Shown here: positions 1 to 64,000 of the stretch, piece after piece
Layout: every line of letters starts with the position of its first letter
Numbering within the stretch: position 1 is the first letter of the stretch
NCBI GenBank assembly: GCA_023078555.1
Contig: CM041201.1
Location: forward strand, 2,549,713 to 2,613,712
Length of the DNA stretch: 64,000 bases
Direction: 5' to 3'
Source of the DNA: Ulva prolifera
Lineage: Eukaryota > Chlorophyta > Ulvophyceae > Ulvales > Ulvaceae
Notes under the pieces: generated by a model
Told to the model about the DNA's origin: nothing
Databases searched by the model: none
The model's input: only the letters and a program-made list of their open reading frames with translations
Made by a program: the position numbers and the translations under genes

Positions 1-599
1 AACTCGATTGGCCTGGGATAGCTGTGGCATGCATGCTGCGGGTTGGGTTGTGCTCTGTGCTCGCATCTGCTGGACAGGCCTCCGGGCATGCGTCCGTGCA
101 TCTTCTCTCCAGCGGCAGGCGGTGTCAGTGTGGTGGCGTCATTTCGATCGACCGTTCAGCCGGGCTGCTGGGCCCTGATGCGGAATGCCGGCCCTGCGCC
201 GCACAGAGCAGCTGAACGGCAGCAGCTCGGCCACCAGCTGCTGCCGTTCTAGCTGACGCAGCACTCTACTCCTGCGGTGCTAGACCTGCCTCTTCGCCTT
301 TGCCCTTGCAGTAAATGACTGAGCCGGTGAGATGTTGACTCTGGCATTTAATCGAGGCCCCGACGTTTTACGCAGCAGTGCGGCGTGCGTCCATGCATGC
401 ATGCATGCATAATTGCCCTCGAACACCCATGGCAGCATGCACTGAACACCTGAGTCCCCTGCCAAGAACTTTGTTCTAGCCGGTCTGATTTGCAGTCCGC
501 CGCGTGCCCTGCCCCACTCTGTTTGTCTCATGTTCTGCTTGCTCAGCTCGTTCGTGAGCAGCCTTGCCTGCAAAGCCACAGCCGCCTCTGGTGGACCTC
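1..599. other. No gene recognised
   Basis: Short open frames occur on both strands, but none has coding-like composition or a recognisable domain. The only clear structure is a short (CATG)n run near 391-411. Promoter elements of the oxygenase gene downstream could lie here, but I see nothing specific. Confidence 0.5.
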
Positions 600-765
600 T
601 GCATGTTACAAGGACCGAGTCGGAGTGGCAGGTAGCACCACAGGAAAAGCGAGCAGCAAATATCAGGGCCGTCAAGTCAGCGCAACGTGCCCGAGCCCGA
701 GCCATAGCTCGCGTTCCTCGCCGACCCAGCGGCCGCCCAACACCGCCGACACGCACAGCAGTCCC
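600..765 (-). repeat. Copy of CA-rich SINE-like dispersed repeat
   Basis: Begins with gttacaagga and carries ggtagcacca followed by a CA/C-rich body. The same head (tacaaggac...ggtagcaccgcg) recurs near 13010, 30880 and 31860, and in reverse orientation near 16720, 18730 and 31710. In the sense orientation (minus here) the 3' end reads ccttgtaac, which resembles the end of the LINE at 38.5-42.7 kb. It ends just upstream of the first recognisable exon of the oxygenase gene, so it may contribute 5' UTR or promoter sequence. Confidence 0.45.
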
Positions 766-782
766 GCAGGAGCTCCGTGTTT

Positions 783-3700
783 ATGTTCGTGCGCATGTGT
801 ACGCAGGCCCGCATGCTCCATGAGGCGTGGCGTGCCAATGCAACCGACGTCGAGCAGCGGCTGCCGCACTCCGTGGCGCTCCTGCGCCACCCGACCCGCG
901 CCGCCCTGGCCCGCGAGTTCGCACGCGCCTCCGCATGCCTGCTCCGGCACCAGGGGGGCCCCGGGGCCGCCGCGCTGCAGGGGGCCGGCGACCTCGACAC
1001 CCTCGCGGCCTCCGTGCTCACGTGGCCACAGGTGATGAGCTATGACACGCCGGAGCGCATGCCGACGGGCCGCGAGACGAGCCTGCCGCGGACGGTGATG
1101 CGCGGCGTGTTCATCGCGCGGGAGGTCGGGAGCGTGATGATTGACACCTACGACCCCCGCGGCCCCCTCGACTCGATGGAGATCCAGGACACCGTCAACG
1201 ACATGTACAAGTGCGTGCTTGACCCCTGTAGCCACCACATGCATTGGTTACACCCCCTAGCCACTATCGACTTGTGCCTTGCTGCTGACGCTGCACAGGC
1301 CGCATGCAAGCAGTGGCACACCGGGAAAAACAGCGCCAGTTCCTGTTGGGTTTTGCGCGCGTGATCTGTAGTGTGTGTAGCAGCGGCGCTGGGGGTGGCG
1401 CCCGTGGCGTCGGCCTCTCAGCTGTACACGCGGGTTGTCCTGCGTTGCTGCAGCCGCCTGCACCCTGGAGCCGCCTGCACAGTCACGGCGCGTCATCGCA
1501 GCCGGCAGGCAGGGTCACCTCGGCTGCAGCAGCCCCGGCCTGATTGTGCTTAAAGTCCCGCAGCCCGTCCTTCCAGCGTGACACATGATCACACTCCAGC
1601 CGCGTTCCAGCGGCGGCTGGCCGCGAAACCACACCGTGGTGCGTTCGACATGTGTACGAGTGTACGAAATCTGCTCGGTGTGTGTTGCAGAATTGAGCTC
1701 AACACCGGAGCACTCATGATTTTCCCCTCGTGGGTCCAAACCTCGATCCTCATCCTCCCCCCGGAGAGGCCCTCCGCCGGCGACGCCGGCCGGGACTCCG
1801 AGCAGCCGGCCCCGACGAACCACGTCGCACAAGCCGACCGCGCGGAGCTGGAGCTCGGCTTCGCGACAGGGTTCTCCGCGGCCGACGCGGCGCCTCCGCC
1901 ACGCTCTGCTGCGGCATCGATCCTCCACCTGGCGCTCCCCGGGGACCCCCCCGCGACTGCGAGCGGTGTGCTGCCCCTCCGCATCGAGACCCCCAGGGTG
2001 GCCGCCGGCCGCCGATTGCGCAGCGAAGATGATCCGGACGCGGAGCCGGATACACAGCAAGACGGTCAGCCGGATGAACAACCGCATGAGCAGCCAGACG
2101 ATCAGCCAGACGATCAGCCAGACGAGCAGCCGGAGGAGAACCCAGACACGGACTCGCACGTACAGCCAGTCGTGGACTCAGATGCACAATCTGACGCTCA
2201 GCCTGACCTCCAGCCAGACGAACAGCCCACGACACAGCTAGATGCTCAGCCGGACACGCATCCAGACGACCCGGCGCCCCCCCCCGAGCACGCCACCGAC
2301 ACCGCCGTCGGCGGCAGTCCGCAGGCCCCCCCGGCCCCCCTCGACCTCGGCACCTGCGACACCTTTGAGCACCTGTGGTACATGTACGGCAGCCCCGTCA
2401 GCGTTCACAACCTCGAGGCCGTCGACCCGGAGCTCGACCTCGTGAAGCTGCGGGACCTCGCGTTGGCCGCGTTTGAGGCGTTCCGGCGGTGCTTCCCGGA
2501 GGACGGCAATGACGCGGAGCATGGCTACCCCGGCAGCCTCGGGGACGACCTCTTTGCGTACCAGTCGCACTGGCCCAACACGCGGGACTACCCGTGCGCG
2601 GGGGGGCTGGAGGGGGCGGCGGCGGTGGAGCGGGGGGAGGAGTGGCAGCGCGCGTTTGCGACGTATGTCATGGGCGCCATGCATCAGCGCATGCTGACCG
2701 CAGGTGCGCTGAGAGGCAGTCGTGCGCTGGGTCGGTTGCCAGTATGAGCGGATGTGATGCTTTGTGTGTGAATACGTGTGGGGGGCCGGAGATCTCAGTG
2801 CATGGCACTATGGGTATGTCCTCTTTGTGCAGATTGGTTCGCCGTCTCTGTGATGCTCCAATCCTGTGCGATTGCCCTGGCCATGGCAACCCGGCACATG
2901 CATGGGCGCCCGCCGATCGCGGTGTCCAGGCTCGCGCCTTGCTGCTCGTTCTGGATGTGCGTAGGTGTCACGTCCCTTTGTAGTTTGTCGCCATGACGGC
3001 TGTCCGTTTCGTGGCGGGGATGTTTGAAGAGCCCACCACACTGTTTCTCTTTGATTTTTCCACCGCTTGAGCTGTCGGCGCTATCCTCTGCAGTGTCAAC
3101 GGTCGTTACGAGCCTGCTGCAAGGCCTCGGCAAGGCGTCCATGGTGGAGCAGAGCCCCGGGATGTTCTCGTGGCTGACGGTTCACGACGAGTCGACGTCG
3201 TTCCACGGCCGCCACTACCACCGCGACCAGGGCATGACTGCCGTGCTCTACATCTCCGACCCCGCCCCCGACACCGTGCGCCTCTGATTTCTTCAATCCG
3301 CGCTTACCATCTGCTGGCGCCTGCCGCGCCACTGCATTGCCCCTCAACCCGCCCGCACGTGCACATTGCATGCACATGCCACTGCTGGGCACCTCTGCTG
3401 TTTGGCTTGAGCTGTAGCTCTGGATTGATTGGTGCACGACTGGGGCCGTGAATTTGTCAGGGACCGGGATACGGCGAGGGAGAGCCCCCTCCGTTGAGGG
3501 ATGCGTTCACGCTGGGTTGGCAGGCATTCTCAGAGCAAGTGACAATGCAGCTGCTGTGGACAAGGCGATGTGAAGCATGTGAAACAACAAACACACGGAC
3601 TGTGCACTGCCACCTCTTGTACAGCTGCATTCATGTACTTGCATGTGGCTTGCTCTTGTGCCCTCTGTGCCTGTGACTAGGCCTGCTACCGTCACGCTAT

Positions 3701-4772
3701 GGGCTGCCACGCAGCCCTCAACGGAGGGCTCTCCATCGGTGTGTCCCGGTCCCTGACAAACCAGACCCTGCCATGGTAATTCTTGCATACATCGTCTTCC
3801 CAATACCATTCTGAGCTGCAGTGACGTCAGTGTTTCTGTGCCACAGTGACACAGTGTCATGTCTGCAGGCGCCGCTGGAGTTTTCGAACCCGGTCGTCGG
3901 CCCGGACACCGCGCCAAACGGCCGCGTGACATTCATGCCGCGCCGCGGCGACTTTGTGATCTTCCCCTCTTTTCTGTCGCACACCGTGCCGATGCGCCAC
4001 CTGCAGCGCGACGCGCCGCCGCGCATCTCGATCGCCTTCAACATCTGGTTCCGTGGAGAAGGCCTCAACCGGTGCGCCCCTGAGCACGCGCCCCCGCCCG
4101 CTGCCGTTGCCGTTGCCGCATGCTCGGGGTTTGGGCGCACCCCTCAGACACCCAGCATCGATGTAGTCATTGTGCAGAGCGCACCCCGGCTGCGGCACTG
4201 TCGCGGGGTGCGTTGGAAATGCCAGCGTTTGGCGCTTCGCGAGTGGCCTGCAGAGAGACGTACCTGCCTGGCCCCGGCATCGTGCTGCGTCATGAGTGGG
4301 TGCTGCGTGCTGTACTCTCCCCTCTCGGTGCTCTCACTGCAGAGTTTGACAACGGAATGTCCCGTCGGCAGCTCTATCACCCTGCGTGCATGTTTCCCAT
4401 GCCCCAAGCTGCCACTCGTCCGCACGTCGCTTTTCCGGCAGTGCCGCCTGCCTCCCCGCCTTTGGCCTTGTAATACGTCCGTATCGTCCGCTTGCAGCCC
4501 ACACTTCGGCACACGTCAGTAGCGCCGTATCTACCTCGCACCGTGGATGCGCTGACATCATGCTTGCACTCCTAAACGTAGGCGCCCATATCATGCACAG
4601 CACACGCACAGAACGCACAGCACGGCGGCCGTGCAGGTACGCTGAGGGCATGCCGGAGGAGGATCGAGACGAGGTAGGGCACCACCAGTACGTCACGCTG
4701 TCGGACGTCGTGCTCGACCGCCACTTCCGGCCCGCGCAGGGCATGCCCTTCGCTCAGCCGTCGCTCCAGTAG
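783..4772 (+). CDS. 2OG-Fe(II) oxygenase-like protein, five exons, duplicated double-stranded beta-helix
   Basis: Proposed exons are 783-1210, 1691-2703, 3094-3275, 3869-4071 and 4637-4772. Every junction is GT...AG (acceptors tgcag) and every codon phase matches, giving about 653 aa. The C-terminal half fits the 2OG-FeII_Oxy_5 type of iron/2-oxoglutarate dioxygenase. It has the metal motif HYHRD (H521-D525, or H523), FPSFLSHTV with distal H579, and RISIAFN with R593 as the probable 2-oxoglutarate-binding arginine. The substrate is unknown. The N-terminal half contains a weaker copy (YDPRGP near residue 124, GALMIFPSWVQ at 149-159) in which the distal His is replaced, suggesting a non-catalytic duplicate. 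Between the halves lies a Q/P/D/E-rich linker with repeated QPDEQP/QPDDQP units (about residues 255-340). The start is uncertain: ATGs at 783, 795 and 813 are in frame, and a possible acceptor (acgcag) near 804 means an upstream exon could exist. No signal peptide is obvious at the chosen start. Confidence 0.72.
3453..3760. mobile_element. MITE with about 47-bp terminal inverted repeats in intron 3 of the oxygenase gene
   Basis: The left end (tttgtcagggaccggga, then gagagccc and ccgttgaggg) is mirrored at the right end (ccctcaacggagggctct ... tcccggtccctgacaaa) as an imperfect inverted repeat of about 47 bp enclosing about 215 bp without coding capacity. The CAGGGACCGGG terminus resembles hAT-type termini. 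No clean target-site duplication was found, so it may be old. It lies wholly within the intron between 3276 and 3868. Confidence 0.65.
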
Positions 4773-6205
4773 ACTGCCGGCGCCATGCAGCATGCAGCAC
4801 AGCCTCAGCATGGCACCGGCGCGGGTGCCGGGGTCGGGACTCGCGGCCCGGAGCGGGTCGCCTCCGGAGCCGGTCCGCTCTGAAGCGCGACACAGAGGCG
4901 GCGGTATCGGCAGCTGCGCAGAGGCACAGGGTGTGATGTGTGCTGTGGCCACGGTCGCGAGCAGTCACTGCCACAGCATGGATAGTGTGAGGAGCACCGC
5001 GTGAAGTCACGAGATTGGCACGCGTGGCCGGGGCAGTGCACATGACGTGTGTAATCACCGGTCGGACGGGGCGGCACGAGTGCGCCCTGCCAAAGCGCAT
5101 TGCTGCTAGCTAGCAGGCATTGCCTTCTGCAGCCTGGAGCTGGCTGGACAGCGCTTGCGTCGGGTGCACAGGGTGGCGCAGCCAGGTGACCCCCGCATGC
5201 ATGCACACCATGAGTTCGTCATGCTCGCGTAGAACAGTGTCCGTAGGACAGCGTTGCGTGAGGCGCACGTGTGATCTCCCTGCGCAGCCTGGGTGGCCGC
5301 TATCACCGGGGCTGTAGGGCCGCCAGAGCACAGCATCCAACAGCGTGCGCAGTAGGTCGTGCCACCCACAGCGCCCAGCAGGAAGGGCGCGCAGCAGCAT
5401 CGGCGCTGCACGCTGCTGATCCTGTGGCGGCTGTCGATCGAGTGCATGGCACATCGCAGTGAGTGTCTGCATGCAAGTGCATCCGTTGAGACATGAGTGC
5501 ATCAGCGGACCTGATGGAGCACAGTACTGCTACATGACGGGACTGTTCAGCGTGCCACGGTCGATGTGCATTGGTCACATGCATGGCGCAGCCGTGCTTC
5601 ACATGTACAGCGGGGGTGCTGATTTATCTCTGCACTTGTTGTCGCCTGGGTTTTGGTGCGTCGATGGCTGGGCGCTTGTACAATTGGATTGGCAGGTGCT
5701 GGCTGTGCTGTGGACCCGTTCAACTGGTACTCGAACGGCGTAACCCGTGTGTAACTTTGTTGCACACTTGATTTCCGACACAGCTTTGGCCAATGCTTGT
5801 TCTGCTGATGCATGATGCGCATCGAAATCTGTAAATAAACCACCGCGAGCCACGCACTACCGTCCACTGTTGTGCAGCACTTGCATGGCGATATTCTTGT
5901 GCATGTGTGGCTGCGTGCCACAGACTGTCGATGCATGCGTACCGACAGAGCATGCACCGTACAGAGAGCACATGCTCAGCACGGCTGTCCACACGGAACA
6001 ACGATCAATTACAGCGAGCATTCACCACCTGATCACCAGCAGTCCATCGCATTGGACGACGGCCGGCTGCGGCCAACCCATTGATTGCCTTGTGTATTTA
6101 GAAGACTTCCAGAAGAACTTACAAGAGTGAATGAGTCTGACAGAGATATCTACATGGCACTCCTTAAACAAGCTGCAACCAGCGGCTGTCGGGGTTCTAC
6201 ATCTG
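4773..6205. other. Intergenic, nothing recognised
   Basis: About 1.4 kb between the oxygenase stop codon and the pseudogene at 6.2 kb. Open frames are short, overlap on both strands and show no domain or composition signal. I could not identify a polyadenylation signal with confidence. Confidence 0.5.
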
Positions 6206-6209
6206 GGGT

Positions 6210-6465
6210 CTAGAAGGATGACTGGCAGGTGTTGCCGATCGCAACCCTTCGGCAGGTGCCTGCCCTGAGGCACCTCGGGGGCAAACGACTCGGTGTCACA
6301 GGTGGCGCCTCTGAAGCAGTAGCCTGACGCAATGAAGGGGTAAACGGCAGCGCAGCACAGCTGCCCCACGCTCCCGCAGTTGAAGAAATCAGCAGCAAAT
6401 GGGCCAGGTCGATTTTGGGCATCCGGGAGGTGGGTGATGGTCACAGTGAAGGGCGGCACTTGGCC
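6210..6465 (-). pseudogene. Inverted, frameshifted copy of the Cys-rich C-terminal domain of the proline-rich protein
   Basis: On the minus strand the translation runs GQVPPFTVTITHLPDAQNRP through GYCFRGATCDTESFAP, nearly identical to the domain encoded at about 9049-9305. A frameshift near 6276-6279 moves the rest into another frame, where the ending GNTCQSSF and stop are still recognisable. The proline-rich tract and the 5' part of the gene are absent. This is therefore a partial duplicate in inverted orientation, about 2.6 kb from its source. It could alternatively be a 3' exon of a decayed paralogue. The frameshift makes function unlikely. Confidence 0.75.
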
Positions 6466-6469
6466 AACA

Positions 6470-7400
6470 AAACACCATGGTGCGCAGTTGCCCCATGCGT
6501 CCTGGGCACAACAAAGTGATAGGAACCCTCGATACATCAAAGAGCTGTTATTTCAGAGATCTGGTTCCATCAAGGCGGACACCAGGTACTTCATGAGAAT
6601 CAGCTGGACGAAGTCGACATCGACACGCTGCTGTGCAGTGACTACAGTATCAACCTGTGATAATGCACTAGTAGCTGTGCACTGCACACGGCAGACCCTG
6701 GCACACAGCCCAGGGTCCCACTGACTAGTGGCATATATTGGTGCAACATGCCTGCGCCTGCAAAACAAGCAGTGTCAGCTGTGTGGCTTGTCCTGCTCTG
6801 CACGTACTAGTAGGCACGCTAGAAACGGCTTGCTGTCCGGGAGCACATCCAGTTCAAGTTGTGTACAGTGCCTGCTTGTGAGGGAGTTGTACATAGCAAT
6901 TGCAAAGACTCTCCGAGGCGCACTGGTGCTGGTCAATCCCCCATCGCCTTGTGTATGTGCAAGTGCATTTGCAGGTTGCGTCCATTGCCTTGTAGATCAA
7001 CGTTAACTTGGAGTGGTATTTTGGCTGGCCGCAGTGCTGGGAGGTGCCGCAGCGGTAGAATGCTCCCAGGACTGAGAGCTCCGGAGGCTGAGGCGCGGTG
7101 GCCTGCATGCGTGCGCTGATCCGTCAGAATTGGGAGTGGCATGCATGGTGCGCTGTGGTGGGAGAGCGCGCCGTGGCGACAAGGTCACTCCGACCGCGAG
7201 CCTGACAGCGAGCCATCAGCGCGAGATATGTACTTGTGCGGGACCCTGCTGGAGAGGTGTGTTGCGTATACCATGCTTGACTCGCGCTCTCTACTTATGT
7301 AGGGTGCACCTGCCAGGTAAGCAGCGAGAGGACTCCGGGCAGCAACGGGCGCTAGCAGCTGCAACATGTAGCGAGGCACTCGATCGTTTGGGATGATTGG
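6470..7400. other. No gene recognised
   Basis: About 0.9 kb with only short shadow-like frames. It could hold upstream exons or the promoter of the proline-rich gene, but no splice pair could be tied to it. Confidence 0.4.
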
Positions 7401-7401
7401 T

Positions 7402-7612
7402 GTCGCGACGGACGTCCCCTCCCCTCCGTGCAAATGCAGTGCAGGTGTTGCCGCCGAACCAGACCACGCCATGGTCTGCAAGAAGGTGGAAAAGGAGACC
7501 CAGATGCGACATGATAACCTGGCTCGTGCCTTGCGCCTGGTCGCCTCTTACGCCGGACTGCAGTCTGCCCTGGAGCCGCTCTACCGTGCCCTCGCGAGGG
7601 GCGCGGGTGTTG
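7402..7612 (+). mobile_element. LINE-1 fragment (zinc-knuckle and following region)
   Basis: The frame encodes TDVPSPPCKCSAGVAAEPDH, AMVCKKVEKETQMRHDNLAR and on to YRALARGAG. This is almost identical to the C-terminal zinc-knuckle/RHDNL region of the LINE ORF on the minus strand near 34.64-34.85 kb. It is truncated at both ends and fuses directly to the proline-rich minisatellite at about 7613. The junction is sharp, so this is an inserted or recombined fragment and not an independent gene. Confidence 0.85.
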
Positions 7613-7616
7613 TTGT

Positions 7617-9305
7617 TCGCCGCCACCACCGCCCCTTCCCGCATCATCTCCGCCGCCCCCTCCAGAGTCGCCGCCACCACCACCCCCTCCCGCACCGCCA
7701 CCACCGCCCCCTCCAGAGTCGCCGCCACCACCACCCCCTCCCACATCACCACCGCCGCCGCCTCCAGATTCGCCGCCACCATCGCCCCCTCCCGCATCAT
7801 CTCCGCCGCCCCCTCCAGAGTCGCCGCCACCACCACCCCCTCCCACATTACCAACGCCGCCGCCTCCAGATTCGCCGCTACCACCGCCCCCTCCCGCATC
7901 ATCTCCGCCGCCCCCTCCAGAGTCGCCGCCACCACCACCCCCTCCCACATTACCAACGCCGCCGCCTCCAGATTCGCCGCTACCACCGCCCCCTCCCGCA
8001 TCATCTCCGCCGCCCCCTCCAGAGTCGCCGCCACCACCACCCCCTCCCACATTACCAACGCCGCCGCCTCCAGATTCGCCGCTACCACCGCCCCCTCCCG
8101 CATCATCTCCGCCGCCCCCTCCAGAGTCGCCGCCACCACCACCCCCTCCCACATCACCACCGCCGCCGCCTCCAGATTCGCCGCCACCACCGCCCCTTCC
8201 CGCATCATCTCCGCCGCCCCCTCCAGAGTCGCCGCCACCGCCGCCCCCTCCCGCACCGCCACCACCGCCCCCTCCAGAGTCGCCGCCACCACCACCCCCT
8301 CCCACATCACCACCGCCGCCGCCTCCAGATTCGCCGCCACCATCGCCCCCTCCCGCATCATCTCCGCCGCCCCCTCCAGAGTCGCCGCCACCGCCGCCCC
8401 CTCCCGCACCGCCACCACCGCCCCCTCCCGAGTCAGTGCCTCCACCGCCCCCTCCCGAGGCGCCGCCTTCATCGCCCTCTCCTGCATCCCCTCTGCCGCC
8501 CCCTGCTGAATCGCCACTGCCGCCCCCTCCCGCATCGCCACCGCCGCCCCCTCCAGAGTCGCCGCCACCACCACCCCCTCCCACATCACCACCGCCGCCG
8601 CCTCCAGATTCGCCGCCACCATCGCCCCCTCCCGCATCATCTCCGCCGCCCCCTCCAGAGTCGCCGCCACTGCCGCCCCCTCCCGCACCGCCACCACCGC
8701 CCCCTCCCGAGTCAGTGCCTCCACCGCCCCCTCCCGAGGCGCCGCCTTCATCGCCCTCTCCTGCATCCCCTCTGCCGCCCCCCGCTGAATCGCCACTGCC
8801 GCCCCCTCCCGCATCGCCACCACCGCCCCCTCCCGAGTCAGTGCCTCCACCGCCCCCTCCCGAGGCGCCGCCTTCATCGCCCTCTCCTGCATCCCCTCTG
8901 CCGCCCCCTGCTGAACCGCCACTGCCGCCTCCTCCAGCATCACCGACGCTACCCTCCCCTCCGCTTTCACCGCCACTCCCTCCCCCTCAAGCGCCGCCAC
9001 CGCCTCCTCCCCCTCCATTTCTTCCTCCACGCGACACCAGCACCCCCCCTGGCCAAGTGCCTCCCTTCATTGTGAACATTATCCTCCTGCCGGATGCCCG
9101 TAATCGCCCTGGACCGTTTGCTGCTGAGTTCCGCAACTGTGGGAGCGTGGGGCAGCTGTGCTGCGTTGCCGTCTACCCCTTCATTGCGTCAGGCTACTGC
9201 TTCAGAGGCGCCACCTGCGACACCGAGTCGTTCGCCCCCCGGTGTCTCGGGACAGGCACCTGCCAAGGGTTTGTAGTTGGCAACACCTGCCAGTCGTCCT
9301 TTTAG
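7617..9305 (+). CDS. Proline-rich (HRGP-like) protein with Cys-rich C-terminus, 5' end unresolved
   Basis: One frame is open from about 7513 to the stop at 9303-9305, about 560 codons. Most of it is blocks of PPPPPES, PPPPPPPTSP, PPPPPPDSP and PPPASS, typical of algal hydroxyproline-rich cell-wall glycoproteins. The last 85 or so residues are different: they run from GQVPPFIVNIILLPDARNRP to VVGNTCQSSF and hold eight cysteines, suggesting a disulfide-bonded extracellular domain. I do not recognise this domain as pherophorin. There is no ATG in frame upstream of the repeats, and the repeat tract abuts a LINE fragment. Either the N-terminus with its signal peptide comes from upstream exons not identified here, or the gene is 5'-truncated. 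The partial inverted copy at 6.2-6.5 kb argues that the C-terminal domain was once a real exon. Confidence 0.6.
   Translation, partial: SPPPPPLPASSPPPPPESPPPPPPPAPPPPPPPESPPPPPPPTSPPPPPPDSPPPSPPPASSPPPPPESPPPPPPPTLPTPPPPDSPLPPPPPASSPPPPPESPPPPPPPTLPTPPPPDSPLPPPPPASSPPPPPESPPPPPPPTLPTPPPPDSPLPPPPPASSPPPPPESPPPPPPPTSPPPPPPDSPPPPPLPASSPPPPPESPPPPPPPAPPPPPPPESPPPPPPPTSPPPPPPDSPPPSPPPASSPPPPPESPPPPPPPAPPPPPPPESVPPPPPPEAPPSSPSPASPLPPPAESPLPPPPASPPPPPPESPPPPPPPTSPPPPPPDSPPPSPPPASSPPPPPESPPLPPPPAPPPPPPPESVPPPPPPEAPPSSPSPASPLPPPAESPLPPPPASPPPPPPESVPPPPPPEAPPSSPSPASPLPPPAEPPLPPPPASPTLPSPPLSPPLPPPQAPPPPPPPPFLPPRDTSTPPGQVPPFIVNIILLPDARNRPGPFAAEFRNCGSVGQLCCVAVYPFIASGYCFRGATCDTESFAPRCLGTGTCQGFVVGNTCQSSF
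7640..8760 (+). repeat. 102-bp minisatellite encoding 34-residue proline-rich units
   Basis: The marker acattaccaacgccg recurs at 7845, 7947 and 8049, an exact 102-bp period. Related, slightly diverged units continue on both sides (versions with acatcacca or gcaccgcca). The period is a multiple of three, so all forward frames stay open through many units, and a long antisense Gly/Ala-rich frame is also open. Copy-number variation here would change protein length without frameshift. Confidence 0.85.
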
Positions 9306-10875
9306 GCCTCAGGCAGTCGGCAGCCACTTTCTGAATTGTGCCACTAAACAGTGCCATATACCTGTAGCCTGCTGTCGATAGATATCTAGCTTCTTCTTCG
9401 AGCTGTGGGCTGGAGATGCACCTGTGCGGCTGAGCAACGGATGGCAAGTTCTGATGTGGTCAGCAACTTGAATGCAGCATAGATGAGAGCAGAGGCGGCT
9501 GCAATGCAGATCACAGTGCCACCACCTGCATGGTACTTATGTAGTTAAAAGGAATAGAGGTCGGGCATGGTATGTAAGTATGTAAATGTGTATGCATGAT
9601 GGCATGGTCATGCCCGCTGGCTTGTGTGGCCTTATCCGGGTGCTGCGACAACCTTCGCTACTAGAACCGCTATGATCCAATCGGGGCTGAGCAGCAGCCG
9701 GCTGCATGAGACCATCCGCGGGCAAGTGCATCAATGGTACATCAAACGGCTCCAGAAGCTTGATATTTTTGCAATGCTGAGCCGAATCACACTGACCCGC
9801 TGCAGTGTCGCCCATGAGCGATTCCAGTCGTAGCTGGCTGCGTGTTCCCGCAAGGGCGTTGCAACGGCAACCACGACAGTTCGGGCAGCGTTGCAAGACT
9901 CTCGCTGCTGCTGTTTGAACCAGCCGCAGCTCCTCAACATGTACAGGTGCACCCTCCCAGCTCAGCAGACCTAAGCGACAGATGTCAACCGGTGATCTCG
10001 GTCCGCGCCATCTTTGCCACCAGGCTGTTCACTTTGGCCAGAACGGTGCAGGTGGTAGCTCTGTCATGATGAATGGCGGTGTCTGACGCACCTCAGCTAC
10101 TGGCCTGAATCATGATCAGCCTGCCAGGCCTGGGCTAGGTCCTGAAGGTGGTCCCTCACATGGAACCACATCCGTTGTCGTCGATGGCGTTGGCATGGTC
10201 ATACATTGCCCTCGCGCTGCCGCCGGTCTCTCCATCTTTGCCCTCTTAAAACAAACTGGCGGAGCAGGATCCACGCATGCCCATGCATTCACACCATGCA
10301 TATGATGCCATGCGCATGCATGAGGCCGCTGTCCAGGCCTCCGCTGACTGGCCCCCACTTATAATGATCGGCGCCCGCCGGGCGGCGCCGGGCTGGACCC
10401 CGGCTGGTCGATGCGAGGCGTGTGTGACAGTGTCGAAACTGGAGAGCGATGCAGCACCGCTGTTTCTGCGGATTTTTGTTGACCGTGAACATCTCAAGAA
10501 CAGGGACATACCCTCATCATAGCACACGCATGGTGGGTGCACCACATGTCCAGCAGACCCCACGTCATCCTGCAGGCCCCATGGAGGCGGGAGGAGTTTG
10601 TGGGCGCCCTACGCGACTGAGGGTCGCCGCCAACACGGCGGAGTGCGCACTCCGCCGACCCGCGTGCGTGATTCGCATGCCGCCTCGCCCTGGATCCCAG
10701 CACGTGCGACGTCTAAGGAGATGTCTAGGGGGATGGCAGAAGCATGCATACCCGTGCTGCCCTCGTGGCCGAGTGACCCCCGTCATGGGAGCCAGCTGTT
10801 TAAATTTCAGAGGCCGCCGCCCGGGCTGCCCCTGCGTGCATGTGCCCAGAACCTGCAGACTGACACTATAGAGTA
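9306..10875. other. Intergenic, nothing recognised
   Basis: The 1.6 kb after the proline-rich gene contains no convincing coding frame. Part of it presumably holds the 3' UTR of that gene. Sequence near 10355-10420 is locally GC-rich but shows no known element. Confidence 0.45.
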
Positions 10876-10877
10876 TA

Positions 10878-11045
10878 CAAAAGAGTGAACAGGAACCAGT
10901 CTACACAAGAGTAAACGGGAGCAGACAAACACCAGAAAAGAATCTCATCCGAATCAACAGCCACATACACACGGTCCAATTGCAACCGCAAGAGTGAACA
11001 GGAATAGACAAACGCAACAGAAGATTCTCGTCCGAATCAACAGCC
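10878..11045 (-). repeat. LINE-1 3'-tail units, about 83 bp in tandem
   Basis: Units starting aagagtgaacagg or aagagtaaacggg, followed by agacaaac, aatctcatccgaa and cagccrca, occur two to three times. The same unit occurs once at 34079-34150, at the 3' end of the minus-strand LINE. The last unit runs directly into the (CA)n tract. Confidence 0.75.
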
Positions 11046-12021
<976 letters not shown>

Positions 12022-12086
12022 AGTGGGTGTTGTGCAGTGGGTGTTTGCCATCTGTGCAGTGGGCGTTTGCCGTCTGCGCAGTTGCC

Positions 12087-12195
12087 CGATGATAATGCTG
12101 AGATGTATCGGAGTCTAGAATTTTTAACTCGCGCGAGCATGATCGTTCTTATGAGAATCCTGATCAGCATGATGACCCGATCCTGCCGGACTGAG
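12087..12195 (+). mobile_element. LINE-1-like 3' coding end, inverted relative to the adjacent piece
   Basis: Read on the plus strand (gatgtatcggagtc ... cgatcctgccggactgag), this is a diverged match to the minus-strand 3' coding end of the LINE at 34187-34300 (atgtatcggaagtct ... cgatcctgccggactgag). The next LINE piece, at 12242-12480, is on the minus strand, so the two point in opposite directions. Confidence 0.65.
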
Positions 12196-12241
12196 GCGTG
12201 TTTATACGGGCTGTCCGTCTGAAATATGAAATTTGTGGCCA

Positions 12242-12480
12242 TTACACCCGCAGCGCCCACTGGACAAACGCGCCTTTGGAGATGCGCCCACTGGCAGCGG
12301 CCACATCCCCCAACTGACCGACAAACCTCACGGCAGCCTTGCCCATGAAGCCACACGATTCGACTGCAAACGGAACAAACCGGAACGCGGCATGGTCAGG
12401 CACGTCCCGCCGGAAGCGGTCCCGCTTCCTGTCCTCCGCCCGCTCCGCCGTCGCACCCGTCTCCCGCGCCGCAGCGGCCA
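12242..12480 (-). mobile_element. LINE-1 fragment, C-terminal region
   Basis: The minus strand encodes VAAAARETGATAERAEDRKR, FVPFAVESCGFMGKAAVRFV and GRISKGAFVQWALRV, nearly identical to the end of the LINE ORF at about 34304-34545. Identity stops abruptly at about 12242, next to the inverted piece, and at about 12480. This is a dead fragment. Confidence 0.88.
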
Positions 12481-13009
12481 CGTAAATACTGTGTGTAAAT
12501 ACTTGCATGCCCGATTTTTCGTTGATGGAATGAAGTTGGACTGGGGGAAGGGTAATGGATTATGCATTGATGCAAGGCGGCCGCTGCGTCAGCAGAGTGC
12601 GCAGAGTACACAGAGAGATTGCGCTGCAACAGCACTGCTGCACAGCAGCCATTCCCTTACCTACTCCACTGGCATGGCTGCCAGACAGCGCAATTGTATG
12701 CTTTGCAGGGCGCAGGCTCCAGCTGCAATAGCTGTTCCTGTTCTTTGCCTCACGACGTTTGCCTCAGACATTGCTCCTTCCATGCATTTCGCATGCGCGC
12801 TGCTGACGCTCCGCGCGGCTGTATGTTCTTATGTGCATGCATGCACGATTCTTCGTTGATGGGAGGGAGTTGGGCTGGGGGCAGGGTAATGTACAGTGCA
12901 TGGCCATGACGAGCGTCGCATGCCTTTTCGATGTGACACAGGTCTGCGTCACGGGACAGCGGTCCGGATTGGCGCGACGTCGACAGATGGCCACATTTAA
13001 ACCAGTGTT
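12481..13009. other. No gene recognised
   Basis: Short frames only. The motif cgattttcgttgatggaatgaag near 12510 recurs as cgattcttcgttgatggga near 12845, with similar downstream sequence (ggggaagggtaatg and gggcagggtaatg). This marks a small diverged direct duplication about 335 bp apart. Confidence 0.5.
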
Positions 13010-13130
13010 ACAAGGACAAAGGCAGCAAGGCGGGCAGCACCGCGAAACAAGCAAACAGACGAAGCAAACACACAGACACGCACGCACGCGACACCCACCA
13101 CGCCCCGGAAACCCACCATCGGTGCATCAA
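13010..13130 (-). repeat. CA-rich SINE-like repeat copy
   Basis: Starts gttacaaggacaaagg and continues through gggcagcaccgcg into a body rich in cacacagacacgcacg. It has the same orientation as the copy at 600-765. It is probably 5'-truncated, because the body is short compared with the copies at 16.4 and 18.4 kb. Confidence 0.5.
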
Positions 13131-13194
13131 AAGACACAGATTTTTCAAGAGAGATCCTCGTGTATACGTAGGTGTGGGACGTTTTCGCTGTTGC

Positions 13195-13865
13195 AGTACA
13201 TCCACGGCAGGGCACGCGCAACATCAACGCAGCTATAGCCATATCGGTGCAGGTGACATGGTTGTGAAGTTTTGCCGTGTACACGTGATCATGTCATGAC
13301 ATGTGGTAAGCAATGCATATCAGCAGGTTGTTCACGCTGCCCGTTAATGGGTCGTCACCTCCGCAGGCGAGCTGTTCACAGACGAGGCATCTCGTGATCA
13401 CGCGAGGCCTGTGCCTTCCTGCAGCTGCAAAGTGCTGTCATGTCGCCTTGTTTTGTCGCGTTGAATGTCCTGTGCGTCCTCAAAGATTCATATGATGTTG
13501 CGGCGGTGGTATTGCAGGTGGGGGCGGCGGTGGCGGAGATGTCGGAGGGGGCGGTGGCGGCGAATCGAGAGGGGGGGGGGTTGCTGGTCACCAATTGTGA
13601 CCCGACGGTGGTGGTGCTTGGCTTCACGTGGGTGACATGGCTGCGAAGATGCACCACCGTGTGATCAAGAGCCATGGTATGCATATCAGCAAGAACTTCA
13701 CAGTGCCTGTTGGAAAGGGTCACCACCTCCACAGGCGAGCTGCGTGTGACGCGTGTACGAGGCATCACGCGAGGTCTGCTCCTTCCACCCAGCTGCAAGT
13801 TGCTGTCGTGTCGCCGTGTTTCGTCGCGTTGGATGTCTCAATTGCGCGGTAAAGCGTCCTGAGAG
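13195..13865. repeat. Two copies of a dispersed repeat containing proline-codon-rich antisense segment
   Basis: The segment at 13195-13590 (ggtgcaggtgacatgg, gttgtgaagttttgccg, gtcacctccgcaggcgagct, then a G-rich part) is closely matched at 37925-38285. A diverged second copy follows at 13620-13865, and a weak one occurs near 29530-29720. The G-rich part, read on the minus strand, encodes TSPPPPPP-like residues resembling the proline-rich protein at 7.6-9.3 kb. Whether this is a mobile element or pieces of an HRGP-family gene is unclear. Confidence 0.55.
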
Positions 13866-13869
13866 AGCC

Positions 13870-15999
13870 ATTTGCTGCCGCCTGCACGTATCTCCCCAGC
13901 GGCAACTACTTGATACTGCAAGCAGAAGCATCTCTTCACATGGACAGCTTGAACTGAGCGCGATTGCGAGCATATGAGTCCGCAGTCCTCGCAGAGTCAG
14001 GTTTGCAGATGAAGGACAGGATAATCATTCTGTCAAGACAAATAGAATATCCATACGACACGGTATGGCCTTGCCTGAACGCTGCACCTCGCAGTCATCG
14101 TTGCCTCTGTGAATGTCCCTCCCTCGCGCGCAGGCAGACCGGCGCCAACGCATGTACCCGCGCACCTGGTACACCCACGAGCAAACATATGACAGCGCAC
14201 AGATTTGTAGAGCAGCTAGCTTTCTCCTGCACTGGTGCTTTGCCTGCACGTGCACGGCCCTGTGCGGCCAGGACTGTCAGCCCGCGTGTAAGGCCTTGCT
14301 TGTAGATCTGGCTGCAGCTGGTAACGAAGTGCCCTGTAGTGCAAGTGTGTAGTGGATGCGCCATCGGTGCGTGTTGGCTGAGATGGAGTGGCGAGTGTGC
14401 AGGAAGGTCCCCACCTTCGTGGCGTAGCAACTGGCCGGCACACTGCCTTTGTCCTTTTAACACTCAAGCGCTTGCAGCTGAACGATCTGCCCGAATTCGG
14501 ACACGTCCAGCCTGACGTCACGGGCCTCGCAAACCCCAGCATCAATTTTGGATCATCGATCTGGCATCATTCCTAACAGCAGGTGTGCTGATACTGTGCT
14601 GATGCTGCTCGGACTGTGCTTTGCAGTGCAGATGCGGGTGTAATGGGCGAGTAGACTGACCTGGAGCTGTGCAGGCCAGAGACAACACAGCCAGCTAGCA
14701 TCTGGAGTTCGACAGTGACTTGCTCCCCTCACTTGGCAACCGCCGCAACGAGAGCTTTTCCCGCTGACTTGCACCGACAGACAGGTGCGCGCAATGGTAT
14801 GGCTGTGATTGTCGATCAACCACTTGGCTAGCGTGCGCCGGTGGAATTCATAGACAGCGGTGCTTGCGTGCTGTGCCGTTTGTTGATGGCGGTGACTTGC
14901 GTGCTTCTAGACCTCAGGCTGTACACTGAATCGTTTCAGTTCGTTTCATGAGGATTCCACGGTGCTGCATGCCTCTTTGACTTTGTCTCTGTAGTAGGTT
15001 TGCAGAGACAAGGTCTCTGTCTGTGCTTCTGGTGATGTTGAAATGAGTACACGAGATGTCTGGTTGGCGCTGTATGTGGTGACAGGTGGCTGGTAGGCGC
15101 GTCCCTCGAGCTCGGCGGGTGCGAGATAGGTGCAAGTTGCACCATGACGGGTGAGTGGTGCCTGAAGCACTATTGTGGGTGGCTTGGGTGGTGTACAGTG
15201 GATGCCCGGGCCGGCAGCCCACCGCTGCACTTCGCGCCAGCTCGTGTGCGGGATAATTTCTGTTGTGTCACAACCTGGCCTGTTTGCATGCACATGCCAC
15301 CAGCGTCGTCGGTCTCTTCAGGCCACTTGTTCTGCTTGACTTTGGGCTCCCACATCATCCACATGCACAGTTGAACCTTGCTACTCGACATGTCTGTCAA
15401 GGTCTGCACACGAGAACAACCGTCCACGCCACAGTCTGCCCTTGAAGCGTCCTCTGGCCATAGAAGCGGCGTAGCGATCGCTGCTGCTGGGCCCATCACA
15501 TACATTGTATGCGCATTTACGCCAGCGGTGATCTGCGCAGCCACTCAAACCCGAGCTGCCTGCAGGTTGTTTGAGCCTGGGTGGCATCGCCCTTGCCTAC
15601 GTGCACCACCCTCTGGGCCTCTTGCCGCGCTTGCTCATCCGCACACGGCAGGCCTCACAGAGAGGTGCGGCCCTGTCCACCGCAAATGCTGCCCCTGTCA
15701 GATTTTGCGTCTGCGGACACAGCTCCAGTGAATCACACACACCTTCCCTTTCCTGTGCGCTGTTCCGCCAGTGCTGTCTCACCACTTCAGTCCCCGTGAT
15801 ACATGCCGGCCGCCATGACTCGGCATCACGCATTGAACGCCCTCGCCAGCTCTCACGTGCTTGGACTTAGGCATTGCCTGGACTTACGCACACACGAGGT
15901 GTACCTGTGTCTCATGCTTTCAGTGGATTATTCACTGCGCTCTCATGCATTTATCAGAGCCCCTTTGTCACATGTAGCCTTCTAAACCTCTCACCCGGG
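13870..15999. other. No gene recognised
   Basis: About 2.1 kb with short frames on both strands, low coding signal and no domain. Cysteine-containing frames near 15600-15730 were inspected as possible zinc-binding exons but do not form a clear motif. Confidence 0.4.
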
Positions 16000-16431
16000 G
16001 CTGGAAGCATTGCACTGCGCGGCATCTCCTCAGGATCTCAGCATCTCATCAGAGGGTAGTGCAGGTTTTGCATCCTCCGCTGTGGTAGGCACACGCACCG
16101 GACGAAAGCGTCCGCAGAGTGGTGTTGGCCGCACAGCCCACCCACCGGCTTCCTTCCTGCCGCACAGCATTCTGCGCCGCTGCTCTGAGCCAGGGATAGG
16201 TGCGCCTGCCCTTTCCCTTCTCAGGCCTCATCATTGTGACTGCATGCCCACACTTCACACAAGCTGCGGCAGCTGCCCAGCCAGTGGGTGTCTGCGGCTT
16301 ACAGGCTGCGCCTTTAGGCTAGGCTGGCTGACAATCTCTGTATTCTCTGAGCCGAGTTAGTCTCGATCTCACTGAGGATGGAAATTTGTACATGTGTTCG
16401 TATGCATGTCTGCTGATGCACAGCTACACGC

Positions 16432-16726
16432 CGGGTGCACTTTGGGTCCATAGATAGGGTATCGGTTGGGGCTGGCCCCCGACGATTGGGTGGCTCCGGC
16501 CGGCGTCGTCCCGGGCGCATCCTCGTCGTGTGGGGGATAGGCGTCGAGGTGTAGGGTGCGGTCGTGCGTGTGTGGCGGCCTCACCGTCTCTGTCTTTTGT
16601 TGGGGGCGTTGTGGGTGTTGCGTGCGTTGCGTGGGTGCGACGAGAGCAATGGCACGGGTGCGTTGTCATTGCCCTGCTTGCTGCTTTTGCGGTGTCTCCC
16701 GCCTCACCACCTTCCTCCATGTACAC
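16432..16726 (+). mobile_element. SINE-like insertion with 12-bp target-site duplication
   Basis: Flanked by identical acagctacacgc at 16420-16431 and 16727-16738. Related sites at about 17605 (cacagctaca) and 19440 lack the insert. The body is G/T-rich in this orientation and its 3' end resembles the other CA-rich family copies. A duplication of this length with no inverted termini suggests target-primed retrotransposition. Confidence 0.65.
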
Positions 16727-17984
16727 ACAGCTACACGCTGTGTCAGCTCTCGTCTGTTAACTCACCTCGACTTTGCTGCTGTGCAGACCCCAGGCCAGCC
16801 TCCTGAAGCGGAGCCCATTTTCACGCCGGCTTTAGCTGCAGAGCCTAGCCTTCCCTTGATAGATCGAAGAGCCCAAAAGGTGTGCACCCACTCATGACAT
16901 GACACTTGTGAAGGTGCCCGTTCTTGGGCCTGCATGTTGCTTGCTGCTGTGCCATCGAGTGCTGTCCCTGGGCATGCATGTTCAACACCATGTGTGCAAA
17001 TGATGCTAGGTATGTTTTCTCACATCATGATTGTATCGCCTACTCTGAGCAGGCAACATAGACCCCAGTCCACATACATCGACATCGGTCCATACGGATG
17101 GTTTGGACCAGGCTCGCAGCTACCTCAGAAACGGTGACAGAGATTGAGCGTGCGCGTGCGTGGAGCGTGTGGCCACAAGGGGTGGCAGAACAGTCGCAGA
17201 ACGCCCACTATACTGTAACATGATGAGCAGGTACCGCAAATATGCACAACACATTAAACTCTGCACTTGTGTGGTTGCTGACGCCGAGGTAGCCTGCAGG
17301 TGGCAGTACCAGTTCTCGGCCCACTGCCTACCTTGCTGCCGCACAGCATTCTGCGCCCCGTCTCTGAGCTAAGCACAGGTGAGCCTGCCCGTCTCCCTAC
17401 CAGTGCTCATTGTCATGCCTGCATGCCCAGGCAAGGCGCTATGACCGCCCGGCAAGGGGCAGTGGCTTGGACCTGGAACGCTGCGCCTTCCGGCCCCGCT
17501 GCCTGAAGCCCCTTGGCCTGCGCATGCACTCATGATGCATGAGGCCAGTTCAGTGACAACCCGAATGACGATGGATCTGTGCATGTGTTCGTATGCATGT
17601 CTGCTGACGCACAGCTACATGTCGTCTCATCCCTCAGACGTATACTCACACTGCTGCTGTGCAGACACCTGCCGCCGGCCTTCCGAAGCAGAGCCCGGCT
17701 CTACACCAAACTTGACTGCCTGGCCGCTGCTTCAAAGATCTCAGAGCCCACACGTGTGTTCCCGCTTACATGGGATAACACTTGTACAATTTCCTTTCTT
17801 GCCCCTGTGGCTTCAAATTGCACTGCCGTCCTGTACATGCTCTACTTCAGATGTGTGGTACCGAGGCTAGCCTGTGTGTACTGTATCTCACTGTGCCACG
17901 TGTTCTGAGCGAGCGGGATGCACAAGCGACCGTATGCTATAGTACAGATACTTTGGTCTGCATAGATACACCGCACCAGGCACA

Positions 17985-18240
17985 CTACTCAGGTCCCACC
18001 TCCAGAACAACATTGCCCTTCAACAGTTTCAAGCCGCTTTCCGCGAGGATTGTGGCTGCGTAGAGCATGTCCACACCTTTGCACGCCCTGTCCGGGCGGC
18101 TACCGCGGCATGCCGCAGCACTAAGCAGACACTCCACATGATGCTTTCTTCCTGCCAGTGGACATTCGGAAAGCATACAATACTGTGTGGCGTGCCCTTT
18201 TGTTGTACAAACTGCTCCAAAAAGGACCTTCCCGACCAGG
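17985..18240 (+). pseudogene. Decayed reverse transcriptase fragment
   Basis: One frame reads LQQFQAAFREDCGCVEHVHT, which has the look of the QAGFR...C...H segment of LINE reverse transcriptases. After a frameshift near 18150, another frame reads FLPVDIRKAYNTVWRALLLY followed by KLLQKG. This is a clear RT motif A with the catalytic Asp in VDIRKAY. It is more like classical LINE enzymes than the three LINEs at 34-47 kb, so it derives from a different element. No intact ORF surrounds it. Confidence 0.7.
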
Positions 18241-18387
18241 GGGTGTCTGCGGCGTAGAAACTGCGCCTTTCAACAAGGCAGGCTGACAATCTCTGCATGC
18301 CCTGAGGCGATTGCAGTCTCAATCCCGCTGATGATGGAGGTTGGTGCATGTGTTCATATGCCTGTCTGCTGATGCACAGCTACACGC

Positions 18388-18736
18388 TTAAGCTTGGTGC
18401 GCAGTGGGTGTGTAGGTGGGGTACGGGTTGGCGCGGGGACCCCCGACGGTTGGTTGGCCCGGCCGGGTGGCCTTGGGCTTCGCCGCGCCCGGGCGCATCC
18501 TCGTCATGTCGGGGACAGGCGTTGGGGTGTAGGGTGCGGTGTGCGAATGTGTGGCTGTGCGTGTGTTGCGGCCTGAGAGTCTGTGTCATTTGTGGGGGGG
18601 GGGGGGCTGGCCACATGTCGGTGTTGTGTGCATTGCGTGTGTGTGATGAGAGCAAGGGCAAGGGTGCGTTGGGCCGGGTTGCTGGTTGTGTCCTTGCCCT
18701 GCGTTCTCCTTCGCGGTGCTACCCGTCCATGTACAC
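18388..18736 (+). mobile_element. SINE-like insertion, second copy at the equivalent site
   Basis: Flanked by acagctacacgc at 18376-18387 and 18737-18748, the same target duplication as the copy at 16432-16726. Sequence similarity (ccccgacg, gggcgcatcctcgtc, ggtgtagggtgcgg) shows that both descend from one insertion that was then duplicated with the surrounding block. It contains a run of 14 G near 18594-18607. Confidence 0.65.
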
Positions 18737-20344
18737 ACAGCTACACGCTGTCTCAGCCCTCGGCTGTTAATTCACATCGCTGCTGCAGACCCCAGACCAG
18801 CCTCCTGAAACGGAGCCAAGCTTCAACCAAGGTTTGACTGGAGAGCCTAGCTCTCCCTATACATCAAAGAGCCCGAAAGGTGTGCACCCGCTCATGACAA
18901 ACAACTTGTGAATGTATCGTGCTTGCTCCTGTGCCGTCGAGTGCTGTCCCTGGGCCTGCATGTTCAACACCACTGGCATGTGTGCAAATTAGGCTAGTCT
19001 GCGTGTGTTTCCTCACAGCATGATTGTATCGCCTAGAATGCCACCAGTATCGTGATGAGCAGGTGACAAAAACGTGCACAACAGATCTAACTCTGCAACT
19101 TGTGTGGTTGCTGACGCTGAGGTAGCCTGCAGGTGGCAGTAGCAGTACTCCGGCCCATTGGCTACCTTGCTGCCGCACAGCATTCTGCGCCACGTCTCTG
19201 AGCTAAGCACAGGTGAGCCTGCCCGTCTCCCTCTCAGTGCTCATTGTTGTGCCTGCATGCCCACACTAGGCCCTGTGGCTGCCCGGCGGGGGGGCAGTGG
19301 CTTGGAGCTGGAACGCTGCGCCGTCCGGCCCCGCTGGCTGACACCCTAGGCCTGTGCATGCACTCATCATGCATGAGGCCAGTGCAGTTCCAACCCAAAT
19401 GACAATGGATCTGTGCATGTGGTCGTATGCATGTCTGCTGATGCACCGTCTCATCCCTGTTGAATCGCACTGCTGCTGTGTAGAAATCCGCTACCGCCTT
19501 CCAAAGCAGAGCCCGGCTTCACACCGAACTTGATTGCGTAGCCGCTGCTTCAAAGATCTAAGAGCCTACAGGTGTGTTCCCACTTGCATGGGATCACACT
19601 TGTACGAGTGGCCTTTCTTGCTCCTGTGGCTTGCTGCGAGAATGCACGTATCCTCGGTGCTGGCTCGTGTCACACAGAAACAACCACGTGACACCTGCAG
19701 CAATCTCACCCATGCGAGGGTTGTCCCCTCACTCCACTAATGAGCAGAAACAAATACACACACAACCAGCCAGTGGGCAGACCAGCACATACTCTGTGCA
19801 AGCGATCTCCATGCGCAAGATGTGTACTGGAATCGGCACAGCGCTATACATAGCATTCCTAGACACAGCACTCAGCAAACCGAGGTGTAGAGAAAGCATT
19901 CCACACAGGCCTCCCCCAGCATTTAGGTGCTCTCTGATACCATTCACATGCCGTCGAAGCGTAAGACTTACGGCAGTGTAGTATTCTTCACTTGTGTATG
20001 CTGGCTAGTCACTGTGCCCCGTATTCTGAGCAGGCAAGATGCACAACAGGCCATGTACTAAAGTACAGAGACTTTGGTCTGCATAGGTACCCCGCACCAG
20101 GCACATGAACAGCTGGCCCAAGCCGCTCCAGACACAGCCTTTGTGGTTAAGCGTGCACATGACTCAGCATGTCGCCACAAGATGTGGCAGTGTACTACCA
20201 GCATTCGCAGATCCCCACCAGAAAGTTCTGAGCGTGTGATAGGTCATTGTTGGCGACAGTGTAATCCACAGCTTGAACAATGCGCATACTTGTGGCTGCT
20301 GACGCCGAGGCAGTCTGCAGGTGCCAGTGGTAATACCAGTGCTC

Positions 20345-23300
20345 ATGTCAAGTACAGCACCCAAAACGCCTCGGTGTCGGGCGCCTGATGCCGCCGAGGC
20401 ACGCGGACCGGCGTCGCCTGTTCCTCCGCTAACCGCCAGCAGCGTCTCTGGCTGGGCAGTCGCGGAGTCCATCCAGTGGCTGGTGGCGCACGCGACGACA
20501 TCCGGCCACCGCCCATCCAAGCAGTGCCGCAAGCTGCTCCGCCTCCTCGGCGACCCCCACCTGCACAGCGCCGCCCACGCCCTCGACCAGCTGGCGGACC
20601 GGCCACAGCATCAGCATCACCGGTCCGAATATGACGCCCTCTGCGAGGCCCTGTCCCAGGCCGAGGCGGTGCTGCTGCCCGAGGCGGCGCAGGAGCAGTC
20701 GCTGTTTCAGCGGTGGCGGACCGCTTCGCTGAATGTAAAGAAGGCAAAGGATATTCGTGTACTGCTGCAGCAGTTCTGCGACCCTGAGAAGTGTGCACAG
20801 CTGGATGCCTCGCTCAAGGCTTTGCCTGACCTGACCACACCTCACCCCCACACCGATGACAGCGCTCCCCGGTCCACGGAAGACCCGTTTGCTGGGCTGC
20901 CACCGCACATCTTCCAGCAATGCCACGATCTGGTGGCACGCATCGATGAGCAGCTGCAGAGCACGCGCAACATTGGCATCGACGGTGCCTGCGGCATCGG
21001 CAAGACGGCCATCGCCCGCGCCGTGTTTAAGCGCGCCAAGCCCCGCTTCGATGCGGCGGTGTGGTTGACTGTCGGAGGTGACGCCGGCACAGCCCTGCCG
21101 CTGCTGCAGGCAGCATCAGCGGAGCTCTTCCCTGAGCTTGCTGCTCCGTTTGAGACCGCAGAGGAGGGCGTGCGGGCCCTGGCGCAGCTGCTGCACGACG
21201 GCGGCCGGAGCGTGCTGCTGGTGCTGGACAACATCGTGGCCTCGACTGAGGAAGCAGGCAAAGCTGTTGAGCAGCTCAACTTCGCAACGCGCCCCAGCAT
21301 GCGGGCAGACGGCAGCAGGCTCATTGTCACGAGTCGAGCATCTGACGCAGTGGCACACGAGCCTGGGGGAGAGGGCACTGCCCGGGTACAGGAAGCTCGG
21401 CTGTTTGAAGTGCAGCCCCTGGGCGAGGAGGCTGCGCGACAGCTGCTCAGCCATGCCACTTTCGGGTCGCCAGATGCAACACCACCACCATTTGCTTCGG
21501 GAGACATGTTTGCGCATCTGCTTCAGAGCTGCGGTGGCAACCCCCTTGCTCTCCAAGTCCTCGGCAGCGCTCTTCGGCACTGCTCCACGGCTGAGCAGTG
21601 GGAGCAGCGCCTGGCCGCGCAGGAGGCTCGGCACGCGGCGGGTGAGGATGTGGCTACCAGCACCTGCGCCGTGAGTGTGCAAGCCCTGCCACTTTCCGTT
21701 CAGCATTGCCTTGCCGAGTTTGCGGCTCTGCCAGAGGGCACTGAGGCAGATGAGGAGGCCCTGCTGCAGCTCTTTGCGACACGTGCTCCACTACACACAC
21801 CTGCCAGCGTCAGAGCTGCAGCGGTCAAGCTTGACCACCTCGTCAGCCACGGCCTGGTGCTCCATTGTCTAGATCTCGACTGCTGTGAAGCTGCGCATGA
21901 GCTTAAGTACTCCATGCATGGCGTTACGCGGAGCACCGCGCTGTTGACATCCCGGCTATCAGGGGCCGGGCCCTCGCATGGGCACACCACGATACTCACA
22001 CGCAGTGGCAGCGCGAAGTGCACCAGTAGTGGGAATGAGCTCGTGCCCATGTCCAAGGCGGGAGCCGGGTCCTTCAGGGTGACCCGGCTGCGCACCTTTG
22101 TCAAGGGCAGCTTGCTGAGCGCAAGGCGGAGAGGCTGGCCATCGTTCACGGGTAGAGCACAGCAGCCTCCAGAGCCTCCCTGGAGCCGTGACGGGGAGAG
22201 CATCACACTAGAGCAGCTGGCGCGGCATGCTGCCGACGGTACTCTCGGCGGGCTCAACCTGAACAGCTTGGAGCGGCTATGGGCAAGCCTGCTCGGTGAT
22301 GCTCACGAAAGAGTGCTCTATGTCAACCTTAGTGGCTGCAAGCGCCTGGCGCATCTACCGGAGGGCATCGGTACATTCAGGCATCTGCGCAGCCTCAACC
22401 TGCAGGACTGCGCAAGCCTGACAGAACTGCCAGACGGCATCAGTGCCTGCAGCCAGCTGAGCTGCCTCAAGCTCTCGGGATGTGATAAACTAGAGCAGCT
22501 GCCGGAGGACATTAGCCGGTGGAGTCAGCTCGAGACGCTGAACCTTTACAATTGCAAGAGTCTGGTCAATCTGCCAGATAGCATCAGCGGCTGCAGCCGA
22601 CTCACTTTCCTGAATCTCAACAGTTGTTCCAGTCTGGCTCAGCTCCCTGATGGCATCAGCGGCTGCAGCCAGCTGAGGGACTTCCACCTGTGGGGATGCG
22701 AGGAGCTAACAAAGCTGCCGGAGGGCATCACCAGCTTGACTCAGCTGACGCGGCTTGTTCTTGCCCATTGCAGGCGCCTGACGCACCTGCCGGAGGGGTG
22801 CAGCTTTCTCCGTGATCTTCGCCGCTTGAACCTTGCAGAGTGTGAGAGTCTGCGGGAGCTTCCTGTCGGCATCGGCAGCTGGAACAAGCTGACGTACCTG
22901 TCCCTGCATGGCTGCACGAATCTGCCATGCGTGCCGGAGAGCATCAGTGGCTGCAGCCAGCTGATGGACCTCAGGCTCTCGGGATGTGAGAAGCTAGAGC
23001 AGCTGCCAGAGGACATCAGTGGATGGGGTCAGCTCGAGTCGCTACATCTCTACGATTGCAAGAGTCTGGTTAATCTGCCAGACGGCATCAGCGGCTGCAG
23101 CCGACTCACTTTCCTCAATCTAAACACCTGCATCAGGCTGGCTCAGCTCCCTGATGGCATCGGCGGCTGCAGCCAGCTGAGGGATTTCCGCCTGTGGGGA
23201 TGCGAGGAGCTGGCACAGCTGCCGGAGGGCATCACTTGCTTGACTCAGCTGACGCTGCTTGCCCTTGCCCGCTGCAAGCGCCTGACGCACCTGCCGGAGG

Positions 23301-26300
23301 GGTGCAGCTTTCTCCGTGATCTTCGCCGCTTGAACCTTGCAGAGTGTGAGAGTCTGCGGGAGCTTCCTGTCGGCATCGGCAGCTGGAACAAGCTGACGTT
23401 CCTGTCCCTGCATGGCTGCACGAATCTGCCATGCGTGCCGGAGAGCATCAGTGGCTGCAGCCAGCTGATGGACCTCAGGCTCTCGGGATGTGAGAAGCTA
23501 GAGCAGCTGCCAGAGGACATCAGTGGATGGGGTCAGCTCGAGTCGCTACATCTCTACGATTGCAAGAGTCTGGTTAATCTGCCAGACGGCATCAGCGGCT
23601 GCAGCCGACTCACTTTCCTCAATCTAAACACCTGCATCAGGCTGGCTCAGCTCCCTGATGGCATCGGCGGCTGCAGCCAGCTGAGGGATCTCCGCCTGTG
23701 GGGATGCGAGGAGCTGGCACAGCTGCCGGAGGGCATCACTTGCTTGACTCAGCTGACGCTGCTTGCCCTTGCCCGCTGCAAGCGCCTGACGCACCTGCCG
23801 GAGGGGTGCAGCTTTCTCCGTGATCTTCGCCGCTTGAACCTTGCAGAGTGTGAGAGTCTGCGGGAGCTTCCCGTCGGCATCGGCAGCTGGAACAAGCTGA
23901 CGTTCCTGTCCCTGCATGGCTGCAAGGATCTGCCATGCATGCCGGAGGGCATCACAGCCTGCAGCCAGCTTGCCATCCTCAATCTCTCCGGCTGTAAGAA
24001 GCTAGAGCAGCTGCCAGAGGACATCAGTGGCTGGAGACAGCTCAAGTTGCTAAATCTCTATGATTGCAAGTGTCTGGTCAATCTGCCAGACGGCATCAGC
24101 GGCTGCAGTCAACTCACTTTCCTGAATCTCAACAGTTGTTCCAGTCTGGCTCAGCTCCCTGATGGCATCAGCGGCTGCAGCCAGCTGAGGGACCTCCACC
24201 TGTGCGGATGCGAGGAGCTAACAAAGCTGCCGGAGGGCATCACCAGCTTGACTCAGCTGACGCTGCTTGCCCTTGCCCGCTGCAAGCGCCTGACGCACCT
24301 GCCGGAGGGGTGCAGCTTTCTCCGTGATCTTCGCCGCTTGAACCTTGCAGAGTGTGAGAGTCTGTGGGAGCTTCCTGTCGGCATCGGCAGCTGGAACAAG
24401 CTGACGTTCCTGTCCCTGCATGGCTGCAAGGATCTGCCATGCATGCCGGAGGGCATCACCGCCTGCAGCCAGCTTGCCATCCTCAATCTCTCCGGCTGTA
24501 AGAAGCTAGAGCAGCTGCCAGAGGACATCAGTGGCTGGAGACAGCTCAAGTTGCTAAATCTCTATGATTGCAAGTGTCTGGTCAATCTGCCAGACGGCAT
24601 CAGCGGCTGCAGTCAACTCACTTTCCTGAATCTCAACAGTTGTTCCAGTCTGGCTCAGCTCCCTGATGGCATCAGCGGCTGCAGCCAGCTGAGGGACCTC
24701 CACCTGTGCGGATGCGAGGAGCTAACAAAGCTGCCGGAGGGCATCACCAGCTTGACTCAGCTGACGCTGCTTGCCCTTGCCCGCTGCAAGCGCCTGACGC
24801 ACCTGCCGGAGGGGTGCAGCTTTCTCCGTGATCTTCGCCGCTTGAACCTTGCAGAGTGTGAGAGTCTGTGGGAGCTTCCTGTCGGCATCGGCAGCTGGAA
24901 CAAGCTGACGTTCCTGTCCCTGCATGGCTGCAAGGATCTGCCATGCATGCCGGAGGGCATCACCGCCTGCAGCCAGCTTGCCATCCTCAATCTCTCCGGC
25001 TGTAAGAAGCTAGAGCAGCTGCCAGAGGACATCAGTGGCTGGAGTCAGCTCAAGTCGCTAGATCTCTCCGACTGCAAGAGTCTGGTAATGCTGCCGGACA
25101 GCATCATCAGCTGCAGTCAACTCACGTTCCTAAATCTTAACAATTGTTCCAGTCTGGCACAGCTGCCAGAGGGCATCAGCGGCTGCAGCTTGTTGAGGGA
25201 CCTCTGCCTCTGTAAATGCGCGGAGCTAACACAGCTGCCGGACGGCATCGGCGGATGCGGCCAGCTCAAGAGCCTCGACCTGCGTGGCTGCCGGAGCCTG
25301 ACGCAGCTGCCAGAGGGCATCAGCAGCTGGAGCCAGCTCACATTTCTGACCATGTTTGGGTGCGACAGCCTGGCATGCCTGCCAGAGGGCATCAGGGGCT
25401 GCACTGCGCTGAGGAGTCTCAGTCTCGCAGCATGTGAGAAGCTAGTGGAGCTGCCGGAGGGCCTCAGTGGCTTGTGTCAGCTGAAAAACCTCGACCTCAT
25501 GCGCTGTACGAGTCTGTCCCAGCTGTCAGAAGGCATCAATGGCTGCCGCCAGCTGCAACACATCAGCCTGGAAGAGTGCACAAGCCTAGCACAGCTGCCG
25601 GATGCCATTGTCAGCCTGTGTCATCTGACGAGTCTGGTTTTGTGTGGATGTGACCGACTAGCATGGCTACCGGAGAGCATCACTGGCTGTACCCAGCTTG
25701 CGGCCCTTGACCTCCGGGGCTGTGAACGGCTCAAACAGCTGCCAGAGGGCATCAGCACCTTGTGTCAGCTATCACGTCTTGATCTCTTTCATTGCACGAG
25801 CCTGGGCTCGCTTCCAGAGGGCATCAGTGGCTGTAGCCAGCTACAACACCTCGATCTCCGAGGGTGCACAAGCCTAGCGCAGCTGCCAGAAGCCATTGCC
25901 AGCCTGTGTCATCTGACGAGTCTGGTTTTGCGTGGATGTGACCGACTAGCATGGCTACCGGAGAGCATCACTGGCTGTACCCAGCTTGCGGCCCTTGACC
26001 TCCGCGGCTGTGAACGGCTCAAACAGCTGCCAGAGGGCATCAGCACCTTGTGTCAGCTATCACGTCTTGATCTCTTTCATTGCACGAGCCTGGGCTCGCT
26101 TCCAGAGGGCATCAGTGGCTGTAGCCAGCTACAACACCTCGATCTCCAAGGGTGCACAAGCCTAGCGCAGCTGCCAGAAGCCATTGCCAGCCTGTGTCAT
26201 CTGACGAGTCTGCTTTTGTGTGGATGTGACCAACTAGCATGGCTGCCGGAGAGCATCAGCGGATGCAGCCAGCTTACCTTTTTGAGCCTCAAGGGGTGTG

Positions 26301-27679
26301 GGGCGCTAGAGCAATTGCCAGACAGCATCCAATTCTGCACCAAAATGAAGTTTCTCAGCCTCTGGGGATGCGAAAAGCTAACCCAGCTGCCAGATAGCAT
26401 CGGAAATCTCAATCACCTGGCGTGTCTGGACCTGAGTGGCTGCAGGAATCTGGCACAGCTGCCAGAGGGCATCAACGGAGGGAATCTGGCACACCTGCGC
26501 CACCTGAAGCTGCGAGAGTGTGCAAGCCTGGCATGTCTTCCAGAGGGTGTCAGCAGCTGTACCCAACTGCGGTGTCTTGACCTCCGGAGCTGTGTGGGGC
26601 TGACTCGGCTGCCACAGGGCATCAGCCGGTTGATTCATCTCACAAGACTCGACATCGGGTGCAGGGGTGTCGCCCAGCTGCCAGAAGGCATCAGCTCCTG
26701 CATCCAACTGCTCTGCCTCAACCTCAGTGAGTGCGAGAGCCTAGAGCAGCTGCCCGAAGGCATCAGCAGCTGCAGCCAGCTGACGTCTGTGAGCCTCAAG
26801 GGATGCAAGAGGCTGGCACAGCTGCCAAAAGGCATCAGTGGCTGCAGCCAGCTCGTTCAGCTCCGTCTCCAGGAGTGCACGGCTCTCAAACATCTCCCTG
26901 ACGGCATCAGCAAGTGCATCCACCTGGCGTCCATCAACCTCCGTGGCTGCAGGAGCCTCGCAGCGCTACCTCCGGGCATCGGCGGTTGCAGCCAGCTGGA
27001 GAATCTCAATCTCGCAGAGTGCACAAATCTGGCCGAGTTTCCTAGCGGCGTCCGCAGCTTGATTGGGCTGACGAGTCTCCACCTAGGCGGGCGCGAGAGT
27101 CATGCAAAGATACTGGAGGGCAGCATCAGCCTGACACAGCTGCAGAGCCTTCGCCTGAGAGCATGCAGGAGCCTCTCGCAGCTGCCAGAGGGCATCTGGG
27201 GCTGCACCCGGCTGACCCACCTCAGTCTCGCACAGTGTGAGAGCCTGCCGCAGCTTCCGGACGCAATCAGCCGCCTGAGTCTGCTGCAGTGCCTCAACCT
27301 CTGCGGCTGCAAGGCGCTCAAACAGCTGACGGACGGTGTCTGCGACTTGCAACAGTTGAGGAGCCTGCTCATGGGTGGCTGCAGGAGCCTCGCGCACCTG
27401 CCGGAAGGCATTGGCCGCCTCAGGCTGCTCACACACCTCAGCCTCCGCAGATGTAGACGCCTGACGCAGCTGCCGGAGGGTATTGGCGGCTGCAGTTGGC
27501 TCAAGCGCCTCGATGTGATGGAGTGCGTACGCCTGACACACCTGCCAGAGGGCATCCGGGGCTGCCGCAGGCTGAAGCACGTCGATGTGACGGGGTGCAG
27601 CGGAATGGCAGATCTGGTGGAGGGCATCAGGCGCTGCAGCCACGCAGATGATACGCAGGTCCTGCACAGTGAGCCTTGA
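20345..27679 (+). CDS. Giant NB-ARC/LRR (NLR-type) receptor, about 2,444 aa
   Basis: One uninterrupted frame. The N-terminal region (to about residue 190) is Leu/Ala-rich and helical in character (GWAVAESIQWLV, KQCRKLLRLLGDP, HALDQLAD). The nucleotide-binding NB-ARC module follows: P-loop GACGIGKT (214-221), kinase-2 VLLVLDN (290-296), RNBS-B GSRLIVTSR (from 323), GLPL-type GGNPLALQVLGSAL (from 397) and an MHD-position motif YSMHG (524-526), in which Asp is replaced by Gly. From about residue 656 to the end there are about 74 leucine-rich repeats of 24 residues, pattern LPEGISGCSQLxxLxLxxC. Plant relatives are intracellular ADP/ATP-switched immune receptors, and that role here is inference. 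No membrane segment or signal peptide is seen. Frame is open upstream to 20321, but the region before 20345 belongs to a repeat, so the start is not certain and an upstream exon is possible. Confidence 0.88.
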   Translation: MSSTAPKTPRCRAPDAAEARGPASPVPPLTASSVSGWAVAESIQWLVAHATTSGHRPSKQCRKLLRLLGDPHLHSAAHALDQLADRPQHQHHRSEYDALCEALSQAEAVLLPEAAQEQSLFQRWRTASLNVKKAKDIRVLLQQFCDPEKCAQLDASLKALPDLTTPHPHTDDSAPRSTEDPFAGLPPHIFQQCHDLVARIDEQLQSTRNIGIDGACGIGKTAIARAVFKRAKPRFDAAVWLTVGGDAGTALPLLQAASAELFPELAAPFETAEEGVRALAQLLHDGGRSVLLVLDNIVASTEEAGKAVEQLNFATRPSMRADGSRLIVTSRASDAVAHEPGGEGTARVQEARLFEVQPLGEEAARQLLSHATFGSPDATPPPFASGDMFAHLLQSCGGNPLALQVLGSALRHCSTAEQWEQRLAAQEARHAAGEDVATSTCAVSVQALPLSVQHCLAEFAALPEGTEADEEALLQLFATRAPLHTPASVRAAAVKLDHLVSHGLVLHCLDLDCCEAAHELKYSMHGVTRSTALLTSRLSGAGPSHGHTTILTRSGSAKCTSSGNELVPMSKAGAGSFRVTRLRTFVKGSLLSARRRGWPSFTGRAQQPPEPPWSRDGESITLEQLARHAADGTLGGLNLNSLERLWASLLGDAHERVLYVNLSGCKRLAHLPEGIGTFRHLRSLNLQDCASLTELPDGISACSQLSCLKLSGCDKLEQLPEDISRWSQLETLNLYNCKSLVNLPDSISGCSRLTFLNLNSCSSLAQLPDGISGCSQLRDFHLWGCEELTKLPEGITSLTQLTRLVLAHCRRLTHLPEGCSFLRDLRRLNLAECESLRELPVGIGSWNKLTYLSLHGCTNLPCVPESISGCSQLMDLRLSGCEKLEQLPEDISGWGQLESLHLYDCKSLVNLPDGISGCSRLTFLNLNTCIRLAQLPDGIGGCSQLRDFRLWGCEELAQLPEGITCLTQLTLLALARCKRLTHLPEGCSFLRDLRRLNLAECESLRELPVGIGSWNKLTFLSLHGCTNLPCVPESISGCSQLMDLRLSGCEKLEQLPEDISGWGQLESLHLYDCKSLVNLPDGISGCSRLTFLNLNTCIRLAQLPDGIGGCSQLRDLRLWGCEELAQLPEGITCLTQLTLLALARCKRLTHLPEGCSFLRDLRRLNLAECESLRELPVGIGSWNKLTFLSLHGCKDLPCMPEGITACSQLAILNLSGCKKLEQLPEDISGWRQLKLLNLYDCKCLVNLPDGISGCSQLTFLNLNSCSSLAQLPDGISGCSQLRDLHLCGCEELTKLPEGITSLTQLTLLALARCKRLTHLPEGCSFLRDLRRLNLAECESLWELPVGIGSWNKLTFLSLHGCKDLPCMPEGITACSQLAILNLSGCKKLEQLPEDISGWRQLKLLNLYDCKCLVNLPDGISGCSQLTFLNLNSCSSLAQLPDGISGCSQLRDLHLCGCEELTKLPEGITSLTQLTLLALARCKRLTHLPEGCSFLRDLRRLNLAECESLWELPVGIGSWNKLTFLSLHGCKDLPCMPEGITACSQLAILNLSGCKKLEQLPEDISGWSQLKSLDLSDCKSLVMLPDSIISCSQLTFLNLNNCSSLAQLPEGISGCSLLRDLCLCKCAELTQLPDGIGGCGQLKSLDLRGCRSLTQLPEGISSWSQLTFLTMFGCDSLACLPEGIRGCTALRSLSLAACEKLVELPEGLSGLCQLKNLDLMRCTSLSQLSEGINGCRQLQHISLEECTSLAQLPDAIVSLCHLTSLVLCGCDRLAWLPESITGCTQLAALDLRGCERLKQLPEGISTLCQLSRLDLFHCTSLGSLPEGISGCSQLQHLDLRGCTSLAQLPEAIASLCHLTSLVLRGCDRLAWLPESITGCTQLAALDLRGCERLKQLPEGISTLCQLSRLDLFHCTSLGSLPEGISGCSQLQHLDLQGCTSLAQLPEAIASLCHLTSLLLCGCDQLAWLPESISGCSQLTFLSLKGCGALEQLPDSIQFCTKMKFLSLWGCEKLTQLPDSIGNLNHLACLDLSGCRNLAQLPEGINGGNLAHLRHLKLRECASLACLPEGVSSCTQLRCLDLRSCVGLTRLPQGISRLIHLTRLDIGCRGVAQLPEGISSCIQLLCLNLSECESLEQLPEGISSCSQLTSVSLKGCKRLAQLPKGISGCSQLVQLRLQECTALKHLPDGISKCIHLASINLRGCRSLAALPPGIGGCSQLENLNLAECTNLAEFPSGVRSLIGLTSLHLGGRESHAKILEGSISLTQLQSLRLRACRSLSQLPEGIWGCTRLTHLSLAQCESLPQLPDAISRLSLLQCLNLCGCKALKQLTDGVCDLQQLRSLLMGGCRSLAHLPEGIGRLRLLTHLSLRRCRRLTQLPEGIGGCSWLKRLDVMECVRLTHLPEGIRGCRRLKHVDVTGCSGMADLVEGIRRCSHADDTQVLHSEP
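22483..25002 (+). repeat. Five 504-bp tandem blocks (7 LRRs each) inside the giant NLR
   Basis: The sequence around agctagagcagctgcc recurs at steps of 504 bp (about 22483, 22987, 23491, 23995, 24499 and 25003). Long stretches between neighbouring blocks are identical, for example LPEGCSFLRDLRRLNLAECE in each. Blocks 2 and 3 are most alike, as are blocks 4 and 5. This is recent in-frame unequal exchange or gene conversion. Confidence 0.92.
25645..26225 (+). repeat. 288-bp duplication (4 LRRs) inside the giant NLR
   Basis: The segment from ctagcatggctaccggagag through agccattgccagcctgtgtc is repeated 288 bp later almost without change. It encodes LAWLPESITGCTQLAALDLR and its following repeats twice. 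It is independent of the 504-bp block series upstream. Confidence 0.9.
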
Positions 27680-27769
27680 TGTGCCTGGAGCCGGGGCACA
27701 GGTTGACTCCTGCACACCGTGATGCCCGGAGCAACTTCCCTGGCTTCTCTCATCGTGTTCCCCAGGTGC

Positions 27770-29420
27770 GATGCCCCGTCTCTGATGATGTGAGATTTGG
27801 CTGCTTGTTGGGGGGCTTGTGCTCCACTAGCACTCCGTGCCCAGTGCATCAAGACCGCGGGCCGAGGCTTGCATCCCTGGCTGCGCCTTCTGGCTCCATC
27901 CTTGCTTAGGCCTGTTGCAGTGAGTCAGTGCACATGCTACGCCCGCTGAGGCTGTCGTGCTGTGTGCCAGGCACTCTCTCCACTTGCCACCCCTGCGATG
28001 TCAGGAGTTCTTTCACATTGTTGACTTTACGGCAGTGACGCCATCTGCATCGCTTTGATGCATGCAAATCCGTTTGAATGCACCAGTGCCGATTCAGGGC
28101 GCAGTCAATCCACGGCAAGGCGAGTGGACCCTAGTGGCCCCTCCTGCAAGTCAGCGTTGAGGTTGCTGATGATTCTGGAGATGCTGCACAGTCACACGTC
28201 CGACGGCATTGTCGATAAAGGGGCATACGAGTGAGGCCAGACCGCTTTGATTCTGTGTTGTTCAGGCCCGGTGCCAGTATGGCGCATGGCTCCTGGAGTA
28301 GTGATTGTTGTCTTCAATGGGTGGGAGCCTTCCAACCACTGCCGAGACGCGTGCCGTGAGGCGGAGCTGCATGCATGGTGCCGCTACGTCCACAGAGCTA
28401 CCTCTGTGTAGCAAAAGGTTTTCTCGACACACCAATGGATCAGCTGACAAGTTTCAGCACTGTCAGGAATTCAGTTGCTTTACTTGAGCATGTGTTCAAA
28501 CTGCGAGCATATAGTGCCTGCTACTGTTGGAATGAGCCACCCCCACATACATTACATCTTGCATGTTGAGCTCAAGTTTGGCATGCTGGATTTGTTGAGC
28601 TTGGTAATTGCAGTCATCCCGCATGGCACCACCTGAGCCCTGCACGTTCCCGATGGCAATCATCTACTATTCCTCAACAGTAGCTCAAATTGTATTTTGC
28701 TATCAGACGCTGTGAAGAGGGCAAGGCTTCTATCCTTGATCCATGTTGGCTTCACAGCCAAAGCGCTCGACTTCCACATCATCATCATGGTCGCAAGTCA
28801 TGTCGCAGCTACGAGATGGCTGCTCCAGATGCCACATGAAAAGTATAACCATCGAATTACCAAGCCTCACTTCAGCCATCTAGGGCGGGGGAAGAATACT
28901 AGAATAACAGCTACCTTGCTGTAAGTATGGCAGCAAAAGGTAGGCCTGGCAGCACCTTCACTCAGCACCTTTACTGGGAAACATACGAGCATGCGAACCA
29001 TCCAGCAATTTACCTGATGATTGCTGATTGAAATCGTCATGCGCGTGAACATGGTGCCAACAGCCAAAACCACAGCGGAGGGAAGGAGAAGCAAACAAAA
29101 ATACTCTGGGGTCGGCCACTCACAAGATTTACACACTGAACATTCCACATAATTGATTTGCCGCCATCTGATTCTACTCAACACATCGCGCATCAGGTCA
29201 CTTTGTCATTTGGCATGGCTTGCGAGATCTGTGCAAACGTGCAGCGTTGCGTCAGAGAACAACTTCCACTAGTATGAACTACAGAAATCTACGCCTGAGC
29301 ACTGATCGCAGACAGCAAAGCCCGGCAGGGCCTATGCTTGACGCATCGAGTCAATCCAACTGCAATCGAAACCGCAGACCTGCAACGCAGGCGAGAGCTG
29401 CAGCCAGCTGTTCTGCATCC
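27770..29420. repeat. 3' flank of NLR 1, duplicated at 60.3-62.2 kb
   Basis: Ordered matches link this segment to 60330-62155: ccaggtgcgatgc, gcatgcatggtgc, agggcgggggaag, gtgaacatggtgcc, cggccactcac, cccggcagggcctatg, and agtcaatccaactgcaatc with cctgcaacgcaggcgaga. Each block follows an NLR gene. Frames inside are not conserved in reading phase, so I treat it as non-coding flank carried along in a segmental duplication. Confidence 0.75.
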
Positions 29421-30179
29421 TTTGCTGAACAATTACCTGAGGATTTCTCGAAAATGATTCCTGTGTACTGTGTGTTTAGATCATTTCGCTCTTGTACCAC
29501 ATCCACGGCACGGCATGCGAAACGAGGCCGTGGCTGCAGGTGACATGGTCGCAAGGAGTCAGCACCGCATGATCGAGTAATGATTGTAAATCAAAGGATT
29601 GTTCACACTGTATGTTGTAGCGGGACGCCTCCTCCAGAGATAGAATGGGCACGCTAGGCATCTCGTGAAACCTGCGTCGTCAAGCCTTGCGCTCGTATCC
29701 TGTGGCGCGCTCTATGAGGCGATCTTGGAGCATCAGAAGATGATGCCACCATTTATGGTTCCAGTGGCTGCTATGTTGACGTTTGCAGCTGGATCCCTCC
29801 GCACTGACACCATCCGGGACGGTTGTGTTCTTCAACGCAAATCCTGTGGTCTACACAGATCAATCCGCCAACGGGACCACAGGACCGTCGCTGTGTCAAA
29901 ATTGCATAGGCCATGGTGCAGCAGTGCATGAGCTGCGCCTCGCGGTCATCTTCGAGCTGTGCGTGAACGTGCCTCGCGCTGGCAGATTGGCGCCAGCTTG
30001 TACGCCCGCGAATGAACGCATCACGGCTCATAGATCACTAGAAGAGGTCGCTGTTACCCTACTTGCAGCAGTGTCTGTACGGCATGGCTGTTTTCCGCAA
30101 ACACTTTCGGCACGCATACAGGCACCTGGCTTCGGCCTCAAAGCACTGGCATCGTGGGCAGCTTACTGAGGTTAAGGCC
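29421..30179. other. Unassigned spacer with weak repeat similarity
   Basis: Sequence near 29505-29720 (catccacggca, caggtgacatggtcgcaag, gttcacactg) is a diverged copy of the repeat at 13195-13590. The rest has only short frames. A 128-codon open frame at 29783-30169 has no recognisable domain and no support beyond being open. Confidence 0.4.
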
Positions 30180-30782
30180 AAGAGCGTGGCCGGAACAACC
30201 GCCTGCTTGGGATCAGGACGAATGAGCATCACGCAAGAGCTGCTGGTGAGGCATGCAGCCGATGGACCGCAGGCGGGCCCAGGCTGAATGTCCTGGAGCG
30301 GGCCTGAGGCAGCCTGCTGAATGATGCTCAGTGCAGTTGTTGCAAGTGAGCTCTACCTTGACCTCAGTGGGTGCAAGAAGAATACGCATCTGCGGAAAGG
30401 TGTCACTTCTTTCAGGCGCCTGCGCAGCCTCTCCGGGCCTGCGCAAGCCTGGCACACCTGCCAGAGTACATTTGGAGCTGGAGTGCGCTGACTCGGCTGA
30501 ACCTGGGCGGGTGCAAACGGTTACTGCAGCTGCTAGAGGGTCTCCGCGGCTGCAGGCAGCTGACCATCCTCGTTCTCCGGGGACGCTCGGCGCTATCCGC
30601 ATCTGCCAGAGGGTATCATCAGGCTGAGGCAGCCTGCGTGACGGCATCAGCCGATGCAACCCACCTGACAGGCCCCAACTCCACGGTCTCGCAGCGCCCG
30701 CCCGAGTGCGTTGGCGGCTGCGGTCGGCAGAGGCAGCTTCATCTCACAGGGTGTACGAACCTGACAGATCTGACTGAGGGTG
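30180..30782 (+). pseudogene. Decayed NLR/LRR fragment
   Basis: Translated pieces match NLR 1 around residues 620-700. MSITQELLVRHAADG parallels SITLEQLARHAADG, LYLDLSGCKKNTHL parallels LYVNLSGCKRLAHL, and FRRLRSLSG parallels FRHLRSLNL. LRR-like TRLNLGGCKRLLQL and LHLTGCTNLTDLTEG follow. Stops and frameshifts separate the pieces, for example the tga after caggcgggcccaggc. It ends at a run of T from about 30782. It is a third NLR-family copy in the window and has lost its NB-ARC part. Confidence 0.72.
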
Positions 30783-30867
30783 TTTTTTTTTTTTAGCTCC
30801 AGCTTGGCTGGCCCTAATGAGTAGCAGCAGCCTTTGAGATGTTCCAGACGACGTCCACACACCCACT

Positions 30868-32160
30868 GCTGTGATAAAAGGACACAGCAGGCAAGGCAGG
30901 TGGCACCGCGGGGCACAACCAGGGGAACCGTACAGGTACACACGCAGCACACATCGACATACCCATGCGACCGCACATGACAGCACCCGCCCGGGCCGCA
31001 GCCATACACAAGCCCCCCAACCGCACACCCACAATCACACCCGCACGCCCAGCCCCACTCGCACCCTGTCCCCCGGCCCGGCGCCAGAGCCCCGAAAGCA
31101 CGTGCGTTCGGGGCTCTGGCGCCGGGGTACGTGTGCGCGCACGTACCCCAGGCTACAAAGCCAACCACACAGAGACGCCTACAACATTCCCGGGGAGGCC
31201 CCAGCTTCCCCCAGCAAACCCAACCCCGCCCATCATCCGCAAACCGCCCCGCTCACCCGCCCACTGCTGTGAGCCATGTCCCGACATGGCTTGCGGGCGG
31301 GTCATGCGCACCTTGCGCATGAAGGATGAATGCTCCGTTCTACTGAGCACTACTGAGCTGCGTGTAGTCGGGAAGAACCCCCGCATAGCTGTATCTATCT
31401 ACACAAGCTGCAATCGCAAGCTGCACGGTGCTGAGGCCCCTTTGCAGTTACGATGTACATGGCTCAATTGCGGCGCCATCAGCACTCAGGATCAGGTAAG
31501 CATCACCTTCGAAGAGGCGTGCAAATGCATGCAACGGCGTCTCAAGGGTGTGCGTGTGTGTATGCATGCACAGCAGCATGGCTGTGTCCGGCGCGGGTGC
31601 TGCCGTTGCGTGGGTGTTTTGGTGTGCGCTTCGTGTGGCTTGCTGCGTGGTGTGCGATTCCCCTGGTTCTTGCTTGCGGTGCTACCTGCCTCGCTTGCTT
31701 TGTCCTTGTAACACAGCAGCATAGTGCTGTCTGTAGGCGCACATGTGTGCAGTATGGTAAGGTAATTGTACCGATTCGTGCACGAATCGGTCTGCATGCT
31801 TGTACCGCATCCGGAACTGGACAACTGCGGGCGCCCAGGACCACTACTGGCGGGGTGTGTATAAAAAGGACAAAGTCGGAGTGGCCGGTAGCACCGCGGT
31901 CGCACCGCGCGCCGTTTGTTGCCCTGGTGCGCGCGCCGTTTGTTGCCCTGGTGCGTTGTCAGCACCAGGGCTACAAACGAGTACACCAACGGCCCAACAC
32001 ACGCACGCCAGGAGATCGTCCCCCACGCCGAATTCGAAACCGCCCGAACACAGCGCCCAATCACAGCACGCACCCGTACACGGCACCCAGCCGCAGCATG
32101 ACAGAAACCCACCGAACACGCATACGCACCCACAGCCCAAATCACACGCAGCCCTTCACG
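30868..32160. repeat. Cluster of three CA-rich SINE-like copies
   Basis: Copies begin near 30870 (aaaggacacagcagg ... ggtggcaccgcgg, minus sense), end near 31712 (ggtgctacctgcc ... tttgtccttgtaac, plus sense) and begin near 31855 (aaaaaggacaaagtcgg ... ggtagcaccgcgg, minus sense). The first two face each other and so resemble terminal inverted repeats, but independent copies elsewhere argue for separate insertions. A run of T near 30782-30795 may be the poly(A) end of a minus-strand retroposon. Confidence 0.5.
31077..31149. repeat. Two adjacent perfect hairpins
   Basis: A 20-bp perfect inverted repeat (cccggcgccagagccccgaa at 31077-31096, complement at 31107-31126) is separated by 10 bases that are themselves partly palindromic. 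It is followed by a 10-bp arm pair, ggggtacgtg at 31124-31133 and cacgtacccc at 31140-31149. They overlap at the base, so a cruciform or alternative foldings are possible. Confidence 0.8.
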
Positions 32161-32694
32161 CAAAACGACCTCGCCTCCCGCGCGGCCGCGGCGGCCCAAG
32201 CTTGCAGCCCGGCCGCCGCCGGCCCAACACGCAAGTCGCCGGGCACCCCCTCCCCAGGCTCCATTAAGTCTGTTGTGGCTATATGTATGACGCAGCCGGT
32301 GCCCCCGAGAGGTGCCATCATTCCTATCGGAAAGCTGCCCCTGCCTGAGCGGTACTAATACTGCACTCACCCGCCAACATCTCTGCGGAGCCCTGCCAGT
32401 GCACTTCGTGGCCGAGACGCGGTGGGAGGCCATTGCGTGGTGCGGCGGGCGTGAGCGACAACCACGTGTGCACTCCCACTGTGCGAGTCGCGATCGGTAT
32501 GTTGGCCCGAACACGCCGTCCGGACTGAAGGAAGCAGCGAGAGGTTGTCGAGGGGGGCCGGCTCGCGCCCTCCTCTCTATGCAGCTAGCCGGGTGCACCC
32601 CTCACCCTGGGTGAGGACTGCAAAACGTTGTAACATGGAGGTGGAGCACCGCCTGGCACTCCCCGCACTGCCATGGCAGCTCGACTGATGTCGC
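32161..32694. other. No gene recognised
   Basis: Open frames cross this stretch on both strands, but none has a recognisable domain. It separates the CA-rich SINE-like copies from the composite duplicated segment that starts at about 32695. Confidence 0.35.
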
Positions 32695-34077
32695 CGCTGT
32701 CTCAGTGCAAATGCAGTGCAGGTGTCGCCGCTCCTCCTCCTAGGCCTGTCCTTCCTCTTCTCCTCCGCCAGCTCATCTGCGCAGCCCAGGAGGCCACGCT
32801 GTTCAACGTCATGCGGCTGCATACATGCATACACGTGCACCATGCAACGGCAGAGCCGCTGCGGCCGCCGCGGCGGTACCGGTGCAGGGTGGAGCGGGGC
32901 TGCACAGACAGCATATGTTGTGTACATAAAGAAAGCTGCGGTGCTGCTGGCTCCTTGAGCTTGACTGTGTCCTTGCAACACAAGCGCCCCATGGTGCCTG
33001 GCGCGCGCTGCAGCGGAGCCCCATGCGGGCTCACCTTCCCGACAGCGCGCGGGCTCACCTTCCCGACAGTGAGCGCGCTGTGCATGCATTTCGCCTCTGC
33101 TTCACACCGCGTGATTGCACGTGTTGAAAATGGCTCCGTGGGGTCTGCTCCACTGGCGCATCAGCACTTCAAATGGCGGAGCCCTGTCGACGACTTACTT
33201 ATGCATGATCAGATCATGACGTTCTTGTTCGATCCTGCAGAAACGCCATCTACACCACTGTCGACCGGAGCAACGCCGTTGAAGAACGAGGGGCGCATGC
33301 GCGCGGCTGTGACCAGGACTCGGCTGGATAATTACAAAATTCCTTCCACTGTGAGGCATTCTCTGAAGCTGAAGTAACCAAGGTGAGGTTTCTGTCTGGC
33401 GCGTTTGGGGCTCGATCGCTTCGGGGTGTATCGTGTCATTCTTATTCCGCAAGCACAGGGCAGGGCGTGCACTGTCCATTGAGGTATCTCTTGAGATAGG
33501 GAGCCTCGTAGATGCATATGCTACAAAAGCTGCTGCTTCGAAATCGGTGCTGTATGGATGGCGGAGGTGAGTCATCTCGACCGAGGAAGTGTGAGTCGTA
33601 ACGTACGAATCTGCCCCACAGCGCGACGTCCCGCTGCACGGCCTCGGATGCACAGTCACGTACGTTGACCGGCCAGAAGCTATGGCTGGCTATCTCTTGA
33701 GATGCTAGGTTCAGTTGAACATTGATATTCTGGGCTGCCGGCAGGCGCGTTGTGACGCCGGCGAACAGCCCCAAGCTCTTGCAGCACTAGCACTGTGCCC
33801 AGTCCATGTAACACTGTGTTCTGTCATGAGAGGTGATGCTGACGACTTTGTGATGGAGGAGTCGCTGTTTTCGGAGTTTTCGGTGAGCGAAGGGTGGCCC
33901 TGATGACAGCATCCTGCAGCCAGCTGGCGCCATCGCAGTACTAGTGGACTTGTGTTTTAGTTTTACTAGTCGACAAGTAATCGATCGGTCAAGGCAGCAA
34001 ATTTGTGATACCAGTATACTGGACCGTTGAAACGTGTACGTGTGTGAACGCTGGTTCGATACAAGCGCTTGTCCCTT
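32695..34077. repeat. Composite duplicated segment, copy 1
   Basis: Matches 50690-52012 over nearly its whole length. It starts with LINE-1 zinc-knuckle sequence (gcaaatgcagtgcaggtgtc). It then has about 150 bp resembling part of the minus-strand gene at 63 kb, and then unique sequence with two open stretches. The plus-strand stretch contains IMTFLFDPAET and PLSTGATPLKNEG. The minus-strand stretch contains LPAAQNINVQLNLASQEIA. Both are shared with copy 2 at protein level but broken by a stop or frameshift there. A LINE-1 3' end adjoins at 34079. It may be a non-autonomous element that picked up gene pieces. No transposase was recognised. Confidence 0.6.
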
Positions 34078-34078
34078 T

Positions 34079-37000
34079 GTTACAAAAGAGTGAACGGGAG
34101 AAAACAAACACCGAAACCGAATCTCATCCGAAGCAACTGCAACATACACTCACACACACACGAACACTACAACCGCACTCACAACTCAGTCCGGCAGGAT
34201 CGCGTCCTCCAGGCCCGCATCATATCGCAACCCTTGCTCCCGAGAGATGACAAGCCCAGACTTCCGATACATATCCGCATTGCCGCGCTGAATGACACCG
34301 ACAACACCCGCAGCGCCCACTGGACAAACGCGCCCTTGGAGATGCGCCCACTGGCAGCGGCCACATCCCCCAACTGACCGACGAACCTCACGGCAGCCTT
34401 GCCCATGAAGCCACACGATTCGACCGCAAACGGAACAAACCGGAACGCGGCATGGTCAGGCACGTCCCGCCGGAAGCGGTCCCGCTTCCTGTCCTCCGCC
34501 CGCTCCGCCGTCGCACCCGTCTCCCGCGCCGCAGCGGCCACGTATGAGGCCGCCGGCGCATGCGTGACCACGACGTCCACGGCCGCCATCTCCAGGCGCG
34601 GCATGACCACGACGACGTCCCCGCGGCGATTCAGCTCAACACCCGCGCCCCTCGCGAGGGCACGGTAGAGCGGCTCCAGGGCAGACTGCAGTCCGGCGTA
34701 AGAGGCGACCATGCGCAAGGCACGAGCCAGGTTATCATGGCGCATCTGGGTCTCCTTTGCCACCTTCTTGCAGACCATGGCGTGGTCCGGTTCGGCGGCA
34801 ACACCTGCACTGCATTTGCACGGAGGGGGGGGGACGTCCGTCGGGCCGCGGAATCGCAGGCGGTGCCACACCGCCAGGACAAACATGTCGTCGCCCATGG
34901 TGAGAACGCCGCCCGGCAGAGCGGAGAGGAAGGCGCCTGCAGGCCCCCCCGAAGCGCTCCTGAGCCACGCCGCTTCCCACCTGCCGGCCGGCGTGTCGAG
35001 GTCGATGCCCTGTAGCACGAGTGAGGCCGCATGGTCCGCGACCGCGCGCCCCACCTCGCGCTGGGCCGCTAGCAGCTTGCCCGAGACGAACTCGTCCGGC
35101 AGGTCACGGGCATCCGCCTCCCACCCCAGCAGCTCATGCAGCTCGTCGAACAAGCCCTGCCAGCGCTGCAACAGACTGCCCCGGCTGTGGCCGCAGAGGG
35201 GGCGGAGCAGGTCCGGGCAGCCGGCGAGGTTGCGCTCGGCCGTGCCGGCCCCCGACAGGAAAGCCGCGTCAGCGACGCTGTCCACCAGCATCGTCAGTCC
35301 GAGCCCGCCATGCCTGACAGGGGACATCAGCCGGTAAGCAAGCCGCCGCGTCTCAGCGTCAGTGGCCGAGTTGTCAGACGCGGCAGCAGCCTCCGCAACC
35401 TCCGGCGGCAGGCACAGGATTGCGGCAGCACCGCGCCACACAGCGGCCTCCGCCCTGCGCATGTGCGGCTCGAGCACGGCATACGGCACCGTCCGCATCA
35501 GGTGCGTCATGCGCACACTCAGGGACACACGCAGCAGGAGGAACTGCGCCTGCACTGAGAGCGGGATGCGCACGAGGGTCTCGACGAGGCCCTCGACCTC
35601 GCGCGCCCGCGCGTCCAGCACCTCGTCGACGTACTCCGGGGTGCCCAGCGGCGTGCCGACAGCCTTGAAGCCCGCGTGCAGATCCCGAATGCCGAGCTCT
35701 GCGGCCACGGCGGCCGCCGCCTCGGCGTCGGCGCTGTGGACGCCGCATTTTGCCGGGTTCACCTCTAGCCCAATGCTGCGCACGCCGTCAGCTTCCACGC
35801 ACAGCCGCCGGAACACGGCAGCTCCAGCCGCGAGGTCGCCCGCAATGCTGATGTCGTCCAGGTACGCCACCACAGGTGCGCCGGCGCCTGACGCGTCGAC
35901 GCGCTCCAAGACAGGCTGCAGGGTCAACGCAAACAGGAGGGGGCCCAGGGGGTCACCTTGGCGGACGCCACGTTGGCAGAGGACCGGCTCGACGTCCTTT
36001 GGAGCGCCCGCGATGTGCAGCGGGGTCCCGGCGCTGTACGCCCACTGCGTGAAGGGCAGCAGCGCCGGGGCACGCTCCTTCACGGCAGCGAACATGGCCG
36101 CGCGGTCGATGCAGTTGAAGGCGTTCTTCATGTCGACCGAGAACACCGAAGCGCCCTCGGCCAGAGCAGAAGACAGGCCGTGCACGACTGTCTCGGTCCC
36201 GCCCCGTGTGCCAACGCCGACCTGCAGCGGCGCCAGGCTCTCTCCGATGCCGCGGCCGTACTCGCCAGGGCGCACACTGCCGCGAACCGGTACCAGGTCT
36301 CCCCCACCGCGATCGGCCGCGTGCCACCGTCCGGCTTCTCCAGGCCGATGAGGAGCCCGTCCAGCAGGAACGTCTCCCGTGGCAGCATGCCGGACAGCAT
36401 GTGGTTGACGACCGCCAGCAGCGCGTCGGTGGCTGCGTCCGAGGATTGGCATGCTGCGCAGATCATCTCGAACGTCCAGCCGGACGGGCCGGCCGACGAC
36501 CCTCGATGGTGTGCGCTCACGGCGGCCACCGCCGCCACCAGCGCCTCCCGTGTCAGGCACAGAGCGGGGACATCCGGGTTCGGCTCCAGAGGGACCGGCG
36601 GATCTGCTGGCGGGAACAATGCGCGCAGACCGGCTTGGACCTCCGGGGACCGTGCATCTGCGGGCTTGCCATCCTGCAATCCGCGGCCAGCTTTGTGAAT
36701 GGAGCGCTTGATGCGAAAGCATCTGTCGATGTGTTGCGCCCGCAGCTGATCTGCAGACATGGGAGCTTTGCGCCTCCCGGGCCAGCGGCCGGGCGGCGTG
36801 TCCTCCCACATCTCCACGGGCAGCCCGAGGGCGTAGTCGCGGCACCGCCCTGCCGCCGCTTTCCCAGAGCGCCGCCCCCTGCTGTACGCTAGCAGGCGCA
36901 TGGGCAGGCGCATGAGCTCCTCGAAAGCGGCAACAACCTCCTCTCGCGCGCTGTCGCCGCGCGCATGCGTGCACGCGTCGGCCACCAGCTCCCACACGCT

Positions 37001-37790
37001 TGTGCACGACTCGGCCCACCCCAGCCGGGCGGCTGGGGGGACATGCTGCGGCAGGCGCAGCCGTGGGGCCGCGTTGGCCCGCTGCACTGGCGGGGCAGAT
37101 GCAGCCGCACGGAGCCCGGCCTGTCTGCGGGGGCCCGCCCGCTGCGACTGGCTACCTGCTCCCCGTCCCTTGCCTTTCTTCTTACCTCCCCGCCGGGCAC
37201 GTTGCTGCTTGGCGTTGCCGCCCGTGCCCCCACTGGCCTGCGCAGGGGGGGGTGCGCCGGCGGCTGCTGCGGCTTGGCGATGTGGCCGGCGGGTAGCAGA
37301 CTGCTTGGCTGCTGCGCCTGCGAGGCCAGGAGGCGGGGGAAGAGGCGGGGAAGGGGTGTCGGCGGAGGCGGGCGGGGGTGGATGGTGGCACTGTGCAGTG
37401 CCGTGAGCCCTGTCGTGCTGGTCGTTGCTGGTGGCTGGCGGCTGCTGAGGGGCAGCCGTGGCGAGCTGAGTCTCACCAGGCACCACATTCAGCGCCGATT
37501 TTACCTGTTTGCTTGTATCTGCAGAGAGATGAGCCTCGGTAGCTGTCCCGCTGGCAGGTGCTGCGCGCCGGCGCTTGGGCTGTGGAGACCCGCGCGGTGA
37601 CTCGCGCTGCACGACTGCGAGCTGTCCATTGTTGCAGTTAACAACTTCATTAGTATCTAGGATGCTACGTTGGTCTGTAATCAATAGGCTAGGTCGCACG
37701 GGCGACTGCGAAGCGTGCTGGCGGTTCAGGTCGCTCAGCTTTGCCTTTGACGGCTCCTTCCGCTTCGGCTTGCCCATGGGACCCTAGCAT
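34079..37790 (-). mobile_element. LINE (element 1), near full length, minus strand
   Basis: Runs from its ORF start at 37777 to a 3' tail unit (tacaaaagagtgaacggg on the plus strand) at about 34079. The 3' UTR is short and contains a small cacacacac run. Fragments of the same family lie at 7.4, 12.1-12.5, 32.7 and 50.7 kb. The 5' end was not delimited and no target duplication was identified. Confidence 0.8.
34179..37777 (-). pseudogene. Reverse transcriptase/endonuclease ORF of LINE element 1, frameshifted
   Basis: Two overlapping frames make one protein of about 1,200 aa when read across a single shift near 36262-36268, between GETWYRFAAVCAL and GIGESLAPLQVG. The N-terminus is basic and Pro/Ala/Arg-rich with a GGKKKGKGRG stretch. 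The reverse transcriptase core follows, with motif A VDMKNAFNCID, motif B QRGVRQGDPLGPLLFAL and motif C YLDD (in VVAYLDDISIAG). The C-terminal part has a zinc knuckle (CKCSAGVAAEPDHAMVC), RHDNL, and a region resembling a PD-(D/E)XK restriction-like endonuclease (GDVVVVMP, VDVVVTHAP, EDRKRDRF). There is no apurinic-type endonuclease. One frameshift and otherwise clean frames indicate recent loss of activity, or possibly a sequencing error at one base. Confidence 0.85.
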
Positions 37791-38423
37791 TGCAGATATG
37801 GCCTAACAAGTATTATCAAATGCCAAGCGCCGAGCCTCCGGGGGCTCGACTGCCATGCCGTGGACGAGGTCAATCGACACGACCAGCAACAGACCAGAGG
37901 CCTCCGACCTTGCAACCGGTCAACGAGTGTCAGCTACATCGATATGGCTACAGGTGACATGGTTGTGAAGTTTTGCCGTGTACACGTGACATGTGGTAAG
38001 CTACATAGCATGCATGTTAGCAGGATATTCACACTGCCCGTTAACGGGTCGTCGCCTCCGCAGGCGAGCTGTTCACAGACAAGGCATCTCATGAGGCATG
38101 TGCCTTCCTGCCAGCTGCAAAGTGCTGTCATATCGCCGTGTTGTGTCGCGTTGAATGTCCTGTGCGTCCTCAAAGATTTATATGTTGCTGCGGCGGTGGT
38201 ATTGCAGGTGGGGGAGGCGGTGGCGGAGATGTCTGAGGGGGCGGTGGCGGCGAATAGAGAGGGGGGGGGATTGCTGGTCTGCTGTAATATTTACGCTGCC
38301 TATGTATCTGGCGCGAGATATATGTGCTGTACTGTATGCATGCGCAGGTTACGTATGTACCTGCTGCAGTGGGCATCAGTAATATATAGTGCACATCTGA
38401 CGTGTATGCATCACGAGGTACCT
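37791..38423. repeat. Copy of the 13.2-kb dispersed repeat
   Basis: Sequence at about 37925-38285 (caggtgacatggttgtgaag, gtgctgtcatatcgccg, ttgaatgtcctgtgcgtcct) matches 13240-13590, including the G-rich antisense-proline part. The flanks of this interval show nothing recognisable. Its function is unknown. Confidence 0.6.
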
Positions 38424-38475
38424 GTTAGAGGTTCGTGATGGTATGCATATGTGCATACCATCACGAACCTCTAAC
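38424..38475. repeat. Perfect 24-bp hairpin beside (TA)n
   Basis: The left arm 38424-38447 (gttagaggttcgtgatggta then tgca) is exactly complementary to 38452-38475, with a four-base loop tatg. Eight bases further on the (TA)n tract starts. The arm contains no obvious terminator or transposon signature. Confidence 0.9.
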
Positions 38476-38478
38476 TGC

Positions 38479-38483
<5 letters not shown>

Positions 38484-38541
<58 letters not shown>
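38484..38541. repeat. (TA)n microsatellite, left of LINE element 2
   Basis: About 29 uninterrupted TA units. A second (TA)n tract of similar length lies directly at the 3' end of the LINE (42729-42790), so the element sits between two tracts of the same simple repeat. Confidence 0.95.
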
Positions 38542-38548
<7 letters not shown>

Positions 38549-39094
38549 GCAGAAGACTGGCTTGAACGCGAAGGACATATATATAGTATGTACGTCTGTC
38601 GTCTGTGCTGTGTCGTGGTCCCGATGTAGACGCATGCCAAAAGAACCCGGCTGCGGGAGGCAGCAAAAAGAAAACGAATAGGCCCTTAGTTGTGTTCTGT
38701 CGTCCGCTGTCGTGCAGCTGCAACGAATACGCGCGCCAGCTGCCAGTGTTCCGTCGTTCTGCAGCCCCACTAGAATGCCAGCGGACTAGCCGCCAGTGGC
38801 CTGCAGCCTTGCCCATTTACAACACCTAGATGTCTGTTCTATGTTTCGCCTGGCCTTCCTGGTGACCCGCTTGGCTGTGCAGCCGTCATGTCGGCGCGGG
38901 CCGCTGGCTGCCCGCGTGCCGTTGTCCGGCAGTCCCACTGGCAATCCTGCGGACTAGCCGCGGGTGATCTGCAGATTTGATTCGTTAAAAGTGTTGTGTG
39001 TTTGTTGTTTTAGTTTTGTGCCGTCTGGCCGGTTTAATGGCCCGTTAGACTGCACCGTTAGTGTGTCCACTCCCAGCGGAACGAGTCCTTGCGT

Positions 39095-42000
39095 ATGAGC
39101 TTTCAGTGTCCATATGACGGATGCAGCGCTACTCTCTCCTCCCATTCAAGCCTGTTCACCCACGTTCGAGGAATCCATCGCGACGGGCCGAGGCTGCCTA
39201 CTGCGAAGCTGCACGAACTCAATGCCGCTTACTGCTCTCACTGTGGCATATTCGGCTCTACCAAGACCCCTAAGGCGCATAAATGTGTGGGAGGTCAGAA
39301 GAGAAGCTTGAGGTCAGGTCACTGCGTGCTGCCCGCCGGACATCCGGCCCGACAGCCCGCCCCAGCCCAACCCGCCCCAGCCCAGCCCATCCCTGCCCAG
39401 CCCGCCCCAGCCCAGCCCGCCCAGCCGCAGCCTGCCCAGCCTGCCCAGCCGCACCCCCATCAGCCACCCCGTCACATCACCGAAGCCCCCGCCGCCGCCC
39501 ACTACACCGCCCGGCCCAGGCCCTCCCCGAAGGTCCCGGACAGCGTCCATAAGGAGTTCGGCGACGCAACGGCCGAGCTCTTCAGAGATTTCAACGATGC
39601 CAGCGACGCGTCCAACATCGACCGAGCACGAGTGGCCCTTGGCCGCGTCCTCGACTTCCCTGGTAAGGTTCTGTCGCTGAAGGGAGGGGACGGCACGGCG
39701 CGCCGCGCTCGTACATGCATCACGCTGTTCATGGACGGCGAGGAGCCCAGGCTTGCGGAGCCCACTCCAAGCCAGAAGCGCAGAATGAATCAGAACCAGG
39801 ATCGCCGCCTGGCGGGCTCTGTCCACAGGTCACTGAGCGACGGTAATGTACGCAAAGGCGCGGAGAAAGTGGAGGCGCCGCCCATCGCCAGGTACACCCC
39901 GGAAGTGCATGAGGAGCTGCGGCACCTGCATCCCGCAGAAGCGCTCCCCCCCAACACCCAGCCCGCCGAGCCCGCGCCCCCGCTGCAAATCGACGAGGCG
40001 ACGCTCCTCGCCCTGCTCGACAAGCTGCCGAAGGGCAGCGGCCCGGGCCTGTCGGGGTGGACGTATGAGCACATCCGGGCTGCCGGCACGGCCTCCACGG
40101 CCGCATTCACGGAAATTCACCGCTTCGTGAACGCGGCCCTCGCCGGCCGGCTGCCACACCTCCCGCGCTTGCTGGACTGCCGCCTCCTCCCGCAGGAGAA
40201 GCCACAGGGAGGCGTCCGCCCTATCGCCATTGCAGAGACGTGGCAGCGCCTGGTAAGCCTGTGCGCCATGACCCTGTGCAGTGGCCTAGGTGCCTCCCTC
40301 GCGCCGCTGCAGGTGGGGGTCGGGGTGCCAGGGGGCGCGCAGAACCTGGGCCATGCTGTGCGCGCCGTGCTGCAAGCGTGGGACGATGTCGTGCTTGTGC
40401 AGCTGGACTGGAAGAATGCATTCAACATGATGTCCCGTGCAGCCATCTTGGAGGCCGTTGCGTCTCACAAGCCTGCGCTGCTGCCCTTCGCCACCATGCT
40501 TTACAGGTTCCCCGCAAATCTCTACATCGAAGGCGCACCGCCCGGCACCGCTGCAATCACGTCGCAGCGCGGCGTGCGTCAAGGCGACCCCATCAGCCCG
40601 CTGCTCTTCGCCCTGGCCCTCCAGGGCCCCCTCCAGGCAGTGCAGGCCCAGCACCAGCCACCCGAGAGGGAGGTCACGGCCGCCCTCATGGCGTATCATG
40701 ACGACTGCACCATCGCCGGGCAGCGCGTGGACGCCGCCGCCGCATTCCGTGCGCTGGTCTCGGCAGCAGAGCCCCTCGGGCTGGAGCCCCAGCTGCACAA
40801 GTGCACGGCCTACTCGCGCGACCCCCAGCATGCGGGATCCGTCGCGGCCACGCTCGGCATAACGCATGCCACGGAGGGCACCGTCATCACCGGCACGCCC
40901 ATTGGCACCCCGGCGTTCGAGTCGGCGCACGCGGAAGCGACGGCCGACAAGGTGTGTGCCACCATCGAGAAGATGATGAGCCTGCCCCTGAAAGCGCAAG
41001 ACCAGTTCTTGCTGCTCACAATGTCCTGCCAACGCCGTATGCTGCACTACGCCAGGGCGGTGCCGTGGGCGCACATTTCCGATCACATGCGCCGGACGGA
41101 GGCGTCTGTCCTGGCTGCGGTGAATGTAATCATGCGCGTCCCGCGGGACGACCTTCGTGCGGCCGCACAAGCCGTCCTTCCAGCGCGCCTTGGAGGCCTG
41201 GGCATCATGTCCACGCCGCCGGAGGTCGCGGACGGAGCGTACCTCGCTGCAGCTGCGGTGAGCCAAAAGGCATTCGCAGGAGGCCCCGAGTGCATGCAGC
41301 CGTATTGGGGGCCGCACGGGCAACACTTGCAGGAAACCTGGCAGGCCCTCAACGTCGCTCAGCAGCTCCATCCGGAGCTGCCCGGCCCGGCGAGCGGCGA
41401 CACCATCGCCAAGGTGTTACCTGGTATGCAGCAGCGTGTCACTAAGGTGGTTGCCCTGCGCCGCCGGGCAGCTCTGCTTGCCAGCCATGACGTCGCCACG
41501 CTCGAGGGTGCATGCAACTTGGCACGGCTTCGCAGCTGTGCTTGCCGTGCAGCCACCCTTTGGTCGAGCACCCTGCCGCTGTCCCAGGCGCTGCGCATGA
41601 CTGACATGGAAATCATGCTGAGCATCAGGTATCTCCTGGGCATGTCCCCAGCCCCTCCCAATGCGGTCGGCTCGCGCTGCGAATGTGGCACATTCATACA
41701 GCCGCATGATCTCGACCATGCGATGAATTGCACACACAATGCGGGGACCTGGACTTCGCGCCACAATATCGTTGAAAAACAATGGCGCGAGATCGGGTCC
41801 CACGCGTGTGTGGCGTCCACGCGCATCCCGCGCACAACGCCGTTCGTCCGCGCGCGGCTCGCGGCCGCTCCGAGGCAGATCCATGCTGGCCCGTCGGGCC
41901 CGCCCCCCCCTGCGCCGCCCCAGCCCGCCTCACAGGTCGCGGGCCCTTCGCGCGGGGCGACCTTGCCCGCGGAGCCGGTACCTGCAGCCCCGCCGCCGCC

Positions 42001-42670
42001 GCCGGTCGCGCGTGCGGACGCGGCGCCGGCACCTGCGACCGCTCCGGCCGCCGACGCCAATGCCGGACACAGCGCCCAAATGGGGCGCCACGCGCCAGAC
42101 GCGGCGCAGGCTGCGGCCCTGGCGGCGGCAGCGGCGCCAGGTGGCCAGGGTCCGGCGGGGCCTGGGGAGCAGGCCGCTGCCGCGCAGGCAACGGCGCTGG
42201 CGCAGGTGTTGAGGGCAGTGGCCCAGGAGAAACTGGGGGACATCATGTTTATGCCGCCGGGTGACCCTTTGTGCATAGGGGATGTGTCGGTTGTGAACCC
42301 CTGTGCTGGTTCCTATTGCGGCCGTGCGGCCCGCGAGGACGGGGGTGCTGCGGAGACGCGGGACGTGCAGAAACGCACTGCTTATCGGTTGTACGACCCT
42401 GATGCGTATAGTTTCGTGCCGTTATCGCATGAGACGCATGGTCGCTTGGGACGGCCTGCCATGAATCACTTGAATCGGCTGGCGGAGGTTGCGTCTCGGT
42501 GTGGTAAGGTGAACCGTGCTTTGTTTGTGACGAATGCTCTGCGCCGGTTGAGTGTGGCGTTGTGCAAGGGGAATGCTCTTGTGCTCCGTGCGGGGCTTCA
42601 ATCTTTGGCTGGCATCACCGGCCGAGCTGTGGTACGTGCTCGTGCCCGGCCTAGTGCCATGACTGCGTGA
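39095..42670 (+). CDS. LINE-2 polyprotein: C2H2 finger, reverse transcriptase, zinc knuckle, restriction-like endonuclease
   Basis: An intact ORF of 1,191 aa starting at ATG 39095. At the N-terminus is a C2H2 finger (CPYDGC ... HVRGIH), a probable DNA-binding module. It is followed by an APAQPAPAQP-type linker. The reverse transcriptase has motif A LDWKNAFNMMSR (about residue 440), motif B QRGVRQGDPISPLLFALAL and motif C MAYHDDCTIAG (534-544), where YHDD replaces the usual F/YADD. The thumb is followed by a zinc knuckle (CECGTFIQPHDLDHAMNC, about 864) and RHN (about 891). After an Ala/Pro-rich spacer come GDIMFMPPGD, GDVSVVNP and KRTAYRLYD, which align with the endonuclease-like end of element 1. 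This layout is typical of early-branching, often site-selective LINEs. The enzyme would nick target DNA and copy its own RNA at the nick. Confidence 0.9.
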   Translation: MSFQCPYDGCSATLSSHSSLFTHVRGIHRDGPRLPTAKLHELNAAYCSHCGIFGSTKTPKAHKCVGGQKRSLRSGHCVLPAGHPARQPAPAQPAPAQPIPAQPAPAQPAQPQPAQPAQPHPHQPPRHITEAPAAAHYTARPRPSPKVPDSVHKEFGDATAELFRDFNDASDASNIDRARVALGRVLDFPGKVLSLKGGDGTARRARTCITLFMDGEEPRLAEPTPSQKRRMNQNQDRRLAGSVHRSLSDGNVRKGAEKVEAPPIARYTPEVHEELRHLHPAEALPPNTQPAEPAPPLQIDEATLLALLDKLPKGSGPGLSGWTYEHIRAAGTASTAAFTEIHRFVNAALAGRLPHLPRLLDCRLLPQEKPQGGVRPIAIAETWQRLVSLCAMTLCSGLGASLAPLQVGVGVPGGAQNLGHAVRAVLQAWDDVVLVQLDWKNAFNMMSRAAILEAVASHKPALLPFATMLYRFPANLYIEGAPPGTAAITSQRGVRQGDPISPLLFALALQGPLQAVQAQHQPPEREVTAALMAYHDDCTIAGQRVDAAAAFRALVSAAEPLGLEPQLHKCTAYSRDPQHAGSVAATLGITHATEGTVITGTPIGTPAFESAHAEATADKVCATIEKMMSLPLKAQDQFLLLTMSCQRRMLHYARAVPWAHISDHMRRTEASVLAAVNVIMRVPRDDLRAAAQAVLPARLGGLGIMSTPPEVADGAYLAAAAVSQKAFAGGPECMQPYWGPHGQHLQETWQALNVAQQLHPELPGPASGDTIAKVLPGMQQRVTKVVALRRRAALLASHDVATLEGACNLARLRSCACRAATLWSSTLPLSQALRMTDMEIMLSIRYLLGMSPAPPNAVGSRCECGTFIQPHDLDHAMNCTHNAGTWTSRHNIVEKQWREIGSHACVASTRIPRTTPFVRARLAAAPRQIHAGPSGPPPPAPPQPASQVAGPSRGATLPAEPVPAAPPPPPVARADAAPAPATAPAADANAGHSAQMGRHAPDAAQAAALAAAAAPGGQGPAGPGEQAAAAQATALAQVLRAVAQEKLGDIMFMPPGDPLCIGDVSVVNPCAGSYCGRAAREDGGAAETRDVQKRTAYRLYDPDAYSFVPLSHETHGRLGRPAMNHLNRLAEVASRCGKVNRALFVTNALRRLSVALCKGNALVLRAGLQSLAGITGRAVVRARARPSAMTA

Positions 42671-42725
42671 GTGGATTTGCGTGTGTATTCCTGGCAACGG
42701 CTCGCTGCCCGGCCTCTGTCCTTTG

Positions 42726-42728
<3 letters not shown>

Positions 42729-42790
<62 letters not shown>
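42729..42790. repeat. (TA)n microsatellite at the 3' end of LINE 2
   Basis: About 31 TA units directly after the LINE end tttgtaac and directly before the first satellite unit (acaagcgacgagcc). Confidence 0.95.
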
Positions 42791-42793
<3 letters not shown>

Positions 42794-45440
42794 AGCGACG
42801 AGCCCCCCTTCGGGGGGCTCTTGCGCTTTGATACTCGAAGCTGAAGCATGAAGCTCGATGCTGGCGGAGCGCTGCAGCCAGCGTGGCCAGAGGTGCATCG
42901 CAGCTGCGGCGCCCTGCTACTCGATGCACGGTGCTCGACGCTCGATGCGAGCGATTTCTGTCGCAGAAAATTTAATGCATAAGCTGTGTTCAGAATAAGT
43001 GATGTTTCAGCAGCGCTCGAAGCGGCCGCGTCCGTGGCGGAGCGCCGCTGAAAAGTTCGACAGCCAGTAGACGTAGCCCGAAGGGGGGCCCGAAGGGGGG
43101 CCTGTCGGCCCTTGACGCTTGAGAAGATTTATGCTTGAAGCCGATGCAAGTGATGCCTGACACCCTGAAAACAATGCAAATGCTACACATAAGTGCTGTG
43201 ATGCCTCGGCTGGCTCCGAAGCGGTCGCATCCGTGGCGGAGCGCTGCAGCCAGCGTGGCCAGAGGTGCAGCGCTCTGCTGCGCGATGCGTCATGCTCGAA
43301 GCACGATGCGAATCGTTTCTGATGCACTAAACATGATGCGTATATTTAAATTAGAATACGTGACGCCTCGGCCGAACCAGAAGCGGCAGCGTCCGTGGCG
43401 GAGCGCCGCTGAAAGGCGCGTGGCCAGAGGTGCAGCGCAACTTCGGCGCCCGATACCGCTGCAGAGGAACGACGCGAATGCGAAGCGACCTGCGTCGCGG
43501 GGTTTCCGGAAGCAGATGCACAGATGCGAAGCCGACGCCGAAGCCCCGACGCGGAGGCGAGGCCGGAACGGAGCAGCCGCCGGACAACGGATACATAGAT
43601 AGATAGACAAGCGACGAGCCCCCCTTCGGGGGGCTCTTGCGCTTTGATACTCGAAGCTGCAGCATGAAGCTCGATGCTGGCGGAGCGCTGCAGCCAGCGT
43701 GGCCAGAGGTGCATCGCAGCTGCGGCGCCCTGCTGCTCTATGCACGGTGCTCGACGCTCAATGCAAGCGATTTCTATCGCAGTAAATACAATGCAAAGGT
43801 ATGATCAGAATATGTGATATTTCAGCAGTGCTCGAAGCGGCCGCGTCCGTGGCGGAGCGCCGCTGAAAAGCTCGACAGCCAGTACACGTGGCCCGAAGGG
43901 GGGCCCGAAGGGGGGCCCGAAGGGCTGTGACGCTTGAAAAACGTGATGCTTGAAGCCGACGCAAGCGATGCCTGACACTCTGAAAACAATGCAAACGCTA
44001 CAGATAAATGCTGTGACGCCTCGGCTGGCTCCGAAGCGGCCGCGTCCGTGGCGGGGCGCCGCTGAAAATGTAGACAGCCAGTACACGTGGCCCGAAGGGG
44101 GGCCCGACGGGGGGCCTGATAGTCTTCGCCGCTTGAAAAACGTGATGCTCGAAGCCGACGCAAGTGAAGCGTGACACGCTGAGAACAATGCAAACGCTAC
44201 ACATAAGTTCTGGTATGCCTCGGCTGGCTCCGAAGCGGTCGCATCCGTGGCGGAGCGCTGCAGCCAGCGTGGCCAGAGGTGCAGCGCTCTGCTGCGCGAT
44301 GCGTCATGCTCGAAGCTCGATGCGAATCGTTTCTGATGCACTAAATACGATGCTTTTAATTTAATTAGAATATGCGATGCCTCGGCTGCGCCAGAAGCCG
44401 CCGCATCCGTGGCGGAGCGCCGCTGAAAGGCGCGTGGCCAGAGGTGCAGCGCAACTTCGGCGCCCTACAGCGCTGCAGACGCACGACGCGAACGCGAGGC
44501 GACCTGCGTCGCGGGGTTTCTGGAAGCAGATGCACCGATGCGAAGCCGACGCCGAGGCCCCGACGCGGTCGCGAGGCCGGAATGGAGCAGCCGCCGGACA
44601 ATGGATACATACATACATACATACACAAGCGACGAGCCCCCCTTCGGGGGGCTCTTACGCTTTGATACTCGAAGCTGAAGCGTGAAGCTCGATGCTGGCG
44701 GGGCGCTGCAGCCAGCGTGGCCAGAGGTGCATCGCAACCGCGGCGCCCTGCTGCTCGATGCACGGTGCTCGGCGCTCAATGCGATCGATTTCTGTCGCAG
44801 TTAATATAATGCAAAGGTATGATCAGAATATGTGATGTTTCAGCAGCGCTCGAAGTGGCCGCGTCCGTGGCGGAGCGCCGCTGAAAATGTAGACAGCCAG
44901 TAGACGTGGCCCGAAGGGGGGCCCGAAGGGGGCCTGTCGGTCCTCGACGCCAGAGAAGATCGATGCTCGAAGCCGATGCAAGTGATGCCTGACACGCTGA
45001 AAACGATGCAAACGCTACACGTAAGTGCTGTGATGCCTCGGCTGGCTCCGAAGCGGTCGCACCCGTGGCGGAGCGCTGCAGCCAGCGTGGCCAGAGGCGC
45101 AGCGCTCTGCCGCGCGATGCGTCATGCTCGAAGCTCGATGCGAATCGTTTCTGATGCATTAGATATGAAGCGTATAATTTAATTAGAATACGCGATGCCT
45201 CGGCTGCGCCAGAAGCGGCCGCATCCGTGGCGGAGCGCCGCTGAAAGGTGCGTGGCCAGAGGTGCAGCGCAACTTCGGCGCCCTACAGCGCTGCAGACGC
45301 ACGACGCGAACGCGAAGCGACCTGCGTCGCGGTGTTTCTGGAAGCAGATGCACGGATGCGAAGCCGACGTCGAAGCCCCGACGCTGACGCGAGGCCGGAA
45401 CGGAGCAGCCGCCGGACAATCGATAGATAGATAGATACAT
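42791..45440. repeat. Higher-order satellite, three units (816, 1018, 816 bp)
   Basis: Each unit starts acaagcgacgagcc with the perfect hairpin gagccccccttcggggggctc and ends with a simple repeat: (ATAG)n before 43606, (ATAC)n before 44625 and (ATAG)n near 45422. Inside are related subrepeats of 160-200 bp, each with a core like cgtggcggagcgc(t/c)g. Units 1 and 3 have four subrepeats. Unit 2 has five, through an extra copy of about 199 bp at about 43930-44130. Frames are short and translate to Arg/Ala-rich sequence, so it is non-coding. Confidence 0.88.
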
Positions 45441-45527
45441 ACAGTGATGCTGAATATAATACTTATGATACAGTGATGCTGAATATAATACTTATGATAC
45501 AGTGATGCTGAATATAATACTTATGAT
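45441..45527. repeat. 29-bp tandem repeat, three copies
   Basis: The unit beginning acagtgatgctgaatataat is repeated at 45441, 45470 and 45499. It is AT-rich, unlike the satellite before it and the LINE fragment after it, and it forms the junction between them. Confidence 0.95.
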
Positions 45528-45602
45528 ATTGTAAGCCCACCGCGTGGGCTGTAGGTTTGAGGGCACAGTGATGCTCTGTGCAGTGTTTGATTGTCTTGAA
45601 CA

Positions 45603-46640
45603 ATGCGACACAGTGTGGCTGATGCACATGAAACTGTGGAGCTCATCGACAAGCTCGTGGGACTGCCGCCGCAGTCCCAGTCGAAGTGGGCGGTCCTTTT
45701 CCACTGCCTGCAGAATCGGGAGGCGCATCTCCTCCGGAACACGCTGTGGACTGCGCTCCAGGAACACCTGCCAGCTGTAGAAGAGGCTACGCTGCGTGGC
45801 CTTTGCAGCATTATCGGTGTGTCTGATTTGACCCCGGCACAGGCCGAGCAGGCCATCCTGCCTCACCGCCACGGCGGCATGGGGCTCCGGCACTACTGCG
45901 AGGACGTCGCGGATGCGGCGCGCATGTCGTCCGCCGCGCTGGCTCAATGCGCCCTCGCCGACGGTGTCGAACGCGGCATGCCGTTCCGGGGCTGCGCAGC
46001 TGTTGAGATGCAGCAAGTGCTCGACAGAATCCGTCTGACATGGAGTGTCCACATCCCCGAGATCGCCAACAGTCCCGCGGGCGCTGCGAACTGGGCAGTT
46101 GACGAATCGGCAAAGGTGCGGCTGACCCAACTGCAGCGCGCGCTCGCCCGGGCAGAGGCTGACGGGCGCAAAGCTGCGGTCTTCCAGGCGCTGCTCGTGG
46201 CCACGAATGGCCGCTCCGCCCAGATTGCAGCAGGGGCTCGGGCAACGATGGCCCGCCTGCGCAGCTGCATGGGCGCCATCGCGTCGGCGTGGCTCATGGC
46301 GCTCCCGGGCCCCGTCACGGGCCTGTCCGACATGGAGTTCGGCGTATGCGCCCGCTTGAGGCTGGGCGAGGCCCTGCTGCCGAGCCTGTGCGACGACGGT
46401 GACTGCCCCTGTGGCCGCAGCGGGGAGTCCGGCACCCACTCGCTGGTCTGTAAGTCGCTGTGGGGGACTGTGGTCGCCCGCCACAACCTGCTCGTTGAGG
46501 CGTGGCGCCGCGTCATCGCGCGCGGCGGCATCGCCTCCGCGGTGGAACCGCACCTGAGCAGACTCCCGCAAGGCCTCGGCCATGGCCTCTCGGCACACCC
46601 GGCAGCGTCTACACAGGTGGTCGCCCATACGGGTGTCATA
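45603..46640 (+). pseudogene. Fragment of a third LINE (RT thumb to zinc knuckle)
   Basis: The frame encodes the thumb-like region (LLRNTLWTALQEHL, LPHRHGGMGLRHYCEDVADA) and a zinc knuckle CPCGRSGESGTHSLVC followed by ARHNLLVEAWRRVIARGG. These align in order with the corresponding parts of LINE elements 1 and 2, at much lower identity, so this is a separate family. The polymerase motifs upstream and the endonuclease downstream are missing. At about 46617 the GC-rich LINE sequence changes abruptly to AT-rich sequence with small palindromes (cctcataattatgagg). Confidence 0.8.
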
Positions 46641-49600
46641 ATTATGCATTACCCGCCCATATGCCCGCCAATACAAAAGGCGCTTAAATGCGCCCCCATT
46701 TTCCTCATAATTATGAGGCTGTCCGACGGCCCATAAATTACGAGCGACTTTTGGGTAATTATTGCAAGTTTTATGAGCGCTTTTATGCGCGGCGTTCGCA
46801 AAGACGATGTCGAAATGTTTCGATATTATACATGGTTCCATGTTACAATGGCCACGTGATGCGGATGGTTGGTGGTGGTGACAGGTGCCTCAACCCGGTG
46901 GCCAGCAGGGCATCCATGGCAGGCATCAGTCCGCCATGTTCACCAGCTTGTCCACTCGTGGCTAAGCTGATGATACATGGAAGCCAGCACCTCCCATGGG
47001 TGCCGCTGTTCACAGCACCGGGGGAATGCAACATCGACAGATGGCCTCTGCTTAGGTTGAGAACAGATGAGGTTGCAGTGAAAATATATGGGTTGCAGAT
47101 ATCCATGTTGCAGCCGCGGCGAATCTGATTGTGTTCAAGGCAAGCAGTCCTTGACAGGGAAGAGCTGTGACTTGTTCCTCCTGCACAAATGCTCGAAAGT
47201 CAACAAAGGGGCCATACCAGCATGGAGCTGGCATCAGCTCATATGGCATGAAGTGCATAGATAATCCTCCATTCGATTTCTGGTACCCTCAAGCTTAAGC
47301 TGTCTTGATGTCTAATCCTGCGTCACGATCGACTCTGTGTGCCTCTGTCTGATTTGCATTGCACTGTATGAGATGCATGTTCATGCTCATGTTGCAGAGA
47401 GCTGCATACTGTTTGGAACAGCTCCATTCATGCATTCCTTACTTGACGGGCACGTTTGTTACGATCTCTGAAGAGAGTTGATCTCCTGCAGCAAGGTCCG
47501 AGTCAGCTGCTCGGCTACGTTGACTCAATCATGGGCATGATGCAACACAAACAGCGTGCTCAGAGAGATGCAGAATTACCAGAAACTAACCTTGCATTGA
47601 TCAGTTCATGAGAAGCGTCGGCTGTGGGTCTGAGATCGTCGGCAACTGTGTTTGACCAGAATTGTTCATCACGCGATCGGCAGCCGCTACTGACATAGAT
47701 GTCTGAAGCAGCACATCTCATTCAGACAAATACAAATATCTGCTCATCCAGCAGGCGAAACCAAGAAAGGGGATGCTTAGAACGTGAGAAGCTCAACAAC
47801 AGCAGCGGGTGCCGAACGCCTGTGCGTTGCAACATACCGCACGGATCCGGGCACATCTGCAACGAAAGAACAACAGACCATCGTCATGGAAGTCGGAGTC
47901 GAGAGCTGCCTGTCATGGCAGTAATCGAGAGGCCGTGTGGCTGCTGCTAACAAACGCGCTCATCTGCGCGACTGACGATCACTGCGCTTACTTGCCGTCA
48001 GCATAGAACAAGAAGACATGCAGACATGGCAGGAGGAACAGCATTTCGATGACGTTTGCCTGTTGATGGATGCGTTGCGGGAAAATCACCTATTGGGAGC
48101 CGGAACTGCAGCAATACTACGGCGAAAATAAAAGTCCAAAATAAGCTGCTCGTCAACGAACATTTGCTAGCAATTGTGTGCAACTGATTTGCTGCAAGGA
48201 GTATGTACTCCTCAGACCAAAGTTGGTCGTCACATCGAAGCCATGACCACAGGCGCCACGGTCCATGCATGTGCGTGTGGCGATCAGCGTGGTCGCGAAA
48301 CGATGGTGCGACGAGCACTGCGACAGCGGGCATCATGAGCAGCACTGCGACAGCACACATCATACGCAAGTCTTCAAAACCCGAGAAAGCGCTACTCTTC
48401 CGGCATGGCGTATCCATGTTGCACTTCGCAAATCTTCCGTTTCGTAGTTCCGCAGGTCGGCCGTGCTGCGGTGCTCGGCCGACTCGTAATCCGCCGATTG
48501 TAATGTCGGTGTTGCTGTTTGACTGCTTCGTGCTCGTTCGCTGCATGTCGTCTCTGCTCTGCGCACCACAGGCTTGTCCTGGCCTGGCTCAGCTGTCGCG
48601 GAATGGTCACTTCGGCCTTGCCCCTTGGTGGCGAAGCTTGTGCGATTGCACTACAAGTAATTCCACTGATATCTTTTGGCGAGTGCCTCGCATCTGGGCT
48701 TTTTGGCTTGCTAGCACGCTGCGACGGTACCGGCCGGAGGTAAACATGGAAGCTCCTTCCTTGAGCAGCTCCATTCAAGTATTTGCTGTGTCTAAGTACT
48801 TGCTGCAATACGATGCATCCTGAAGATGTCACATTACCATAGATCAACAGCAACATTCTGTCAAAGGACACACCAATCATTGACTCCCATTGCAGAGTTT
48901 CATAGGATGCAGATCGATATGTGACCTAAAACAAGTGTTGCACCATGAAAGTGTGATGTTTAATTACACCTCACCACGCAAGCATGCCAGTGATGCCCAA
49001 TCAGCACCACGTTTGAGCGCATCCGAGTGGCCACCGCTCGACCACCATCTGTCCACGCGAATGTACCCATGAGGCTGCACAATTCGGATGTAACAGCAGT
49101 GCTGCTTTTTTCTGCTCTGTTATGCCCTCTGCCTTCGCCCACAATCCAGGCTCGGAAGGCGTGAGGCTGTGATTGCATGCTGCGGCCGCAGCAGCATCGG
49201 GCTGTGTTGCTGGCCCAGACACTAGCTCTTGGCGCGTGGCTGCACAGCCCTGCATTAGCTCGCTGCCAGCAGGTGCACATAGATCGTGCTGCATGTTGCT
49301 TCAAGCACGCCGTACGATGCAGATTTGACACAGTCAATGAATAATTGCCTGCATCCGTGACTGTGTCCTTGTGCCAACAAAGGTCAGTATTATGTAGTTT
49401 AAATACTCTGAACCAGCACGCCTCCCATCTGGGCGTCCACACTCGCCAGAGTAATTCACAGTAGTGCGCGATTGGCGTGCTTAAAGTTAATCAGGGCAAC
49501 TTATGGCTGTCCCTGGGCTTCACATCAGCGTGTAAAGCCATACAGCTGCAACACCGTCCCATACTGGAGCACTGTGCTTTCAAGTGGCATGTACTACTGG

Positions 49601-50400
49601 AAAACTTCCGCACATAACGTTGATTGATTGAAATTAGGCACAAATGGGAGCTGCTTCTGCAGATGCGCCCCATGTAACAGGTGCTCTCGTTGTGCATGCA
49701 GAGCAGCTCAAGCGCTCGCTTTCGAAGCCCGACTCACACCGAAGCATCCATACAAAGGCAACAACAAGTATGCAGTGACCATGGATGCAGTAGCAGCTGG
49801 CCTGCCCACTGGTACCTGCAGGAACTCGGAGCATCGATCGCGGCCTCAGACTGTGGTGCACGGCCTGCAGACTAAATGCGAGCCTATGTCAAACTGCAAT
49901 TCATGTACACTGCTGTCGCTACTGAAGACAGCATGCTCGGAGTGACGGTCTTCATTGGTCGCTTACAAAGAGGGATGTACCGGTTTTTGCATGAGCGCAG
50001 CGCTGTGCAACAGCTTTCGACGCCCAGAATTTGCGTGAATAGCCACATGCCAGCCATGATGATGTTGTGACCACATAATGTGCGGCAATCCACCTGCACA
50101 TGCCGAATTCCATCTTACGCCGCGATTTGGAGATGTCGATCTGCCACTGATCATCTTTTCGATTCAAACAGGGTACAGTTTCCACTCGTAGAGCCGTTGG
50201 CGCATTGCGTACGCATACGCAGGTCGTCACGCGATGTGTGCGGACAAGGCTTGAGTGGACTGTACGTCGCAAGCAGCATGCGAGTGCATCACGTACGTGT
50301 TCCTGCAATGCTGAACTATTATTCCCGGAAATGTTTTTTGCATCAATCGACAATCTCACAACACAAGCAGTAGTTTAGCCATCACAAAGTCACCTTTTCG
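46641..50400. other. About 3.8 kb with no recognised gene
   Basis: AT content is higher than in the coding regions. The first 200 bases are rich in TTATG/CATAA palindromes. Open frames of 60-206 codons exist (for example 48203-48823 on the plus strand), but they lack domains, are overlapped by antisense frames and show no codon bias. A short direct duplication (gagcactgcgacag, gcagcactgcgacag) lies near 48314-48352. Confidence 0.4.
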
Positions 50401-50418
50401 ACGATTCCATGGCTCCAC

Positions 50419-50469
50419 GGTCGCCCATAAAGTCCCTCATAACGAGTCGCTCATGGCTTATGGGCGACC
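50419..50469. repeat. 51-bp foldback with 12-bp inverted termini
   Basis: ggtcgcccataa (50419-50430) and ttatgggcgacc (50458-50469) are exact inverted copies. The outer sequence ctacacaggtggtcgcccat (minus strand here) also occurs at about 46610-46629, at the edge of the LINE-3 fragment. These may be ends of one short transposon family or deletion derivatives. Confidence 0.6.
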
Positions 50470-50689
50470 ACCTGTGTAGAGGAGGCCATTTTGGACCTCA
50501 CCTTTGGCACAACCACACAAAACATGCCTCAACGTCAAGGCTCCAGCCTTTCACAGTCACAAAGCAACTGTATTGGCTGCCGCTTTTTGCCGCCATGTGG
50601 CCATGTATCTCACACAGTAATCAATCACTCTCTCTCAAAGTCGGCCTTCACTGGCACACGGCAAATGTAAATCAGAGGGACAGCAAATG

Positions 50690-52012
50690 CAGTGCAGGTG
50701 TCGCCGCTCCTCGAGGAGCGGATCCTCCTAGGTCTCCCCTTCGTGTTCTCCTCGCTAGCTTATCTGCGGCCCACCAGGCCACGCTGTCCAACGTGCACAC
50801 ATGCATGCATCATATGTTACGTCAGAGGCGCTGCGGCGGTACCGGTACACCATATGCACGTGCAGGGTGGAGCGGGGCTGCACAGACAGCATATGTTGTG
50901 TACACAAAGAAAGCTGCAGTGCTGCTGGCTCCTCGAGCTTGACTGTATCCTTGCAATACAAGCGCCCCATGGTGCCTAGCGCACTCTGCAGCGGAGCTCC
51001 ATGCGGGCTCACCTTCCCGACAGCGCGACGTCGCGCTGTGCATGCATTTCGCCTCTGCTTCACACCGCGTGATTGCACATGTTGCAAGTGGCTCTGGTCC
51101 GACCGTGGGGTCTGCTCCACTGGCGCATCAGCACTTAAAAAAGCAGGGCCCTGACCACGACTTCCATATGCATGATCATATCATGACGTTCTTGTTGGAT
51201 CCTGCAGAAACGCACTCTAGATCTACACCACTGTCGACCGGAGCAAGGCCGTTGAAGAACGAGGGGTGCATGCGGCTGTGACCAGGACTCGGCTGGATAA
51301 TTACAAAATTCGATCCAGTGTGAGTCCTTCTCTCAAGCGGAAGTGACCAAGGTGAGGTTTCTGGCTGGCGCGTTCGGGGCTCGATCGCTTCGGGGTGTAT
51401 CGTGTCATTTTAATCCGCAAGCACAAGGCAGGGCGTGCACTGTCCATGGATAAAGGAACTTTCGTAGATGTCACAAAACTTGCTGCCTCCGTGCTGTATG
51501 GACGGCGGAGGTGAGTCATCTTGACCGAGGAAGTGTTACGAGTCGACGTCGTAACGTCCGACTCTGCTCTACAGCGCGACGTCCCGTTGCACGGCCTTGG
51601 ATGCATAGTCACATACGTTGACCGGGCAGAAGCTATGGCCAGCTATCTCTTGAGATGCTAGGTTCAGTTGAACATTGATATTCTGGGCTGCCGGCAGGCG
51701 CGTTCTGACGCTGGCGAACGGCCCCCAGCTCTTGCAGCACTGTGCCCAGCCCTTGTAACACTGAGTTGTCATAAGCGGTGATTCTGACGACGTCATGGTG
51801 GAGGAGTCGCTGTCTTCGGAGTTTTCGGCGAGCGAAGGGCGGCCCTGATGACAGCATCCCGGCGCCATGGCAGTGGACTTGTGTTTCAGCTTTGCTGCCT
51901 TGACCGACAAACCGGTCAAGGCAGCAAAGTTGAAACAACAGTATACTGGACCGTTGAGATGTGTACATGTGCAAATGCTGGATCGATGCATGCTCTTGTG
52001 CCTTGTTTTCCT
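50690..52012. repeat. Composite duplicated segment, copy 2
   Basis: The second copy of the segment at 32695-34077, about 85-90% similar by eye. It has the same order: LINE-1 knuckle remnant, gene-63kb-like piece, IMTFLLDPAET, minus-strand LPAAQNINVQLNLASQEIA, and the tail cagtatactggaccgttga. The minus-strand frame has a stop after VQRDVAL, where copy 1 reads on. No LINE-1 adjoins this copy. Confidence 0.6.
51884..51935. repeat. 23-bp hairpin near the end of composite copy 2
   Basis: The arms 51884-51906 (tttcagctttgctgccttga then ccg) and 51913-51935 are complementary except for one base, with a six-base loop. In copy 1 (about 33955-34005) the right arm is kept (cggtcaaggcagcaaa) but the left arm has decayed. 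A terminal hairpin would fit a Helitron-like 3' end, but no CTRR end was established. Confidence 0.75.
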
Positions 52013-53499
52013 GCGCCCATGTATTTTTTCCGTACCAACGAGTAGCGAGTACGTACATTCTACGCCACAATGCTAGAAACGAACACACGAACATAATCCC
52101 CCATGGTAACGTACTTTGCAAACGTATGTACACGCTGGCTGTCTGCTGATCGTCTGGTCTGTTGCAAAGCATCAGGTTGCTGACTCAGCAATGCATGCTG
52201 AGGCCAGGCAGGGGCCAACAACTCGCAGTGTCACGTGTGTCTGACACGCAGCCTGGGCCTGCAGCTGCAGCAACCAAATGTGTTTCAAAACATGTGGAAA
52301 GATGCATATTTTCAGGCATCTCATAAGCTGGCTGAATCGATGAACTCCGCACCGTGCCTCCAACACTAGAAATCTCTTCACACTGTGCAGCTCGCTATTT
52401 GAAATGGATTCAGGCAATTCACAAGTCAAGTGTAGCCAGATTTCGCTGTGAGTCTCCTGTCAACTGCGGGAGAAAGGGCCAGCACAAGTTGGGACGCCAT
52501 GTAGAGCTGGTATGGCTGCTGCAGCTTAGGTGCCGCTGAATGCCGCTGTCCGTGCAGGTCCCCTTCGGCCTGCAGCTACAGCTCTTTGGTAATTCCCCCC
52601 GGCTATTAACTCACCGCGGCCGACGCACGCCTTCCATTAGACATCGTCCTCCCCCCCCGCGGCCCGGCCTTTGACTCCATCGAAGCGAGGTAGGCGGGGC
52701 GCTCGGGCCTCGACATCTGGATTGCGACTGCCACTGCGCACAATAGGAGAGTCGGCAAATCGGGTATGTTTATATGCAAGTGTTTGTCACACATTTCATG
52801 GTTGCTTGCCACATTAGTGCGCTGTGCATTGTCGCATGATATCACGGCACATCTGTCCTGGCCACTGCTGAGCGTGCACGCATGCGGCGGTCGGCGAGAA
52901 TCTATCGCACGTCTTTGTCTACATCAAATGCATAGGTGAGCCGCACAACTTCATGACACCTCACTATGACAGCTGCAGACCGGACACGTGGCCATTGATT
53001 CACACCAAGCGTGCACAGTGTGGGCATGACATTGGCACGGTGTCGGTACGACAACACAAAATTTGTGCTAACAGGCATGTTGTTGCATGATCATGACATG
53101 AACACGGCAAGGGTGCAGGCTGGGTCGGCCCAAATTCAAAGCAAGCACAGAGCCCATGCAAGCACATGACAGTCTGAGCATCGTCCCTGCTTCACTGTCG
53201 CCACTCCGCATCATACCGGCCATGAGACCTGAAGCGTACACAGCATGGGTGTGGTGCGGGAAGCCGCGGTCGAGAGACAGGGGTGGTGTAGCTATAGGCG
53301 GGCTGCCAAGTCTGGGTGCTGTCCCGCGTGTGTCAGCTCGTGGCAGTGGCATATGCATGGGTACCAGTGTGAGGTGTTCTGTGTTTCCGTTGGTGCGCGT
53401 GCTTCCCGCGACGCCACCAGCCTCACTGACTAGTATCTAGCTCTGACTCTGTAGAACGGCGTTGCATGCACACGCCATGGACCCGAGATGATGACGGCA
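52013..53499. other. No gene recognised
   Basis: About 1.5 kb with short frames only. A possible diverged end of the CA-rich SINE-like family lies near 53395-53440 (gcttcccgcgacgccaccag). Nothing else could be supported. Confidence 0.4.
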
Positions 53500-53797
53500 T
53501 GGGCACAGCATGCGGGAGTATGCGTGGTGTGAGTATGCAGCACTTCGGGGGCTCGGTACCACACAGACGTCTCAGGAGATCGTGGGTTCGATTCTGCGTG
53601 CGCTTTGGGGAATCGAAACGGCCGTACGTGACCACCTCGCTTAGCACAGGAGGAGGCCCTGTGAGTTGCGTACAGTCGTCTGAGGGGGGTTTCCAGGTGG
53701 TTTACCCCTTCGGCATATGTGGTCCCGTTAACTCGGAGTTGTCAATGTCCAATAGGTTACGGCTCAGTAAATTCAGATTTACTTTACTTTACAGATG
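53500..53797 (+). mobile_element. Possible tRNA-derived SINE
   Basis: Contains a B-box-like stretch (gtgggttcgattctgcg) near 53583 and ends in a short reiterated tail (attcagatttactttacttt, then ac) at about 53795. The T-stem does not pair well and no anticodon arm was found, so it is not a functional tRNA. No target duplication was confirmed. Confidence 0.3.
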
Positions 53798-54617
53798 GCG
53801 CCTCCATGACCCTGATCCTACACATGTGCACGGCATCATGCATCCCTGTGAGAACTTCAGTGACAAAAGCGCTCTTGTACAACATCTCCGCTCCCTTGTG
53901 TGCGCACGCGCATGTGCGCATGTGTATGGCAGTGCAGTCCTTCGCACGCAGTCCTTTGCACACGGAACTCGCCGAGTGCCAGTGGGGCCCGATAAGTCGG
54001 GAAACCTGTCCAATCGGGCCCGACGACCCAACTCGGGCACGCACACCCACACACCCACAATCACACGCCGCTCATGTGTGCTCTTCTGTAATCACTTCAA
54101 GAACTTCTGATCACTTGAAGTTCTGTGACGCAATTGTGATCATGAGGGCTTGCTCCAAACCACTGAGTGTGGTGGAGATCGGGCAGCATATATGCCAGTC
54201 ACTCGGTTGTGAGCTGTCTTCTTCAACAGTGACAAGAGTGACCCACGTCGGTTGGGGTATGTTGCGAATGCTGTGCCCACAGCCTTCAGAGCTGGAATGT
54301 GCGGCTTGCGCTCAGTCAGGGCTCCAGTCGGCGCTTCAGATTGGCTTGTGACTCCAGGTCCGGGATTACACTGGCGCACCCGCCGGCGGCGTCTTCATCA
54401 GTGTAGCCATGCACATTGCCAAACTCAGTTGCCTCATCATGTTTGCCCTGTGCGAAATCATCTGCGACCCACCAAGGGCATTTGGTGAGGTCTCGGTCTC
54501 CTGTGCTGAGTGTAAATGTGCTGTGACACCATTGCAACAGATGCACATCCACACATCCACACACACGTTCGCAGAAGAGTGCAACGGTACGAGTTGCTGC
54601 ATGTCGTGCTGCAGGCG
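53798..54617. other. Upstream region of NLR 2
   Basis: No domain-bearing frame. A ctgcag acceptor-like site ends at 54614, four bases before the chosen NLR start, so an upstream exon or 5' UTR intron is possible. A CA-rich stretch (cccacacacccacaatcaca) near 54045 resembles the body of the SINE-like family. Confidence 0.4.
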
Positions 54618-57602
54618 ATGTTTTCTGCCTGCGCTTCTGCGTGTACCAAGGATGCAGGATTGGCAGCGAACAAGGCAGTCGGGAAAGCAGCAGGCTCCGC
54701 TGCGAAGGCAGTCATCCCCGTGCCCATCCTCAACGAGGTGGCTGGCTGGGCTGCCGAAGAATCAATCCAGTGGCTACTGGTGCAGGCGGCTGCCATTGTG
54801 GGCCACCCCAAGCAGTGCCGCAAGCTGCTTGACCTCCTGCGTGATCCTTGCCTACTCAAAGCTGTGCACGCCCTTGACCAGCTGACGGAACTCATCCAGT
54901 TTGCGGACCACAGGCGCGACTACCACGAGCTCTGCGACACTCTGCAACAGGCGGAGCTGCTTCTGCTGCAGCACTCGCACACTGCAGAAGGACCGCAAGT
55001 CGAGTCCAGGGCCTGGAGATGGTGGCACCGAGTCACGGATAGCAAGACTCCAAAGCAACTGCGCGTTTCACTGCAGCGATTCTGCCGGCTTGACATGAAA
55101 ATGCAGCTTTTCACCACATTGCAGGTGATGGCTTCCCCACCTGCCCCTCAAACAATCAGCAGGGCTGAGCGTTCCCCATCACTGCACTCATATCTAGGCC
55201 CAGACGGTGACCTCCCAGAGTATTCTGAGCCAGACTTGCCGACGCACATCTTCCAGCACAACGATGACCTTGTACCCCAAATCGATGAGCAGCTGTGGAG
55301 AACCCGCAACATCGGCATCGTCGGCCATGGCGGCATCGGCAAGACAACCGTCGCCCAAGCAGTGTATGAGCTGGCCAAGACACGATTTGATGCAGCAGTG
55401 TGGCTGACAGTAGGCGAGGATGCAGATGACGCAAAACTGCTGGAGCTCCTTGAATCAGCTTTTGCAAGATTGTTCCCTGACACAGCCATTCCATTTACAA
55501 GCGTAGACCAGGGTCGTCAAGCACTGGCACAATTGCTACATGGTGCAGAAGAGGGGCAGTCCCCGCAGACGGTGCTGCTGGTGCTTGATGATTTAAGGCC
55601 TGCCTCAGAAGGTCGAGCGTCGCAATTGTCGTCCTTGAACTTTGCGACACACCCCGACATGCGGGTGAGAGACAGCAGACTCATCGTGACAACGCGGTCC
55701 AGCGAGACACTTTCCTACCCTTCCCGCAGCTCTGCGGGTGGGACGGTTCCCATGCCCGAACTGCAAAGGTTCAGCCCACCACTCCTGGAGGTGGAGCCGT
55801 CGCAGCAGCTGTTCTACTACCACGCGTTTGGCGCATCAGATGCGGAATTGCCGGGCTTTCTGGCAGCTAGCGCAGATACGACCGAGCAAATGATTCAGAG
55901 CTGCGGCGGGAATCCGCTCGCTCTGAAGGTCCTCGGCAGCGCACTGAAGAGTTGCAGAACAGCAGAGCAGTGGGAGCAGCGCCTGGCAGCACAGCGTGAG
56001 CAGCAAGCGCAGGGCAAAGATGAGGCCACTGTGTCATGCGAGACAAGTGTTGCCGCCCTGCCGCCATCCCTGAAGGAGTGCTTCATTGAATTTGGCAGCT
56101 TACAAGGGGCCGCCCGGATGCACAAGGAGGCTCTGCTGCACCTGTTTGCAGCTCGCGCGCCCCTGCACACACCCGCCAGCGCGAGGGCAGCCGCCGCCAA
56201 GCTTGATCAACTCGTGAGCCGCAGCTTGATGGCCCAGGGTGTAGACGACCAGAAAGTACCAGTGTTCTACATGCATGACATCTTGCGGAGCATTGCACTG
56301 CGCCTTTCTGATCAGACGCAGACGCGCTCGTTCTGCGGCACGTTCCCCGACGAGGCCGCTGGTGGAGATACGGGTCCACGAGCAGGTCCACCAAAATCTA
56401 TGCAGGTGGACGTGTCACCTAACGAGCGTTCGTCATGTAGGCGAATGGTGCAGTTTATGTGGCTCCATGAGCCTGTGAGCAGGCAGCCTCCACATGATGG
56501 GTCGGCTTCAGATGGCTGCATTTTGCGGTGGCCCATGTTGAAGTTCCTGAAGCTGCAGCTGGGCACGTCTTGGGTCATCAAGTCACTTGAACTGCAGCTG
56601 CCATCCCTTCTGCATCTTGACCTCAGCGGATGCTTGTGGCTGCAGACGCTGCCCCGCGGCGTCACTGACTGCCACCAGCTGATGCACCTCAATCTGCATG
56701 CGTGTGAGCAGCTGCGAACGCTGCCAGAGGCAATCAGGAATCTTGGCCAGCTTGAGCACCTTGATCTCGGCGGCTGCGCTGCCCTGGACTCACTGCCGGA
56801 CGGCATCGGCGGCTGCACCCACCTTCAGCATCTCGACCTCAGAAACCTGAGCCAAGACTTCACGCTACCAGAGGGACTGAGCAAACTGACTCAGCTTGTG
56901 CACCTCAATTGTAAGCATTCAAAGCTGGTACTTTTGCCACATGGCATCAACCAGTGCAGAAAGCTAAAATACGTCAATTTTAGATGCCTTGATAAGCACG
57001 TTTTCGGACTGCCAGAGGCCATCAGCAGCTGGAGCGCTCTGCTGCAGCTTGACCTCAGTGGTAGAAAGATAGATCTGCTGCCAGACATCAGCGCCTGCAT
57101 CCACCTCAGGGATCTTGACCTGGGTAGATGCCTCGAGTTGCAGCAACTTTCAGAGGGCATTTCCGGCTGCAGGCAGCTGAAGCGCCTCAACCTGAGGGAG
57201 TGTTGGAGCTTAGACAACCTGCCGGAGGGCATCGGATCTTGTATCAATCTCACTTACCTCGACCTCGGCAAGTGCTGCAAGCTAGAGACTCTGCCAGAAG
57301 GCCTCAGCAGGTGCAGTGCGCTGAAGCACCTAGACCTCAGCGGGTGCTACAGAGTGCCGTCTCTGCCGCAGGGCATCAACAACTGGAAGCACCTGAAGCA
57401 CCTCGACCTGGGCTACTGTAGAGGTTTGCAAGGGCTATCGCTAGATGTCCGGATGTGTGAGTTTGTCAAGCTGCAGCACCTTGACAGGGGGTCAACCACT
57501 CCCGCTACATGGTGGGCCCACCTACGGCGCGCAAGATCGGCTGCGATTTTGGCCGCTTGGGGAAGACTTTGGCTATTGTCTATGTTAGATGGGGATTCGT
57601 AG
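54618..57602 (+). CDS. Second NB-ARC/LRR (NLR-type) receptor, 5' part, interrupted by a transposon
   Basis: Starts at ATG 54618 (MFSACASACTKD). The frame is open upstream to 54516, but that part has no similarity to NLR 1. The N-terminal helical region (GWAAEESIQWLL, KQCRKLLDLLRDP, VHALDQLTEL) matches NLR 1. NB-ARC has P-loop GHGGIGKT (236-243), kinase-2 VLLVLDDL (319-326), SRLIVTTRS, GLPL-type GGNPLALKVLGSAL (from 430) and a canonical MHD (552-554). About 12 LRRs follow. The gene-derived part ends at 57485. The last 38 codons (RGSTTPATWW...) are the inverted repeat of an inserted element and run to a stop at 57602. The rest of the LRR domain resumes at 58924 in frame. As it stands the product would be a truncated receptor, unless the insert is spliced out. 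Confidence 0.87.
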   Translation: MFSACASACTKDAGLAANKAVGKAAGSAAKAVIPVPILNEVAGWAAEESIQWLLVQAAAIVGHPKQCRKLLDLLRDPCLLKAVHALDQLTELIQFADHRRDYHELCDTLQQAELLLLQHSHTAEGPQVESRAWRWWHRVTDSKTPKQLRVSLQRFCRLDMKMQLFTTLQVMASPPAPQTISRAERSPSLHSYLGPDGDLPEYSEPDLPTHIFQHNDDLVPQIDEQLWRTRNIGIVGHGGIGKTTVAQAVYELAKTRFDAAVWLTVGEDADDAKLLELLESAFARLFPDTAIPFTSVDQGRQALAQLLHGAEEGQSPQTVLLVLDDLRPASEGRASQLSSLNFATHPDMRVRDSRLIVTTRSSETLSYPSRSSAGGTVPMPELQRFSPPLLEVEPSQQLFYYHAFGASDAELPGFLAASADTTEQMIQSCGGNPLALKVLGSALKSCRTAEQWEQRLAAQREQQAQGKDEATVSCETSVAALPPSLKECFIEFGSLQGAARMHKEALLHLFAARAPLHTPASARAAAAKLDQLVSRSLMAQGVDDQKVPVFYMHDILRSIALRLSDQTQTRSFCGTFPDEAAGGDTGPRAGPPKSMQVDVSPNERSSCRRMVQFMWLHEPVSRQPPHDGSASDGCILRWPMLKFLKLQLGTSWVIKSLELQLPSLLHLDLSGCLWLQTLPRGVTDCHQLMHLNLHACEQLRTLPEAIRNLGQLEHLDLGGCAALDSLPDGIGGCTHLQHLDLRNLSQDFTLPEGLSKLTQLVHLNCKHSKLVLLPHGINQCRKLKYVNFRCLDKHVFGLPEAISSWSALLQLDLSGRKIDLLPDISACIHLRDLDLGRCLELQQLSEGISGCRQLKRLNLRECWSLDNLPEGIGSCINLTYLDLGKCCKLETLPEGLSRCSALKHLDLSGCYRVPSLPQGINNWKHLKHLDLGYCRGLQGLSLDVRMCEFVKLQHLDRGSTTPATWWAHLRRARSAAILAAWGRLWLLSMLDGDS

Positions 57603-58915
57603 TGTGTCATCTCACTCGGGTGGGGAAAATGGCCCATAATCGTCCATATGGCTCGTCTGGTTGGGGAAAATCGGCCTTTCGCGACGCTGGCTCCCCAACC
57701 GGCCCAGACGCTCAGTCGCCTCCCCAAACCTCCCCAAACATTCGCAGGCGTCCCCAAACGCCTTTAAAATGAGCTCTTTAAAGCTCTTGTTGGTGATCGC
57801 AAGGCTGTATGTGCATTTTTTTCGTTGGTGAGGCTTCATGAAGCTGTATACTGCTGAGTTTCCTGGAGGCTGGCCACTAGTGACGCACGCTATGCAATTT
57901 GAGTCGTATTAATCCCTCTAATAATGCTGGATAGGTCCGAATCTCTGGATATCCGGACAGGGCGTCCTACCTGCGATCTGTGTGTAGCATGGGATAGTGG
58001 CTCAAACTGAATTATACACGAGATATCAAAGCTTCACTGCCTGATCCTGATTGATCGTCACTCTCGTAGAACTTTTGATATCGGCATGGGGCGCATGAGT
58101 ATCTTGATTCCTGTGACAGGCCTGACAGGCCCTTGTGATGGAGCATGATCCGGAGCTTTGCAGTCCACCTGCTAGGTGTGTACTTCTCAACGAAGACGTC
58201 AGCGTAGGTATGCTTAGGTCATCTTTTGCGTAGTGTCACTGGAGACGTGTTGAGTTACTCTGGCCTGCTGTGATCATGCCTCGCCATTGTACACTAATGA
58301 ATCATTTCAATAGAGCGGTGGATGCTGGATACACGGTGGATACATCATTGATGCGCATTTGCGGTATCATTAGAGTGACATGCTGTGAAATAAGGTGTAG
58401 ATGTGACGGTGCATTACAAAACATGGGCATTCCCCATTGCACATAAAATTGAGGCAGGGTCCTTCAACACGCAATATTCAACACGCAATATTCAACACGC
58501 AATATGCTGCCAATCAATGCTGACATGTCGCCTGACCAGTGCGTGAGCGCCCCGCCATGTCGGCCCGATCAGCTAGCGCGCCGTTGAATAGTGCCTCACT
58601 TGCCGAACGCTACCCACAAATGTGACAGAAGCAATATGTCATAACCCGGTGAGTATCATAGCATATTTTGAGTGTGCTACGTGTTCTCGATGCAATGGCA
58701 CACGTTTGGGCATGAACGACCCTCGTTTGGGGAAAAGCGCGGAAATTCGAAAAACCCGGGTTTGCGATGGGGAGACTCCCCAACAGCGAGATGATACACT
58801 ACGAATGCCCATTCAACATAGACAACAGCCAAAGTCTTCCCCAAGCGGCCAAAATCGCAGCCGATCTTGCGCGCCGTAGGTGGGCCCACCATGTAGAGGG
58901 AGTGGTTGACCCCCT
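57486..58915. mobile_element. hAT-like non-autonomous transposon, 1,430 bp, inside NLR 2
   Basis: Perfect 8-bp target duplications accttgac lie at 57478-57485 and 58916-58923. The termini are agggggtcaaccactccc on the left and its complement on the right. The inverted repeat extends for about 130 bp (through catggtgggcccacctacgg and gcgcaagatcggctgcgatt) with few differences. The interior has several tccccaaa/ttggggaaa motifs and a 14-bp triplicate, but no transposase frame. An 8-bp duplication and an (A)GGGG terminus fit hAT elements. Near-identical ends suggest a recent insertion. Confidence 0.92.
58463..58504. repeat. 14-bp triplicate inside the hAT-like element
   Basis: Three copies of a unit reading ttcaacacgcaata in a row, in the interior of the transposon. 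Confidence 0.9.
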
Positions 58916-58923
58916 ACCTTGAC

Positions 58924-59385
58924 CTCAGCGGGTGTGACGGGCTGGAACAGCTGCCTGTGCCTGCCACGGGCTTTAGCCAATTCAAGCTGCGGAACCTCTG
59001 CCTCAGCAATTGCCGACGTCTCATGCACCTGCCAGACCGGCTGAGTGAGTGCAGCCAGCTTGCGAACCTTGAGCTCAATGGGTGCGAACGTCTGGCACAG
59101 CTGCCAGATGGCATCGGTCGCTGCAGCCAGCTCAAGCACCTCAAACTTAGTGGCTGCATGAAACTTGAGAAGCTGCCGCAGAGCATTTCCAGTTGCAGTC
59201 AGCTCAAGCAGCTTGACCTCAGCAATTGCCAGAGTATGGCTTGCTTGCCCATGGGCATCACTTCCTGCAGCAAGCTGAGTATTGTCAATATCAGAGGTTG
59301 TGGCGTGTCCGCACAGCCGCGAGACGATCCAGAAGTCAGTGCCTTCCGAGAGATGCCACGTTCACGGCTCTACCTCATAGAGTGA
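58924..59385 (+). pseudogene. 3' part of NLR 2, separated by the transposon
   Basis: Encodes LSGCDGLEQLP, NLCLSNCRRLMHLP, LELNGCERLAQLPDGIG, LKLSGCMKLEKLPQ and LDLSNCQSMACLP, then a non-LRR tail ending SRLYLIE. Leaving out the element and one target duplication joins QHLD at 57485 to LSGCDG at 58924 in the same frame, giving a continuous LRR. The uninterrupted gene would encode about 1,109 aa with about 18 LRRs. In its present state this part has no start of its own. Confidence 0.88.
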
Positions 59386-60329
59386 TGCAGTCATTGATCA
59401 TGGCAAAAGCTTGGCGCACAGTATGCGCTATCGAGTGCCGATCGCGGATCATGTGGCACATGTGCCGATGCCAGTGGCCTTTCATATGCATGTGACCGCC
59501 GACTGGTACGAACATACCGCAATTGAGTAATGTAGACCAACACGTGCTGATCACTGTGCTTTTGGCCTTGCGGCAGGTTCCTACAATGCCTGTGGAGCTT
59601 GGCATCCATCTGAAGTGCCTCCGCAACCGGCTCAGGTGGTAGATGTTGCATTGGTGTTTGCAGGTCGTTTGAGTGTGGGTGTATTGCATGCTCCGTGTGA
59701 AGACAGTCCTTGACATGGTGGTGCTACAAGGCGACGCTGCATCCAATCGGACATGGTGAATGGTCCCTAGACCACAGTATGTTGTGGATCTGTGTTGAGC
59801 AGCGTAGTACTACTGCTTGCTGCCGTTCACGATTGGAAGCGGGGGTGCGATCCATCTTCCAATCCGCGGCATCTTTCAAGCCTCGGGCTGTGATGGCTGC
59901 AATCCTTGGGACTGCGGCCGGCATGATCCATGTATCCCCTGTGCATCCTGTGCATGGCTCTGCAGCTTAGCCTCTTTGCATGCCCGAGGCGTCCCACGGC
60001 GTTTCTTGCCCAAAGTCGCTGTCGAATTGAATTAATTGCAGTGTTCCATAGGCCTGTGCAGGCGCATTGGAGGCTGGCACACTCTACTATGTGTCTCTAC
60101 TTCAGCATCTGCCTGAAGCACACTGCAGGGATTAGTGTGAACGTCAAGCAGTCAGGAGGGTGGCCATGCGGGACTCGGCCGTGCACGCACCTTCAGCTGT
60201 GAAGATGATATGCAAGCCCTCCACATGTACAGTGAGCATTGATGTCCCTGTCCCTGAGCACGTGTTCAGTTTTGGGCAGGGCGATACCCGGTACGATGGC
60301 GCTGGCTTCTACCCGTGACAGCCAGGTGC
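59386..60329. other. No gene recognised
   Basis: About 0.9 kb after NLR 2 with short frames. It has no counterpart in the shorter space after NLR 1 (27680-27770), so it was gained here or lost there. Confidence 0.4.
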
Positions 60330-62155
60330 GATGCGTCAACTTCGGCAGTTCCCGGCCTGGCTGCTTGTTTGGAGGCTGATTCTGCCGCCTGTGCCTGGTG
60401 AATCATCATGGGCAAGGCTGCCGTTGTGCTGGTTGCGACTTCAAGTTGTGCCCGCCTGTTTCTTACCAAGGCCTAGGGCGGAATGAGGGCGGGGGCAGGT
60501 ACAGACGTTGTGCCTGCCTCCTCGCTCAGGCCTATTGCGCTAGGTGCTGCAGTCTCTCATGAGGCTGTTGTGCTGTATGTCAGAGAGTTCACTCTGACAT
60601 ACATGTTAGAGAGTGTATGTGCACTCCATGTCAGAGAGTGTACTATATAGTATGTGCACTCTCTGACATACAGCACAACAGCCTGGCATGTGCCAGCACT
60701 TGCTGCCCCCAGCATTTCACTCTGCGCTTCTGTCACATTCATGCGTTTGCGGCAGGGAGGCCTTTTGCTCGGCTCCGATGTGTGCACCACCCCACCAACT
60801 GCAGCAGTGTCAATATTAATGCAGGCCGCAGGCATTTGACGGGAAGGTGTGTGGAGGCATGCCGAAGTGGAGGTGACTCAGTGTTGGGTTGCTGACGATG
60901 ATGGAGATGTCGCAGAGTCACATGCACGGCCGCCAATTAACATCGCGGCGGTGTTGTCGGCGACGGGGCTGAGTTTGCAGTGCAGTGAATGGTCACGCCG
61001 GGTGTCAGTGTAAGGCATGGCCCCTGCAGGCCTGCATGTTTTCGTCATCTTCCCGCCACTGCTTGGATCCTTGCACTGAGGCAAGGATGCATGCATGGTG
61101 CTGCTGCGTCCATCAGAGCTTCCTCTGTGTATTAACAGATCTCCTTGTCATGCTGACCAATAATAATACCACTAGTAATACCACTAATGATAGTAAATCA
61201 GCTATAGTGTTGCGACATTGTTACGTTGTACTTGACCATGTGTCTGAAATTCGAGGTACTGCAGAGAAAAACATCCGCAGTGCCTGGTTCTTCTGGAGAG
61301 TGGCACCCTCTGCATCCATTTGTCTTGCATTTTGTCTGCTGCACCTGAGGTGTAGCTGTTGCAACAGCTACAGCTCATGAGCTTGGTCATTCCACACATG
61401 GCACTGCCGAAGCCCTGCATGTTCCTGATTGCAAGAATTGGCAATCACGCAACAGTATCCCACTGTGTCTTGCTGCCAGCCGCTTTGAAGAGAGTGAGGC
61501 TCCTGCCGTTGAGCCATGCATCCGAAGCACTCGCACACCACATCACCATGACTGAATGTGCCAGGTAATACCGCAGCCACGGGATGGCGCAAAAGCTTCA
61601 GGTGTGAAATAATAAGCATATTCATCCAGTGACTACGCCGGAATTCAGCCAGATAGGGCGGGGGAAGCATAATAGAGGCTGCCCTGCTACGAGCATGGCA
61701 GCACCTTCTCTGGGACCCAGAAGAAAGAGCATGGGAACAAGTCGAAAGGTCGCCTGATCTTGATCTAGTTTTTATTCCCATGCACGTGAACATGGTGCCG
61801 ACAGGCAAAACACCAGCGCACATCAAAGCAGAGGAAGGGGGAAGAAAACATAAAAGATCCTGGGGCCGGCCACTCACGGGATCCGCAGGCACGCACTCAT
61901 CACTCCACACAACAGCACTGCCTTTATGAGAAACTAAGCACGAGGCTGCGGGTCAGGCCAGTCTGATGTTTGGCATGACTTGTGCGATCAGTACAAACTT
62001 GCAGCGTCGCCTCAGAGAACAGCTCCCACTCAGTAGCTGCATACGTCTAGGCTCGACCAATCACCGCAATCAGCTACACCCGGCAGGGCCTATGATTGAC
62101 TCATCAAGTCAATCCAACTGCAATCTATACCGTAGGCCTGCAACGCAGGCGAGAT
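60330..62155. repeat. 3' flank of NLR 2, duplicated at 27.8-29.4 kb
   Basis: Colinear with 27770-29420 (shared anchors listed there), at roughly 65-80% identity by eye with indels. Similarity ends sharply after cctgcaacgcaggcgaga in both. One visible difference is the foldback at 60563-60683, which is absent from the other copy. Confidence 0.75.
60563..60683. repeat. Foldback: perfect 26-bp arms, 69-base loop
   Basis: ggctgttgtgctgtatgtca then gagagt (60563-60588) is exactly complementary to 60658-60683. The loop has further small inverted pieces (cagagagt, actctctgac, actatatagt). The related flank after NLR 1 (27944-27985) has one gaggctgtcgtgctgtgtgc and no second arm. Confidence 0.9.
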
Positions 62156-62979
62156 CTAGATGCGGCCTTCGTCATCTTCAACGCCGGCTGTTGCTGGGAT
62201 GGGACACCTCATATTGCGTGCACAGTCCGCATTGGAAATACTTGGGTGATTTTGAATTGCTGGGTGACGAAAGAGGCTGCGTCTCCCGAGGGCCTGGATG
62301 GACCACTTTGCAACAACCGCTGCTGCAGCCCCTCGAATGCGGCGCGCTTTGATAGTTCGTGATATTGACTTGTCCATGTTACAGTGACAAGCCCCATGAG
62401 ACAGTTCTGGTCTGATCAGTATGTATAATATGTGATCGAGACTCTCGTTCACTGTTAAGTCTCATGCATGTCTCTCACGATTCATAGCCGACTAGATCAA
62501 GCCTACGGTCGTGCTGCGATATGCTTCGCAGCGATTGCCTGACGTTGGGGCCAAAGCAGTGGATTGAACAGAGGTGCTGTAATCTTACATAAGCCACGCT
62601 GCAGCCAGCTAGCGCATGAGCAGCATGCTAAAAGCTGCCCCACCGCAAGCAAGGCCGAGACTACACTGGAAACCTAGGCGGAACTATCAAATTAGTATTA
62701 TTATTATTATTACACACAGGTGATCTACACCCACCCTCAACTATTCACCGCTATCGCCACATGCACACTCTATCGCACTCTGTAAGTGTATTACTGTGCT
62801 GCCCACTGCAGGCCGTACTGTACTGTGCGATAGTGTCCATGTATGCCACAGGGCAGGGAGACATGTCTTCCGGACGCCCGGCGCATGGGGCCACATCATT
62901 TGCCCCATGCAGGGGAACATCGGGCTACACCAACACCGCCACACTGGCAGACGCTCTGCGTGTGCACAGGCCCCGCCGA
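62156..62979. other. No gene recognised
   Basis: Short frames only. There is an (ATT)n-like run near 62693-62711. The region could hold a downstream exon of the minus-strand gene beginning at 63828, but no splice pair was identified with confidence. Confidence 0.4.
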
Positions 62980-63828
62980 TCAGCGCCCAATCCTGCGGCG
63001 CGCAGCGGCCGCGGCCCGGAAGCTCCCGGCAAACGCCGCGAGCGCGATGCCCCAACGCAGCAGTGGCAGGCGCCACCACCACCGCCGGCGGCGGCGGCGG
63101 CCGCCGCGCGCCTCCCCTCGGCCCTCCAGCTCGCCCCAGCCCTCCCTGCCAGCGACATGCCTAAACACAAAGGGTTCCTGTGCCCGGGTGTCCACCGGTG
63201 CCGGCGGCACGCCAGGGTTCTCCCTGACGCCCCCGACACCAGACTCGCTGTCCTCGTCGTGGTCACACGTACCCCGGCGCCCCCCCCAATCTGCCAGACT
63301 CACATCTGTCGCGCGCCGCGGCGGAGCGTACCGCGGCTCACAGAACGTAAACTGCTCCTGCGCCGGCCCCGCCGCAGCTGACGCCAGGCCCCGCAGCGCC
63401 CCGCCCAAGCACCGCGCCTCCTCCTCCGCCTCCCCTCTCTCCTCCATGCACGGATCGGCGGCCCAGCACGCCACGCTGTCCACCGTCGAGCGGCCACAGG
63501 CGGACCCTGCAGAGGCGGAGCCGCTGCGGCGGTGCAGGGCGGAGCGGGGCTCCCTGCGTGGTGGGGGCGGGAGGCCGCCGGGGTGCGCGGCCACCCCGGC
63601 TCCGGCGTCCGCGTCATGCCCGCATGCCGCGTCAGGGACCAGCTTGAACGTCACCCCAGCAGAGGCCACGCCGAGGGCCTTCTGGGCAGCTCCGGGCGTC
63701 GATGGTGGCGCCGCAGTGCATGGTGGCGGCGGCCGCGTGTGGCGCGCGCTGTGCCAGGCCAGAGCTGCGACGGCGGGCTTGTCGGGAGTGCATGGCGTGT
63801 GGAGTGCTGCGCTGGCCGCCGCCTGCAT
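62980..63828 (-). CDS. Probable coding exon, unknown function
   Basis: A 282-codon minus-strand frame from ATG 63828 to a stop at 62980. Third positions are strongly G/C and the translation is balanced (GVTFKLVPDAACGH, PAQEQFTFCEPRYAPP, CDHDEDSESG, PVDTRAQEPFVFRHV), unlike the Arg/Pro-rich plus-strand frame over the same bases. I do not recognise a domain. An acidic stretch (EERGEAEEEA, DHDEDSE) and an Arg/Trp-rich end (GGRRRRRRWWWRLP) are visible. The Arg-rich end may be read-through into an intron, so the true exon may stop earlier. Pieces similar to PRSALHR...STVDSVACWAA occur within the composite segments at 32.7 and 50.7 kb, showing this sequence has been copied elsewhere. Confidence 0.45.
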   Translation of the reverse strand: MQAAASAALHTPCTPDKPAVAALAWHSARHTRPPPPCTAAPPSTPGAAQKALGVASAGVTFKLVPDAACGHDADAGAGVAAHPGGLPPPPRREPRSALHRRSGSASAGSACGRSTVDSVACWAADPCMEERGEAEEEARCLGGALRGLASAAAGPAQEQFTFCEPRYAPPRRATDVSLADWGGRRGTCDHDEDSESGVGGVRENPGVPPAPVDTRAQEPFVFRHVAGREGWGELEGRGEARGGRRRRRRWWWRLPLLRWGIALAAFAGSFRAAAAARRRIGR

Positions 63829-64000
63829 GCGTTGCCGGGGTCATGCATGTGGGTGCAACAGCCACAGGCTGCGGCGGATGAGGGCCGCTGGGCGCAGCCA
63901 GAGTGTGAGTTCTTGAGGGCGCACCCCGCCGATCGCATCACACACGCGCACAGCATTGGGACACGGTGTTGAAGGAGGCTCGCAGATGTGCCTGGTTTAC
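63829..64000. other. Window edge, nothing recognised
   Basis: Short stretch upstream of the minus-strand exon. It could contain its promoter or an upstream exon beyond the window. Confidence 0.3.

Follow-up and report, generated by a model that had tools for sequence, protein, structure and literature searches.

A recent transposon insertion splits an NLR-type gene of Ulva prolifera and leads to sister elements with a putative P-like transposase

The window analysed here is a stretch of 64,000 nucleotides from the green alga Ulva prolifera (GenBank assembly GCA_023078555.1, contig CM041201.1, positions 2,549,713 to 2,613,712 of the forward strand), and it holds two NLR-type genes, one of which is split by a short transposon. 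The relevant features, in window coordinates, are as follows.

20321..27679, + strand, paralogous NLR-type gene with an uninterrupted 2452-aa frame, used for comparison and assigned by its alignment
54516..57485, + strand, upstream portion of the split NLR-type gene, with an N-terminal region, an NB-ARC domain and about 12 LRRs (ORF, Pfam)
55275..56051, + strand, NB-ARC domain, residues 254-512 (Pfam)
57478..57485, no strand, target-site duplication, copy 1, ACCTTGAC
57486..58915, no strand, non-autonomous TIR DNA transposon, 1430 bp
57486..57602, + strand, element stretch that adds 38 foreign residues and a stop codon, closing the truncated NLR frame
57486..57616, no strand, left terminal inverted repeat
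58785..58915, no strand, right terminal inverted repeat
58916..58923, no strand, target-site duplication, copy 2, ACCTTGAC
58924..59385, + strand, downstream portion of the split gene, with about 5 LRRs and the C terminus; stop codon 59383-59385

The 5' part of the split gene carries NB-ARC (E 8.7e-20) and LRR (LRR_14, E 1.3e-20) matches in one frame, while its N-terminal region has no Pfam match. As an earlier sequence-only reading of this DNA had proposed, the LRR frame becomes continuous when the insert and one duplication are omitted: joining 54516-57485 to 58924-59385 gives a single 1143-aa frame with no internal stop, in which the LRR motif LQHLDLSGC runs across the junction in register. 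The frame of the paralogue aligns gaplessly through the same junction, with a 2-residue gap 6 residues ahead of it. That reading also made a point of the insertion being exactly in frame. The joined frame indeed holds, but its restoration is no special feature, because every clean insertion gives the same result when it is taken out again. The insert and one duplication together make 1438 bp; as this is not divisible by 3, the element breaks the frame, and the present frame ends at 1028 aa with a stop inside the element (ending at 57602). Taken together, the duplications, the joined frame and the collinear paralogue uphold the proposal that a recent TIR transposon split one continuous NLR-type gene.

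The insert itself is 1430 bp long (57486-58915) and lies between two perfect copies of ACCTTGAC; the duplication is exactly 8 bp, since the adjoining bases differ between the two sites. The interval first proposed for the element, 57478..58923, was right about the presence of an insert, but its start takes in the first duplication. The inverted ends extend over 131 nt and are 95% complementary, with 7 mismatches, so that both the perfect duplications and the long near-identical ends described earlier are borne out. Two of the 7 mismatches are already present in the family consensus, and dating the copy from the divergence of its two ends was dropped because the consensus ends differ as well (2/131). 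The window contains the 17-bp terminus at two places, where chance would give 0.16 occurrences (up to 3 mismatches allowed), and two were reached in none of 100 shuffles. Searches of the window with Rfam and for tRNAs found none.

The element belongs to a family that has been active recently. Its interior is found at at least 40 loci in the genome, and perfect 8-bp duplications, at different target sites, flank 34 of the 37 copies examined; the outcome named earlier as a refutation, an absence of other copies with these ends, is thus contradicted. Among 32 aligned copies, the window copy differs by 0.49% from its nearest relative (7 differences in 1429) and carries 4 private changes, and three family members are identical over 1432 bp, all of which supports a recent insertion. 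Preference for LRR codons (ACCTTGACCT) was considered and rejected: when 37 flank pairs (300 bp per side) were compared with both NLR-type genes of the window, the element's own insertion was the sole match, and no LRR targeting was seen among these pairs.

A search for an autonomous partner had been suggested, and here the outcome is divided, in that a coding and possibly autonomous element was found in a sister family but none in the window family. Among the longer exact-end copies checked, no autonomous copy combines the ends and the interior of the window family; L009, L029, L037, L045 and L046/L047 are copies of this element enlarged by inserts. L009 (4770 bp) contains a LINE, L046/L047 hold a 13.95-kb Copia-type insert (frames judged by eye), and L045, L037 and L029 hold other inserts, so all were ruled out. 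Four further exact-end places outside the interior-based locus list, L084-L087, retain 361, 152, 127 and 29 nt of the family; no transposase was found in the 2 kb read at each (L086 was read toward one end).

The sister family has ends homologous to those of the window element (70-76% identity over 140-260 bp), and 25 of its 26 examined copies have perfect 8-bp duplications. Two of its members, L049 and L050, measure 8033 and 8035 bp, are 99.94% identical and have a duplication each of their own; both carry a large transposase-like gene and have four large open frames at identical coordinates. In L049 the frames are 239, 567, 386 and 323 aa long. Internally deleted derivatives accompany this coding element, and partial relatives of the transposase-like protein occur at two further loci. 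The gene matches no transposase model in Pfam, a PDB sequence search with two frames of the element returned nothing meaningful, and viral contigs searched with the 386-aa frame gave 4 pattern matches and zero confirmed relatives.

What kind of enzyme might this be? The likeliest answer, judging from target site and protein comparison, is a D-D-E transposase that is distantly P-like rather than hAT. The target of the P element is given as GTCCGGAC in Table 4 of PMC3276498, and the target motif here is GTCnnGAC, with C3 and G6 kept in both families. In the window family, from which the motif had been derived, 0 of 5000 flank samples attained the C3/G6 score; in the sister family, which is independent, 7 of 5000 did. 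Both families combine a weakly palindromic GTCCGGAC-like target with an 8-bp duplication, as in the P superfamily (Drosophila P, THAP9-linked P elements, Galileo), whose duplications measure 8 or 7 bp, and the coexistence of a coding element with internally deleted derivatives is common to both systems. Within the protein, when each conserved block is matched to P transposase over 21 residues, the best placement sets a conserved acid on E531 or on the D303 diagonal; D230, D303 and E531 are the catalytic D-D-E acids of P. E531 is the top match of 346 positions, and D303, on the best diagonal, ranks second in the 21-residue comparison, with D230 third; the block scores are modest, being reached in 18 and 85 of 1000 shuffles. 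Profile scores against P transposase are likewise weak (equalled by 70 and 51 of 2000 shuffles).

The resemblance to P has clear boundaries. Neither the Pfam P-family, P-transposase RNase H and THAP models nor a search with the P RNase H C-terminal model produced a match to the sister element. PMC8230255 gives, as a P signature, a [C/D](2)H motif that follows the second D; this motif was not seen, the candidate place in L049 reading VIQH by eye, and the D1-D2 spacing is 138 in the sister transposase against 73 in P. The termini are AGGGGG, the element is 8 kb long, and its ends cover 131-145 nt compared with the 31 bp stated for Drosophila P in PMC7776569. Galileo, which belongs to the P superfamily, is described as having long ends.

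These differences leave room, as a possible though clearly less favoured alternative, for another or undescribed superfamily with 8-bp duplications (KDZ/Zisupton, Novosib, Merlin, MULE or a new one), the likeness to P being convergence or chance. The lack of P model matches, the weak profile comparison and the long TIRs would all fit. KDZ (Kyakuja-Dileera-Zisupton) elements make 8-bp duplications and have long ends. Moreover, PMC8226300 reports Zisupton and Kyakuja from Chlamydomonas and its relatives. However, KDZ, MULE and Merlin-type models fail to match the sister element as well, a KDZ family search of the genome (run without a positive control) found nothing, and the target motif and catalytic positions are consistent with P.

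The element was originally called hAT-like, and this label finds no support. Mobilisation by one of the genome's hAT transposases, with the insert as a non-autonomous hAT element, now seems quite improbable, even though 8-bp duplications, 34 of 37 of them perfect, are common to both, a hAT dimerisation domain occurs at 16 places in the genome, and the duplications of the window family show a weak hAT-type preference (nTnnnnAn; T2/A7 reached by 9 of 5000 samples). hAT termini start with Y-A-R-N-G and 131-nt ends are long for a hAT element, whereas the ends of this family begin with AGGGGG. Four of the seven hAT loci that were read in the genome combine an 8-bp duplication with TAGGGATGGCACAA, CAGTGTTGGC or CAGAGTTGCAT ends (the TAGGGATGGCACAA ends with inverted matches of 14/14 and 13/14), and these four start with TAGGG, CAGTG or CAGAG, in keeping with Y-A-R-N-G. 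The hobo/hAT target in Table 4 of PMC3276498 is GTNCGNAC; the T2/A7 preference does not recur in the sister family (1396 of 5000 samples), while C3/G6 does. Finally, no hAT model, including the dimerisation domain, matches the four main sister frames at E up to 1. With ends and sister transposase mismatched and the T2/A7 preference confined to one of the two families, the hAT reading is largely refuted, and rescuing it would require a hAT gene within a AGGGGGTCAACC-ended element.

In our preferred reading, one of at least 32 NLR-like loci in the genome was truncated by a non-autonomous element from a recently amplified family, most likely mobilised by a P-like transposase. A short non-coding cut-and-paste transposon inserted into an LRR of a once-continuous NLR-type gene, duplicating 8 bp. 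The predicted 1028-aa product would retain NB-ARC and about 12 LRRs followed by 38 element-derived residues; some 5 LRRs and the C terminus would be missing, and function would presumably be lost. The element itself is unable to move alone, and its likeliest mover would be a transposase of the type encoded by the 8.03-kb sister elements, which share its end sequence; such an enzyme may mobilise both families. Perhaps the element is instead tolerated and spliced out as an intron, so that a full-length receptor is still made, but this is about as improbable as hAT mobilisation, or slightly more so. There are 39 GT-AG pairs in the scanned stretch that preserve the frame, the best (57511 to 58929) leaving some element residues in place; yet the frame-keeping pairs score low, and the six best donors of the stretch all lie beyond the stop at 57602, as judged with a generic matrix. 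It is very difficult to see the two LRR parts as separate genes, or the insert as an assembly error, given the exact duplication, the same-family insertions at many other sites, the perfect frame and LRR register, and the paralogue collinear through the junction.

As an event the insertion is ordinary; receptor genes are often broken by transposons. Chlorophyte NLR-type genes, for instance those of Chromochloris zofingiensis described in PMC7145615, share the NB-LRR architecture and clustered copies with those of U. prolifera, whereas the present copy is set apart by its transposon and its unmatched N-terminal region. Among the titles and opening lines of abstracts in the literature matches listed, no transposon in an algal NLR gene and no P-type element in a green alga were recognised. 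At this locus a single PCR could score a recent NLR-type gene insertion across strains of the alga. The locus also leads on to two 8-kb elements, apparently intact and almost identical to each other, that encode an unclassified, P-like transposase. More tentatively, the AGGGGG elements may be a separate, recently active green-algal lineage whose D-D-E transposase is too far from P for any current Pfam model to recognise, with non-autonomous copies that spread through the genome and still switch off immune-type genes, so that the full receptor would vary between strains. If the P-like nature of the enzyme encoded by the 8-kb pair is confirmed, a type of cut-and-paste transposition for which animals are the best-studied hosts would extend to a green alga, where the elements could become a candidate means of insertional mutagenesis.

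The host of the insertion is an NLR-type gene whose frame, from 54516, encodes an NB-ARC domain (Pfam E 8.7e-20) and LRRs (E 1.3e-20); its N-terminal region has no match in Pfam. Searches for related sequences covered the 88.9-Mb assembly (44 contigs), in which the window is C6:2549713-2613712.

Features of the insertion in the window
57478-57485: first copy of the duplication ACCTTGAC, perfect
57486-58915: insert of 1430 bp, whose 131-nt inverted ends are 95% complementary
58916-58923: second copy of the duplication ACCTTGAC, perfect

The insertion proposed by the sequence-only reading is real, as the perfect duplications and 131-nt inverted ends attest; the window contains the 17-bp terminus twice, against 0.16 occurrences expected (up to 3 mismatches). 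With the insert present, the frame stops at 57602 after 1028 aa, the final 38 being element sequence. Joining the left part to 58924-59385, minus one duplication, gives a 1143-aa frame with no internal stops, its junction within the repeat LQHLDLSGC. A paralogous, uninterrupted frame of 2452 aa (20321-27679) aligns across this junction with no gap there, at 38% identity over 1261 aligned columns, 216 of which are gaps. One gap, of 2 residues, falls 6 residues before the junction. The joined frame and collinear paralogue bear out the reading as an insertion. The same reading held that the gene is split "exactly in frame": the frame is indeed restored on removal, but any clean insertion does as much, and since insert plus one duplication amount to 1438 bp, the element itself disrupts the frame. 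In its LRR part the paralogue has tandem DNA repeats, some of 72 bp and others of 288 bp; those of 288 bp are 94% alike, and the repeats may therefore have expanded recently.

Elsewhere in the window, about 486 CA units form an almost uninterrupted dinucleotide array at 11047-12017, and long open frames at 34179-37777 and 39089-42670 look by eye like reverse transcriptases of non-LTR retrotransposons. A short foldback seen by eye at about 60560-60690, downstream of the NLR gene, pairs GGCTGTTGTGCTGTATGTCAGAGAGT with a near-complement and is perhaps another small mobile element.

The genome search with the ends, suggested as a check, found further copies: the 131-nt end matched in all 40 scored places (135 candidates), and the 18-bp terminus, with up to 2 mismatches allowed, has 149+144 occurrences where its reversed pattern has 7+13. 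No fewer than 40 loci contain the interior (our count from 43 pieces; 40 of 44 candidates scored). Duplications were checked at the 37 loci fetched whole (L009-L045), a set without two further loci and L046/L047, the copy with a Copia insert; 34 of the 37 have perfect 8-bp duplications, the exceptions being L010, L018 and L026. In an alignment of 32 copies (1407-1580 bp), the window copy differs from its nearest relative, L032, by 0.49% and carries 4 private changes, and L027, L039 and L041, at three different sites, share an identical sequence of 1432 bp. Movement of the family is recent, and so is the window insertion, though it need not be the youngest. Two copies, L009 and L045, are interrupted at the same bases (element positions 497-501, a TGTGTG stretch) by different inserts: L009 holds a LINE with endonuclease and RT, and L045 holds 849 bp with no blastn similarity to that LINE; the two inserts may have a site preference in common. 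One locus, L086 (G000 C10:1752962), has an end 97% identical to the window family over 127 nt and a different interior, its opposite end not being reached inside 2 kb.

A sister family, defined by the ends AGGGGGTCATCC (36+34 exact ends), has coding copies. Of its members, 25 of 26 examined have perfect 8-bp duplications (exception L072). Four of the 26 are long (5027, 8033, 8035 and 9488 bp). The 8-kb copies L049 and L050, 99.94% identical, with different sites and duplications, each have four frames (239, 567, 386 and 323 aa), all on one strand and at matching coordinates. Internal deletions mark L051 and L048, while L052 is a sister element with an extra 1.4 kb. Compared over 140-260 bp, the ends of these copies and of the window element show 70-76% identity. 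A protein search with the 567-aa frame matched these copies, L051 among them, as well as a fragment on C1 and a decayed relative on C4, which has several stops and is 60% identical over its best piece. In the 19.5 and 17 kb read around the C4 and C1 sequences, no ends lie within 3 mismatches.

What kind of transposase might this be? The hAT label first attached to the element is unsupported: at E <=1 the four sister frames match no Pfam-A transposase model, and the plausible ends read at hAT loci of this genome are different. The Pfam-A rows for these frames, all weak and below cut-offs, are Isochorismatase (E 0.011), ECSIT_N (0.049) and HTH_19 (0.087). The hAT dimerisation domain occurs at 16 genomic places (38 candidates scored), and plausible hAT ends with an 8-bp duplication were found at four of the seven hAT loci whose surroundings were read. 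At the others, L053 has weak end candidates only and L055 and L057 none in the surroundings read; AGGGGG ends flank a hAT gene at none of the seven.

Ends of hAT loci, with inverted match
L056: TAGGGATGGCACAA, 14/14
L059: TAGGGATGGCACAA, as L056, 13/14
L058: CAGAGTTGCAT, 12/14
L054: CAGTGTTGGC, 11/14

Target sites bear on a P-like reading. Window-family duplications favour C in position 3 together with G in position 6 (35 of 68, two-strand count), and the motif GTCnnGAC was derived from that family, leaving the sister family as an independent test. With perfect duplications only (34/37 and 25/26) and a background of 5000 samples from window-family flanks, the sister C3/G6 score was reached by 7 samples and the full motif score by 5; T2/A7 alone was reached by 1396. 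Table 4 of PMC3276498 gives the P element target as GTCCGGAC and that of hobo as GTNCGNAC.

P transposase has the catalytic acids D230, D303 and E531, as described in PMC7776569 and PMC8230255, and was compared with acids that L049 and the C4 relative have in common. E531 is the best of 346 positions for the residues around ECESFFGEIRS (score 32, next 9.5); the two chosen aspartates have D303 in second place and D230 in third. For the 567-aa frame, the diagonal that pairs its aspartate with D303 also holds its best 21-residue match; another conserved acid (residue 162 of the 567-aa block) also fits best at D303, with a low score. Other results speak against the P reading: the two block scores were reached by 85 and 18 of 1000 shuffles and profile scores by 70 and 51 of 2000, and the P RNase H C-terminal model has no match in the genome. 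Unlike P transposase, the sister protein lacks the [C/D](2)H motif, and its D1-D2 spacing is 138 rather than 73. On these sequence comparisons, we lean somewhat towards a P-like sister transposase, which may or may not belong to the P-element superfamily itself.

A sister-type transposase would bind the ends common to both families, excise the element and insert it elsewhere, cutting the new target with an 8-bp stagger. In the NLR-type gene the outcome, by sequence, is a premature stop within the LRR region. Because splice pairs keeping the frame score low (with generic weights) and the six best-scoring donors lie downstream of the stop, loss of the C-terminal LRRs would be the likeliest consequence.

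The split gene belongs to a large family. In a genome search with its residues 1-990 (46 of 116 candidates scored), at least 32 places by our count, the window gene included, cover 100 or more residues of the NB-ARC stretch; 10 lie within C6:2.30-2.61 Mb, and the rest form groups on C1, C4 and C8, with more at the beginning of C6 and on C3. Among the candidates scored, the split gene thus lacks a near-identical twin: the nearest shares 57% of about 600 residues. Equal-score matches on C4 (G000 C4:7464928, 7500270, 7476006 and 7511348), offset by exactly 35342 bp, probably reflect a recent segmental duplication within the NLR cluster. Matches on two different contigs, at C1:4818671 and C6:35677, agree in score and in frame length (1373 aa) and would be a recent copy or an assembly duplicate. 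Stops fall within the match at six or more other NLR places, which introns might explain. A single broken gene among many is, as far as is known, the usual condition of NLR-type clusters. Transposon insertion into an NLR-type gene is an ordinary event; the unusual part of the case is the sister transposase.
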